Shown: piece after piece, positions 1-64,000 of the stretch | Numbering within the stretch: the stretch's first letter is position 1 | Layout: the number at the start of each line of letters is the position of its first letter | Program-made: the position numbers and the translations under genes | Origin: Puccinia triticina | Taxonomy: Eukaryota; Basidiomycota; Pucciniomycetes; Pucciniales; Pucciniaceae | DNA length: 64,000 nucleotides | Assembly (NCBI RefSeq): GCF_026914185.1 | Contig: NC_070562.1 | Location: forward strand, 5,456,001-5,520,000 | Direction of reading: 5' to 3' | The notes under the pieces: generated by a model | What the model saw: only the letters and a program-made list of their open reading frames with translations | What the model was told of the DNA's origin: nothing | Databases searched by the model: none

Positions 1-164
1 GGATCCAGCAAAAAAATCACAAATCCTACTGAGCTTTACAAATCATCAAACTGTGTATGAATAACTGGAATTCTTCCAAGTAAAATGAATATTAAAGTGA
101 GATTTCCCATGAGCTTTGCTGGTGTCAGATTAGCTGACTGCCACTGCCTTGCAGCCATTTCTAA

Positions 165-483
165 GGTCCTCTTTGGCGCCAATATAAATATAGGTGATAT
201 AATCACTGATTAATTCAATAAAATGTACAAAATTCAACATGAAGCCTCCAAATCTTGTTGTTGGCAACCTACAGTGCTTTTCCATTCAACTTTGAAATCA
301 GATGCAACTGATTCAGTTATCTTCAGCACCATCATACCATTGTATCACTTTTGACCAATATGAAGTGATATAATGTAAGGTTGCCTCCAAAAAAGGCTTG
401 GAGGCTTTATGTTAACTTTTGTGTTTTTAATAAATCAATTGGTGATTATATCACCTATAATTATATCAGTGCCAAACAGGGCC
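165..483. mobile_element. Harbinger/Tourist-like MITE with TAA target duplication
   Basis: The ends are inverted repeats. The left end reads GGTCCTCTTTGGCGCCAATA and the reverse complement of the right end reads GGCCCTGTTTGGCACTGATA; similarity continues about 75 bp inward through the AGGTGATATAATCAC block. TAA flanks both sides (162-164 and 484-486). The duplicated segment near 6640 has the same flanks with a single TAA and no element, so it is an empty site. A 3-bp TAA duplication and a GGSCCTGTTTGGC-type end fit PIF/Harbinger-derived MITEs (established for that superfamily). There is no coding capacity. Confidence 0.8.
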
Positions 484-492
484 TAAATATAT

Positions 493-3400
493 CTAAACAT
501 CAAAATAATTCAAGTGAATATTTAAGTTTTCAACTGAGGCTCTAAAGACTGTGTTGAAGAATACTTTGAATTGTTGGAGTATCTTGTGATTGGGTGAAAA
601 GGCAATTTTTATCAATTCCTCATTCCCAGTGGTCTCCAGCCAATAATATTCCAAAGCTTTCCATGTGAGATTGGGGATGACTTGCTTGCTATTTCTGTTT
701 TTATATGAGCCTAAAGGAAGTAAGGTTACAAACTTCTCAAAACTTTTCTTTGCATTTTTTAGAAGATCCTGAAGATATTTCTCATTTCTTTCACTGGATC
801 CAATTGGTACAATTATAATGTCAACCATCTGCACATAAAAAAGAAACACTGGATATGTTTTCTCCACAAGAAGCCATGGAAAGTCTTCCTTTTCCAGCAA
901 TTCTATTTCAAGGTTGAGATCAAGGTTGATATTGTTCTGTCTTTCCCAGAAGGTTATCCATAGATTCTTTATTTCAAGGAATTCTTCAACAGTCTTTGAC
1001 TGAAAATGATCAGAATATCTGAAGTGTTTCTTGAAGTTGTCCTCATTGTTGACAGTACCATCCTCATGATTATATGGAGCTTCACAAGCTTGCTTAATTT
1101 GATTAATCCATTTGGGAGCATTTTGAGAATTCAACATGATGCTTCCTGTACTTGGACCCTGTTCTATCTTTCTCAGTATACTATTGGTTTTCTTTTGGCT
1201 ATTTTGAGTTGAATCTTCAAGAGGAAATATATCTTGATTGAAATACATCTTTTTCATCTGAAATTTGCATGTAAACCTCAGGTGATTGGTTAACTGTTCA
1301 GATGATGATAAAAAAATTAGGTTGAAGAATGCCTTGAATAGTCCTTTTATTTTTTCTCCTTGGAGAGCAATTTCTTTCAAGTCCTGTATGGAAGATCGCT
1401 CAATCCAGCATTTCAAAAAGCTCCAAATCCAACTAGAATAGAATGAACTACCATCAATTTTGGACTTTTTCACACTCAATAAAAATGGAGCACAATCTTT
1501 GAAAACTTGGACTGCCTGTTTTATTATGGCTGGGATATTCTTGATCTTTTGCTCCATGGATTCACATGGATTCATGATGTGATCAATCATTTGAACATGG
1601 AATAGGAACAATGCTAATATGTCCTTGATGATTTCATTTGAATCTGAGAATATTTGGTTTCCCATCTCTTCTTGAAATTTAATGTTGGCCTGTCTTTCCC
1701 AAAATTTGAACCATATTTGCTTATTTTCCAGAAGATTTTTATATTTCCTTATTTTGATACTTTTGTTGAAACTGCTCCTGCTAAATAGTCCACTATTGAC
1801 CATGTCATTGTAAACTGTGATACGAGAGGCTGAGTATACTTCATTAAACCATATTGAGCAAGTATTAGAATTCAACATTATACTTCCTATTCTACTCAAT
1901 GGTATTTCAGATAAAATTTTCTGGAATCTGTCTTGAACATGCCTATATGGGTCTTCAGCAACAAGACTGTTTTTGTTAAAATACAAAATCTCTATATTTG
2001 ACTCAAAAATTTTGCTAAGTTGAACTTCATGTCTTTTATTGCGGAGGATTGCAATTGCAATCAACTTTGACACCTCACTGGCTGACTTGATCATATCACT
2101 GTTAATGGGTTGGTTGGAAGAATCAACCTTCTTTGATACTGATTGCATCTTGGACATAAATGAATCAGATTCTAATTTTGCCTCCAAGTTCCTCAACTTA
2201 CGATTTGATTCTTCACTTTCTCCAGATGAGGTTTTGATAGTTCTCATGGATTTATTCTTGAATTGTACCTCTTTTTTCTTGTTTCATTTTACCAATTCTA
2301 TCATTATTCACTTTTCCTTTAGATTGTAAGCCACATTCAGCGAAATCTTGGCTTGTCTTTCTCCTTTTTACTGAATGATATACAATCTTGTCATCACCTG
2401 TTCTGATGTTTAATTTATAACTTGAACCAGGTTGGAGGGTGGAATACTTTGAGTTCAAAGGGATTGAATTGTCACCTGGTATTTTGAAGGGTCTTGAGCT
2501 CATTCCAGCTTCCAGTTTTTCACTGAATCTTCCTATATAGTCACCATTACTTAGAATCAAATTATTGGGAGGTGTTGATGCTGGCACTGCTGTAGCAGAT
2601 GGTCTATCCATATGGGATGAGACAAATTTATCATTTTTATCTTGTTTTAAATTTTTAGAAAAGACATTTGAGGTTTTGATAGTTTTTGTTTTCTTCAAGA
2701 CTCTTTCTTCAAATTTATTATCACAAATTTTTCTGGTTTTCCCATTTCCAATGAGGGGAGAAGTAACATTGTTTGAATTTACTATTCTTGGTTGATTTGA
2801 TTGACCTCCCTTGACTGAGCTGGAGCCAATTGACTTTTTAAGGTGTCTTTCTTTGCTCATGGGAGCACCATTCAATCCTTTTAATGGTTTGGAATTTTTA
2901 TTTTCAATAAAACCTTTTTCTGTTTTTGATTTTTCAAAAAGAATGTTGTCATTTTTTCTTATTTGTGACCCAGTTTGTGATAAAGATAGAGTAGTTTTAA
3001 TCCTCTTGGCGACTGGGAAAATGAGCTGATCATTAGGAGATGATTTTCCATTACTGTGATATGGCATTGAGCCGCTAATATTCTTCATTTGATGTGATTT
3101 TAAGGTGTTGCAAAGACCTTGCTTATTGTAAGAAGATGAACCAAATTTCTTTCCTTTGTCTGATTCAATTGCAGTTGTAATGTAGGATGATGTCAAGAAA
3201 TCACCTGCCAGATCCACCTCATTCTGGGGTTTAGTTTTAGTGATTGAGGATTTGGAGCATGCCGGTTGTTTTGTGTTGGTAAGATTTCTGTCTGGATATC
3301 TGGTTCTCCTGGCTAGTAAAAATGAAGAAGGAAACTGAAGGCCAGATTCTTGATAGTGGGTTTTCTCTTGAACTGCCAGGTCTTTACACAAGTAGTTTTT

Positions 3401-3661
3401 TTTAGACCAGGACTCATCTTTTGAAGCAATTCCAGAGTTGCCACCGCTATTTCTTTGGTACAATGATTTTTGTGTATCATGTTGGTAATCAATCCGCAAG
3501 CTCAAATCTTGATTATGAAGAAGATCTGTGGGGTTGGGCTGTTGGACCTGAGATTCATGACTGTGCAAAAGGTTAGCATTGCCATGCTCACACATTTCCA
3601 TTGCATGACACACAATTATAAGCACCCCCAAAAGGGCTATGGGGTGAAACTTATTTTTCAT
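493..3661 (-). pseudogene. Large putative secreted protein, copy A (1-nt frameshift)
   Basis: I do not recognise the family. The start at 3661 gives a signal peptide (MKNK, then a hydrophobic core IALLGVLIIVCHAM). Next come ~450 Ser/Lys/Asn-rich, probably disordered residues with basic clusters such as AKRIK, LKKTK and VKRRK. The C-terminal half is folded-looking and has two copies of a ~180-residue unit, each opening with GSIMLNS and containing FWERQ and a hydrophobic F.FYVQM.D or LFHVQMID segment. There are no introns. Relative to copy B there is one extra base in the run at about 2271-2281, so the first frame ends at 2252 and the second runs 2247-493. Joined length would be about 1,055 residues. 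Because the lesion is in a homopolymer, a sequencing error is possible. The duplicate is at 6649-9810. Confidence 0.7.
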
Positions 3662-4079
3662 TGGTATCTTCCTTGTAAGAAGAAGAAATTTTGGTGAAAT
3701 GAGAAGCCTTAATGTTCCTGAAAGAGTGCTTTATTTAGAATTTGTTGGGGATGAAAATCAGAAACAAGGAAGCCAGTAATTAACCTGGTTTAGCAGGATT
3801 GAGGAAAAGGGGGTATTTAACAAGGAAAATCAAATGTTGAGTATTTCTGGATGGCTAGCTGAGACATAAACCAGGTTAAAATTTTTGTAATCAGTTTATC
3901 AATGGAGTGTATGCAGCTTTTAAACAATGCTTCAAATGATGTATTGCATTGAAACATGCCAAACTCAATCCAAAACATTTGTAAAATTTGAAGTGACCGT
4001 GGTGGACACCACCATTCCCCTTTGGCACCAACCCTGAGTGTTTGGACTGGTTAGACCAACCATGGAAACACATGTTGGG

Positions 4080-6110
4080 CCAATGTCTCAGTTTCCGTTT
4101 ATGGCTTTGAGGATTCCTTCTGGTAGGTCACAGGGGAAATACGAGCTCAACAAGCGGAAAAAATCCCTTCCGGTCACCAAGGTAATACGACCTCGACGAG
4201 GGGAAGGAATCACCTCCGGCTGTATGACCTCGACGACCGGTAGGTGTCCCTTCCAGTTGCAGAGGTTGTATAGGTCGCCGAGGTTACGTCTGCAACCTCT
4301 GAGACCGGACGGGGTTCCTCCCTCCTTCCGATCACCTTTTTTTAAGAGGTGTACCCGCGGGTCCCCTCATGAGTACCCGCAGTACCCGCCAGGCGTTGCC
4401 GGGGGTCGAGTTTTGGTGTAGGACTGCATCACAGTACACAGTAGGGTGCCAACTTGAGCAGCCAAGCGGTCAGCGCGCGCTGTTATTTTTCCTTAGCCTC
4501 AACAGTGGGAAAAGTGGTGGTGTGTTACCCGGGCCGATTTGCTTCCCATGGCAGAATTGGTTTTCAATACTTCCGTCTCAGCTTCAACGGGCTATTCACC
4601 GTTTTTTGCTCAGTATTCCTTCCACGCTCGAGTTAATTCAATAACGAGCGGTTCTTTAGTTCCAGCAGCAGATGAATTAGTAGAAAGGCTGACCGATGTG
4701 CAATTTTTGTTGCAAGAGTTCATGAGACAAGCAAAGGAAGTGCAGAAAGAATACTTTGACAAGCGATGTCGTGAAAGCCCGGGGTTCAAAGAAGGAGATG
4801 AAGAAAAAAAGGATTTATTACTGAGACTAAAACCAGAACTAAAATAACAAGATTTGTCAGAGGAGAGAACAACATTTTAAGCAAGATAGCAAACAAATAA
4901 GAAAGGAAAGCATACCGCGATGTGAGGATGATTTTGGTGGAAGAAGAGCAGACAGACTAAAGTAAATAAGATCAAAGATGGACAAGTAGTAGACACTGCG
5001 GTGAGAAGGAGAAAATTAAGGTCAATAAAGAAATCTTGAGCGAAGGACTTGAGGAGTGAGCAATGTGGAGACTGTGATCTTTTCTCACCAAATTGGAAAG
5101 ATCCAATTGATGAAGTCAAGTGAGAGCGTTGGCGCAGTGAGAATGATCGCAGATGAGCTTGGAGAGAATTCAATCTGGTGTTGACGCTGGTGAGACTTGA
5201 TGAGAGACAAGAGAAATAGGACAAGGGAAGGTAGGAGGCGAAGTCTGATGGAGACTTTGAGGACGGGAATGATGGCGGTTTTTTGAGCGGTGCGGAAGCT
5301 GAGCAGATAAGGTAGTTGATTTGTTTTTGTCAAGTGGGGGAGGCTGCTGAGGATTGATTTCAAGAGCAAGAAGCGGCACTATTTATATTTGCTAGATGAG
5401 CGGTCGAGTTGTGGTTGTGAGGATGATTGTTGCGGGCTGAGTTGTGGTTGGGATGGTTGTTTCATGTTTTGAGGCGGAGGAGAAGGTTGAGACGCTTGAT
5501 CGGAAACTAGGAGTTGAAACGAGTTGTAGAGATCGGAAACAAGAAGAGGATGAGTGGGTTGGAGGTCAAGGAATGAACCAAGGCACAATTGAGAACGCGC
5601 ACTTGCTGCGGTGTGCGCGGGGCAGAATTCAAACAGGAGATTGGGTATGGCTTCTGCGAAAGAATATAGCCACAAAGAGACCATTGGGAAACTTGGATTT
5701 CAAGAAATTGGGACCTTTCAAAATTGCTAAGTCTATTGGTTGCAAAGCATATCGCCTTTCCCTTCCTCCGGAATTAAAGAGAATTCACCCAGTTTTTCAT
5801 TCATCATTATTAGCTCCATACGTAAATCCAAGATTATTTACAGGAAGAAAAGGACCTCCAGCACCTCGATTACATAACATCATGCCTGAACAGATGGCTC
5901 ATGCATATCTGGGAGCCGCTGGAAGCTCCTGCGTTGTCAAGAGATTATTCTTGGCAGCCTCAGATGTTTGTAGTAGTCTTTGCGGGAGCCTACTCCCCTC
6001 AACCATGTTGCACTGCGTTAGTAGCCTGATGTGGCCCCGTGGGGAAGGCTTTAATGGCAACCCTCCCTTCAAAAAAGTGAATCCCTGCTTTCATTAAGTT
6101 ATGAGTTTCC
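4080..6110 (+). mobile_element. Ty3/gypsy retrotransposon remnant, integrase C-terminal part, interrupted
   Basis: Two pieces on the plus strand match the end of a gypsy polyprotein. About 4537-4847 encodes the integrase end (PMAELVFNTSVSASTGYSPFF, AADELVERL, a helix, then GFKEGDE). About 5620-5900 continues the same region (GDWVWLLRKNIATKRP, LDFKKLGPFKIAKS, RIHPVFHSSLLAPY). About 770 bp of unrelated A/G-rich sequence lies between them, and there are no LTRs or complete frame. The first piece loses similarity right after the GD motif and the second starts at GD, so the interruption is close to that codon. The remnant sits exactly between the two copies of the large secreted-protein gene. I found no clean target duplication for the internal insert. 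Confidence 0.75.
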
Positions 6111-6648
6111 TTGCTAGTATTTACATTTCTGTGCCTCCCTGAGTAATGTAATGGAGGAAATAAAAACATGCATGTGCTGCAAGATAATGTCACGCAAACC
6201 AAAACCCCACAAATTTGGATAACAATAACACAAAAATACCAGTGTTACTGATAGTGGTAAAGATAACAAAAAAATATTGCTATGTTACTTTTACGCTACC
6301 CTTACTGGTAGCGTAACTACCCAGTGTCAGTGTATGTGCAACCACAGTGGAGTTTTGCCCCAATGGCACACCTTGATCACACCATGGGGTGCCTCAATTT
6401 TTAAGCTAATATTGGTGCCACTCTTGTGTATAATGACCAAATAAAGACAGAGATAGCCTTGTACATTCATTCCTGGATTCAGAAAAAAAATCACAAATCC
6501 TACTGAGCTTTACAAATCAAGAAACTGTGTGTGAATAACTGGAATTCTTCTGAGTAAAATGAGGATTCCAGTGAAATTTAGATTTCCCATAAGCTTTGCT
6601 GGTGTCAGATCAGCTGCCTGCCACTGCCCAATAGCCAAATTTAAATAT

Positions 6649-9600
6649 CTAAACATCAAAATAATTCAATTGAATATTTAAGTTTCCAATTGAGGCTCTA
6701 AAGACTGTGTTGGAGAATACTTTGAAATGATGGAGTATCTTGTGATTTGGTGAAAAGGCAATTTTTCTCAATTCCTCATTCCCAGTGGTCTCCAGCCAAT
6801 AATATTCCAAAGCTTTCCATGTGAGATTGGAGATGTTTTGCTTGCTATTTCTGTTTTTGTATGAGCCTAAAGGAAAGGTTACAAACTTCTCAAAACTTTT
6901 CTTTGCATTTTTTAGAAGATCCTGATGATATTTCTCATTTTTTTCACTGGATCCAATTGGTACAATTATAATGTCAATCATCTGCACGTAAAACAGAAAC
7001 ACTGGATATGTTTTCTCTACAAGAAACCATGGGAAGTCTACCTTTTCCAGCAATTCTATTTCAAGGTTGAGATCAAGGTTGATATTGTTCTGTCTTTCCC
7101 AGAAGGTTATCCATAGATTTTTTGTTTCAAGGAATTCTTCAACAGTTTTTGATTGCAAATGATCAGAATGTCTCAAGCGTCTCTTGAAGCTGTCCTCATT
7201 TTTGACAGTACCATCCTCATGATCATATGGAACTGCACAAACTTGCTTAATTTTATTGAGCCATTTGGTGGCATTTTCAGAATTCAACATGATACTTCCT
7301 GTTGTTGGACCCTGTTCTATCTTTCTCAGTATACTATTGATTTGGTTTTGGATATTTTGAGTTGAATCTTCAAGAGGAAAGATATCTTGATTGAAATACA
7401 TTTTTTTCATCTTAAATTTGCCTGTAAACCTTAGTTGATTGGTTAACTGTTCAGATGATGATATAAAAATTAGGTTAAAGAATGCCTTGAATAGTGCTTT
7501 TATTTTTTCTCCTTTGAGAGCAATTTCTTTCAAGTCCTGTATGGAAGATTGCTCAATCCAGCATTTCAAAAAGCTCCAAATCCAACGGGAATAGAATGAA
7601 CTACCCTCAATTTTGGACTTTTGCACACTCAATAGAAATGGAGCACAATCTTTGAAAACTTGTACCGCCTGTTTTATTATGGCTGGGACATTCTTGATCT
7701 TTTGCTCCATGGATTCACATGGATTCATTATGTGATCAATCATTTGAACATGGAATAGGAACAATGCTAATATGTCCTTGAGGATTTCGTTTGACTCTGA
7801 GAATATTTGGTTTACCATCTCTTCCTGAAATCTAATGTTGGCCTGTCTTTCCCAAAATTTGAACCATATTTGCTTATTTTCCAGAAGGTTTTTATATTTC
7901 CTTATTTGGATACTTTTGTTGAAACTGCTCCTGCTATATAATCCACTATTGACCATGTCATTGTAAACTGTGATACGAGAGGCTGAGTATACTTCATTAA
8001 ACCATATTGAGCAAGTATTAGAATCCAACATTATACTTCCTATTCTACTCAATGGTATTTCAGATAAAATTTTCTGGAATCTGTCTTGAACATGCCTATA
8101 TGGGTCTTCAGCAACAATACTGTTTTTGTTAAAATACAAAATCTCTATATTTGACTCAAAATTTTTGCTAAGTTGAATTTCATGTCTTTTATTGCGAAGG
8201 ATTGCAATTGCAATCAATTTTGACACCTCACTGGCTGACTTGATCATATTACTGTTAATGGGTTGGTTGGAAGAATCAACCTTCTTTGATACTGAATGCA
8301 TCTGGGACATAATTGAATCAGATTCTAATTTTCCCTCCAAGTTCCTCAGCTTACCATTTGATTCTTCACTTTCTCCAGATGAGGTTTTGATAGTTCTCAT
8401 GGATTTATTCTTGACTTTTACCTCTTTTTTTTGTTTCATTTGACCTCTATCATTATTCACTTTTTGCTTAGATTGTAAGCCACATTCAGTGGAATCTTGG
8501 CTTTTCTTTTTGATGTTTACTGAATGATATACAATCTTGTCATCAACTGTTCTCATGTTTGATTTATAACTCGAACCAGGCTGGAGGGTGGAATACTTTG
8601 AGTTCAAAGGGATTGAATTGTCACCTGGTATTTTGAAGGGTCTTGAGCTCATTCCAGCTTCCAGTTTTTCACTGAATCTTCCTATCTAGTCACCATTACT
8701 TAGAATCAAATTATTGGGAGGTGTTGATGCTGGCACTGCTGTAGCAGATGGTCTATCCATATGGGATGAGACAAATTTATCATTTTTATCTTGTTTTAAA
8801 TTTTTAGGAAAGACATTTGAGGGTCTGATGGTTTTTGTTTTCTTCAAGACTCTTTCTTCAAGTTTATTATCACAAATTCTTCTGGTTTTCCCATTTCCAA
8901 TGGGGGGAGAAGTAACATTGTTTGAATTTACTTTTCTTGGTTGATTTGATTGACCTCCCTTGACTGAGCTGGAGCCAATTGACTTTTTAAGGTGTCTTTC
9001 TTTGCTCATGGGAGCACCATTCAATACTTTTAATGGTTTGGAATTTTTATTTTCAATAAAACCTTTTTCTGTTTTTGATTTTTCAAAAAGAATGTTGTCA
9101 TTTTTTCTTATTTGTGACCCAGTTTGTGATAAAGATAGAGTAGTTTTAATCCTCTTGGCTAATGGGACAATGAGCTGATCATCAGGAGATGATTTTCCAT
9201 TACTGTAATATGGCATTGAGCCGCAAATATTCTTCATTTGATGTGATTTCAAGGTGTTGCATAGAACTTGTTTATTGTAAGAAGATGAACCAAATTTCTT
9301 TCCTTTGTCTGATTCAATTGCAGTTGTAATGTAGGATGATGTCAAGAAATTGCCTGCCAGATCCACCTTATTCTGGGGTTGATTTTTGGTGATTGAGGAT
9401 TTGGAGCATGCTGGCTTTTTTGTGTTGGCAAGATTTCTGTCTGGATATATGGTTCCCTTTGCTGCTAAAAATGAAGAAGGACAATGAAGGCCAGATTCTT
9501 GATATTGGGTTTTCTCTTGAACTTCAAGGTCTTTACACAAGTAGTTTTTTTTAGACCAGGTCTCATCTTTTGAAGCAATTCCAGAGTTGCCACCACTATT

Positions 9601-9810
9601 TCTTTGGGAAAATGGTTGTGGTGTATCATGTTGGTCATCAATCTGCAAGCTAAAATCTTGATTATGAAGAAGATCTGTGGGTTTGGACTGTTGGACCTGA
9701 GATTCATGACTGTGTAAAAGGTTAGCATTGCCATGCTCATAAATTTCCATTGCATGACACACAATTATAAGCACCCCCAAAAGGGCTATGGGGTGAAAAT
9801 TCTTATTCAT
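6649..9810 (-). pseudogene. Large putative secreted protein, copy B (single nonsense codon)
   Basis: Direct duplicate of copy A with the same signal peptide (MNKNFHPIALLGVLIIVCHAM), Ser/Lys-rich middle and twice-repeated GSIML..FWERQ domain. The frame is open over 1,053 codons except for one in-frame TAG at 8686-8688, where copy A has TAT (Tyr); this is a T-to-G change on the coding strand. The upstream part is 374 residues; an internal ATG at 8652 opens the remaining 667 residues. Reading through position 8420, where copy A is frameshifted, the frame here is intact. Homology with copy A extends beyond the gene at both ends (about 6480-6640 and 9830-10160). Either copy could still make a shorter product. 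Confidence 0.7.
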
Positions 9811-10159
9811 TGGTATCTTTCTTGTAAGAAGAAGAAATTTAGTGAAATGAGAAGCTTTAATGTTCCTGAAAGAGTGCTTTATTCAGGATTTCTTGGGGAT
9901 GAAAATCAGAAACAAGGAAGACATTCAATGGATGAGAGGTAGCTAGCACTAGGATTGAGGAAAAGGGGGTATTTAACAGGGAAAATCAAATGTTGAGTAT
10001 CTCTGGATGGCTCAGCTGGGACAGAAACCAGGTTAAACTGTTTGTAATCAGTTTATCAATGGATTTTATGCAGTTTTCAGACAATGCTCCAAATGATGTA
10101 TTGCATTGAAACATGCCAAACTCAATCCAAAACATTTGTAAACTTTGAATTGAGGATGG

Positions 10160-13100
10160 TAGAAAAAAAACCCAAGCAGCAGCATTTGGGTGCACATTTT
10201 TTAGGTTTCACAAGTGAACATATTTCTGGTTCTTGAAAAAAAAGAAGAAGAAAATCCATTGATTGAAGGCTGCCTACATACTTTTTCCTGGTCTAACTCT
10301 AGTTTGTCCTTGCAGACCATCTTTACCTGTTTCAACCCACAAATTACCAAGACCTATTTCTTCTAGCTAGAATATTAGGAAAGGCCTTTTGGTACCGGTT
10401 GGGGGGCGACCCGCACCCAGGGGTGGGTCCCCCACACACCAGGCAATGCTGGGTGTGGTGTCAGGTGTGGTGTTGGGTGTTGGCTTTTGGTGAAAAGCTG
10501 TGAAAAGACAAACTGGTACCTGGGTACCTGCAAACCCATCAGGCCCACAGCTTTTATGAACCTAGCAGAAGGGATTCTTCTGATCACAGAGTCTGTGCCC
10601 CACCAGGTCACTTCATGTGATTGGTGTTGGTTGTTCCAACATCACACAATTGGAGAACATTGGACCAACCTATTAAGTATTACATGATTACCAATGGTCC
10701 AACCAATCACCCCAACTTCTGGCAGAACCTCAAAAATCCAGTCAATTGGCTGAACGTTTGGGTAATCCAAGTATATTAAAGTCTGAGAATCATAGAAAAA
10801 AAAAATCAAGGGTTCTCCCTACAAATTGACCAAAAACAAAAAAAAAAAGTCAAGGGTTTCCCCTCCAACCAAAGCAGCCAGACAAAATCAGAGTGTACCC
10901 TTACAAATCAAGAAAATCAGCAAAAAAATTATTTCCACCAAACAATAACAATAACACATGCCCACACCCTGCCACCCAATGTCAGCAAGCTGACACACCG
11001 CACAGTTTTGTCAGAATCCTAAAAAAAAAAAAATTCAAGGGTTCCCCCTGTACATAAACAAAATGATAAAATAAAATCAAGGGTTTCCCCATTGCACAAA
11101 AAACCAATCCAAAATTTGTAACTTTTCCTCCAACAATGCAAATCAAATAAAAATATCAAGCATTCTAAATTCTCAACCAGCCTTCCAACATTGGCAAAGC
11201 CGTTCCCACAGGCGCAACACCCAGCCCGCGTCAAGTGCACGGGTCAAAAGTGATGGACGTGAAGGCCCCCGGCCCGCAGCTAAAGCTACATACCCGTGGG
11301 GGGCCCACTCTTTGCCCCTCGGACTGCGCATGTGCAACAGCGGAGGAGGGGTTGAGGGCAATGGATAGCTGGAATTGCAGCATCTCCAATTGCCCTGGGG
11401 AAAACACCACCATTGGATCCTGCTATTTAAGCTCTCGCAGTGCCTTCCCCAGAACTCCTGTTTCCAATGCCCATCACTGTCTCCTGTACGCCTTGCCATC
11501 CCCGTCGCCTGCACGCCTCCAATTCAAACTCAAACTTACCTATGGCAACCATTGCCATCACATCATTACCAAACCCCTAACATTATCACCAGGTATGATT
11601 TTCTGATATGCAGCCCTCTTTGAGGTCGACGAGTGAGTCACTCTGCCCAGCTTCAACTTCAGCCATAACCTCCACCGGACGGCAGTGTCACAAGAACATA
11701 TGATTAACTCTGCCGAGGGCCAAACAGGGCGGCGGCGGACCACACGAGTGGAGTTCATGCGCTCGGCGGGCTGACTTGACCTACACGTGGTCCTCTGCAG
11801 CACCCCTGGCGTCGTCGGCTATGCTTGCCCTACCGCGGCAAGCAGCATGTTTGATGGTTGCTAAGAGTCCTTGATTCAACCAATGCCGGCGTTGCCAAGG
11901 CTGCGGTTGGATATTATTTGGTCTCCCCCCCCCCCAACCTCTCCCTATCAACGTGAACCCAACATGCCTGACCGTTCCCTCAGACAGGTTTGCTGCTCGC
12001 GGAGGCTTGTTGTTGTTCTTGAGGAACGGGGTCTGTCCCCGGGCTCGAGAGCGCAGGAGAGTCGCTTGGCCCGGCCTGCTTGCCAAAGGGTGGTTCTCTG
12101 GCCAACACCATAACTCAAGCTCTTGGGCGGACTGATCCCGGGCCACTTCCCAAAATCTTGGAGCTCAAGGAGGCCCAGGAGCTGGGCATCAGGGCATCTC
12201 CGGCCCTCTACTGGAACACCCCCCTCATGATTTTTTGTGTGTAAGCTCATCAAGGTCACTAAAAAGACCATGTATTGTTCTTGCCTTGACAGGATTTCGT
12301 GGCAACACATCTTTGGGGAACTTGCTGAGTGCGTTTGGGGATCCGGGGGCCATCACGCGGATCAGTTGCTTGGTCCCTCACCATAACCCACATTGGCCCC
12401 AAGAGACACACCTCCATCCCCAGCGCCAATAGCATGGCCCTTGACAAGCGCACTGTGGAGGCCCAGGCCCCACACACAAGTTTCTTGAGTCATTCAACAA
12501 ACCAAATCTGCAGTTTTTGCACAAAGTTTGATAAATGGTTACAAATTACACAATTCTGGAGATAACAGGCTCCTGCTGTAAGGAAGACTTGTATCTTTTT
12601 GAAAATAAAATTTGAAACTGGTTTGAAAAATGCTGTCAACAACAAAGTGAGTCACTTCAGTCCTGAGTGATTTTGATAGGCACATGTGTTGTCCCCAAAA
12701 GAGATATTGTAGAAATATCTTATATCACTTCATTTTCTCTTCTAATCCATCACTGTGTATTGCTCATGCCTTGACCGTCACTCATTTTTAAATCTAGCTT
12801 TATGTATTCCTTCTTTTGCCTGACATATGAAAATCTGTATGGATGATGGGGTTGAGAATGAGCCAGGTTGGCACATTAAAGTTTCAAGGCCAACTATGGG
12901 CCCTGTTTGCACCAGTTAAGCTTTGATAAATAGGAAGTTTTGAGACATTCCTTGGGCCTCCATATTATCAGCCTTTTAAAAAAAACCGTCAAACCCCTCA
13001 CCAGGGTGACAGTTGACCTGCCACTTCTCCACCCTAATGCATAATTTACATAAAACCACAGCTCAAAGCTTATGTAGTTACTGTCTCCTGTTATGTAGTC

Positions 13101-13600
13101 CTTTGGTTTTCCCTCCTTTTTCAGGCCTTTTTTATAAGGATCTCTTACAATCTGCAGTCAGTTTCTTAAGTTTGAAGAACTCAAGCCTCAAATCTATTTG
13201 TGGAACCATAAGCTTCAATTTGATGCTAGACTACACCCCTTCAGCTTGCAGCGGCGAAGCCGCCTTGGCCTCTAGTACCAAATAGAAATAGAAAATGGCC
13301 TGCTTTCTGAATCGACGGGAAGTCCACCAATGAATCTATTTTGGTAAATGTTGAAATTTGGGTGGTCTTACATGTTGAAATTTGGGTGGTCTTGAATTCT
13401 GTTTATCAGACGTATCTCTCACAGGTCGAGCCAAGGTTATTGCGTTAGTGAAAAGAAATCAAAACGAAAAAAACAACATTGCGGGACGTCCCAAAATCTT
13501 CAGCGAAGAAGCCTGCTGAGGCGCAAGGCCCCTCAAGACGGGCCTTCGGGCAGATTTCTCACGGACTGTGTCAGGTTCAAAGTGGCAATCATGAGCATAT
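10160..13600. other. Gene-poor interval, no supported gene
   Basis: I see no convincing coding region here. It holds a GGTACC-rich repeat piece (10388-10530), a stretch with several copies of TCAAGGGTTTCCCC beside A runs (about 10790-11110), and a G+C-rich block (11160-12480) with many short frames in all phases. One plus frame at about 12010-12235 looks mildly protein-like but matches nothing I know and has no clear start or splice sites. A 22-bp direct duplication lies at 13348-13393 (ATGTTGAAATTTGGGTGGTC repeated). Confidence 0.5.
10388..10530. repeat. GGTACC-rich dispersed repeat, copy 2
   Basis: Contains GGTACCGG, CACACCAGGCAATGCTGGG, a TTTTGGTGAAAAGCTGTG block and CTGGTACCTGGGTACC. The same blocks appear at about 4345-4445, 22446-22575, 41590-41728 and at both ends of the hAT-like element at 50633-53896. 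I infer that it is a terminal piece of the same hAT-related family; the terminal TAGAGAT is not visible at this copy. Confidence 0.45.
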
Positions 13601-13624
13601 AAATGGCAGACATGCTTATGGATT

Positions 13625-14295
13625 TCATTCCTCGTCATCTTCATCTCCACCGGACCTGAGCTGTTCAGCAATGTTGCTGGCAATACGGTCCAAGTCTCGC
13701 TGTCCATCCTGCGATACCCGTCGACCACCTCGAGGGTCCTGATACGAAAAAGAAGAGCAAACTTGAGACACTATCTGGGGTTATCTGCTGGTTGGAGAGT
13801 GCGTACTTTTTCGAGTACTCCGATTTTCTCCAGACCTTGCAAAATTTTCCTTTCGATTGATCGGGAGGCGTCCACGTGGTGACTGGGTCGGTTTCCTCGG
13901 TTCTTCGCGGTTCCGTGAAGTTTGGCAAGGGCACCGACTCCCACATGTTTTCGAAGGTAGATGTGACGAGCGACGCCAGCTGTGAGAAAGACACAATATG
14001 AGCTGCATGGCGAGATTTCGAAGACGTGGAGTTGGATCTCAGAAACTAGAAGACCCACCAGCTCGGACGTAGTACCAGTCGGGGTCGTATGGCGCAAGCT
14101 CTTTACAGGGGCCGGTTTTGACGATATCCACCCACGTAGGGACTTCAATCTTGCCTGAATTGATAATCGATATTAAAACTTCATCCAATTTCAAGTAGTT
14201 GGTGGATGGAGGGAGCCTATCTCACCAGATCGTTTCAAGTGGCCAGCGTATTCGCGGATGAACGCATCGGCGGCGATGTCTCGGACGGAAGGCAT
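13625..14295 (-). CDS. RPS19: 40S ribosomal protein S19 (eS19)
   Basis: Component of the small ribosomal subunit, needed for 18S rRNA maturation in other eukaryotes. Four exons on the minus strand: 14295-14226, 14154-14059, 13979-13807 and 13738-13625. All introns are GT-AG and phases join exactly, giving 150 residues (yeast 144). Family signatures in order: [10 protein letters not shown] near the N-terminus, [66 protein letters not shown], then [17 protein letters not shown]. The start was chosen by homology at MPSVRD; the frame is open upstream to an ATG at 14391, but that extension is Pro/Ala-rich and not part of the family. Divergent from BET1 with 305 bp between start codons. Confidence 0.96.
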
Positions 14296-14600
14296 GTTGA
14301 CGGGCGGAGGGTCGGTTCGATGGGGGTGGTCGGTGGTGTCGGCCGAGGGCTGCGTGGTTCTGGTTGGGTCTGCGGCCGCTGCTGCGCCCAAGCCCAGCTG
14401 CCAAGCCCTATCTCATCGTAATCTGTGACATCCCCTGACCCCCGAGTAACCACCTGGTACCCGACTTTACGATCCGAGGAGACAGACAGGGGACTTCCTC
14501 GGATACCATCTCTATCCGACAGTCGGCCAATACAGAACTTGGTGAGTAACACCACATCAGACTCAGCTTATTCGAGGCGCTTCAAGTAAAACAAGCCACC
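14296..14600. promoter_or_regulatory. Shared upstream region of RPS19 and BET1
   Basis: The 305 bp between the two divergent start codons must hold both 5' leaders and promoters. It is G+C-rich next to RPS19 and ends with the plus-strand start context GCCACCATGAG at BET1. I see no clear TATA box. The bidirectional arrangement is inferred from orientation and spacing only. Confidence 0.5.
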
Positions 14601-15617
14601 ATGAGCAAGTAAGCTGACTTTCTTTGTCTTTTTGCCTCTCTCTACTCCTCAAACGCTAACTAATTATTGAACCATAAAAAAAGGTTGACGCACAGAGATC
14701 CGAACAGAGCCGCCTTACTATCCAGGACACCATCGTATAATAATCCGCCATCAAGCTATGGAAATAATAACAATTCTAGGCCATCGACGATCCCGAATTA
14801 CGGCCGATCGTACGGCTCACATGAACAACAGATCCCGTTCTCCTCTTCCTCCTCCTCTTCTCATCTCTCCTCCTCTTTCTCCAATCACCGAACGGCTGAA
14901 GAATTGGAATCTCAAAATGACGACGCTATCGAAGGTCTCAGTGCTAAAGTCAGACTCCTCAAAGAGGTACCTCTTTCCGCTCGGATTCACATTGGATTTC
15001 ATTCTTACAAATACTAACAAATCTGTTTGTTTTCTTCCACACTTGTTCATCTCAACCAGATCACCGTCAGTATAGGCACAGAAGTAAAAGAATCAACCAA
15101 CTTGATGGCAACTCTAGTAAGTCCTTCAATTTCGAAAAATGTCAACCATACATAGATAGAAATTAAGCCAAGCGTTTAAAATTATACCCAAACAAAAAGA
15201 ATGATAAGTTTGCAGAAGCTTCGGGAGTGCTATCAGGGACGTTTAAGAAGATGGATCGAATGGCCAAGAAGCAATACGGAAGATGGTGGTACTGTAAGTC
15301 AATGAAGAGACCACCAATCGTTTTTGTATTTGATTCATTTCTCTCCTCTGGAGTTTTTGATCTAAATTCCATCTGTGGAACTGAAAATTGCCTGCCTTTT
15401 ATCTTTGATGGTCAATCATTGTAGGGTTCTTGTTCTTGATCGCAGTCTTTTGGATCTTCGTCTTCACTTGGCTGTATGTTTTCATCCTTTGGTCCCCCCC
15501 TCCACTTTAGGGACAGAGACTCGTCCAAAGCAATTAACCCACCAAACCTTTGCTTCCTTCCTCTTCATTTATATTTCTCTCTGACAATAATTTTGATCAT
15601 GCAGGTGGAGACGTTAG
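14601..15617 (+). CDS. BET1: Bet1-type SNARE, ER-Golgi transport
   Basis: Tail-anchored SNARE of ER-to-Golgi vesicle fusion (partners Sed5, Bos1 and Sec22 or Ykt6 in yeast). Six exons: 14601-14608, 14684-14966, 15060-15116, 15200-15293, 15425-15473 and 15605-15617. The splice phases join to give 167 residues. The first exon is only 8 nt (ATG AGC AA). The N-terminal half is Ser/Asn-rich. The SNARE motif starts at about residue 75 (AEELESQNDDAIEGLSAKV) and runs through IGTEVKEST and the FKKMDRMAKK segment. A C-terminal membrane anchor (FLFLIAVFWIFVFTWL) follows and the protein ends WRR. The order and spacing match yeast Bet1 (142 residues). The last exon adds only four codons and the stop. Confidence 0.9.
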
Positions 15618-16545
15618 CACCGGCCACTCCGTCCTAATCGTCAACGTAGAAATCATACCTTTTTTTTTTCAAGCTCGTCACCGAGATCATCACCCATTTC
15701 CGCTCACATATTTGTCTTCTTTTTTCTTGTACTTCAGACTGCACATTGTATTATGTCTTTCATCTCTCGCCCATCTTAGGACACAGAAAACTCTTTTTCT
15801 TACAAATTCTGGAACGAGTCTTTGTGTAATGGCATTGCATAGCATCAGAAATCTAAGGTTTATTTCCTCAAAAAGGTTCATTTGGGGATATGGAGCTGTT
15901 ATCAGGCTATTTGGATTGACCCACGTTGAGCGAGAGCTCAACTGGTATAGTGACATAAGTGGAGAGAGGGATGATCGACCTGTACTGCATAATTACAGCC
16001 AAAGTTCCCTGTTCTGCTCTAGCCAATCCATCGAACTTGCATATTCTTCTGGGACCCCTTCCTAAAAGACTGTGGGACTTTGGGCATCATTCATAATTGG
16101 TGGAGGAGAGGCATATATTATCTTAACAAGAAAGAAATTGACTTGCAAGGAAATGGATGAAAAAATAAACTAAAACACAAACACGGGCACAGACAGACGG
16201 GGACAAAAAGAAGAATCTACTTATATGTAAGAAAGAGGAACCAAAAAAAAAATAGTATATATGTGGATTTCTATCGGGCAAAGAGGTATATGTACAGAGA
16301 AGAAAAAAAGGGATCATTTGTGTTTGACAGGTCAACAGCGAGATATATGTGTATTCATAAGCGCGACCAAAAGAAGCAGGATAAAAGTAAGAAAATATAG
16401 GAGTTGTAAGTTGAATTGGGTCTTTTTGGAGGGACAAAAGGACTGAGGACAGAGTGTGGTAAAAGCATTAATAGGGAAAACTGAGTGGAGACGAGTAAAG
16501 AGGACTACTGATGATGGCAGAGAGGAGAGGAAGAGAAAACAAGAT

Positions 16546-19500
16546 TTAGTACTCGGTCCTCCTTCGTTTTTCTCTTCCGTCATCCAAGTTACCGCCGCCG
16601 CCGGTCCCACCGACGCCGCTACCGGTGCCGCCGAGACTAGCTTGAGGGCCGCCCATTGAGTGGTTGACGCCGGCGATGAATCGGGGATTGAAATGGCCGT
16701 TGTTGGGGCCGCCAGGAGGGCCGGTGGGGCCGGACATCGGGCCGCGTCCGGGCATGGGCATCATCATCGGCATCATCCCATTGATCCCGTTCATTCCGTT
16801 CATCGACCCCATTCCGCTCATCCCGCCCATGCCCATCATCCCCATTCCGCCCGGCATCATGCCCATCATCCCTCCGCCCATCGGTCCCATCCCCATCCCT
16901 CCCATCATCCCTCCCATTCCTCCCATCCCGTTCATCGACCCCATCGGGCCCATCCCGCCCATCCCGTTCATTCCCGGCCCGCCTCCTGAACCTACCATCC
17001 CTCCCTGATGGCCCATCCCCCCTCGGCCCATCCCGCCTCCCATTCCCGTCGGTCCTCCGCCTCGACTCATCCCTCCTCCTACGCCTCGTCGCATACTGTC
17101 TTCTCCCCGTCCTCGACCACTCGGTCCGCCCGGCATCCCGCCGATGAATCCGCCGCCACGGCTTCGTCCATCTCGGTCGTCTGGCATTCGGTTGCCCCCT
17201 AAGCCATGCTTATCTGCGTTACGGAACGGCGTCCCATTCATCGCCGGGCTCAGATTACATTGCGCCTTCTTCCCATCTATCTCACTGTTCGGGCGAAACC
17301 GCCGCCATCAAAGATTCACGATTAGTTCCACCATAGATTTGTAAACTACACATGATCTTATTTTGAAAAACTGTTGGAACAGACAGAATTGAAAAAACAT
17401 AAACTGGTAAACTCAACTTGGAATCAAACCATCCTTTAACGATCTCAGCATCAGGTTGATTGCTGAATTCCATATAGGCGACCCTGCAATCACACCCACA
17501 CCAAACAAAAAACCCAAATCAATCACAGACCCGGTGCCAAATCAATGAAAGAAAAAGTGAGACTCCTTTTTCTTGAAAGAAATAATAGACGAAAGTCTAA
17601 AACTTTTTCTTTCAAAAAAAGTGTGAAGGGGGAGGGGGAACAGACCCTTTAGACTTCCCATTGACTTTGTGTTCCGAGAATGTGATATCTCGATGAGCGA
17701 CACGAACGCCCAAGTTTTCAGCCACTTTGCGTAGAGCTTCATCGCTGGTGTACTACACTCACCCAACGGCGACGTGTTACGTGCCGACGTGAAAAAAGAA
17801 TGAAAAACGACGAGAGAAAATGATGCGAAGGAAACGAGGGTGGAGGAGAAAGAGAGCAGGAATATCTTGCGAATGAGTTGAAAGATGAATCGGGTCTAGG
17901 AAGAGTGAGAGAGGAGGGGGCGTTACGAACCCATTGAAGTTCGGAAACATAAAGACCACAGAGTCCGCGGTCATTTTCTTTCCTAGCTCCGGGGGCGCCG
18001 GAGGGGATTCCATGAGGGGGATGAGAGAGGGCGGTATTATTCATGACGACATCACCATTATTACCGGGATGATGGTGGCCGAGATGGTGGGCATGATGGG
18101 GCTTGTGGGGCGAGAGGGGAGAACTGATGGTGCCGATCGATTGCGGGACCGGCGGGCCAGCATGGTTCATCGCCGTGGGTGTGCCACCGTTGGCCTTGTT
18201 CTGCCCGTTGGCTGTCATCGGGTTAGGAGGTAACGACGCCGAGGCCGGGGGCATCGGTAGCAGATTCTAATGGATCACACGAAATATAGATCGGTGATAT
18301 CAGTTATAGCCTGTCTTTCTGTACCGCTCTGCCCATTGTTTGCATTCGACACTCATGGTCAGACCACGAGATAAGTCTCATCATCCAGGCTCTCCAGGAG
18401 CTGGAGTGTCGTTGGTTCCTGGCAGTGTGTTTCCGGCGCCCGTTAGGAGAAGCAATAGAGTAGATATGAAAAGGTGACAAACCTCGCCATTGCCAGTGGA
18501 AGCTGGTGTGATCTTAGGCTTGATGTCTGGCTTCGTGTCCGCATCATGCGTGCTCTCATTCCTGCCACTACCACCACCACCACCACCACCACCACCATCA
18601 GCACTGAGTATAGCACTGGTCGAAGGCTTGATGTCTTTGGCCCTCGGGCTCGTAGGATCTCGAATACTTGTCCCATCCTCTGGTATAAGATCTGCGTACA
18701 AATTATCCTACAAAAAAGATAGCAACCGGCAACAAAACGCATAGCAAACCAAAAAAGGCAAAACAAGGTTAAAAAAACAGCACATGATCACTCCGAGTTC
18801 AACGGTCAACAAGGTGAAGTGGTTGGTTTGGTCAGGAAAAGCATTCAGTCAAACATGAAAAAATGAAGGACATGAGTGGTAAAATGACGTGCGGCGTTAC
18901 CGACAGCAGTGCGACAACGTTTCGTAGGATTGATGCCACCCATGGTGTTGGAAGGTGACAAGGACGTACGTACAATCGGTTGGGTGGTGCGATGAGCAGG
19001 AAACAAGTGTGGTGAGTGGACGAGAGGTACATACGAGTGAATCGAATGAAGCGACGGCGTAAAAGACAAAAGAGTCGAAATGAGACGGTTAACAGGATGG
19101 TGGGATGGTCACGAAGAGAGCGACAAGAGAGGCCTGGAAGGGGATGGGGGAGGTTTCGCTTCTCTTGAATACAAGCCATCGATCGACCAGGAACATGTAC
19201 AAGGCGAGTCTTTCAAGGTAGTGGTGAGCGAGACATTGTGGAAGGATTGAGCTGTACTCGATACAGGGTCAAGAGGATGCAAGAAAAACAGCAGAGACCG
19301 AAGAGCCATCAAGAGACTAGAGCGAGGATACGGACAAGACCGCTTGGAGTGGTTTTTCGAGACACAGATAAAACTGCTAGTTGACCCAAAGAGCACATGC
19401 CGAAGTAGCCAGGGGAACGAATAGCACAGAAACGAGACAATCTGGAGACTGAAGAGGAGAGGAGAGAGAACAGAGCAGAAAGAGAGGAAATTACTTCGGG

Positions 19501-19557
19501 TGCATCATCTGTTGGGCCGTAAATGTCGTCAAAATCGGAATTTTGAGCTTGCTTCAT
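16546..19557 (-). CDS. RRM protein resembling CPSF6/CFIm68
   Basis: Six exons: 19557-19495, 18707-18483, 18266-17931, 17752-17646, 17483-17418 and 17284-16546. The phases join exactly, giving about 511 residues. The start [14 protein letters not shown] is acidic. Exon 2 has a poly-Gly tract from a GGT microsatellite. One RRM begins at about residue 196: RNP2-like GLYVSELQW, then [52 protein letters not shown] and [11 protein letters not shown]. The layout LYV..LQWYTSDEAL plus [12 protein letters not shown] resembles the CPSF6/CFIm68 RRM of the mRNA cleavage machinery. Unlike animal CPSF6, the C-terminus is not Pro-rich/RS-rich but has RGG boxes and about 120 residues of GM repeats, ending EKRRRTEY. 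A general nuclear RNA-binding role is secure; the CFIm identity is inferred. Confidence 0.8.
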
Positions 19558-20104
19558 GTTCAGTTTCTGCTTGTGCTGGTCTCTTCGGGTGCTTTGGTGT
19601 GATTGGGCTTGAAGATGAGTTGGATGGTGAAGTGGTAAAGAAGAAAGTGAGGCAGATACGAGCTGCAAGGAGCGGTTTCGGTGGAGGCGCAAGGGCGTGG
19701 TTGATTTTGGAAGGTGACTGTGTCCGGAGCGGGCTGGCGGGCGAGGCGAGGCGGGAAGCTGAACACACCCGTCGGGAGGGGCTTAGCTGAAGCTACATGC
19801 GGGTGAAAGGAGGTGGGAAGAGGGGGTACAGTGTCGGTCCATCCGACGCCACATGTACAGCTCCACGCGGGGCATGTCTCCGCCCGTCGTCGTGCGCAAC
19901 GACAATCGGCCGTTTATAAAGCCTCCAATGGCAACTCTGATGGACGTCATTCGACCGACGATGGCTTGAAGAATTGGCGTCGGCCCACCCCTCCTACCCC
20001 CACCCAAACATTTGGGCGTGCTCCATGGCGGGAAAAGGCGGGTTCGGCGTCGGCCTGACTTGCCGCGCAGGGTTGGCGGAATCCCCGTCTGTTCGCGGTC
20101 AAGC

Positions 20105-20215
20105 AAACTCCCAACAATCTTGACAACCTGAAGTAAAAAGTAACTTTTCCCAGGCTTGAACCCAAAGCCTCAGAGGACAAGGGGTACGGCCAACCACTGC
20201 ACCATGGTAGACCTC
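20105..20215 (-). repeat. Possible tRNA-derived SINE fragment
   Basis: On the minus strand there is an A-box-like TGGTGCAGTGGTTGG and, about 35 bp on, a B-box-like GGGTTCAAGCC, the spacing of an internal Pol III promoter. The anticodon and T stems do not pair well, so it is not a working tRNA. A T-rich stretch follows. It may be the head of a tRNA-derived SINE; I see no second copy in the window. Confidence 0.4.
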
Positions 20216-20237
20216 TTGAGATTGCATGCTATCTATA

Positions 20238-21424
20238 CAGGTCCCCAGTCTCTCAGAGAAAGAATCACCACCAGCACCAAAGGTGAGCAGCAGTGGTTTC
20301 TTATCCTTAAGAAACCACTGCTAACTCACCCATGGTGCTGGCAGTGATTCTTTCTCTGACACCAGGGGAGATTTTGATGCACTCTCCAGAGAGTGCCAGA
20401 TTCTAATTATAAATTCTTCAGAAGTCAATGGGAATTGTTTCAGAAGTGATGTGAAATTGTCACAGGACCTTGTGCAATTTTGTATAGAACCATTTAATTA
20501 TCTAAGGATAACTTAATTACAACCTGTAATGAAAGATAGTTACTCAATTCCCAATTATTAATCATTTATGGTGAATCTCTGCTGATTAATTTCTGTATGT
20601 CAAAGGGGTTTCACACAACATAAATATGACTCACGGGGGCTTTAATGGCTTTCTGACCAGTTTGTACTTGTAATGAAGCTGTGAAAGGCCCCTCCAGTGA
20701 TCTGTTGCCCTAATGTACGCGCGTACACAAAGGTGGCATTGGTGAAGTGGAAAACAGCTCACATGCATGTGCATGGAGAAATTGGAAAACAAACCACTCA
20801 CAATCTTATATGTGTTAACAAGCCAGGATTTCTAGCTTAAATCTGGTACCACACACCTCCAAGCTTGACTTGTTTCTTATCTTCACCCTACTTTCATCCT
20901 TTTTTGGCTCAATTCTAGATGATACCGGCCTTCTTTAGGGAAATATGCCAATTTAGATGGGCCTTTCATATCATTCTAACAGGGGTGTACATGTTGCTGA
21001 TCTGTGGGAGTTCCAACCTGTGATTTTGAACAAACTTGCACATGCGTACATGAAGATTACATTAGCAAATTGAAAACAATGACCACATTCATGTGCATGT
21101 AAATAATATGAATCAAACCCCAAGAAACCATCTCAATTAACAAACAGTTCAAATTGAATTATGATTTGATTGTGGCCATTGTGTCTAAGTGGTTTCAACT
21201 GCGTTCCAGTTGCATTCCAGTTGACTTCTGCAAGACTTCTGGATGATTTATGCATGAATCCAGGATCAGTTTCAGATCATTTGTGGATTAGTTCCAAAAT
21301 TTTTCATTAATTCTTACACTAATTCCATCAAACGCATCCAGCACAGTTGAAGAAAAAAGGTACAGGATGGCACTCTCTGGAGAGTGCGTCAAAATCTCCC
21401 CTGGTGTGAGAGACTGGGGACCTG
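20238..21424. mobile_element. Terminal-inverted-repeat element, 1.19 kb, split left end
   Basis: The right end, reverse complemented, starts CAGGTCCCCAGTCTCTCA and runs on through CAGGGGAGATTTTGA and GCACTCTCCAGAGAGTGCCA. The left end has the same ~58 bp but interrupted after the first 15 bases by a 107-bp hairpin (20253-20359). The interior is A+T-rich with no frame I can recognise. No target duplication could be made out. It is non-autonomous. Confidence 0.7.
20253..20359. mobile_element. Palindromic mini-element nested in an inverted repeat
   Basis: Near-perfect palindrome. The arm TCAGAGAAAGAATCAC..CCAGCACCA..GGTGAG..AGCAGTGGTTTCTTA pairs with its reverse complement, centre near 20307. 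It sits inside the left terminal repeat of the 20238-21424 element. The intact right repeat shows what the site looked like before, so the insertion is certain. The palindrome ends TCA/TGA. Confidence 0.75.
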
Positions 21425-21690
21425 CATTAACCTCTGGTCTGAGCTTGCAAATAGAGGAGGTTGTACCTGCATGCATCAAGAGATGTTATCAGTTTTTTCA
21501 ATCCTTTCTACACAGCTTGGACTGCCAAAAAATGTTTGCCTGGCTTACCTGATTCCAAAGCTGGTTTAGATACCAGTACCTTTCTCAATTTATGAGATCA
21601 GTACTTTTCACCTGGGCTTGAATTGTCACAATATTCCTTACTTTCTTTACTTGGTAGTTGGTATACACTACAGGTGTTCCATTCTGCCAT

Positions 21691-21909
21691 TAGGGGGTAT
21701 CAAATATGAGAAATCCACAATTAAAAGCCAAAAATGTCAAATATGAGAAATCCACAATTAAAAACCAGTCAATTAGCCAAAAATATTTTTTTTTCACCAG
21801 TGGATCCCAAAAGGGGGTAGAAGAAGGACCAGCATGTTTTAAAAATGGTGGGATTTTTCAAACCAGTCAATTACATAATGGTGTATTTGGTCACATTTGA
21901 TACCCCCTA
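21691..21909. mobile_element. Mariner-like MITE, copy 1 (TA-flanked)
   Basis: Inverted ends TAGGGGGTATCAAATAT and ATTTGATACCCCCTA, with TA at both edges as expected for Tc1/mariner-derived MITEs. It shares CCACAATTA, CCAGTCAATTAGCCAAAAAT, CACCAGTGGAT and TTTTTCAAACCAGTCA with copy 2. It carries an internal duplication of the first ~35 bp (CAAATATGAGAAATCCACAA twice). Confidence 0.75.
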
Positions 21910-22187
21910 TTAAATGTAACAAAATTAGCTGATCTATTTTGATTAGCAGAAAAAGTGAAACAAATGCAATATGTGTATTGTATAGGCATATACATTTTAT
22001 TGCATTAATTTTTGAAGAAAAAATGTCTTGGTGTATTTGTATTTCATTTGAAACCCAATACCATACAATACATTTCAAAAAAAAAAATGTATTGACCTTG
22101 CCAATCCACTAGATATTACATTTGGGGAGGGAAATAAATTACACAAAAATAAATTGTCTTGTATTGGATAACAAATACAATTTATAT

Positions 22188-22368
22188 TAGGGGGTATCAA
22201 ATATAGGGAATCCACAATTAGAAACCAGTCAATTAGCCAAAAATAAAATTTATCACCAGTGGATTCCAAAATAGGGTAGGTGAAGTAACAAAAAGTTTTG
22301 AAAATGGTGGGTTTTTTCAAACCAGTCAGTTACATCATGGTGGATTTGCTTATATTTGATACCCCCTA
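22188..22368. mobile_element. Mariner-like MITE, copy 2 (TA-flanked)
   Basis: Same ends and interior as copy 1 at 21691-21909 but without the internal duplication; 181 bp including the TA at each edge. The two copies are in the same orientation about 280 bp apart. Non-coding. Confidence 0.75.
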
Positions 22369-22445
22369 TTCTATAAAAAACAATACAATACATGCCATAT
22401 ACAAATACATTTATTGGATTTTTTGCACCATTATTAGCAGCTGCA

Positions 22446-22577
22446 TAGAGATTGTCAATTGGTACCCGTTTCTCAGTACCAGGCACCTCCTGGAAGGTAC
22501 TGGAACTGCCCACACGCGCCAGGCGGTGCCTGTTTTTATTGGTGAAAAGCTGTGTGGTACCTGGTGTGGCAATCTAT
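22446..22577. mobile_element. Short hAT-like element with GGTACC-rich interior
   Basis: Begins TAGAGATTGTCAATTGGTACC and ends GGTACCTGGTGTGGCAATCTATA. These ends are close inverted repeats of each other and match the ends of the larger hAT-like element at 50633-53896. The interior shares GCCAGGCGGTGCC and TTGGTGAAAAGCTGTG with other GGTACC-rich copies. I could not see an 8-bp target duplication; the right end merges with the repeat that follows. Confidence 0.5.
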
Positions 22578-23300
22578 ATAGGCAAGCGTTACAGAATGTC
22601 TAACTGGCAATAGCGCGGGTGGGAATGCACATGCGACTGAGATCAGAGTGCATTTGGTGACATAAGCAGATGTCAGAAAGCACAACAAAAGAATATGTAA
22701 AGTTGTACACACAGAAAGCACGGAGCGGGATGACTTGCAGATTGCGGACCACAGGAAGTCAGGCCAGAGCAGAGGGCAAGAGCTGGACTGCGGTGGATCA
22801 AATGCATGGACTGGTAGCAGCAGGTGAGACAGGGCAGCTGAAGCAGTTTGAACTGGGGCAGAGGTACTGGTGAGAGACTGACTGTTGGGGGAGAGATATA
22901 GGATGTGGAAGGTCAAGTGTTGGAGAGGAGCGGAGCCTGGGAGCATAGTATGCTGGAATTGGGCGGAGATGGTGGACTAGTGCAGGAAAGTTTTCATAGT
23001 TTTGAATTGGGTGGGAAAGGAAGCGGACAAGCGTGAAGGGGAGGGGGGGAGAAGGGTTCACAGTTTCTCTTCTTTTTCCTTCTTCATCATCTTACTAACT
23101 ACTCATCATTGCACTTACACTTACAGATAGTACTAGGGTACTACAAGAGATTTATGCTACTTTTATTTGCTTAATTTCTATTGCAGAATTTGTGCTTGAA
23201 CAGTACAGAGCGTCACTACCTGAAGACTATTACACTAAAGATCAGGCTCATTGTGGAGCACTGAAGATTAGTGGAACATAGTGGTGTGGAGTGGAAATCA
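22563..23300 (+). repeat. About 730-bp dispersed repeat, copy 1 (possible solo LTR)
   Basis: Similar over its whole length to 40767-41495. Shared blocks include a start GTGTGG.RAT.TATAT.GGC (TATA-like), GCGGGAATGCAC, GACTGGTAGCAGC, GTGAGAGACTGACT, GTTTCTCTTCT near the middle, and an end ATTACACT.AGATCAGGCTCA. Length, a TATA near the left end and absence of a reading frame suggest a solo LTR, but the boundaries and a target duplication are not resolved. Confidence 0.55.
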
Positions 23301-23389
23301 TTGATATTCACTCAAGCCTGGATAAACATTTTGAAGGGGAAATGGATTTTTTTTACTGTGAACAACCTTAATTTTGACACCAGGTACCA

Positions 23390-23690
23390 CCCCAAGTACC
23401 ACTTGTCCCCACCAGATGAAGCGGGCAGACCTGCCTCCTGGCTCTTGGCCTGCTTAGCTACCCTCAATGACTGACAACAGGCCACAGGCCATTGAGGAAA
23501 TTCCTGGCGCAATAATTGAAAGGTGTAACAACTCCTCTCAATGAACAGTGTGTCCTGGTTGTTGAGGGGAGTACCCTCAATGAATATGACCAGAACAGGT
23601 TGATTGTTGCTGTTCCATTCATCAAGAGGTCCTCCCCTCAATGACCAACCTTTTATGGTCATTGAGGGGAGGAAACCTTGGTGAATTATC
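23390..23690. repeat. Hairpin-rich repeat with CTCAATGA/TCATTGAGGGGA units
   Basis: Several inverted pairs, for example CCTCCCCTCAATGACCA with TGGTCATTGAGGGGAGG, and GGGAGTACCCTCAATGAATA. The same design (CATTGAG or CATCAAG next to a G-rich stem) recurs at 48470-49030 and 50800-51595. No gene. Confidence 0.55.
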
Positions 23691-24189
23691 CATTCCAGTC
23701 TTCATGACCTGTCTGATGAAAAACTCTGGCGGTACCAGTGGTACTTTCCTTACCAGCTGATTGCCTCAAACTAGCTGAGGAAGAATGAGGGAGAGGGTAC
23801 TGAACCTGGGGTTGCAGTGGCGAAGCTGCCTTGGCATTGAGTAAATCCATATGCAACAGGATGAAATACTGTGAATATGATTAAATTTGAATCTACCTGT
23901 AACAGATGATGTATGGTATGCTAGAAAGTGAGGCATTCCATTGCATTAATGAAGGTAGTAATAAGACATTAAATTGAATTGAAACAATGCTGAGATGGAC
24001 TGTAGAACAAAGATTTTGGATATTGAGGCAATTTTTGTGGAGGGGTATATTAATTTTGTGATCCAGTGCAGAAAATTTTGAATCCTTGTTGGGTTGAAGG
24101 GATCAAGGCATAAAAGGTTTACTGCCCAAGGTGGAATGCTGAAGCAAGAAAGGTAGGGATTCTTGGTTCATGGTTGATGAAATGGGTTT

Positions 24190-25155
24190 CTAATTTCTGA
24201 AAAAATTCTTCAAGGGTGTAATCAAGGAATTTGCCACTTTAGGATTGAAATGTTTTAAAATTCCTTCTACTGTTTCCTTTGCTTCAGTGCTTTGTAGACT
24301 TTCACTGAAATCACTGATTATTCTGTTCATTTTTTCAATGAAATGTGGATTAACTGAAGCAAATGTATCCGTCCTCATCATGTCTGAAAAAAATTCTTTC
24401 TGTTTAGTTTCTTTCAAGACTGATATTAAAATTTCCTTTCTTTCAGAAGAAGCTTCATCTGCCTTAAAGGGATCAGCAGTATTTTTTGTCAAACTGACTA
24501 ATGAATCAACTAGATGCTCTACATATCGTCCTTTTTCAAAAGAGAGGCAAATTGAAGTTGATGATCAGATAAAAGGCATTCAAAGAAAGCTCTATTATAT
24601 CTTGAACCTTTTCATTATGATCAGAGCCAAGGGGAAAAGGTATGCATTACTCACTAGCTGTCTTTTCATTTTTAACAGCTGGGTCCTCAGGGTCTACTAA
24701 TAGCAAGAAAGAGACACTCTTATCTGGTAGTTGAACATTTTGATGCACTAAAAGTGATGAGCATCAATTTTCAGTATTCCAGAAAACAAAATAATCCTAA
24801 GGCTGCTGTTTGAGAAAAATACCACGTTGAAATTTTGACCCACAGTGTGATTTTCCCAATTCTTGAGCCGCTGCCACCCAATAATCATCAAAATATCAAC
24901 ATCCATGATACACCAAAACAAACTTTTCTATCTGGAATAAAAATCTTGCATTTCTGAAAAAAGACTAGATGAAAGGATTGACATACAGTCCAACTCAATT
25001 CCTGCACCCTTTTGTTCATTGGGGATGTGGGTGGCTTGGGAAATAATGCGACCTTCTCCTCTCTTGACCAGGGAGTTTAATGGTGCAAGTGGGTGTGCTG
25101 CGCCACCATAGTAATGCAAGATCAGTAAGGAAAAAAGGATATTGCTCAAAAGCAT
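24190..25155 (-). CDS. Candidate small secreted protein, exon structure unresolved
   Basis: Unrecognised. The 5' part starts at ATG 25155 (an in-frame ATG lies upstream at 25209) with a signal peptide MLLSNILFSLLILHYYGG, then a possible Kex2-type KR site (NSLVKRGEGR). The 3' part is a 100-residue frame (24492-24190) rich in Lys, Glu and Phe that ends LKNFFRN. Between them a plausible exon (about 24745-24640: VQLPDKSVSFLLLVDPEDP) is followed by a GTGAGT donor. I could not join the last two pieces in frame because a TGA interrupts, so either an intron is missed or the gene is damaged. The size, signal peptide and repeat-rich setting suit a candidate effector. Confidence 0.4.
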
Positions 25156-25209
25156 TGCTGTGAGTGGCTTGGCTGATTGGTTTAAAGCAGAAAGGTCAGG
25201 AGAATTCAA

Positions 25210-27160
25210 AATGTTGTGTGAATGATGAAGATGGGCAAACTCTGATGGTGAAAAGAATAAACTGCAAAACCACAGTTGAAAGATGGCCCCCTCTTCTAGC
25301 TAAGGCCACAGTTTAACTTTCAGTGTATCTACAATGAAACTGTGTTTGCACTGCGGTTTTGCAAAGCGCGTATACACTCCAAATATTTACTGTTCATCAG
25401 ACAACAATTTGGTCTGAGCAACAAAAGAACCTTGAATCCCCATTGATATCCTTCATGCAAACCTGCCTGTACATGTCCTTGCCCTTGTCATCCCCCAAAG
25501 CTTGTATGCATACCAGTTGGTTTGCTTCCCTGTGACAAGTGGGCAGATGGGCCCACAAATGAACCTCAGAGTCCAGACAACTGACATGTATATGTCAAGC
25601 CGCCCGGACTTCAGTAATCCAGTTGTACAACACGGGCCCATGCACCCGTGGTTTATGCACCAAAACATGTCTTTTCAACGGTTGTCTTTCCGGAATCCGC
25701 TAAGACAAGTGGCCAGCCGGTCCCACAAGTCGGCCTTGCAGCAAAGCTCCTGGCCCTTGCGATCCCTCGCGTATAGTACGCCAGGTGTACCGTTTATTTG
25801 GACACATGGGTATCTCATGCAACCCACCTCAAAAACATCAGCGTCTGATTACCCTCTGCTTAAAACTGGAGTCGAGAAAACCAACCCGAATCTTTGATGG
25901 ATGTATATAGAAGAGGTTCGTCCACACGCCAAGACCGCTGCTTAACTGTCTCCATATATCAGTCCTGTTCAGACCTGTGTCTGCGTCTCTATGTCAAGTC
26001 TAGTCGAGAAAACTAACAGGATGGTGGGATGAAGTCCGTACTGTTTCCGAGCTCTTGCCTTTCATCCGGGTAGTAAAAGAGCCAACTGTTTTTTGCTCAG
26101 GTATACCTATGCGCAATCGTTTCCTAATTAGTTTGGCTCCCTGAGCGACTTGAGCGAGCCCCTTGCTGCGTCCGAGCCTCGCAGTGAGATCTCTGAATTT
26201 TTCTTTCTCTCTGTATAGATGAGTAAAGGCGAGTACGCAGAAACGTTCCCGCGTTGTACTGTTTTGGGGGGTCGAAATTCACCCCCAATGACGGGGAACA
26301 GGCTTACATAAGGTCCGATGGTTTGACTTCTACACAAGCCCCGACAACACAGGGTGCAAAGCACGACCGAGTGGTATAGCGAGCCAACGAAGTTTTTCCC
26401 CGCGAGATTGATGTTGGATTTGTTGGGCACCGATGTGGTGCGGTTTTGGTGATTGCAGGATGCCATCGGCCAGGGCCAGCCCGAGGCAAGCGGGGCAGGG
26501 ATGTTGGCTCGGCGGGCGCCTAGCGAAGTGGCAGTAGACGCCGATCGACAGCGCGAAGGAGGAGGGCGACCCCGCTCTCGTTCGTCCCAGCAGCGCCCAG
26601 GAAGCAGGCGACCCCGAGGCTCTTGAGCTCGTTGGATAGCGACGATGTGGATGGACCAATGAGCCCACCCATGGCAGTCTTGAGCAGGGCCTCCAGTAAG
26701 CAGAACACCACCAGGTCTGCTTCTTCTTGGCAAGAAAAAAAAAGAGGCAAGGTTTTGATTCAGTGGCTGACTGGGCGAAGACTCAGCCGATGAGGGGCGA
26801 GGGAAAGCCCCAGCAAGACATGATCACCACGAAATCCCTCAGACGTATGCGCCGGTCTCGACCCGTGCCAGTCGCAGCCACCACGACAACGGATGTTGAG
26901 CAGGCCAGGAGGGCCCGCCAGGGACCGTCGCGGCCCAGCACACAGGCCCACGGCCTGCCGAGCCCGATGGCCAAAAAAAACACCTCGTCGACGAGAAGAG
27001 GCAGGCAAGCCGGTCCAGGTGCGGCCCTCGTCCGTCGTCGGCCTTGCAGAAAACTTGACACTTCAGCTGGTCGCATGAAAGGCCAAGAGCATTGGAAACG
27101 CGCGTTTCCTTGTACTCAACAGGTATATAATCCCGTTCTGACGGACGGGGACATCGAGGT
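25210..27160. other. No supported gene; G+C rises from about 25.5 kb
   Basis: Short frames occur on both strands, some with hydrophobic stretches on the minus strand (about 26520-27080), but none has a clear start, family motif or matched splice sites. I could not exclude an unrecognised multi-exon gene on the minus strand here. The composition matches the G+C-rich neurofibromin island that follows. Confidence 0.4.
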
Positions 27161-27169
27161 CTCTCGCGC

Positions 27170-27276
27170 GCCCGGCTAGCTCAGTTGGTAGAGCATTCGA
27201 CTCTTACGGAGTTCGTAACAACCCCTTTGGGGCGGATGGCATCGAATTGTCGTGGGTTCGAGCCCCACGTTGGGCG
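27170..27276 (+). tRNA. tRNA-Lys (anticodon CTT) with 34-nt intron
   Basis: Acceptor GCCCGGC (27170-27176) pairs with GTTGGGC (27269-27275); the discriminator base is G. D arm GCTCAGTTGGTAGAGC, anticodon stem TTCGA/TCGAA with loop CTCTTA, so the anticodon is CTT (27203-27205). T arm GTGGGTTCGAGCCCCAC. The intron lies at 27207-27240, directly after position 37 (the canonical site). A T run (27280-27284) follows as Pol III terminator. No CCA is encoded, as in nuclear tRNA genes. Confidence 0.95.
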
Positions 27277-27279
27277 CTC

Positions 27280-27284
27280 TTTTT
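27280..27284 (+). terminator. Pol III T-run terminator of tRNA-Lys
   Basis: Five consecutive T residues begin 4 nt after the discriminator base of the tRNA. Confidence 0.75.
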
Positions 27285-28370
27285 GCCGTCCTGGCTGCTC
27301 CCGCTTCATGGATGCTTCGATGACTCGACAAGAGATGGTTTACGTTCCACGAGCAACAGAGGTTTTTTTGTGGAGAAGATCCCGGGGGCGAGGGGGGGGG
27401 GGAGGAAAAGACGATGATGGATGGCCTCCCGGCCTGTTGTCACAGCCCGCGGCCGCCGGAGCGAGCCTGCAGACGAGCGTCCGATGCGCTCGAGAGATGA
27501 GCGCGGCGCCCAAAGACAAGACCCGCACCGGCCCACGGCCCGCCTGGCGGCCGACAGGTGTGCTGGTTGCTGATGATGCACCCACGCCCACAGCAGCCAA
27601 GATCAGCAGGCCCCGCGCCCGGCCTGGGCGGACGCGGGGCAGCGGGAACACACCCAAGAGAGCGCCGGAGATAGATTGGCAGCGGGAACGCGCGCGCGCC
27701 GCAAGAGCCGTCCACACAAGACAGCGACAAGCCAGCCCCACACAAACACACACAGACACGTCGAGAGGAAAGGAGACGCAGGAGAAGCGGCGCGATGAGT
27801 GTACACAGAAAGAGAAGCGTTCCCGGGACAGCATGCGTAGAAGGAAGAGAAGGATGACAGCTATGAGTATGTACAACGCGGCACAGAAGCAGGAGGGCGA
27901 GCCTAAACAGAGAGAGAAGTCGTTGGACGAGGAGCCTCCGTCGTCGTCGTCGGCGGGGGCGTAGTGAGGCCGTCAAACGTGGTCGTCAATACATAAAACA
28001 CGTGCTGCTCGTCATCACACACATACACAGAGAGAAAGACCACCGACCGACGTCCGTGGCGGAAACAAAGACAGAGCAGAGCGGCAGCAAACAAGATGGA
28101 AACAGGGATGAGCGCGTAACGAGGGGGAGCGGTGTAAGGCTGCGGCGGGCGGCGTATATAAGGGTGCATATTATGTGTGTGTATAGGTATGTCTCTTTAG
28201 TTCCTTGGTGCCCGTCGGTGCGGGGAACCGCCATCGCCGCCCCCCCCCCCCCCCCCCCCCCCCCCGCCACCGCTGTTTTTTGCATACATATGTGTATGTA
28301 TATGTTTTGGTTGGAGGAGAGGCGCGCGGTGCGGGCGGGCCAGGACGGGCAGGGGCCGGCAAGAGCGAGG
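27285..28370. other. G+C-rich interval between tRNA-Lys and the RasGAP gene
   Basis: About 1.1 kb with long chance frames on both strands caused by high G+C. It contains a poly-C run at about 28241-28265 and CA/GA-rich microsatellites. It probably includes the 3' untranslated region of the neurofibromin-type gene. No family motif was seen. Confidence 0.45.
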
Positions 28371-31300
28371 CTAGACGGCCAACGCCTCGATGATCTGACG
28401 GCGGGCCCAAGAAGACGTAAGCGGCGTGAAAGCAAGAGAGGGAGGGGGGAGGGGTGGACGGACCAAGCAGACACACAGGCGGGCGATCTTGAGGTCGTAT
28501 TCGCGCCCGGCGCCGCCGTTGGCGAGGTGGGAGGAGAGGTGGCTGGGGTGGGCGAGATGGTCGAGGCCGGCGGGCGGGCCGGCGCCGAGGTCGTGGTGCC
28601 CGTCGTCCATCTCGTCCCCGAAGCAGTTGTGCAGCAGCAGGCCCGAGAAGCCCAGCGTGCTGAGCACGGAGATGAAGTCCGACGACTCCAGCCCGTCGGT
28701 CAGGCGCGCGAGGAACTGCGAGCCTTTCACGCGCGGATGGTGGCTGCATTTGCAGTCATACTCAGTCACCGTCTTCAAGGCTGCTGGATTGGTAGTGGAA
28801 ACTCCCACACAAAGAACTCACGGGAACATGACCGCTTGGCAGGCGTTCAACAACTGGGTGTTTTCCGAAGTGCGCATGATTTCCTGGACTCTAGGCGCGA
28901 GCTCGGTTTGGCTGGGGCGGGGGGCACGCGAGACAGGGCGGACACGATGAGCGACGAGCGGGGGAGCAAGAGGGAGGGAGAGAAGACGTACACGAGGAGC
29001 ATGATGTGGGGGACGACGTCGCGATGGACGAGCTCGGCGAGGATGTTGTAGAGGAAGACGAGCTCGGCCTCGTCGTCGGCGGAGGAGATCATGGTGGTGA
29101 AGACGGCGACGACGAGGAGGGCGGTTTCGTGGTCGGACATGCGGAGCTGGTTGATGATGAAGCCGTAGGACACGGCGAGGTCGGCGCCGTCCAGGCCGTT
29201 CCGGTCCACATGTGCGAGCGCGAAGAGCTGGGGGAGCTTGGCGGTGCGGACGGCGATGGGGAGGAGGACGACGAAGTAGGGCAGGGCCTCGGGCGTCAGC
29301 CGGCCCGGCGCCGCGCCGCCGCCGCCCTCGTGCGAAGCCCGGCTCGTCGCCTGGACCAGCAGCAGCTCCAGGAACTCCTCGGCATCCTGCGCGATCTGCG
29401 CATGCCGCAAGCCCTTGATCATCGAGCTTGCCAGCGCGAAGCCGAAGTAGATCGCCCCGTCGGCCACATATCCCGCCTCCCCGTTGTCGAACCGCAGCCC
29501 ACACACCTCCTCGATCTGGCCCATCACCTCCACCGTCCCGTCGTCGCGCGAGTCGAGCAGGAACTGCGAGAGGCGCTGGTTGCCGAGGATCTCGGACTGG
29601 CAGAAGTCGTGGACGGCCGAGCGGGTCAGCTTCAATGCGGCCGCATAGATCGCCGGGTCCTCGAGCTGGAGCAGCGTGACACCGGTCCAGAAGGATGCCG
29701 AGCGATAGGGCGAGTTCGATGCCACTCCGGCCAGGACTTTGGCGCCGCAGGAGATGATCGACGTCGCTAGTGCGCGGTCGATTCCCGATGGAAGACCGAG
29801 GGCGGGCTTGAGGGCCGAGAGGACTTGGAACAGCAGGTCGTCATCCACCTCCTCCGTCAGGAGATATCCAAGAACCACAAAGGCGCGTGGTTGCAAGGCC
29901 GGATTGGCTTGGAAACACGTCGATGTCACCAAGCTAGCCCAGCGAGACCTCCACCGGTTAATAGTATCTACCATCGCATAACAAAAATCAGCCAAGAATC
30001 CCAAGACAGAGATGGTTTGTAGGTTACCTATAGCGGGGGAAGCGACCTTGACAGCCTCGATCAAGAGCTGGACGATGGACTCGAGCGCGACAGGGGAGAT
30101 CGGCTCGCGGAAGCCGAAGTCGTCCTCGGTATACCTGAGCGCGAGGTCGTTAGGGTAGAGGCCGAAGAGGGCCTGGGTGGCGGGCAAGCCGAGGCGCTTA
30201 ATGATGGCGTAGAGCGCCGAGGCCTCGTGGTTGGGCCCCTGAAGCGAGCAGAGACAGGTGAGCGTGTTGATGACGATCGCGTAGATCGCCGACCGCTGGC
30301 TCGCCAGCCCCGTCCCCACTAGCATCGTCACGATGTGCAGGATGTCCGGCAGGTACAGCTGTGCTTGGATGTGCGCCGAAAACGAGATGCTCATCTCCAT
30401 CCGCACCAACGCCGTGATCTCCGGCCATTCCGGACTGTCGGAAATCATCGCCACCGGCTGCGCCGTCGTCCGTCCGATCGCCTGCACAACAAACACCACC
30501 TCTCAACCGTCAACAAAAACACACACCATCCCTCCCCAGGAGAAAAACCGATGGTGACCCACCCTTCGCAAGCGATGGAGCAGTTTGCCTTGCAGATTGA
30601 TGCAGTTCCCCGACACCGCGATCTCACAGACCTCGGTGAACCGGGCCGAGTTAGAGCCATGAGTGATTGCGGACATCGCGAGCTCCTCGATGATCAGGGG
30701 GAGGAGGGATTCCTGGCGGGCCAAGGAGGGCCATATGCGGCCGTGCAAAAGGCCTTGCAGCTACCCACACCCACACGAAAAAGGTCAGTCATTTCAAACG
30801 GGCAAACAGGGGGCGGGGGAGGAGAGGCGTACGTCTTGTTGACACAGGGTGAGTTCGATCAAGCGGCGCAAGATATTCTTGACGCGGTTGCGGGCATACT
30901 CGAATTCCTCGCGGGGGCAGACGAGACAGTTGCTGAGGTTCTGGAGCCAGGACTTGACGGCATGGGCGTAGACGGCGACCTCGGAGGCCGAGGCGGTGGG
31001 CAGGGTGATGAAGAACTCGTCGAGGAAGGGGAAGGTGGCCGAGGGCACGGCGCGGGCCAGACGGTCGCTGATGTCCGAGATGAACGCCAAGCCTAGCCGC
31101 GGGATATACCCCCCTTTTGAGACACCAATCGTCAGCTTCAGCCGCCACAGGGAGCGAAGAGGAAGAAAGGAGATACCTTGGAACGGAATGACGTCCTCGA
31201 TCTTGTCGATCCGCAAGGCGCGCGTCAGCCCCTGCAGAAAGCTGAGTGCAGCCATCCTGATCAGCGAGTCCGAGCTACACAGATTGAAGATGGCCCCGTT

Positions 31301-34300
31301 GAGGAGCGAGCCGTAGATAGTAGCGGGGGTGAGGCTGCGGGGGCGGAAGTCGAAGTTCTGTGGGGTCGACAGCAGATCGGCCTGCGTGTTCGCCAATGTC
31401 TGAAAGAGAGAGAGACACAGATGAGAAACAGTCCGTAGGAAGAAGGCGGATGATGGGCTTACCTCAATGATCCGGTCGGTGTTGACACTGACGAACTTCA
31501 TGGTGACGTTGGATCCGTACTGTTTGATGATGAAGCCGGGGTCAAGATGGACGTTAGAGGGCGGCAAGCGCTGCATCTCCTCGATATCCTTGAGTCTGAT
31601 CACGTCGTTGAGGGTGCACTTGGCGTCGGCCAGCAGCTCCAGCCGTTTAGACTAACCACGGAGCCCCACTTCAGCTGCTACATCAGCGGAGGGCGGGGGA
31701 AAGGGGGTGCTCACGGATCGGATGAGCAGGGTCTTGGAGCCGATGTGCAGGACGACGGGTATCTGCATCTGGTACTGCTGGAGATGGGTGACGTGGCTGA
31801 TGACGACCCGCTTATCATGGAACATGTTCCCTGCATAACCGAGCCACCCTCAGAATCTTTCGCGGGAACAACAAGGAGCGCATTCTCTTACACGAGCTTG
31901 CAGGGAGGACCTGCTCGTAGTTGGGCAGACAGATGGCGAGCTCGTCGAGCGTGCTGACGGCGCGGACGAGGTTGGTCCATCTGCGCTCCTGCTTCTCCGC
32001 TGCACACACACCAAAAGTCACGTCAGAAGAATTTGAGGGGCGGTCAGAAGAGGGGGGAGGAGAGGGGGACAGACTAGCGCCGAGCTTGCGGATGTATCGT
32101 CGGAAGATAGCGTTGGCGTTGTAGACCCAGATCTGGGCGAGATGGAGGGCAGGGAGGGCGGGCGAGGCGTCGATGAGCTGGCGGAACCAGGGCAGCGAGA
32201 TCTCGTTGGCGAAGGTGAACCCGGTGCAGTCGAGGAACAGGGCGAAGGGCCCGTCGATCGCGTCCACAGCCTATACACACACACATTATCAGCCAGGACA
32301 AGAAACCGGGAGGGCAGGGGGAGGGGACTCACTTGGAGGATGTAGAGGTAGAACGACTCGAGGTCGCACATCTCGGCTTTGAGCCGACTGGTGAGGAAGA
32401 CGAACGTGGGCATAGTCTGCAGCTATACGACCACAAACAGGGGTGAGAGACGGCGGGGCAGACGGCTTGGAGAAAAGCGCATACTCTAGAGCGGGGGGCC
32501 TCGAAGAAGAGGGCCTGCCAGATGCGCGGATCGGGCGGCCTATTGAGCTCGTACTTGGCCAGGAAGGCGTGGTACTCGGGGCCGTCGAGGTGGGAGAGAG
32601 GGAGGTCGGGGTCGGCGTTCGCGGGGGGGCCGATGTCCTGGAGGGTCTGGACGACCTCGGCCCAGATCTCGTGGCCCAGAGTGGGCGTCAGCCGTTCGCT
32701 GCCGTCGTGCCAATGCTTGAACTCCATCGGCCGCACGCTCTTCAGCTCCGCCCCCAGCTTCTCCTGGTTCTCGTACAGGAACCGGTGCAGCACGTACCGG
32801 TCCGCCGCGTCTAAGGGCACCGGCGCCAGCTCGTCTTGCAGCTCCGTCCCTTCCTCCGCGACCATCCTGGGCTCGTCGATCGACTGCTTCCCATCCCCCC
32901 AAAAATTAGCATTCTTCTTCCGCGGGTTCCCCCAATAAGAAAAGGGATGCTTACGGAGATGTCCTTCAAGAAGCGGGTCATCGGGTAGACGTTCTTGGCC
33001 ATGAAGGGGTTAAGGGGCTTCATAGCGGGTTCGCGCGCGGAGAAGCGGATATTGTTGGAGAGGGCCTGGAGGACCTTGGTGATCATGACGAGGCTGCGGC
33101 GTATCTCGCGGGTGTCGTTAGGGAGGTCGAGGTCGATGACCTCGGGGGAGACGATGGCGGGGTTAATGAAGCGGAGGAAGATGAAGCCGCCGATAGACGT
33201 GAACACGCTCTCGGGGTATTTCTCCTGGACGGTGGTGGCGATGTGGTGGCAGATCTCGCGGATCGCGCAGGGCAGCTTCTTCCACGACACCGCAATCACG
33301 TTCAGGAACGCCTCCGTCACTTGCTCCAGGTTCCGCGCCGCCTCGTCGTCGTCCGCACTCGCCCGATGCGGGTCGAAGTCCACCGAGAACTCCGACGGCT
33401 TGTTGGCCAGGCCCACCAGCAGGTTCGACAGCGTGTTCCGCAGATAGTCGTACCCCTGGGCCCGGGCGAAGATGGTGAGGAGCCGGGTGGTGAACGAGTT
33501 CCCTCGGAAGACTGTCGACTCGTGGTCTGTGTGCATCCAACTCTCATCAGCCACATGAATACAGAGATCCCGAGTACGGGATTGGACTTGCCTGTGACGG
33601 CGACTTCTCGCTCGATGGAGGCCTTGAGGAACTTGATGACCCCTTTGCGATGGTCGAAGATATTGAGGATGACCTCCGTCATTTCCTCGAAGTCGGCGGA
33701 TCCGCAGACCTTGCAGATGGCGAGGGCGAGGGTGAGGTCGGGCCGGGTGATCATCTATCGCGCACACATGAGCCCACATCAACACCCCAGGCAGGCTTAT
33801 ACCACAACAGAGATTGGAAAAGAGAAGAGCGCACGTCGACGATCTTGTCCAAGCCGGAGGGGCGCACAGGCTTGACGAGGTCCGGCAGCAGATGGCCGCC
33901 CTCCTTGACGACCTCCCAGAGGATCTGGATATTGGCCTGCTTGATGCGGTTGTCGGGGTGATGGAACATGTTGACGAAGTAGCGGAAGGCGGGGTCGATG
34001 TTGGCGGCCATGAGCTTGACGAGACAGTGCATGGTCTGCTCGCGGAAGCCGGCCAGCTCGACGATCTCCCGCGTGATCGAGGCCAGCTCCCGTTGCAAGG
34101 CCGCCGCGTGCTCCGGCGTCCCCCCGCCCCCGCCCTGCTCCCCATCATACATCATCAGTTCTCTGCCCCCAGCCGCCCTCTCGAGCGAGAAGTCACGCAC
34201 CATGGTTCCGCCGCCCGCCGCCATCTTCCCTTTGCGACTCCGGACCGCAACAGCCTACACAACAGATCCCGCAGAAGCTTTCCTCCTCAATACACCCGCT

Positions 34301-36416
34301 CTCGCCCAGGTGAGGATAGAATACACGTACTTCTAGCTTGGTGACCTCAGTGAGCAAGAACGAGAGATAATCGTAATGGCGACTGAACAGGCGAACATGG
34401 ACGACCTCGTTGTTAGCAGTGTGGTTGCCGCGGAGGAGCGCGTGTCTGGGCACGAGCTTGAGCCGGTCGTAGAACGCGGCCAGGGCCTTGAGACACGCGA
34501 TGCTGAGGTCCCTATTCGCGCGCTGTCGACTAGCTTCCTCGGCCGAGATACACGAGACCTGAGATCCAAAAACAAGCGTCAGAGCGAGTACGGGTGATGG
34601 GCAGAGGGGCGGGTTATACCATGTTGACGCTGGTGGCCCAGGCGAGGAAGTAGTCGATCATCTGGTTCTTGAGCACAGTGCTCGTCACCAGCGGCGCCGC
34701 CCTCTCCTTATTACAGGCGACGATGACCTCAGCGAGCTGGGCCATCTTGTACTTGATGCGGGTAGCGATGGGGCCGAAGTCGGAGCCGAGGCAGCCGAGC
34801 CTGTTGGTGTATCTGGTGAAGTCGATGAGCAGGGCGGCGACGCGCTCGGCGACGGGCTCGGCGAGGGGCTCGACGATGCGCTCGAAGAAGAGGCGCAGCA
34901 TCGAGATGGCCTGCTCGATGAAGTGGCTGAACGGGCTCTGCGGCTTGGCGCGCTCGTGCTCGAAGAAGTGGGCGACGATGGACTTGAGGTGTTTGAGCAG
35001 GATGGGGAACAGGGCGGTGTGGAGCTCGGTGCCCAGGGCGTCTTTGACGCCCTCGCGCATCCGCAGGTCGTCGGCGACGAGCAGGTCCACCATCTCCTGT
35101 GATCTCCCCACACATCCGTCACACTCATCAGTCTCGGGGGTAGGGCGGAGGGGGAGGGAGACGACGCACCTGGATGTACCGGTCCACGTTCCGGGCCCGG
35201 TCGGGCAGCGCATAGAACCGGTCGTGGAGCAGGTCCGGGGGGATGAAGTGGTCGAGCGGGGGCGGGCGGGGTTTGGGATGCGAGGGGTCGTGGAGGGAGG
35301 CGATGGAGGTGAGGAGGCCGGAGATGCTGATCCAGGCGTTTGTGTTTTCCTGCATCTCGTATCCCAGCAAATGAGCCCACAAGAGAGAGTATCAAGCAGA
35401 GTGTGTGTGAGAGAGAGAAGAGACGGACCAGGACGCCTTCGCCAGAGATGGCGCCGAGGGCCGGGGCACAGTCGTACATGCCGGCGTCGCCGGAGGAGTC
35501 CTCGAAGGGGCGATGGCCGACGAGGGAGGAGAGGAGCTTCCAGCGGCGGAGGGCCTCGTCCCAGAGGGGATCGATGATGGGCGAGTTGGAGGCGATGGTG
35601 CGCATGACGAGCTTGGCCCGCTTAGCCTGGGCCACGCGACCTGCACACACAAAGAACCGTACACACGCGTCAGCACAGTGTTGGTTTTCGGGAGGAGGGG
35701 GAGGAGGGCTGACCGCCGAGCCCCTTGCCGTCGTCCGGCAGGCCCTGCAAGGTCGCCGACAGCTGGGCGGCCGACAGACTCGCGTCGAGGCCGCAGAGAC
35801 GCAGGACGGGGGGGTGCTTCTCGAAGACGCTGATGAGCTCCTTGGAGCAGCGCAGGAGGAGGGCCAGGTTGTATTGGTCGACGGTGCAGAGGCCGAGCGG
35901 GACGGCGAGGCGGAGGAGGTGGCCGAAGACGAGCCAGTCGTGGGCGTGGGACTCGCTGGCGAACGGAAACCCCGGCTGTCTCGGCCCCGCGGATCAGCAG
36001 CTTCCTTTCGGCAGGGGCAGAGGGGACATCAAACGTACGCTGTGGCCCCGCTCGCTCCACTCCACCGCCTCCTTGAACCGGTCCAGATACGCCTTGAGCA
36101 GCTGCAGCACCTCGCGCTCTTCCTCGCGGAAGACCCAGGTCTCGAGGAGCGCCTTGAGCACGGCGATCCCGACGATCGCGCGGGCCTGTCTGAGCCCGAG
36201 CGGGAGCAGCTCGGCCCCCGGTCTGGGCGAGGAGGAGGGCTGGTGGTAGGCCCGCAGGACGGTCATCGCCGCTTGGCGCACCGGGCGTGGGTTGCGGTTG
36301 TTCAGCAGCAGCGTCGTCAGATACACAAACATCTCCAGGTCGTCCGGGTCGATGTCGTGGCCCGAGGCGAGCCGCGAGTTGAGCTCGTGCGCAGACCGGC
36401 CCGTGTGTTGTTGTTG

Positions 36417-36448
<32 letters not shown>

Positions 36449-38507
36449 GGGGGTGGGGGTGGCGGGCCGAGGGGGGCACGAAGAAGGCCAGCGTGGTGTC
36501 CTGGGTCCACAGGTTGAGCAGCGCCCGGACCAGCTCCGTCTTCTGGCCGCTCTCGTCGCCTCCGGTGATGAGCTTGGAGTTGGAGCGCATGAGGATGTGG
36601 AACTGGTTGGTCTCGAGCACTGCGCTCATGAAGACGTGTCTCAGGGAGGAGGCGATGGCGGGGTAGAGCTCTTTGAGCTTGACGTTCCAGTTCGCCATGT
36701 CGTCCTCGTCCTCCGACGACCGATCCTCTGGGTGAGGGTGTGGGGAGGAGGGGGAGGGGGGCGAGGAGCGGGAGGAGGAGGAGGAGGAGGAGCGGGGCGG
36801 GATCTCGGGGTCGCTGGCCAGCTTGTGGCAGGCCTGGATGAAGGCGATCTGGAAGGGCACGAAGCTCGTCCGGGACAGACACTTCTCGAGCAGCGTGGTG
36901 TCGACGAAGTGGCGGTCGAGCTTGCAGAGCGCGGCGAGGGCCTCGGACATGAGCGGGATCTCGACGACGCCCTCGGAGTTGGTGAACGGCTTGGAGGGGT
37001 CGAGCAGGCGCGAGTTGAGGTCGCCGACGAGGTCCAAGGCCAGCAGCCGCAGGCCGGGGCCCTCGGCGGTCATCTTGGGCGAGAAGGTGGCCGCCTTGCA
37101 GAGGTCCACACAGCATGCCGTGGCCACGTCGGTCATCTTGACCGCCTTGAGATGTTTGCGCAGACTCTCGATGAACGCGGCCTTGCGGGCGGTGACTTGG
37201 GAGCGGTTGCGGTCGCCGACGGTGATCTTGAGGACGATGTCGGGGCAGACGGCGAGCAGCATGGCCATCATCGGCCAGGTGTATGTGCGCTTCTTGCCGT
37301 TCTCGGACAGGCCGTGGGCGACGTCGAAGAGCACGTCTGGGGCGCCCTCGAGCCGGCCGTTGGAGCGGACCAGGCTGGCATACTCGTTCGGATAGGTTTC
37401 GATCCAGTTCCAGATCGAGCGTCTGAGGGCGAGGGCGATGTCGGCCTGGGCGGCGCGCTTGAGGTGGACGAACTGGGCGGAGAGCTCGCGGACGATCGAG
37501 CTGAGCCGGTGGCGGTTGAGCGAGCAGAACTCGAGCAGCCGGGTCTCTGAGCGGTCCGGGAACTCTTCGGGGCCGGACCAGTAGGCGATCCGGTTCTTGA
37601 TCTTGCCGAGGACGATGGTCCAGTTGGATGCGGAGACGAAGAAGCAGATCTTGGAGACCTGGGTGAGGATGTCGCCCATGAGCGAGGGCACGATCGGCTT
37701 CTCGTCGGGCTCTCTTCCGCCGCCGCCGCCGCCACCACCGAATATTGAATTTTGTTGTTGCTGCTGCTGCTGCTGCTGTTGCTGTGGGTTTCCGAGGGTG
37801 GCTTTCCGGTGTGCTTCGTAGTTGGCGGATGGCTGGGAGGTGCTGCCGATGGGACCGAGTGCGGCGCCGGCGTCTTCGAAGCGCTGGTGTTCCTTGAGGA
37901 AGAAGCTGATGGTGGCGACGAGCTGTTTGGCGAGGTTGTCGTCGAGCTGGGGCGGGTCGACCCAGTCGGTGAGCAAGGGCTTGGGTGGCTGGTGGGGGTG
38001 GTGCTCGTGGTTGGGTGGCTGGTGGGTGGCCTGGAGTGCGACCTGCTCGCGGTGCCAGGCCCAGTGGTATGACATGCAGTAGCAGAGGATCTTGATGACG
38101 AAGAGCTGTGTGCGCAGATGGTCGACGAGGCCGGTCTGCTCGTCGGAGGTGAAGGGCTGTTCGCGGAAGGGTGTGAGTCAGAGCCAGTCGGCAGGTGTAG
38201 TTAGTTAGTTAGTGCAGCTCACGTGGGAGGGCGAGTCGAGTTCCTGGAGCAGCTTCTGGATGACGCAGGGCAGGCGCTGGCAGCACATCTCGAAGAGCGC
38301 GCTGCATGACTGGCGGATGAGCTCGTCGGTCTCGAGCGGGCTGAGGTGGGGGTCTGCCTGGTTGGACAGCTTGGCCATGATCTTGTTGACGAGGGCATCG
38401 ATGAGCTTGTCTTCGCTGGGCGTGCTGTTTGGGTTTGGGCTCGCTGTCGAGTGGATCGTTCCGGCTGGGGTGTGCAGGGAGGGGTGGTGGTGGTGGTGGT
38501 GGGCCAT
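28371..38507 (-). CDS. IRA1: Neurofibromin/Ira-type Ras GTPase-activating protein
   Basis: Negative regulator of Ras: stimulates GTP hydrolysis through an arginine finger. Multi-exon minus-strand gene, several thousand residues. Start at 38507 (MAHHHH), exon 1 to about 38222. A long exon (about 38160-36030) carries the N-terminal helical region with the family stretches WNWIETYPNEY and NPSKPF, and two CAG/CAA-coded poly-Gln tracts (about 37755-37785 and 36405-36435). The RasGAP domain lies at about 34200-32950: arginine finger in VFRGNSFTTRLL (near 33500) and the signature FLRFINPAIVSPE (near 33160). A CRAL-TRIO (Sec14-like) segment follows (MPTFVFLTSRLKAE, GPFALFLDCTGFTF, IWVYNANAIF; 32415-32085) and then a PH-like part (31.9-31.4 kb). 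The C-terminal helical region ends at 28371. Not all exon borders were fixed. Order RasGAP-Sec14-PH is diagnostic of neurofibromin/Ira. The symbol denotes homology only; orthology to yeast IRA1 versus IRA2 is not resolved. Confidence 0.92.
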
Positions 38508-39468
38508 CTTCGTCGTGGTTGCGGGTGGGATTCAGAAGAAAGCGACGCCCAAAGCAAAGACCCCCCCACACACAGCACTCTCCACTCTGCGAAAACCGAT
38601 ACGCACTCAGCTGGGAATGTTGCACAAAAATCACCCCCAGACAAGCACCCTGCCCCTTCTGATCCACCAGAGACCAACCCAGCTTCGCCACTGAAACCTT
38701 GGGAAATCAGGCCAGGAGTCTGGTTCCAGAAGCCCATGACGGCTACAAGAGGTCTAGCCGCGTAAGAAATCGACTCTGGATGGGCCTGATCTACTTGACC
38801 TTTCTCGAGCACAAAATTGCATCATCCAACTAAACCCATACAAATAATAGTGTGATATTGGTTAGATCAGTGTTTATATTTTTGGCCTGAAATTAGGAAG
38901 TGATCAGAGGGAGAATATCTTTCAACTTCAACACCTCATACCAAGTTGGTGACCAAACCTCGCTAGCTCCAGAGAGATATCAGAATAAGTCTCAGCTCAC
39001 ATAGTCACATTGTATGAGCATATTGGCCTCCTTTGGTGTTTGGACTGCTCTTCTGCATCTTTGACACCGGTAAGCCTGTACTAAGAGTCCAACTGAAAAA
39101 AGCTCTTTCCCAACTTGTCCAGCAAGAATTCTCATGTGATAAAACCTCATGGGCACAGGGTATTTAACTCAAAGATATTCGAGAATTATAATCCATCCCA
39201 AATCTCTGGGGTTTGAGTTGCATTCTGAAAAGTGTTGAAAGGAGAATGAGTATTTGCAAATCACTAAAAGATAGAAGCAATTCATTTCTGTGACCAATCT
39301 CAGCGGCGTTGAGTTCACGTTTATTTTGCAGCATGGCCAATAATCTAGCTAGCTCCCTCTAACTTAAGCTCACATGCCTTCTGTTTGGGCTTATTGTGTT
39401 GGGTGTTGGCTAGCGTAGCACAGGCCGCAGATAAAAGTTGTTAGTGTAGTCTTCCTGCAAGCTGCAAA
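38508..39468. other. Upstream region of the RasGAP gene, no other gene
   Basis: G+C falls sharply after about 38.75 kb. This stretch should contain the promoter of the RasGAP gene near 38.5-38.8 kb. The rest is A+T-rich with no frame or repeat that I can name. Confidence 0.4.
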
Positions 39469-40096
39469 CAACGGTGAAACGGTACGGTACATGTATTAGT
39501 CCAATACACTGTATTGATATTGGATCAACTCACCAAACCAATACAATCCATGGTATTGTATTGCCAATACAATACAAGTGTATTGCTGGGAGGGTGTAAG
39601 GGGTGAGAATCCCCTTCACTGGGCGGGGCAGATGAACCAGAGAGGAGAGCTCAAAGGGCACTGAAGCTGAGTTACCAAAGCGGGGAGTTTGGATTGCACT
39701 GGTTCAGAGAGACTGCTAGTCAGTTCTCTCACTAAGGATGAGAAGGGAAGAAGCAACAAGAAGGAAGGAGAAAAGGGCTTACCTGGTTCAGTGAGACTGC
39801 TAGTCAGTTCTCTGCTGAACCAGGGAAGAAGGGAGGCCAGGCTATATCTGAGTGTGTGACATCTGGGAGTCACTTGTGACTCCTTGCAAACCCCAAGGGA
39901 GGAGGGGGGTTTACAGAGAGGCCATTGGATTGAGCGCCAATTGCCCAGAAAAGGTGTTGTTTTTTTAGGTACAATACCACCGCATTGTATCTTTTTTTCA
40001 ATACAATACATGGTATTGAATTCTGATGTATCAAGAAAACAATACTATACGTAGTATTAGCCAATACCATTCCCATATTGTATTGTTTCACCATTG
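39469..40096. mobile_element. Inverted-repeat element A, filled with CAATAC/GTATTG motif
   Basis: Ends CAACGGTGAAAC and GTTTCACCATTG; inverted similarity continues over about 100 bp. The target duplication is CTGCAAA (39462-39468 and 40097-40103), 8 bp if the next C is counted. Both arms are packed with CAATACAATAC and GTATTGTATTG in both orientations. Inside, the ~31-bp phrase CTGGTTCAG.GAGACTGCTAG..CAGTTCTCT occurs twice. No transposase is present. TSD length suggests hAT-like mobilisation. Confidence 0.7.
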
Positions 40097-40379
40097 CTGC
40101 AAACCATCTTTATGCATATTTATTGGATCAGGCCTTGCTGGTCTAGCTTCCACTAGGTCTGGGTCAGCTTAACCAGGCCGTAGCCTTCAAGCTTCACCAG
40201 CACTCGGACCAGCTTTTGCCCCCTCCCAGTGAGCCCTAGATCATCATTGTCCACATCTGTTTCTCTTTGTTAAGCTTTGTCCAACACCTTTTGGGAGCAA
40301 TCAAGACATTCATTTGCTGTTTGGCTAACAATCGGTATTATTGGGGCATGGAGGAGATCAAGGAGGGACGGACATAATC

Positions 40380-40735
40380 TAGGCCAGTTGCAGCTTCCTT
40401 CCCAGCGCCTTGCCTGTTGAGATGGGCTTTGACCAGCTCACCGGGAAGAACACCCTTGGCGAGCTGGTGTAAAAATTCAGCTCACCAGGAGGTTTGTATT
40501 CCTCTCGTCGAGCTGGACTTTGACCAGCTTGCCAAGAGACATACCCCTTGGCGAGATGTATTTCTCGCCGAGAGCTGTAGATTTTTCTTGGCGAGCTGGT
40601 CAAAGTCCAGCTCGCCGGGAGGGATGCATTCCTCTCAGCAAGCTGGTACAAATCTATCTTGCCAAGAGGTTTGGATTTCTCTAGGCGAGATGGTCAAAGT
40701 CCAACTCGCCGGGTGCGATGTATTAGGCACGGGCT
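40380..40735. repeat. GGCGAGCTGG/CCAGCTCGCC hairpin repeat
   Basis: About eight variants of a palindromic unit GGCGAGCTGGTCAAAGTCCAGCTCGCC, alternating orientation and separated by 20-30 bp such as GGGAGGGATGCATTCCTCT. No gene. Directly followed by the 730-bp dispersed repeat copy 2. Confidence 0.6.
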
Positions 40736-40766
40736 CCAGCCCCTGCCGCATCAGGAGGCACTTGAG

Positions 40767-41495
40767 CAGTGTGGTGATTTATATGGGCATGCGTGGTAGA
40801 ATGTCCACTCGGAGATAGCGCAGGCGGGAATGCACAGAGCGGCTCAGGCAGAGTGCATGCCAGTGACATAAGCACTGAGGATGATGTCAGAAAGTGCACT
40901 AAGAAAGCTTACGGAAAGTTGAGCGCGGATGGAATGCACGGATTTTGGATTGGGTGTTTGGACCAGAGTGGAAAGACAGGACTGGACTGTGGCGGACTAC
41001 ACACGTGGACTGGTAGCAGCGGTGCGTCAGCAGGTGAGCAACGGCATCCAAAGCGGGTTCCACTAAAGGGTGCAACTGGGGCGGAGGCGGTGGTGAGAGA
41101 CTGACTGACGGGGGCTAGACAGAGGACGGTGGTAGTTCAAGCGTTGGAGTCTGGGAGAATGACGTGCAGAAAGCAGGCGGAGCTGATGGACTAGTGCGGG
41201 AAAGTGTTGGATCTGCGGGATCAGGTGGGAACAGCAATGCACGCGGAGGGAAGCATGGGGGTGAAGGCTCACGGTTTCTCTTCTCTTTTCTTTTCCTATC
41301 ATCCTATCATCTTAGGGACTACTCATTATTGGTATTACACTTAAAAATGTACTAGAGTATTAGGAGAGTTTTACGTAACCTTATCTCTACTTACAGGATT
41401 ACTTGCGGAGTGCGGATCTTTATTCACTTGCGGATTATTACACTTTAGATCAGGCTCAGAGAGGAGAGCTGAAGGCTAGCAGATAGTAGCAGTGC
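40767..41495 (+). repeat. About 730-bp dispersed repeat, copy 2 (possible solo LTR)
   Basis: Partner of 22563-23300. Shared blocks in the same order: GTGTGGTGATTTATATGGGC at the start, GCGGGAATGCAC, GACTGGTAGCAGC, GTGAGAGACTGACTG, CACGGTTTCTCTTCT, ACTAGAGTATTAGGAGAG and ATTACACTTTAGATCAGGCT. The two copies differ by scattered changes and small gaps. See copy 1 for interpretation. Confidence 0.55.
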
Positions 41496-41589
41496 GGAGC
41501 CAAGACACCAATAATCACACAGCCAGGACACATATATTCTTGCAGAGGGCAGTTAGCGGACATTTCTACCAACAAGCCAGCCTTTATTC

Positions 41590-41728
41590 TCACAGCGGGT
41601 ACCTCAAGCAGTACCCGGGTACCCCCCCCACTTTTCATGAAAAAACAGGCACCCAGCACCACACCCGGCACCGCCCGTACCCGCCAGGTGGCTCTGGGTA
41701 CCTAGCAACGGGTCCAAACTATTCTCTA
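41590..41728. repeat. GGTACC-rich hAT-related repeat, copy 4
   Basis: CGGGTACC, GTACCCGGGTACC and CCGTACCCGCCAGGTGG, then CTGGGTACC, ending TTCTCTA, the reverse complement of a TAGAGAA end. Resembles the termini of the hAT-like element at 50633-53896. The left boundary is unclear. Confidence 0.45.
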
Positions 41729-42179
41729 GGTGATATGTACTTCGGGGAGGCCTGAGCTGGGCAGGAAGAAATGCTGAATGAGTGGTGGCAGTAGTCTACG
41801 TTGGGTATTTACATTACATTTTGTTATCCACACTATTTGTGTAACATAACTAACTGCGTTGTTCACCGCAACCCGTTATGTTACAAGTAACAGGCCATTT
41901 AAGTGGCATATGGTTAGCCTAACAGGTCTTTTTCCGGCGCTGTTACGCTGTGTTATCACTTGGATAACACAATATTAGGTGGCTTTTTGTAATACTGTTT
42001 TTTTCTTTTTTTGATTTTGGCATTTGTAGAGGAAAAAACCTTGATGTTTTTTTTCTGGAATTCTTAGAGGGGAAACCCTTGATTTTTCTTTTGTGATTTT
42101 TGGAGATTTGTAGGGGAAACCCTTGAATTTTTGTTTTGTGATTCCAAGGCATGTTCAAATTAAAACTCTAGCTCAGGTT

Positions 42180-44320
42180 GGAATCATAAAATACATTTTA
42201 TGAGGTGCGTTTAACGTTTGGGAGATATGCAAGTTAATCTCCCACCTCCTTGCTCTGTGCACATCTCAGGGCCAGTAAACAATCCACATAAATATGTACA
42301 GGTATTGGGTAATAGCAACCAGATGATTAAGGTTTTGGGTTGCAGAGACAGATTCACATGCAGATTGGCTCAATTTTCACTGTTTCATGAGGCTTTTCAA
42401 TAATCACTTGTATCAAAAGAGGTACATGGTCATATGTAAAATCATTGGCCAAAATTTAATTCAAATGATGTAAAAAATTAAAAGAGATACAAAACAAGAA
42501 GGCAAAGGCAAAGGCAAAGGCTGGTCAATCAAAAGAATTTCAGCTGGCAAACTCTGAAAATACAAGAAAACCACACCACTTTCCACATAAAAGATGTTCC
42601 TGCTCAAAAAACTCCTACTCGGATTTACTATCCTCAACAGAACAGTTGGACTCTGCAAGCCCAGCATGGAAGGAAAAGTCTTCCTGGATCGTACCCCCAC
42701 TGGAAAACTGATCACCAATAACAGTATGTCACTTCAACTGCTCCCATTCAAATAGTTCACTTCTTCAAACTGCCATAAACCAGCAGGCACACACTTTGAA
42801 GCCCCATTCTATGTAGCTTAGTCCTCTCACCAAGACCTTGTCCAGCGGGGTTTTGCACTCTGATCGGAGGAAGACTGACATGCCCAAGCAATTGACCCCG
42901 ATTACACGAGCACATCTGATACCCGGAGTCTATCTGCTAACAAGTGGTGGTCATCACTTACATTTTACAGGTTCTCTAAGATGTGGCTCCATTCATGAAG
43001 GTGTGATTCATTCAGCCTTAAATTTTGCCTACTAGATTAGAGAACTGATCAACACTATAAACTAAGGCATCCTGAAGAAACTATACGACCCTTGCTGTGA
43101 GTGGCTCTGCGCCCCTCAAAATGGCATTGGTGCATGTTCTGATCCTCCTTCTTCTGTTCCAAGCCTCCCATGAAAAACTGATCACAGGTCCCAGGAAGAC
43201 AGTCAGCCATCCCACATTTTGGCAAGACTACTACACCACCGCTGGGTGCTTTGACGAGTACCAGAAAGTCCTGTGGTTTGGAGTCGTCCAAAAGGCGCTG
43301 TCCTCCAGCACTACTGAATCCAGCCAAAGCTCTCATCACAACAGATTCAACTCCTTGCTGGCAATCTCAAACGATTCCCAGCGGAAAGAGATCTGGAAGT
43401 TTGTGGGGAAACATCACCTCACCCTCCAAGCCCTCCCATCTGGACCTGGGTCAGAGGGCGCAACTGTCTCAGCTGCAGCTCCAAATCTACAGGGTAAGCT
43501 GCTCCATCTCTCCTGCTTCTGATAAATCTGCTGACAATCATTCCAAAAAAAAATAATGCCAAATTAAAAGGCACACACAAAGAAAACTGCTTTGTGAACT
43601 TGATTCTGATGTCCAAAGCTGACTGGAGGAAGACCAAGGAGTTCGTGGTCAGTCTGGAGTATCCCGAGCTCTGCAAGCTGCAGAAGATCGCCCTGCAGTG
43701 GCGAGAAGTCAAGCAGAACGTCACCACGGGGGCGCTGAGGAAGCTGTTTGGGGACATGAACGCCCTCCTGGCCGGGTTCGACGACGGCAAGAAGGCGCAG
43801 TTCTGGGCTGCCGAGGGCGAAAAAAAAGCACCCAAGATCTCCTTCGGGACGGCCGAGAAGGCCGCCCTCTTGGGCCCTTATCTGCGCGGCCGCGCGCCGG
43901 AGGCCCAGGAAGAGGCCAGGAGGACGATGGAGAGGGTGTTTCCGGACGCCTTTAGCCATCGCCCCCTCTGGACCGAAGAGTTCTACAGGAACGCCGTCGC
44001 CTTGATCGCTGTCTCTGCACCGGAGGAAGAGGAGTTCGTGTGGACGTGCATCAAGGTCCTTGTCAAGGCCCATGTCCATCAACAGAAACTCACAACCATC
44101 CTCTCCAATCTGGTTTACAAGATCATCAAATAGCCGGATCTCTGGAAGGCCCCTGTCTCCACATCCACCCTTCCGATCAGATGGAACCTTTTTTTTTTTT
44201 CTTCCTCTTGGTGATATTTTCCATATCCAGGTCTTTCTCATCCCCTTCCTGGAATAATCTTTCCTCATTTACTGGCCTTGGAATCCAGACCTCCTGAGCG
44301 CGATTATTCAGGAAAACACA
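42180..44320 (+). repeat. Segmental duplication, unit 1
   Basis: Matches 45430-47820 in the same orientation. Upstream non-coding identity is obvious (TTTTATGAGGTGC, GGGAG..ATGCAAG, ATCTCCCAC.TCCTTG, CATCTCAGGG, TTTCACTGTTTCAT.AGGCT, CAATAATCACTTGT.TCAAAAGAGGTA). The genes inside are related and the 3' flanks share GATCAGATGGAAC followed by a T run and CTCCTGAG. Confidence 0.75.
43121..44133 (+). CDS. Putative secreted protein, G+C-rich paralogue
   Basis: Unrecognised family. Two exons, 43121-43493 and 43571-44133; the 77-nt GT-AG intron is phase 1 and joins to 311 residues. The start was chosen for its signal peptide MALVHVLILLLLFQASHEK; an in-frame ATG at 43097 would weaken it. Motifs shared with the paralogue at 46531: HP.FW.DY, W/FFGVV.KALSS, NRFNSLLAI.NDSQ, KISFG..EK, FPDAFSHRPLWTEEF and a C-terminal helix W.CIK.LV.A..HQQKL. 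Third codon positions in exon 2 are nearly all G or C, unlike the A+T-rich DNA around it and unlike the paralogue. No transmembrane segment after the signal. Candidate effector by context only. Confidence 0.7.
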
Positions 44321-45430
44321 CTGCATATCTAGCAGGGCAGCATGGGTTAGAGTAAGACTGCATGAACACAACCAATGAACAGCCACTTCAAAGAAAGAAC
44401 TGGCGCAAGTGCTTGAAGTTGATATGCAGGGTTCTCCAGCCAATCTGCCATTGTAGCCCCAATTGTAATCACATAATTGCATTTGAGACATAGGCACTGG
44501 TAATTCAAGCTTGGTTGACTTGCCCCTTTGGTTGATTAAGCCCTTTGAGGAAGGCTGGAGGAACACCACAAGTCTCCCTCATGTTCCCACATGTCAACTG
44601 CTGACAGACCCAGTTATTTGTGCAGAGTGCTGTTTGCAAAGAACAGAGAAATAAGAACAAAAGAGGTGCTGTGAAGTTTACCAAGCCACTGGAACACACC
44701 TTCCTGGGGCACAGCAAGATTGGACAGGAGGATTCAACTGCAGCCTGGAAATCTGCATGGCAAAGACAATGTCCTCTTGGTCACTAAAACTGCATATTCC
44801 CGGCCGGGAGGAAGGCTCTAGGCTAGCAGGGCTGGTGCAGGCTTGAAAGACAACAGTGCTTCCCAGATCTGAGTTGCAGTTTTGATGGCTGGGAGGGCAC
44901 CTTCCTGGCCATCAAGACTGTTTGTATCCAGGGAATGGTCCCAAGATCCTCACCTGACCTGTCAAAATCCACTTTGGTTGAGCCAAAGTAAGCATCTTGA
45001 ACAGGGGGAGTTGGATGTCCTTTTCTCCCAAAGGGACTCCCATCAGCTGCAATGTTGATACAGCTTTGCTGCAAAAAGCTCAATGCAGCACTGAATGCAG
45101 CAGGTGATGAATGATCTGCGCTTCTCTTCAGCGTGGAGTAAAGCCACAAATGCTTCACTTTTTTTTCAGCTCTAGACCCAGTTGGCATGAGGGATGTGGT
45201 TGTGTTTCTCCCATTTTAGATGAAAAAATGTGCACAGTTACTTTGCAGTGAAGGTTTCCAAAGAAAGGCTTGAATAAGGTTTGCTTAACACTAAAATCTT
45301 TCCTTAAGCTCTTGCCCGTCAGCTGGAGGTATTTGAATGAGTGTCTCTTGCAGCATAATGGTTTGCAATTTTATGCAATTGAATGATTGGAGGAATATGG
45401 AGAACATATGCGTGTGCAAGTTGAAACTCA
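44134..45430. other. Spacer between the duplicated units, no supported gene
   Basis: Only short minus-strand frames of up to 130 residues without start context or family motifs. The first ~190 bp belong to the duplicated 3' flank. The rest shows no repeat I can name. Confidence 0.45.
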
Positions 45431-45702
45431 ATCTGGTGTTGGAATAATACAATAAATTTTATGAGGTGCTTTTTGGGAGCTACGCAAGATACATAATCTC
45501 CCACATCCTTGATCTTTGCACGTCTCAGGGTCATGAATATGTAAAGGTATTGGCTGATAGCAAACAGAAGATTATAGTTTTGGTTTGCAGGGGTGGATTC
45601 ACATGCATATTAGTTCAAGTTTCACTGTTTCATCAGGCTATGCAATAATCACTTGTCTCAAAAGAGGTAACATCATTGGCCAAAACTTGATTTATAAAGA
45701 TA

Positions 45703-45900
45703 GGGTGTTCAAATTTGACTGGCATAAAATCATAACACCATAAAATCATAAAATTCTAAGCTGAAAAAAATATGTTGCACCCAAGCACTCAAATTAGAGC
45801 AACATTTCTAGAATGGTACATATGAAATCATCACTTGAAAGTTTTATAATTTTATGATTTTATGCATTGAAAATTTTATGATTTCAACTTTGAACACCCT
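45703..45900. mobile_element. Short inverted-repeat element with CATAAAATCATAAAA motif
   Basis: Ends AGGGTGTTCAAA and TTTGAACACCCT. The interior is packed with CATAAAATCATAAAA and TTTTATGATTTTATG in opposite orientations. It is absent from the matching site of duplication unit 1 (near 42470), where the flanks GGCCAAAA and GTAAAAAATTAAAAGAGATAC are close together. The target duplication is not clear. Non-coding. Confidence 0.7.
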
Positions 45901-46530
45901 CTCTGTAAAAAATTAAAAGAGATACACAACATCCAACCTGGTGGCATGCTAAAAAGAAGTACCTACTGTTTTTCCAGCCAAGAATTTTGATTATAAAGGC
46001 CCTGTAGTTTGAACAATCTGAACAGGCCCATTCTCCTCATCATCTGCATTGATTGAAAAAAATCTAGTTAACATATCCTTCCCACAGCCAGGTTATTTAC
46101 AACAATTTTGGTTGGCTTGCAGCTGTTGCATTGCTATAGTTCTCCAACACACCCAGCCTCAAGCCCAAGATATCTGTTCAAGAGAAGCCCCACTGCTGAA
46201 ATAACTGAAATTTGCAATGAGCACCAACAATTTTAAAGGATCCAACCTAGTTTAGATGGTATGACATTCTATTTATATGGTCTTTATGTTGAATGGCAAA
46301 AATTTGATTTCTTGATTTTTCACACTGAATTGATGCCACAAGAAGAAAATTTGGGATATTTATCAATTAAAAAATGCAAAAAAGCAGAATGTATGTCACT
46401 TTATTCATTTTGTGACTTTGTAAACCAAAAGAAGTGATTCCTGATTCATCAACTCCAACACCCATGGGCTCAGTTGGTTTCAAGGACTTTTATGATCCTT
46501 CTTGTGAGTGAATCTGTGTGCCTAAGATAC

Positions 46531-47551
46531 ATGAAGCATGGTCTGATTATCTTGTTTACAGATTCTCACAAAAATTTGATGAAAGTAACATCCCAAGAAA
46601 GTATCAAACATCCCAACTTTTGGGAAGACTACTTTGATCTATCCCAATTCTATGATGAACATCAAAAAATGTTGTTTTTTGGTGTTGTTAAAAAGGCACT
46701 TTCCTCCATTGAAGAAACACCTGAAGATTCTCAAAACAGATTCAATTCCATGCTGGCAATTTTAAATGATTCCCAAAAGCAACAAATGTGGCAATTTGTG
46801 GAGAAGCACAGGCAAACTCTCAAATCATTACCATCTCAGCCTGAGGACAAGGAAATTATCATGGATGAAGAAGATTCAAGTCAACTCCTGCACAGTAAGT
46901 TATTTCAAACCCATTTGATTCTATTCTTCTGATAATGCAACCAAAAATTCATCTGCTGACAGGTTTGTTTGAATACTACAAAATTATACAAACAAATGGA
47001 AAGATAAAATGAAAAGGAGCTGGATTTTGAAATTAGTTTGTATCTTGAATTCTGATTGGAGGAAGGAGAGAAAATGGATTCTGGGCCTGAATTATTCTGA
47101 ATTGAAATTACTTATGAATATTATAGCACCATGGAATAGCATTGAAACAGTAGAACAAAACCACCATGAATTGATTGCTTTGCTGGCACTTTTGAATGAT
47201 TTTAAAAAGGAGCAATTTTGGTATTTTGGAGCACTTAGAAAAGACACAAAGATATCATTTGGAGTGAAGGAAAAGGAAGTTTACTTGAAAAATTATCTGA
47301 ATGAATTGCCTGATCTAAATGAGAAGGGAGAGTTCATATCAACCATGGATAAACTTTTTCCACAATCCTTCAATCATCAGCCACTTTTAAGTAAAGAATT
47401 CATTAAAAATGTCCTTGCCTTGCTCTCAGTTTCAAGCAGTGAAGAAGAGAAAAGAATCTGGAAATGCATCAAAATTTTGATTGAGGCCCAGTACCATCAA
47501 CAAAAATTTACAACAAAACTTTCCAAACTTTTTCACAAGTTAAATCAATGA
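46531..47551 (+). CDS. Putative secreted protein paralogue, A+T-rich
   Basis: Paralogue of the gene at 43121. Exons 46531-46894 and 47004-47551; the 109-nt intron is again phase 1. The product is 303 residues. Shared motifs: HPNFWEDYF, MLFFGVVKKALSS, NRFNSMLAILNDSQ, KISFGVKEKE, FPQSFNHQPLLSKEF and IWKCIKILIEAQYHQQKF. The start was chosen by alignment; the signal region (MKHGLIILFTDSHK) is shorter than in the paralogue by about six residues and may not work. An upstream in-frame ATG at 46474 adds MVSRTFMILLVSES and could supply a different hydrophobic leader. Codon use is A/T-ending, opposite to the paralogue. Confidence 0.65.
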
Positions 47552-48001
47552 ATCAGGTTTGTGATTTCTAACTGGAACTTCTTTTTACTAGAGTGATGAT
47601 TTCATCTTCCATTAATCTCTGTTACTTACATGGAATTCACTTTTCATCACTTTTTCCATTGATCAGATGGAACTTCTCTTTTTTATTTGTCTCATTTACA
47701 ATTTTTGTGGATTTCCTTCCCTAGAATTGATATCTGCTTCTTTCTGTCTCTTTTGTTTTCCCACTGCGTTTTAGAATTTAAATCTCCTGAGACAATTTGT
47801 TCAGAAAGGGTAACACAAAGATCATATCCCATTTTCTTAAATCCACAGAATCCTAGACCCCTAGATCTAAGTTTTGGAGTGTTTATTTCTCTGAAAATGT
47901 GACAAAAAATTCACATTCATCTCACATCAGACGCTTGTCATACACCAGCACTAAAGATAAGCAGGAATAGATAGATGGATCTACAATATGGCCGCAAGTG
48001 G

Positions 48002-49285
48002 CAGCAGTGGGCAGATATGTTACAGTACGTTACAGGTGTCATTTTGGATATCATAACTTTTTTGAATATCCAATTTGCTTCATTTTTGAAAATGTAACCC
48101 CATTAGGCAAGTAACGTAACATACTGTAACTGAATGTTCTTTGTGATTTTTTAAGGCCCAATAATGTACCGGTGCGGTGATTACTGCACGTGCAACTTAA
48201 ATTTGACACGTTACAATACCCGTAACTTCTGCTGGTAATGTGTGACGTAACGGGGAATCAAACGTGCAGAGCGCGGCAGATGCAGCAGGCACCAGACTGA
48301 CCCCTGCCAACTTGACTATATCAGATGACACTGCGGACATCTCGCTGTTGCTGTGTCCCGCAGCGACATCACGACACTGCATATAATAATATGCAGTGTC
48401 AGCTGCAGCAAATTTTGGCCAGCTGATTTGCCTTTGGACAGCCAGCCACCACAGTACATAAAAATCTCTTGATGACCGGTCCATGTGCCGGCCATTGGGA
48501 GGATTTCAAACTCCTCTCACTCCTCTCGGTGACCAGCTCATGGACAGGTAATTGGGAGGAGGCCACACTCCTCTTGATTCCAGCACACACTGGCGTCAAG
48601 AACAGACACCTCTCAATGGCTGGCACAACAACCGGTCTTCAAGAGGAGTACGTACTTCTCTCAATGGATGGCCCAAGGCCCGGTCATTGGGAGGAGTACA
48701 TACACACTTCCCTTGATGGACGGCACAGACCGGGCATCAAGGTGTATGTACTCCTCTCAACGCCGGTCTGTGTTGGCATTGAGAGTAGTAAGGACTCCTC
48801 TTCCCAATGACTGGTCCTTATGCTGGTCATCAAGAGGAGTGTGAAATCCTCCTCCCAATTAACAGTTGTTATGCTGGTCACCAAGAGGAGTGTGAAATAC
48901 TCTTGATGGCTGGCACAAGGACTTCTCTCAATGGCCAGTCCTTCTGTGGCCATCAAGAGGAGTGTGGAAACCTCCCAAATACAGTCCCTTGTGCCAGCCA
49001 TCAAGAGGTGTGGTGTGTGTACATACCCCGGTGGCCAGCTGTCCATCAGCCGGCCAAGTGTTGCTCCAATACTTGTTGCGTGGGGTTTGAATTCCCACTG
49101 AATTGTCAGATGTTGCTGCGGTCTGCAGTGACATCACAATGCCCGCAGTGTGATCCAGTCCCACCAATAATGGGTGTGTATTACAGTTACCATACCCATT
49201 ATTGTAACTGGTCCTGTGTTACCCACATAATTAGTTATGTTACCGGCAGCGTTACCCAAATGGGTAACGTATCTGCCCACTGCTG
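48002..49285. mobile_element. Inverted-repeat element B, filled with GTTAC/GTAAC motif
   Basis: Ends CAGCAGTGGGCAGATATGTTAC and the inverse of CAGCAGTGGGCAGATACGTTAC. Target duplication CAAGTGG (47995-48001 and 49286-49292), 8 bp if the following C is counted. Both arms are rich in GTTAC and GTAAC. The middle (about 48470-49030) is an array of hairpin units built from CATCAAGAGGAGTGTG and CTCAATGGCTGG. No transposase frame, hence non-autonomous and hAT-like by duplication length. Confidence 0.75.
48470..49030. repeat. Hairpin minisatellite inside element B
   Basis: Degenerate units such as GGTCATCAAGAGGAGTGTG, CTCCTCTTGATG and CTCTCAATGGCTGGCACA alternate in direct and inverted orientation, so that neighbouring units can pair. 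Related arrays lie at 23390-23690 and 50800-51595. Confidence 0.6.
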
Positions 49286-49299
49286 CAAGTGGCCTAAAT

Positions 49300-49942
49300 T
49301 GGATGGATATGGAAGAACAGCAATGAAAATATAGGTTCAGGCTTTAGGCATGCCAAAAAATTCCCAGATGCACACCAAAAATGGAGTGAATTAGTGCTCA
49401 CTCCAATTTTATTGGAGTGAACATGAAGCCGGGGGCTACAGGACTCGGGGCTAGGACTGGGGCTATGGCTGCGGAGGGCTAAGAAACACAATGTGCAATG
49501 GAAATGTAAAGCTAAAAACTGTGCTAAAGGCAAAACAATCAAGAGAAACTGGATGACTGAATAAAAGGAGACAAAGAGTGAAAAGAGGAGGTTTTATATA
49601 CCCAAGTCTTTGGCTACAAATCTACAAGCAAAAATGGCTCTGAGAGGTGCATAAATCTAGACTAATCTGGTCTGGGTGGAAACAAAAACATGGTGAAGCC
49701 AGGGCCAGGGGGCCTGGCGTGGCCTGGTGTTGCAGCCTGGGCCAGAAAGGCTCCAGCAGGTGGTGTCAGGGCTCATGTAGCCTAGGTGTTAATGACGCTG
49801 GCTACAACATCCCCCCCCCCCCCCCCCCCCCATTTTTAGGGGTCTTCCCAGTCCCAGGATTCAATAATTTGCCTTCAAATTTTAGGCAAATCTTAGGTTT
49901 TGAGACCTTAGAGATTTTTTTGTATTTGCAAGGGCCCTCTTG
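49300..49942 (-). mobile_element. Ty3/gypsy LTR (partial) with polypurine tract and pol end
   Basis: On the minus strand the end of a gypsy frame (GPCKYKKISKVSKP, LLNPGTGKTPKN) runs into a 21-G polypurine tract (poly-C at 49811-49831 on plus). This is followed at once by TGTTGTAGCC, the usual LTR start TG (49809). Further into the LTR, GGGTATATAAAAC (complement of 49591-49603) is a good TATA box. The far LTR boundary is not resolved. The pol frame continues on the other side of the 4.4-kb insertion, at 54320-54800. Confidence 0.7.
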
Positions 49943-50099
49943 CACCAGGTAAAAAAAAGTAGTCACTTGATGGCAAGTGACATGATTCAGCTTTTTATTC
50001 ATCTCCAACAGTACTGCTCCAATGATGCTCCTCTCCAACAGCACATCTAGGGCTCACATGACAGGTATCAGGATCAAAGCACTCAATGTGAAAAAACCA

Positions 50100-50540
50100 G
50101 ATGATGCTCAGCTTTGGCCTTGGCCCAGCTGATGCTCAGCTTTTACCCTGGCTCAGCTGATGCTCAGTTTTTTCCCTAGCCCAGCTGATGCTCAGCTGAT
50201 GCTCAGCTGATGCTCAGCTGATGCTCAGCCTTGGCTGTGGCTCAGCTGATGCTCAGCTGATGCTCAGCCTTGGCTGTGGCTCAGCTGATGCTCAGCCTTG
50301 GCTGTGGCTCAGCTGATGCTCAGCCTTGGCTGTGGCTCAGCTGATGCTCAGCCTTGGCTGTGGCTCAGCTGATGCTCAGCCTTGGCTGTGGCTCAGCTGA
50401 TGCTCAGCCTTGGCTGTGGCTCAGCTGATGCTCAGCCTTGGCTGTGGCTCAGCTGATGCTCAGCCTTGGCTGTGGCTCAGCTGATGCTCAGCCTTGGCCT
50501 TGGCTTGGCTGATGCTCAGCCTTGGCCCTAGCCTAGCTGA
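50100..50540. repeat. Subterminal tandem array, 28-bp unit
   Basis: About nine near-identical direct copies of CCTTGGCTGTGGCTCAGCTGATGCTCAG, with diverged copies at both edges. Each contains the near-palindrome CAGCTGATGCTCAG. It lies in the left subterminal part of the CACTA-like element; its inverse (GCTGAG..ATCAGC) is scattered on the right side. Confidence 0.8.
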
Positions 50541-50999
50541 TTTACAGCTCAGGTCCTGTCCAAGCTGATTCCCATCTTTTTCACTGGCCTGGCTTGCTGA
50601 GCATCAGCTGGCCAGCTGGCCCAGGACTGGGTTAGAGATGGCCAAATGGGTCCAGGTACCTGCGACGGGTGCGGGTACTTGCTACAAATTTCTCCAATTT
50701 TGGACACCCGGACCCGGACACGGCACCCGCCGACGGGTACCAGCGGTACTTGAGGCGGGTACCACGGGTACCGCCACTGCATTTTGCAAGTGGCCTATTG
50801 TGTGGCAATGGCTGGTCATTGAGCGCATAACACCCCTCTTGATGACCGCACATCAAGCAAGGTACACATCCCACTCAATGAACAGCCATTGAGTGGGATG
50901 TGCACTCCACCCAATGACTAGTCATTGAGTGGGGGTGTAGGCCGGTCATCAAGCGGACTACACACCCTACTCAGTGGCCGGCCATTGTGATCACCCCGC

Positions 51000-51240
51000 C
51001 ACTGCCAGCATATTTGGCTGGGATGAAGTCATCCCAGTTTGGCTGGGATGAAGTCATCCCAGTTTAACTGGGATGCACTCAACCAATTTAGAATGGGTTG
51101 ATCTCATCCAATGAAATACAAAACCAAGGGGGGTCCCTTGGATTTATATTTCATCAGTTGAGATCAACCAAGTTTAAATTAGTTGAGTTCATCCCAGTTT
51201 AACTGGGATAACCTCAACCCAGCCAATCATGCTGGCAGTG
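51000..51240. mobile_element. Palindromic MITE inside the hAT-like element
   Basis: A 241-bp near-perfect palindrome. Both arms read CACTGCCAGCATRATTGGCTG from the outside, then CTGGGATGAACTCAAC, GGTTGATCTCA, GATGAAATA and CCAAGG at the centre. The left arm has an extra 25-bp copy of TTTGGCTGGGATGAAGTCAT.. CGC is found at both edges and could be the target duplication. It splits a hairpin array. Confidence 0.7.
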
Positions 51241-51958
51241 CGCTTGATGTTTGGTCATCACATGGGATGTGGGGGTATGTACTCCGCTTGACAATGGCCG
51301 GTCATTGAGGGTGTGTACCCCTCTTGATGACTGTTCATCGAGCGGGTGTGTGCTCTGCTCGATGATGGCCGGTCATCAAAGGTGTGTACCCCTCTTGATG
51401 ACCATTCATCAAGCGGGGTGTGTACTTGGTGACCGGTCAATGGTCATTGAGTGCGCATCCCACTCAATGGCTGGTCATTGAATGGGACGTGTATCCCGCT
51501 TGATGTCCAGTCACCAAGCGGGGTGTGTACTCCACTTGATGTCCGGTCATCAAGCAGGGTGTGTACCCCACTCAATGGGATGGCCGGTGTGGAACTCCTA
51601 AAAGATCAGGAAAGAGCTGTGAGGGGAAATAGTCAACTACACTACCAACAATGTAGAAGAGGCTACAGGTGCTGGTGAGGCTGCCCTGTAGACTAATGCT
51701 GATGGAGAGAGGGTTACACTAAGAAAAAGAAAAGGGTGTGGCTGATGATTCTCTTTGACTTAGATGACTTTAACACTAATGGGTTTGAGGTGTATCAATC
51801 CTACTGAGTTAGAGAGGAGAAGTGAGATGGGGAGAAAAGCAGAAGCTCTTGGGGAGTCACTCTGAGATAGGTAATGAGATATATGCTGGGGGATATATTT
51901 CTGAGGGGTGAAATGTTTATTTAAGTGAGGTGTGTAAAGGTGCTACAGAGAGTATGGG

Positions 51959-52589
51959 CAACACTGCAAGAGCTACGCTTTGCTACGAAAAGCGGCGCTT
52001 TTGCGTAGCAAAGCGGAAACACGCTACTCTGGATCCAGAATAGTGTTAGCGCTAGCGGAAAATCGCTACTTTGAGCGGTAGCAAAGCGCCAGAACCGCTA
52101 CTGCAGTTTTGGCCTGCGCGTAGCGAAGCGCTTTTTTTTGCCGCTTCGCTACAGTATAGCGCAGCGGAAAAATTGACGCTTTTTGGCGCTAATAGCGCTT
52201 TTTAGCGCCAAAAGCATAGCGAACCAGGTCGCTTTTGTGTCCAAAGCGTAGCGGGAATCTCTGCCTTTTGGTGGAAAATGCCAGAAATAGTACACAAACA
52301 TCAATCCTCCATCATTTTATGATGTGCAGTATTGATGTTTGAATGGTGCTATGGTAGCGCAGCAAAATCGCTAGAGTAGCGTTTTTTCCGCTACTATAGC
52401 AAGAAGCATAGCGAATTGCTGCTACTCTGCGCTAAAAAAAGCGCGCTATTTTCTTTAATTTTTTCCCCTTAGAAAATGTAGCGAATAGCAAAGCGCCAAG
52501 TCCACTACAAATAGCTTAGCAAAGCAAGGCTAAAACCGCTACGCTTTCGCTACGCTGCCGCTTTTTGTAGCGTAGCTCTTGCACTGTTG
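51959..52589. mobile_element. Inverted-repeat element C, filled with TAGCG/CGCTA motif
   Basis: Ends CAACACTGCAAGAGCTACGC and the inverse of CAACAGTGCAAGAGCTACGC. Target duplication GTATGGG (51952-51958 and 52590-52596). Most of the 631 bp consists of AGCG, TAGCG, CGCTA and GCGCT in both orientations. At the centre a small hairpin AACATCAAT..ATTGATGTT occurs. No coding capacity. Confidence 0.75.
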
Positions 52590-54319
52590 GTATGGGGGGA
52601 GAGGTGCATACAAGGTGTAGTGGGTGAAAGTGCATATAAAGGTGGTGTAAAAGGTGCTACAGAGGGGATGTAGTAGAAAGTGCATGATGGGGATACAAAA
52701 TTGAAGGGATTTCAAGTGAAGACTGTCACACGAATAAAGCACTGAGATAAGACTTTAGGCTTGAGAAGGGACAGTGAGGGGATAAGAGCTCACTGGATTG
52801 GCTTGGATTGGAAGCGCGGATAATGTAGAAGAAGAACCAATGAGGTTGATTGCGCTGAGCTAGACTATGGCAGATATAGGCTAAATACACAGGGCAGACT
52901 TGTGGTTCGGAACAAAATGAATATGCAAAGAAAACAATGGAAGGTTATGGAAAGTGATGGAACTTGGGTAAAGGAAACAGGTGACATTCTCACTATCACA
53001 GAAAGAGCGTGCGCACACATAACAGGCACAGTAGATCAGGAAAGCTAGACAACACATCAGAACAGGGATCAAGGTCACAGGCTGAGGTAGGAGGATGGCA
53101 TGACTTGAGCTAAAAGGAGAGAATGTGGTTGACAGGAAGTGTGGATAGGAGTGACAGCTGGATTGAGGATCATGAGGTAGAAGGAAGAGAGATAGAAATC
53201 CAACAAACATCTAGAGGGGTGTTTATATATGTGAGAAGTATTACAGGGGGGTGATACATGATGAGCACATAGTAACAATATCTGAGGATGAGCAGTAATG
53301 ATGAAATTGCAATGACCAAGGAGTGTACATGAAAGGTAACTATGTAGAAGATGAAATAATGATGAGCATTTGATAATAACTACAAGAGCTATGAAGGAAT
53401 GTACTGCTGATATCATATGGAGAGGAAAATGAGTAATGAGGTTATGTAAGATCTGCAGTCCTATGTAGCTATGATACTAATTAATGATGTATGTAATAAT
53501 GCTAAGGATATGTATGAAGAAAATACCTGCCAAAACTATACATGCCAATAACTGCTGATCCATCTGGAAATCCTAGGTGAAATGAGTGGGTGACTAGGGG
53601 TAAAATGGGGTGTAGAATCTGAATATGAAGTAATAATGAAGTATTCATGGAGGGTTTAGGTGATATGAGGGTGATAGTATGAATAGGAACAGGGTTACCA
53701 CACCGGCCATTGAGTGGGATGATGTTGATGGCCGGACATCACACTTAAAGTGCGGGTACAGACGGGTACTTGTTTGGTACCCGGGTACAGGGAGATTTTT
53801 CAGCCCAAATTGTATACCCGGCACCTGCGGTCGGGTACTCAAAGGGCAGTGGCAGGTACCCACCAACGGGTGCCGGGTACCCACTGGCAATCTCTAGACT
53901 GGGTCAAAGCTGAGAATCAGATGGGATAGGACTAGGAAAAGGCTGAGCAAGGACTGTCACAAAGCTCAGCATCAGCAACGCCAGGACTAGTACAAAGCTG
54001 ATCATCACCTGGGCAAGGACTGGTCAAAAGGCTTTATTCCAATTCTGAGAGTGAGCTGCGTGAAGAAGCTGAGTATGAGCTGAGCAAAAAAACTGAGTAT
54101 GAGCTGGGTACCAAAGGTGAGTATCAGCTGGACAGAACTGAGGATCAGTTGGGCTCATCAAAAACTGAACAGGACCTTTTTGGTAAATTTTGGAAGTTGA
54201 GGAGATGGTTGGGAGATTGGGGTAGATAGTGGATAGATATTGGATAGATGGTGGGTAGCTGGCTGGAGCTGGTGTGATGTCACTTGTCATCAACTGACTA
54301 TTCTATTTTCCTGGTGTTG

Positions 54320-54800
54320 GCTACTGGCGCGTTTTTCTGTTTCATTTTCAAAGCAATGATTGGTGGCTTTGCCCACATGTCATTATTAATTAAAGACCAA
54401 AGGGATACTGGACGGAGAGCATTTCTGTTAACTGGTTGTAATTAATCATCACCATTTGTGTCTGAGAGAATATAGATGTTATTCTCCAGCACCACCTTGA
54501 TTGTGAATGGTCCATACCAGCATGGAGCAACTTTAACATGGGCTTTGTTTCACAATTTCACAGAATCTCTTTAAAACAAGGGAGGAGTTTAGTTCATTTT
54601 TTATTTTTGTCAGTACGTTTGGCAATGTTAGTCAGACCTTCTGTTTGTTTTTCATGAAGTAGTCTAATACGTCTGAAAGGGGCATCCTCCCCAGGACATA
54701 CCGCATCAGCGGCAATATTTTTAACTGGATTGGAATTGATGCCAGTCTTGGCTTCACTCTGTAAGTGAGCTTGAAAGGCAAAAAATTGCTTCTATTGCTG
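54320..54800 (-). mobile_element. Ty3/gypsy pol C-terminal remnant
   Basis: Minus-strand translation contains VAPCWYGPFTIKVVLENN, then IYILSDTNGD and RPVNRNALRP, the usual C-terminal end of a gypsy integrase region. Stops interrupt the frame. It faces the LTR and polypurine tract at 49300-49942, from which it is separated by the 4.4-kb CACTA-like insertion. Confidence 0.65.
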
Positions 54801-55500
54801 CAATGAATTCTGAAAGATTTCAGAGAACTAAAAGTTCATTTCTTATTGTAAGTATAAGGTAGAATACAATAAGAATCATAAGAGATAAAATTATACCTAA
54901 AAGGCAGATAGAATCTGCTACGCTAAAGCTAATATTATGATAATTAAACTAATAATAATTCTTGATCAAATATAACTAGAAATAAAGATAAGTCTAACAA
55001 ATAGATGTTAGTTTCGGTATTGCTTCTTTTGTTGTCTTTTAATAGAACAAAGAAAGAACAATACTTTTTATAATGTTTTTTATAATAGAAAAACCCGTGA
55101 CTATTGTCTTCACTGTTTTTCTGTTGAATCGACTAATATCATAAAAGAAATATGTATTAGTGATTCAATATTATTCTTATTTCTCATTAAGGTATTTGGC
55201 TCACCACTTGGTGAACTAATACAATCGAAGAGACTTGAATGATGTGAAAATTTCGGTAGTGACTTTTGAGCGCTATAAAGAGAAGTTGTTCTCAATATTT
55301 TGTTGCTCCTTGAAGATTAAGATCAATGACTCACATTGAGTTCGTAGATCTTTGATCTTCACTGTCACTTCCTGTGACGTCACTGTTTACCAAGTATTTC
55401 ACTCATTTGCCAATCAGCTGTTCTGAACAAGAACCTGCCGAATCTGCAAATTAAAGCATGAAAAATTATTTCAGCTTTTTATTCCCAGTGAGTACATGTT
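54800..55500. other. A+T-rich segment 3' of the copia element
   Basis: Expected to contain the 3' LTR of the Ty1/copia element, which reads leftward, but I could not define LTR ends. It contains TTCACCAAGTGGTGAGCC-type small palindromes and no gene. Confidence 0.4.
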
Positions 55501-55509
55501 TCACACATG

Positions 55510-58500
55510 TCACTCACCATGGGTATTTCTCTTGCGAGAATTATCATCATTCGACGAAATCCAACAGCCTGGCGTACTTCGAGTCGTCAGATGCGAAGTA
55601 GAACTTGAATTCGGTTTAGTTTTTGATGAGTATTTTATCGCCAGAAACTTCAAGGATCGCCTGATTGTGCAGTGTCCTACCGGCTTAGTCAAGAAATCGG
55701 CTGGATTTTCATTTGATCGTATATATTCCAGCATGATCAATTTTGATTTAACATGATTGCGAATGAAATGTAGTCTAATGTCCATGTGTTTTGTTCGAAA
55801 ACCATTTTGAGACGTTTCACTATTCGCAAGATCAATTGCCGCTTTGTTGTCGACCGCTATTCTGATATGCGTAGATTTTTCAAGCACTCCGATTTCATTG
55901 ACTAAACTAGTTATCCAGACTACTTCTCTTGTCAAATCGGCTAGCGCCTTGTATTCTGCTTCCGCCGAAGACAGTGACACCATATCTTGCTTACTTGATT
56001 TCCAGGAGAGCAAGTGACTACCAACCATCACGACATATCCTGATATCGAGCGGCGTGTCATTGGACAGTTGCCCCAATCAGCATCGACAAAGGCTTTGAG
56101 TTCTGAGTTCTTCTCCTTGTTGAAAGTTAGACCCATTTCTCTAGTGCCGGAGACATAACGAAAAACTTGAACGGCTGCATTATAGTGTGTTAGACCCGGA
56201 TTGTTGAGAAACTGTGACAATGAGCTAACTGCATAAGAAATATCTGGTCTAGTTAGTAAACTCAAGTAGTTTAAGGATCCAATCATTGATTGATAATTTA
56301 CTCCAAGTCGCTTAAATGCCGCTTGATCTTCTTCTGTCGCCTTGTTCAATTGTACTCTAGGATTCAATGGACAAGAAGCTGAGTATTCATTTTGAAGATC
56401 ATATTCGACTAGCTTTCGTTCGATATATTGACTTTGATTTATCGTGAGTGAGTCTTCATTTCGAGTCAACTTCATTCCAAGTAAGAATTCTGCTTCTCCA
56501 AGGTATTTGATTGCAAACTCCTTTTCAATCTCGGCTTTGAAGACTAGAGGATCGTGACTGATTATTACTAAATCGTCAACGTGAACAAAAATCCAAGTCA
56601 TCGGCTTTCCAGGTTTATCTGATCGCCAGAATACGCATGGATCTGAAATCACTGTTTTGAAATCAATTGAAGTAAGAAAGGTTGATAGTCGATTATGTTG
56701 AAATTATGCAAACTCGCATGATTACGGGATGCTATGCATGAATTATGCATATACTCCGGGGTGCATGCATTAGGTTAATGCTCTGTCGATCGATCAATTG
56801 TCATCGACTTCGGACTCAGAGAATTTTCACAACCAACTTCTTTTTCCCCGACAAATCTTCTTCCCCTTCTTTTCTCATCACCGCCGACAACCTTCCTTCC
56901 CTTCTTAATTCTTATCTCGTTACTTAAAACTCTATCAGCTCGATTACCGAACAAAATTACTCGAAGAACATTCTTCGTTGTTAACCAATCAATCAATTCG
57001 ATTCAAATCAAAAACCCGATCTCAACTGTCTTTGATCTCTGACATTCAGGAGGAGCTAGATTCAGCTTCTGGGCAGGTAGTCGATCTATTTCATTTATCT
57101 AACTTAAGTTATTTACAAATTGTTGACGTATTTATTCTAATCCTTTGCCAGGCTGTTTCGTCGTGAATCTCCTTGTGTCTTATATCGTCGTTGTTGTGGT
57201 TGCGTTGCAATTTCTTCTTTTTGTTTTGATTCCAATCTTTGAGGTATTTTTTATTCTTTCGCATCTTCAAGATATCATTAGCGGTCCTAACGTTGTTGTT
57301 ATCCTTTTCAAGTGCATTACTTTTATTGAGTTCTTATTATATAACTGTTTCAAGAAAGTAATCGTTCTATCATTGTTACAGATTATACCAAACTAGAGGT
57401 GCTTGTTGAAGTCCATACACTGCCTTCTTCAATTCAAACACGGTGTTAGATAGTCCGTTGTAACCGGGAGGCGGAAGAAGAGTAACCTTATCTTCTAGCG
57501 GACATGTGAGAAAAGCGTTTCGCACGTCTAGCTGATGAATCTTCATCCCATTATTCACGGCAAATGACAGTAGAAGTCGCAGAGAGCAAGGCTTCCCCGT
57601 CGGAGCATATTTGGCAAAGAAATCAAAGCCAAACGTTTGTCTAAAACCTTGTGCACAAATTTGAGCTTTGAATTCTGTGACTTCATTGTTTGATCCAAGC
57701 TTTTTTCGATAAGCCCACGTCGAAGGAATAGGTGAATCATCGCTATTCATTTGACGCTCCACCCAAGCTCCGTGATTCTTCATGTTTTCATACTCCTTTG
57801 CTTCAGCTTCTATCCAGTTTGTTGTCTCTGAGCTCTTCATTGCTTGATTATGAGTCTTCGGAGCAACAGAGATTAAAGCCGTTCTTCTTGAATAATTAAG
57901 AATGTTAGATTTATCAATATCACTAGAGATGATTTTGTCGACTTCAACTGGCGGATCTTCAGTTTCTTCCTCTTCTTCTTCCACTTTGATCTCCTTATCA
58001 TCTTCTACTGGTAGTTGACTTTCAGCAAAAGGTGTTTCTAATGAATTAATGAAAATAGGAAGATTATTTGATAATGAGAGATTGTCAAGGCTTTTGTGAA
58101 GAGCAGAGCAAACCGGAAAAACGTCCTCTTGAAAGTAGGCGTGTTTAACGTTCATGATTCTTTTATCGTCGAGTCGAACCACCTTGTAGGTTGAGTAGTC
58201 GTTTGCATAACCAATTAACACTCCTTCCCATGAAATTGCATCAAATTTTCTTTCTCGATTTGCATCAGGTTTAACTGACCACACCTTACAACCAAAGGGT
58301 TGAAAGAAATTTATATTTGGTCGTGTTTTAAACATTAATTCAATGGGTGAGGTGCGACTCCTTGACAGTGACGGTAAGCAATTTGTGATAGCGCAAGCTG
58401 TCTTCACCGCTTCTGCCCACCATTCTGGTGCCAGATTTGATTGAAGCATCATACATCGGGTCATGTTGATGATTGTTTGATTCGCACGTTCAGCGATTCC

Positions 58501-59450
58501 GTTTTGTTGTGGAGTATACGGAGGCGAAACGTTGTGCTGAACACCATAAGAATCTAGTAGATCGGATAAACTCTTGTTACAAAACTCTCCACCGCCGTCT
58601 GTTATCAACTTTTTCATTTGATTGCCAGTTTCATTTTCGTGAAGAATTTTGTATTTATTAATTGCGTCGACAGTATCACTCTTCTCCTTGAGAATTTTTA
58701 CACTAATAAAACCAGTATGTTGATCGACAAGAGTAAGAAAATATCTTGCTGAACCATTTGAAGAGGTAACAATCGGTCCGACTAAATCGCCATGAACAAC
58801 CTCAAGCGCAGCCAATGTCTCATCGAAGTGATCCTTAAAACTTTTTTGTGTGAGCTTTCCTTTCATGCACGAGTCGCAGCATTGTTCTTTGATCAAACTT
58901 TCATCGCTAGACAGTACTACTTTGATTCTCTTAGTACTTGCGTGACCTAGACGATTATGCCACTTCGTAAAACCGGAAGGCTCTTTAATAGTATTGATCG
59001 TGACAAAGGCTTGTGGATGAACAGGATAAATGTTGCCATCAATTTTGAATAAATTGTTCGAAAGATCAAGATTGAAAAGTTTTTCATGATCGTTGAGAAT
59101 GACTTCAGCTTTATTACTCTTCAGATCAATTGAAATCTTCTTTTCGAGTAATTTTGAAAAGGATATTAAGTTGCGAGTTAGGTTCGGAACATATAAAGCT
59201 TCGGGTAAAGTTAAGATCTTGCCGTTGGATAACTGAATTGAAGCTGTTCCTTTCTTTGTCGCAACCAATTCGTCTCTAGATTTTCTGATAAAGCAGTCGA
59301 TGTAGAAGAAGAAGACAAAGAGAAATCGTGTTTCTTCATGGCTTCTTTTTGCTTTAGAACAGTCTGCTCGTGGGTTGCTATGTCTCGTAATTTCTCAAGC
59401 AAAGGAAATGTGTCTTTAAGAATCGATTCTTCCGTAACAATTGATTCCAT
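55510..59450 (-). mobile_element. Degenerate Ty1/copia retrotransposon (integrase, RT, RNase H)
   Basis: Minus-strand polyprotein in two main frames. 59268-57376 carries the pre-integrase zinc finger (HNRLGHAS .. CCDSCMKGK), the integrase catalytic triad (VHGDLVGP; TDGGGEF; PQQNGIAERAN) and the start of reverse transcriptase (HQLDVRNAFL, VYGLQQAP). About 56691-55510 carries the rest of RT (active site HVDDLVI) and RNase H (DADWGNCP, SSAEAEYKAL, KTKHMDIR-type end). The gag part is missing except perhaps a 79-residue frame to 59450, out of frame with the main one. A 685-bp solo LTR splits RT. The integrase-before-RT order defines Ty1/copia. Confidence 0.9.
56696..57380. mobile_element. Solo LTR inserted in the copia reverse transcriptase
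   Basis: Starts TGTTGAAATTATGC and ends CATTGTTACA (TG..CA). The 5-bp duplication GATTA is at 56691-56695 and 57381-57385. Without the LTR and one GATTA the RT frame is continuous, so the LTR inserted cleanly and its internal part was lost by LTR-LTR recombination. It has no coding content. Confidence 0.88.
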
Positions 59451-59811
59451 AAAAACACGTATTTGAGATATTTTTGAAAAGTATTTGAACTTGCCCCAAA
59501 GTTCGATCCAACATTTTCTGAAATGTATTTTGTTTCAAAAATACTACAAAATATCTCAAGACCTGCACAAGGGGCGTTTGAACTTTTAAATTCCCAAAAG
59601 TCATTTATGAGTACAGGTCAACTGTACATCTGTACCGTGGGCAGGCAGGTCATTGGGAATATCATGTATTGCGACGGCGGAGGTTGGCACTATGTAGATG
59701 AAAAGGAACCGCCCACCAAAGCTATCTCCACACTGCTCCCCCATCCACCATCCACCAGGCCATCTACGCTCTGCTCCACCATCCAACAACCACTGTGCAC
59801 CCCCAACTACC

Positions 59812-61613
59812 ATGTCCAATCAGCATCATCATGAGATTGAAGGGTCTGCCGCTTATGGCCTTGATCCTGCCCTATTATCAGGAGGCGCCCCTCTCGAGAA
59901 TCCAAACTCTCCTCAGGACGGCGATCAGAATTTGCCAAACCGTGGTCAGCACACGCCACTCAATCCCCATTCCCCGGTCGTATTGCACCAGACGCCGGGA
60001 TCTTTGGCGGCCTCAATCGACAACCCCGTTAGGCAATCTGCGCAGGCGTCCTTGGGTTTGCGACCTGGTATCAGCCCCACCAATTCTTTTGTACGTGGGC
60101 ACGGAACCGGAACCCGTGGAAGGGGATCTAGAGCCAAAGCCCGGGTGGTATCAACGTCGACTCACCGGCCAACTCGCCGGCAGAACCGCACCCGGGTGGA
60201 AATCGACACGGCTGAGGCCCTCAAGGCTCAAAAGCAGGCCGATCGGGCCAGGATCACGGCTGAGCGGCTGGAAGCGGTGCGCCTCAAGAACCTACACAAG
60301 AGAGCTCGCGCGGCCGTCATAGCGGCAGATACGCCTCCGCCCACGCCTCGGGTTCTGTGGACGGAGGAGGCAACTTTGGAACTATTGCAGTGGTACAAAG
60401 AGGTCAAAACCGAGTTTGACGAGCTCGAGCGTGTCCGTCCCGGCTACATGAACTGGGTCACCTACTACAATCAATCCACTCCGGCCCGCGACGCTTATCC
60501 CTTGATAGCCGACCGGGTTAAGGACAGCCTGGTCCGGCATTACCGTGTTGTTATGGGAGTTTGGAAAGTAAGTTGGCAGCTCTGTTATCCGTGTAGATGG
60601 ATGCTGATGGTCTCTTGGCCGGGTCGCACTTTTAGGAAGTGTACGACCTTCTCTCCCATTTGGGCAGTGGAGGACTCTATGTAGTCCTTACTCTCAAGAG
60701 CTTTCCTGAATCGGTAAGTCTTTGGGGTGCTCAAGAATTGTATGGTATGCGTGGCCAATCAAACCATTCTTTCCAGTATTGGCGCTACATCTCCGCAATG
60801 CATGGGGACAACGCGGCCACAGTCGCTTACGGCCATGAAGAGATCAACAGCAACATGGCGGGGTTGGTCACTGACATAGGCCCTGAGGGGGCTGGGGAGG
60901 AACCAAACAACCACTCCGATGCCGTGGACGCCGCCCGGGACCGCCCAGGCGAGGCAGGGTTGACCAAGGCGGAATTGGCCCTCAACCCGCCTTCCGACGC
61001 AGATCGTGACGCCCCAAATCCAACTGTGTCTCCGGCATTGAATCACCCTGCGGGGATGATCCCGCCAATCCCTTTGACTCAGCCGCCGACCCGCACCCCA
61101 ACAAGCTTCCCAATGCCGCCGGCTCCGCAGCCCCCAAGATCGGTTGAATTATCCGCACGACGCCGTGGGCGCACCAAGGTAGTCAAGCCAGATGATACTA
61201 CTTCAGCCGGGGTGCTCATGATGATGCAGAAGTCACAGGAGACCACGAGTCTATGGATGATGGAGGATTGACGACAACAGGACGAGGATCGCCGCCGACA
61301 GGACGAGTTGCGGGCCAATGAACGTGCACACGCCAAGAAGCGCGAGGATCAGAAGGAAGCCACACGGGCGGCGGCTCTCCAGGATGCACAGGCCGCACGG
61401 GCGATCGCTGAGGGCCATCTGATGTTGGAACGCGAGCTCGCCAAACAACGAGCTCAGGCCCAAGAAGACAATTGTTGTGCGCGTGAGGATGCACGCAGGT
61501 ATGAGGCCGCTTAGGAGCGTATGGCAGCCGATCGGGCTGCACAGGAGAAATCCCGCCAGCTCTTTGAGACTGCGATGTTGACAATGCTTGGCAATCTCAA
61601 CAAAAATAACTAG
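59812..61613 (+). pseudogene. Myb/SANT-like DNA-binding protein, Harbinger-type, two premature stops
   Basis: Three exons: 59812-60567, 60636-60713, then 60777-61613, all phase 0 with GT-AG introns. The N-terminal third is disordered with an RGRGSRAKAR basic patch. A Myb/SANT-like segment at about residues 180-250 (VLWTEEATLELLQWYKEVK, RPGYMNWVTYYNQ, YPLIADRVKDSLVRHYRVV) is followed by a Pro-rich stretch and a C-terminal coiled coil. Such proteins accompany PIF/Harbinger nucleases and help them bind DNA. In-frame TGA at 61269-61271 and TAG at 61512-61514 cut the coiled coil; the frame continues beyond both to TAG 61611. An alternative upstream ATG lies at 59698. Confidence 0.6.
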
Positions 61614-61989
61614 ATCTTACTGTTCTGCTCTGAAGCCCTCTTAGTGTCCCCCTCTGAAGCGCATCCTTTCTCTCCTTATATTGTTTCTTAGTGTCCCGCT
61701 CTGAAGCGCATGCTTTCTCTCATTATATTGTTCACCAAAGTGATTGGCTTCTTGGCTTAATTACTATGTTTGGACCAAGTCTCTATTCATATTACGTTGG
61801 CTCAAATAACATATGTGATTTCCTTTTAACTGGCTTGGACTATGTCTCTATTCAGAATATGTGGTAAAAATATATGGTATCAATTATGTGACTCAATCCT
61901 CAATTAAGATGGCCTCGTATGGTGCCAAGATTGGGTCAAGTCGGGCCCAGTGCTTGCAAATGCGCCGGGTGTGAGCTGTGTAGACGGTG

Positions 61990-62450
61990 AGAGGCATAGT
62001 CAGGAAACAAGGTGCACAAGTATATATGATATCTGCCAAGATCAGTCGCAATCAATTACCGTCAACGGAGACTCGCCTTCCTAACGGATCAATGCCCCAA
62101 AGGGAGCCTGCTGAAGCCCAGCGGAAAGCGGCGGCTTCCTTGTAGGATTTCTCGAGGAAGAATATCCAAAGGCATATCTCTACATTGGGGGTTAGTGCGT
62201 CAGCGGAGGAAGATGCAAATGAACAGATAACTCGGAGGGCTGACCTGTTGCCTTGCAATTGTTAATCCCGTAGACGGCCATCTCGCTGAGGATCTCCTTG
62301 GACACCGCGCGTTTGGCAGCCTGCAATTCTAATCCGTGCCAGCGCCAATAATTGTCTCCCGTGGACATCCAATCAAGGAGTATGGTCATTGAAGGAGGCC
62401 CACCGTTGACCCCGTCAGAGCTCCACGAGGTTCCTCAAACTGTTGTCATT
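61990..62450 (-). pseudogene. Second Myb/SANT-like repeat protein, fragment
   Basis: Minus-strand exon at 62450-62250 with SMTILLDWMSTGDNYWRWHG, then AVSKEILSEMAVYGINNCKAT. After a short GT-AG intron (to about 62187) comes EICLWIFFLEKSYKEAAAFRWASAG. The helix-turn-helix layout (LLDWM..GNY.RW....SKKEI..E....GI....K....I..LEKSYK.A) is a repeated-gene family common in rust fungi (family memory, not checked). An in-frame TGA at 62438-62436 lies four codons after the likely start. The downstream end is not resolved. Confidence 0.5.
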
Positions 62451-62680
62451 TTATGGCTTGTTCCAGTTGATGTGTTGTGTGGGTGAAAAATTGCAGACTA
62501 TTGACCGGAGGGATGGGAATAGGTGGATGAGGGAGATCCCGGATGAGGCCTTCTAGCTTGGGGAGTCCGGATCCACCCGAACTGTGGGCCACGTGTCATC
62601 CCAAGTTTCATCCGATTCTACTAGGATTGACGCCCAGCCGCTAAACTCACAAGGACGCCGCAAAGGGATCATCCACAGGC

Positions 62681-63271
62681 ATGGGCGACACAAAGGACAC
62701 CACTGGTCCTTCCCAGGCCTCTAGCTCCCAGCCATTTGACCCGGCCAACGACCCTAGCATCCCAGATTCCAATGAGCAGGAGACGATAGCACTTCACATG
62801 CAAGTCCTGGTCACAACCGAGCTAGCCACATCAGTAGATGTTGGCGAAGGTCCCCGTCGCCAACAGGGGGATGATAATGGGACCATATTTGAACAGGTTA
62901 GCAACAATATTCTGGCGCTGGGCACCAAGGATGCTATAACTGACCATGGTAAACATGGCTAGAATAACCAACCTGTCAGCAGCCCCGTCCTGGTCTCGTC
63001 GGAGGGGAATGAAGAGTCCACCGCGGTATACTCCTCTGAAACAGCATGGGGCATCAGTGAGCCCATGTCATCCTGCCATTCCACGGTCTCATTGGACAAT
63101 TACAACAGCCCAGATGACGTGCAGAGGGCATCACGTCTTGCGATGTGCCGTATCCACCTTGCCATGGACGCCGCGGGGGCATGGCAAACAGGAGATGCAT
63201 TAGCCGAAGCCGAGGCTTGGGAAGCCGCGGAGGCATTGGACGCAGCGGCTCAGCAGCCACATCAAGAATAG
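62681..63271 (+). pseudogene. Acidic Ser/Ala-rich protein, one premature stop
   Basis: Unrecognised. A single frame from ATG 62681 to TAA 63271 (196 residues) with one TAG at 62960-62962. Begins MGDTKDTTGPSQASSSQ. The C-terminal half is acidic and Ala-rich (DAAGAWQTGDALAEAEAWE). It lies between the second Myb-like fragment and the transposase and probably belongs to the same mobile cluster; the plus-strand orientation is convergent with the transposase. Confidence 0.4.
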
Positions 63272-63328
63272 CAATATTACTTAATACTATCTCCTGATTT
63301 ATAAGCTAGGTCAAATTAAACAAGCTAG

Positions 63329-64000
63329 CTACACTAAATGACTCCGGAGCCTATCCCGGATTGAGTTCATGTGTTCAACTTGAGGAATTGGGTTATTCCC
63401 AGGTTGGTCCCCTGCGTGGGCATTGGCCGCCGGGACCTTGTTAAAAAACCCTTCATTACTGCTCCTTTGGTCCCAAATTTGAAGATAGAGGGATCCCCTC
63501 TTTTGAAGGAGGTTGTGAAGGACCATACACGCAAAGGTGTTGTTCCTTGCTCGGAGGGGCCTGGCCTTCTGCGCGGTTAAGAGGATCCGGAATCAATTCT
63601 TCAGCTGCCCAAAGGCACGTTCCACGACCATCCTTGTTGAAGAGTGGATGAAATTGAATTTGACATTGTCTGCGCGCGCGAGAGAAGGATACGGTACCAG
63701 TATCCTTACGTTGGAAGGATAGCCGGCGTCCCCTATGAGATAAGAGCCGTCCGGTATCATTGGCGTGGCCGGCGAAGCTGGTGATAGACTGTGTCCCAGT
63801 TGTGAACGCCAAAAAAGCCGGCTATCGTGCATCGATCCTGGGGCCCCACCGCTCACCTGATTCCACGGGATCATAAAGTGAGCCAATCGGAACGGACGAA
63901 GTGGAAGGAAACTATGTAGTAGATGTACATTACGGAAGTTGCCATCTCCGTCTACGACACATTGGAAGACAATGGACAACCAACTCTTCCTGTTGATGTA
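63329..64000 (-). mobile_element. PIF/Harbinger DDE nuclease (DDE_4), 5' end outside the window
   Basis: Minus-strand frame from the window edge to 63329. Landmarks: VDGDGNFRNVH, GSMHDSRLFWRSQLG, IGDAGYPSNVRILVPYP, MVVERAFGQLKN, then FRILLTAQKARPLRARNN and HNLL, and an unrelated C-terminal tail. Catalytic acids are probably the D of VVDGDG, D of GDAGYP and E of VERAFG. An in-frame TGA at 63595-63593 falls where the family has K.RFRIL, probably CGA before. About 25 odd residues after RNVH (LHSFLPLRPFRL..) are likely an unspliced intron. A defective copy unless stop readthrough occurs. Confidence 0.8.

What the first reader, a model, noticed from the sequence alone, without database searches (positions are those of the whole stretch)
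42180..47820. Duplicated secreted-protein genes with opposite base composition
Two adjacent paralogues share the phase-1 intron position and recognisably similar promoter and 3' flanks. Yet the coding part of one (43121-44133) is G/C at nearly every third position while the other (46531-47551) is A/T-ending. The non-coding flanks of both are A+T-rich, so regional mutation alone cannot explain it. Candidates are GC-biased gene conversion, selection on codon use or expression, or replacement of one coding body by a diverged homologue after the duplication.
Basis: partly seen in the sequence, partly recalled or inferred. Interest (0 to 1): 0.78.

Follow-up and report, generated by a model that had tools for sequence, protein, structure and literature searches.

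The report
Last exon turned GC-rich in paralogue
In a small family of secreted-protein-like genes of the wheat leaf rust fungus, most copies favour A and T, but the last exon of two copies has apparently turned richer in G and C on its own in each, changing even the encoded amino acids, which points to a local substitution bias rather than to codon choice.

Summary
The contrast is real but described too simply. The genome is Puccinia triticina Pt15 haplotype A (exact length match). The genes are old members (42% aa) of a nine-locus family; the closest relative of the second (g2) is on contig 9.

AT-ending codons are the family default (GC3 0.29-0.42), below eight chaperonin-family genes (0.485-0.606). 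Only last exon E of g1 is strongly GC-ending (0.82); exon D (0.59) is near baseline. Exon E of C2e also shifted (0.57) while its exon D did not (0.35).

The shift is a weak-to-strong (W>S) substitution excess at all codon positions (g1 E 85:5, second positions 21:0; C2e E 74:21) and mostly outside CpG. That argues against codon choice or methylation loss alone; exon D and E trees that agree argue against wholesale replacement in g1. Most likely, unproven: local GC-biased conversion or repair centred in exon E. Weakness: the intron next to exon E stays at 0.35 GC, so I say it works like, not that it is, GC-biased conversion.

The parts
42149..42496 (+). g1 upstream element shared with the contig-9 copy and, to 42424, with g2; lies upstream of the real first exon
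   Evidence: three places in the genome; p-distance 0.166 / 0.186 / 0.188
42594..42723 (+). g1 exon A: start codon and signal-peptide-like N terminus (by eye)
   Evidence: start of PTTG_09674; five-exon model reproduces 357 of 360 residues; GTATGT donor
42971..43000 (+). g1 exon B (30 nt), placed by the deposited protein
43067..43096 (+). g1 exon C (30 nt), placed by the deposited protein
   Evidence: GTGAGT donor, CTGAT branch-like site, AAG acceptor; spliced out in PTTG_09674
43164..43493 (+). g1 exon D, GC3 0.587, near the chaperonin baseline in codon endings; CpG o/e still 0.32
43494..43570 (+). g1 intron D-E, phase-1 donor, acceptor as in PTTG_09674; GC 0.351
43571..44133 (+). g1 exon E with stop codon; GC3 0.824, GC4 0.872, CpG o/e 0.82 counted from codon 43621 on
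43644..44049 (.). maximum-likelihood GC island inside exon E (0.633 vs 0.441 around it)
   Evidence: 2-lnL support loose (start 42600-43719, end 44001-45219)
45410..45669 (+). g2 upstream element, homologous to 42149-42424
46090..46239 (+). g2 stretch homologous to exon A (first 150 nt); no start codon where the other eight members have one
46562..46894 (+). g2 exon D, GC3 0.373
   Evidence: acceptor and donor
47051..47551 (+). g2 exon E from the conserved DWRK motif to stop; GC3 0.352, no CpG

Best explanation
Shown: g1 and g2 are old members of a nine-locus P. triticina family of multi-exon genes, eight of which have a start exon with a hydrophobic N terminus. Exons D and E of most members are AT-ending and CpG-poor, below the conserved genes sampled here. 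In g1, A/T-to-G/C changes accumulated in excess in last exon E, at all three codon positions, so that both codon endings and amino acids changed (G+A+R+P 26.5% against 9-15% in the other members); exon D reached the genome baseline in codon endings. The same is seen, more weakly, in exon E of C2e, with exon D unchanged. Inferred: the two shifts are independent, since the relatives of each are AT-ending; and the cause is a fixation or repair bias toward G/C acting over a few hundred bases centred on the last exon. It works like GC-biased gene conversion at a recombination-prone site; I do not file it as a proven case, because the adjacent intron did not follow.
For: Exon-by-exon composition of nine members (D) and eight (E). 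W>S:S>W of g1 E 85:5 and D 32:6 against six control members pooled 151:75 in E (Fisher 5e-8, indicative only because members share ancestry). Second positions 21:0 against 49:20 in controls (p 0.003). Both transitions (56) and transversions (29); 60 of 85 outside CpG. C2e against the family consensus: E 42:7, D 4:6. C2e-unique sites in the trio C2c/C2d/C2e (no outgroup used): exon E 74:21, exon D 14:9, upstream introns 14:16; dS C2d-C2e 0.30 in D and 1.02 in E, C2c-C2d 0.20 and 0.16. A bell-like profile within g1 exon E: GC at positions 1+2 runs 0.40, 0.65, 0.26 along the exon. Chaperonin-family genes do not prefer G/C endings to this degree (GC3 0.485-0.606 per gene, 18 exons 0.408-0.628). 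Conversion has probably acted in the family: g2 and the contig-9 copy differ by 49/549 upstream of exon D (introns with the exon-A-like stretch) but 52/277 in the promoter.
Against: Non-coding DNA near g1 rose less and unevenly: intron D-E 0.351, beside exon E with GC3 0.824; other introns 0.47, 0.33, 0.52; 3' flank 0.46; the same intron is 0.25-0.30 in seven others and their first 300 bp downstream 0.32-0.43. Neutral gBGC should shift introns as much as silent sites. In C2e intron D-E the ratio is 16:10, not distinguishable from exon E (p 0.13). Exon D of g1 keeps CpG o/e 0.32. Tetrad work in plants and fungi found no GC bias (Liu et al. 2018, seen only as cited in PMC6730849), and Zymoseptoria shows little or no gBGC (passages of PMC5844332 and PMC6546377). 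No polymorphism or recombination data were available here. GC3 of exon E does not track flank GC over eight loci. Consensus polarisation leans to W>S in an AT-rich family (controls about 2:1).
Confidence: 0.42

Rival explanations
1. Selection on codon use, expression or protein composition drove g1 exon E to G/C.
For: The shift is strongest in coding DNA and the adjacent intron lags.
Against: Second codon positions shifted 21:0; one exon of C2e shifted and not the other; chaperonin-family GC3 is 0.485-0.606 per gene; both G and C endings rose in four-fold codons (G 0.32, C 0.55 vs 0.17 and 0.32 in the first 13 chaperonin exons). No expression data were seen.
Confidence: 0.17
2. Exon E was replaced by recombination with a diverged GC-rich homologue, with the break in the D-E intron.
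For: In C2e synonymous distance jumps from 0.30 to 1.02 at that intron and C2e-unique differences rise from 7.5% in upstream introns to 22% in exon E and 26% in the intron itself.
Against: No GC-rich donor was found in the haplotype: the best relatives of C2e exon E are C2c and C2d. For g1, D and E trees agree and branch lengths are alike (0.87 and 0.95). Exon D of g1 is shifted too (32:6).
Confidence: 0.13
3. Relief from cytosine methylation: AT-rich members are CpG-depleted by deamination, and g1 exon E escaped like a CpG island.
For: CpG o/e 0-0.36 in the other members' exons against 0.82 in g1 E and 0.75-1.07 in chaperonin-family genes; CpG o/e rises from 0.08 to 1.0 with GC over 388 windows of the window and 13 loci; CG methylation and CpG decay are reported in rusts (passages of PMC8444563 and PMC8063080).
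Against: 60 of 85 W>S changes are outside CpG; C2e exon E rose in GC while its CpG o/e stayed at 0.17; g1 exon E (0.82) lies above the baseline, not at it; the C-to-T bias of Puccinia graminis transposons is reported as very weak (passages of PMC4352252).
Confidence: 0.15
4. Nothing happened to g1 beyond a return to average composition; the AT-ending members are the odd ones.
For: Exon D of g1 matches the chaperonin codon endings and parts of its flanks match the genome mean; the AT-ending members lie well below baseline.
Against: Exon E of g1 is far above the highest chaperonin exon (0.824 vs 0.628 among 18) and second positions shifted 21:0.
Confidence: 0.13

Closest known systems
GC-biased gene conversion in duplicated genes (BMP8A/B, DDX19A/B, TUBG1/2; passages of PMC2720389; histones and HSP70, recalled)
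   Same: Local GC rise in part of a paralogue, strong at third positions, set against flanking DNA.
   Different: There the introns of the converted part rise too and the copies stay alike; here the adjacent intron rises little and g1 is 42% identical to its neighbour.
Base-composition shift in MHC class I exon 3 of birds (passages of PMC3685324)
   Same: Lineage difference in GC3 of one exon in a fast-evolving gene family.
   Different: GC3 differed by about 8 points there, overall GC did not, and significance depended on the model; here GC3 of exon E differs by 47 points and positions 1 and 2 move too.
CpG depletion and AT-richness by methyl-cytosine deamination in the rust Austropuccinia psidii (passages of PMC8063080)
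   Same: The AT-ending members show CpG depletion.
   Different: Reported for transposable elements; it does not account for non-CpG W>S changes in g1 and C2e.
P. triticina PTTG_09674 and PTTG_00472
   Same: PTTG_09674 is the g1 gene in isolate BBBD (357 of 360 residues); PTTG_00472 corresponds by eye to C2e exon E.
   Different: Annotated only as hypothetical proteins.

Membership tests
GC-biased gene conversion footprint | Excess of W>S over S>W substitutions | tested here: met
   g1 E 85:5 and C2e E 42:7 against the consensus, C2e E 74:21 in its trio; controls 151:75
GC-biased gene conversion footprint | Independent of codon position and of amino-acid effect | tested here: met
   second positions 21:0 in g1 E; positions 1, 2, 3 of C2e E 24:8, 15:6, 35:7
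GC-biased gene conversion footprint | Adjacent non-coding DNA shifted alike | tested here: not met
   g1 intron D-E 0.351 beside exon E GC3 0.824; other introns mixed; C2e intron 16:10, too few to tell. Hence 'works like', not filed as a member
GC-biased gene conversion footprint | Coincides with a recombination hot spot; W>S alleles at higher frequency | not testable with these tools
   no population data held
Translational codon selection | Confined to silent sites and to the codons of conserved, well-expressed genes | tested here: not met
   second positions 21:0; chaperonin-family GC3 0.485-0.606; their expression was assumed, not seen
PTTG_09674-like family | Sequence homology in exons D and E | tested here: met
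   nine members in D, eight in E
PTTG_09674-like family | Start codon and signal-peptide-like exon A | tested here: inconclusive
   present in eight of nine members, absent as a start in g2; signal peptides judged by eye, no predictor run; exon A of g1 does not align well with the others
TFIIF beta HTH domain (Pfam PF02270) | Profile match over the curated cut-off across the family | tested here: not met
   one of seven members (g2), 24.8 bits vs cut-off 23; none in PTTG_09674

The most novel reading that the evidence does not exclude
A substitution bias toward G/C that is bounded by an exon: in this rust family the last coding exon, but not the intron beside it, is repeatedly driven to high GC in single copies, rewriting the protein composition as it goes. 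It could arise if conversion happens only between paralogous exons, which stay alignable while introns do not.
Probability: 0.2. Interest if true: 0.62.

Novelty: new variant of a known kind. Interest (0 to 1): 0.42.

Why it matters
If the bias is conversion-driven, fast amino-acid change in secreted proteins of rusts can come from a neutral process that mimics positive selection, and dN/dS scans of such families would be misled. The C2c/C2d/C2e trio gives a young case with an internal control (exon D against exon E of one gene). It also warns that intron pyrimidine tracts can be misread as signal peptides in this family.

Tried and rejected
Antisense overlapping gene (43564-44268, minus): the frame stays open over exon E in 2000 of 2000 synonymous shuffles, so it follows from codon endings. 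Protein fold: AlphaFold2 on PTTG_09674 aligned with three other rows (g2 exon D and exon E pieces apart, PTTG_00472) gave pLDDT 47.6, mostly helices, not interpreted. Solved structures: none at E 0.1 or better. Other species: two protein searches, with g1 and with a seven-member profile, found one protein each, both of P. triticina; that search reaches only relatives sharing short exact words. Regional composition as predictor: four rank correlations over eight loci, p 0.32-0.49. Similarity between the GC-rich blocks near g1 and near C2e: none at the blastn threshold used. Literature: nine searches (terms such as Puccinia + GC3, rust fungi + GC-biased gene conversion, PTTG_09674) listed nothing that I recognised, from titles and starts of abstracts, as describing this shift; only listings were seen there, and passages of ten papers. 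The table row for P. triticina in PMC5315462 was seen without its column heads and is not used.

Limits: control members are related, so Fisher values are indicative. C4 was left out of exon E counts because no exon E was recognised there; the weak place C4:3091093-3091320 was not added. The chaperonin baseline first used 13 exons of five genes; one minus-strand exon was then read on the wrong strand and others were overlooked. On re-check all 18 stop-free listed matches inside held loci were used, eight genes; six further stop-free listed matches lay outside the held loci. One of the eight genes is represented by 99 bases only.
Full report
Identity. The window is contig 5, 5456001-5520000, of a genome of 122,823,596 bases in 18 contigs. 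That total and contig number equal haplotype A of Puccinia triticina Pt15, GC 46.63% (Table 1 of PMC9927501, passage seen). The first gene (g1) is PTTG_09674 of isolate BBBD.

Family. Protein searches of the genome with g1 and g2 gave nine loci: g1, g2, one on contig 9 (C9), five on contig 2 (C2a at 2.555 Mb, C2b at 2.470 Mb, C2c, C2d and C2e at 5.215-5.249 Mb) and one on contig 4 (C4) where only exon A and exon D were recognised. Searches with C2e and C2b added one weak place on contig 4. g2 is 77-83% identical to C9 and 40-51% to g1 in the exons. Trees of exon D, exon E and both join g2 with C9 (support 60, 98 and 100), and split g1, g2 and C9 from the contig-2 members (support 74, 80 and 100; unrooted).

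Gene model. It is an intron: a GTGAGT donor, a CTGAT branch-like site and an AG acceptor surround it in g1, g2 and C9, GTAAGT with the same layout in C2b, and less exact signals in the other five. The deposited PTTG_09674 protein skips it and starts at 42594; exons 42594-42723, 42971-43000, 43067-43096, 43164-43493 and 43571-44133 give 357 of its 360 residues. Eight of nine members have an upstream exon with a start codon and a hydrophobic N terminus; g2 keeps the homologous stretch but has no start codon at that place, so g2 may be broken or start elsewhere. Intact relatives exist.

Composition. Exon D GC3: g1 0.587, the other eight 0.291-0.388. Exon E GC3: g1 0.824, C2e 0.573, the other six 0.346-0.419. 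Four-fold GC in exon E: 0.872, 0.576, and 0.241-0.289. CpG o/e in exon E: g1 0.82, the other seven 0-0.29; in exon D g1 0.32, the others 0-0.36. Gly+Ala+Arg+Pro in exon E: g1 0.265, the others 0.093-0.146 (all). Eight chaperonin-family (PF00118) genes of the same genome, 18 exons, have GC3 0.485-0.606 per gene and mean CpG o/e 0.75-1.07. So the AT-ending members lie below these conserved genes, g1 exon D lies near them in codon endings, and g1 exon E lies above them.

Where the shift lies. The maximum-likelihood GC island in 42000-45400 is 43644-44049, inside exon E, but the support interval is wide. GC at codon positions 1 and 2 rises and falls along exon E, back to the family level at the C terminus, while the 5' side changes abruptly at the intron. 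Introns of g1 are uneven: A-B 0.47, B-C 0.33, C-D 0.52, D-E 0.35; the 3' flank is 0.46 and the promoter element 0.35. The locus is thus partly less A+T-rich than that of g2.

Direction. Against a consensus of six AT-ending members, g1 exon E carries 85 W>S and 5 S>W changes, exon D 32 and 6; second positions in E are 21 and 0. Leave-one-out controls in exon E are 25:9, 26:5, 31:19, 35:14, 18:13 and 16:15, pooled 151:75; second positions 49:20. The controls share ancestry, and the consensus itself favours W>S. Of the 85, 56 are transitions and 29 transversions; 25 lie in CpG. C2e against the same consensus is 42:7 in exon E and 4:6 in exon D. In the trio C2c/C2d/C2e, changes unique to C2e are 74:21 in exon E, 14:9 in exon D, 16:10 in the D-E intron, 14:16 in the upstream introns and 12:4 in the promoter part; exon E of C2e is unique at 116 of 516 sites against 40 of 530 in upstream introns. 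C2e-unique sites include changes on the stem to C2c and C2d.

Distances. The promoter elements of g1, g2 and C9 differ by 0.166-0.188 in all three pairs, occur at three places in the genome, and are not more alike between g2 and C9 than with g1. Yet g2 and C9 differ at only 49 of 549 sites in the stretch between promoter and exon D, against 52 of 277 in the promoter; blastn similarity ends at 47614, 63 bases after the stop. The body of g2 and C9 was therefore probably homogenised after the promoters split, which is modest evidence of conversion in the family; a later duplication with a replaced promoter is not excluded. In exon E of g1 and g2 silent sites are saturated, so distance cannot date the g1 shift.

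Mechanism. Codon selection fails on second positions, on the D/E difference within C2e and on the chaperonin baseline. Methylation relief fails on the non-CpG majority and on C2e, whose CpG o/e stayed at 0.17. Donor replacement is unsupported for g1 (agreeing trees, no donor found); for C2e it remains possible. What remains is a local bias toward G/C in fixation or repair. GC-biased conversion is the best-known such process, but the adjacent intron did not follow, and work in other fungi found little or no such bias (passages of PMC5844332 and PMC6546377; Liu et al. 2018 seen only as cited). I therefore hold it at 0.42 and file it as something that works like conversion, not as a proven case.

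What the protein is. No Pfam family holds for the family: one of seven members reaches the TFIIF beta cut-off, PTTG_09674 none. No solved structure matched. The fold prediction was poor. A role as a secreted protein rests on exon A, read by eye.

Changes made on re-check: exon A now starts at 42594 (was 42593), the chaperonin baseline grew from five to eight genes, the intron values come, and the kind was changed from member to variant because one defining feature of conversion was not met.

Noticed in passing
45703-45900: Insertion of about 200 bp in the g2 upstream region, absent from g1 and C9 in the alignment, with inverted ends (gggtgttcaaa / tttgaacaccct, read): MITE-like.
   Followed up: partly
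44384-44628: Dispersed repeat of about 245 bp in the g1 3' flank; 39 of the 41 listed matches fall in or close to it (329 candidates, 40 scored).
   Followed up: partly
44832-45377: 77% similar to C9:2876326-2876906, upstream of the contig-9 copy: the segment shared by g2 and C9 reaches beyond the promoter.
   Followed up: partly
26000-39000: GC-rich block (0.56-0.67 per kb) with long open frames on both strands; a 1.2-kb piece has partial copies at 82-95% on contigs 15 and 12 and shorter matches on contigs 5 and 12.
   Followed up: partly
L041:2001-5000: Another GC-rich block (0.62-0.72) about 1.5 kb downstream of C2e, unrelated in sequence to the window block. Both GC-shifted members lie near such a block; ten other fetched loci (L034-L040, L042, L045, L046) have no 500-bp window at 0.58 or more.
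   Followed up: partly
46562-47551: Exon D and part of exon E are similar to each other (for g2 34-37% over 35-50 residues), suggesting an internal repeat.
   Followed up: no
55510-59394: Retrotransposon frames on the minus strand (RVT_2, integrase); Copia-type is my label.
   Followed up: no
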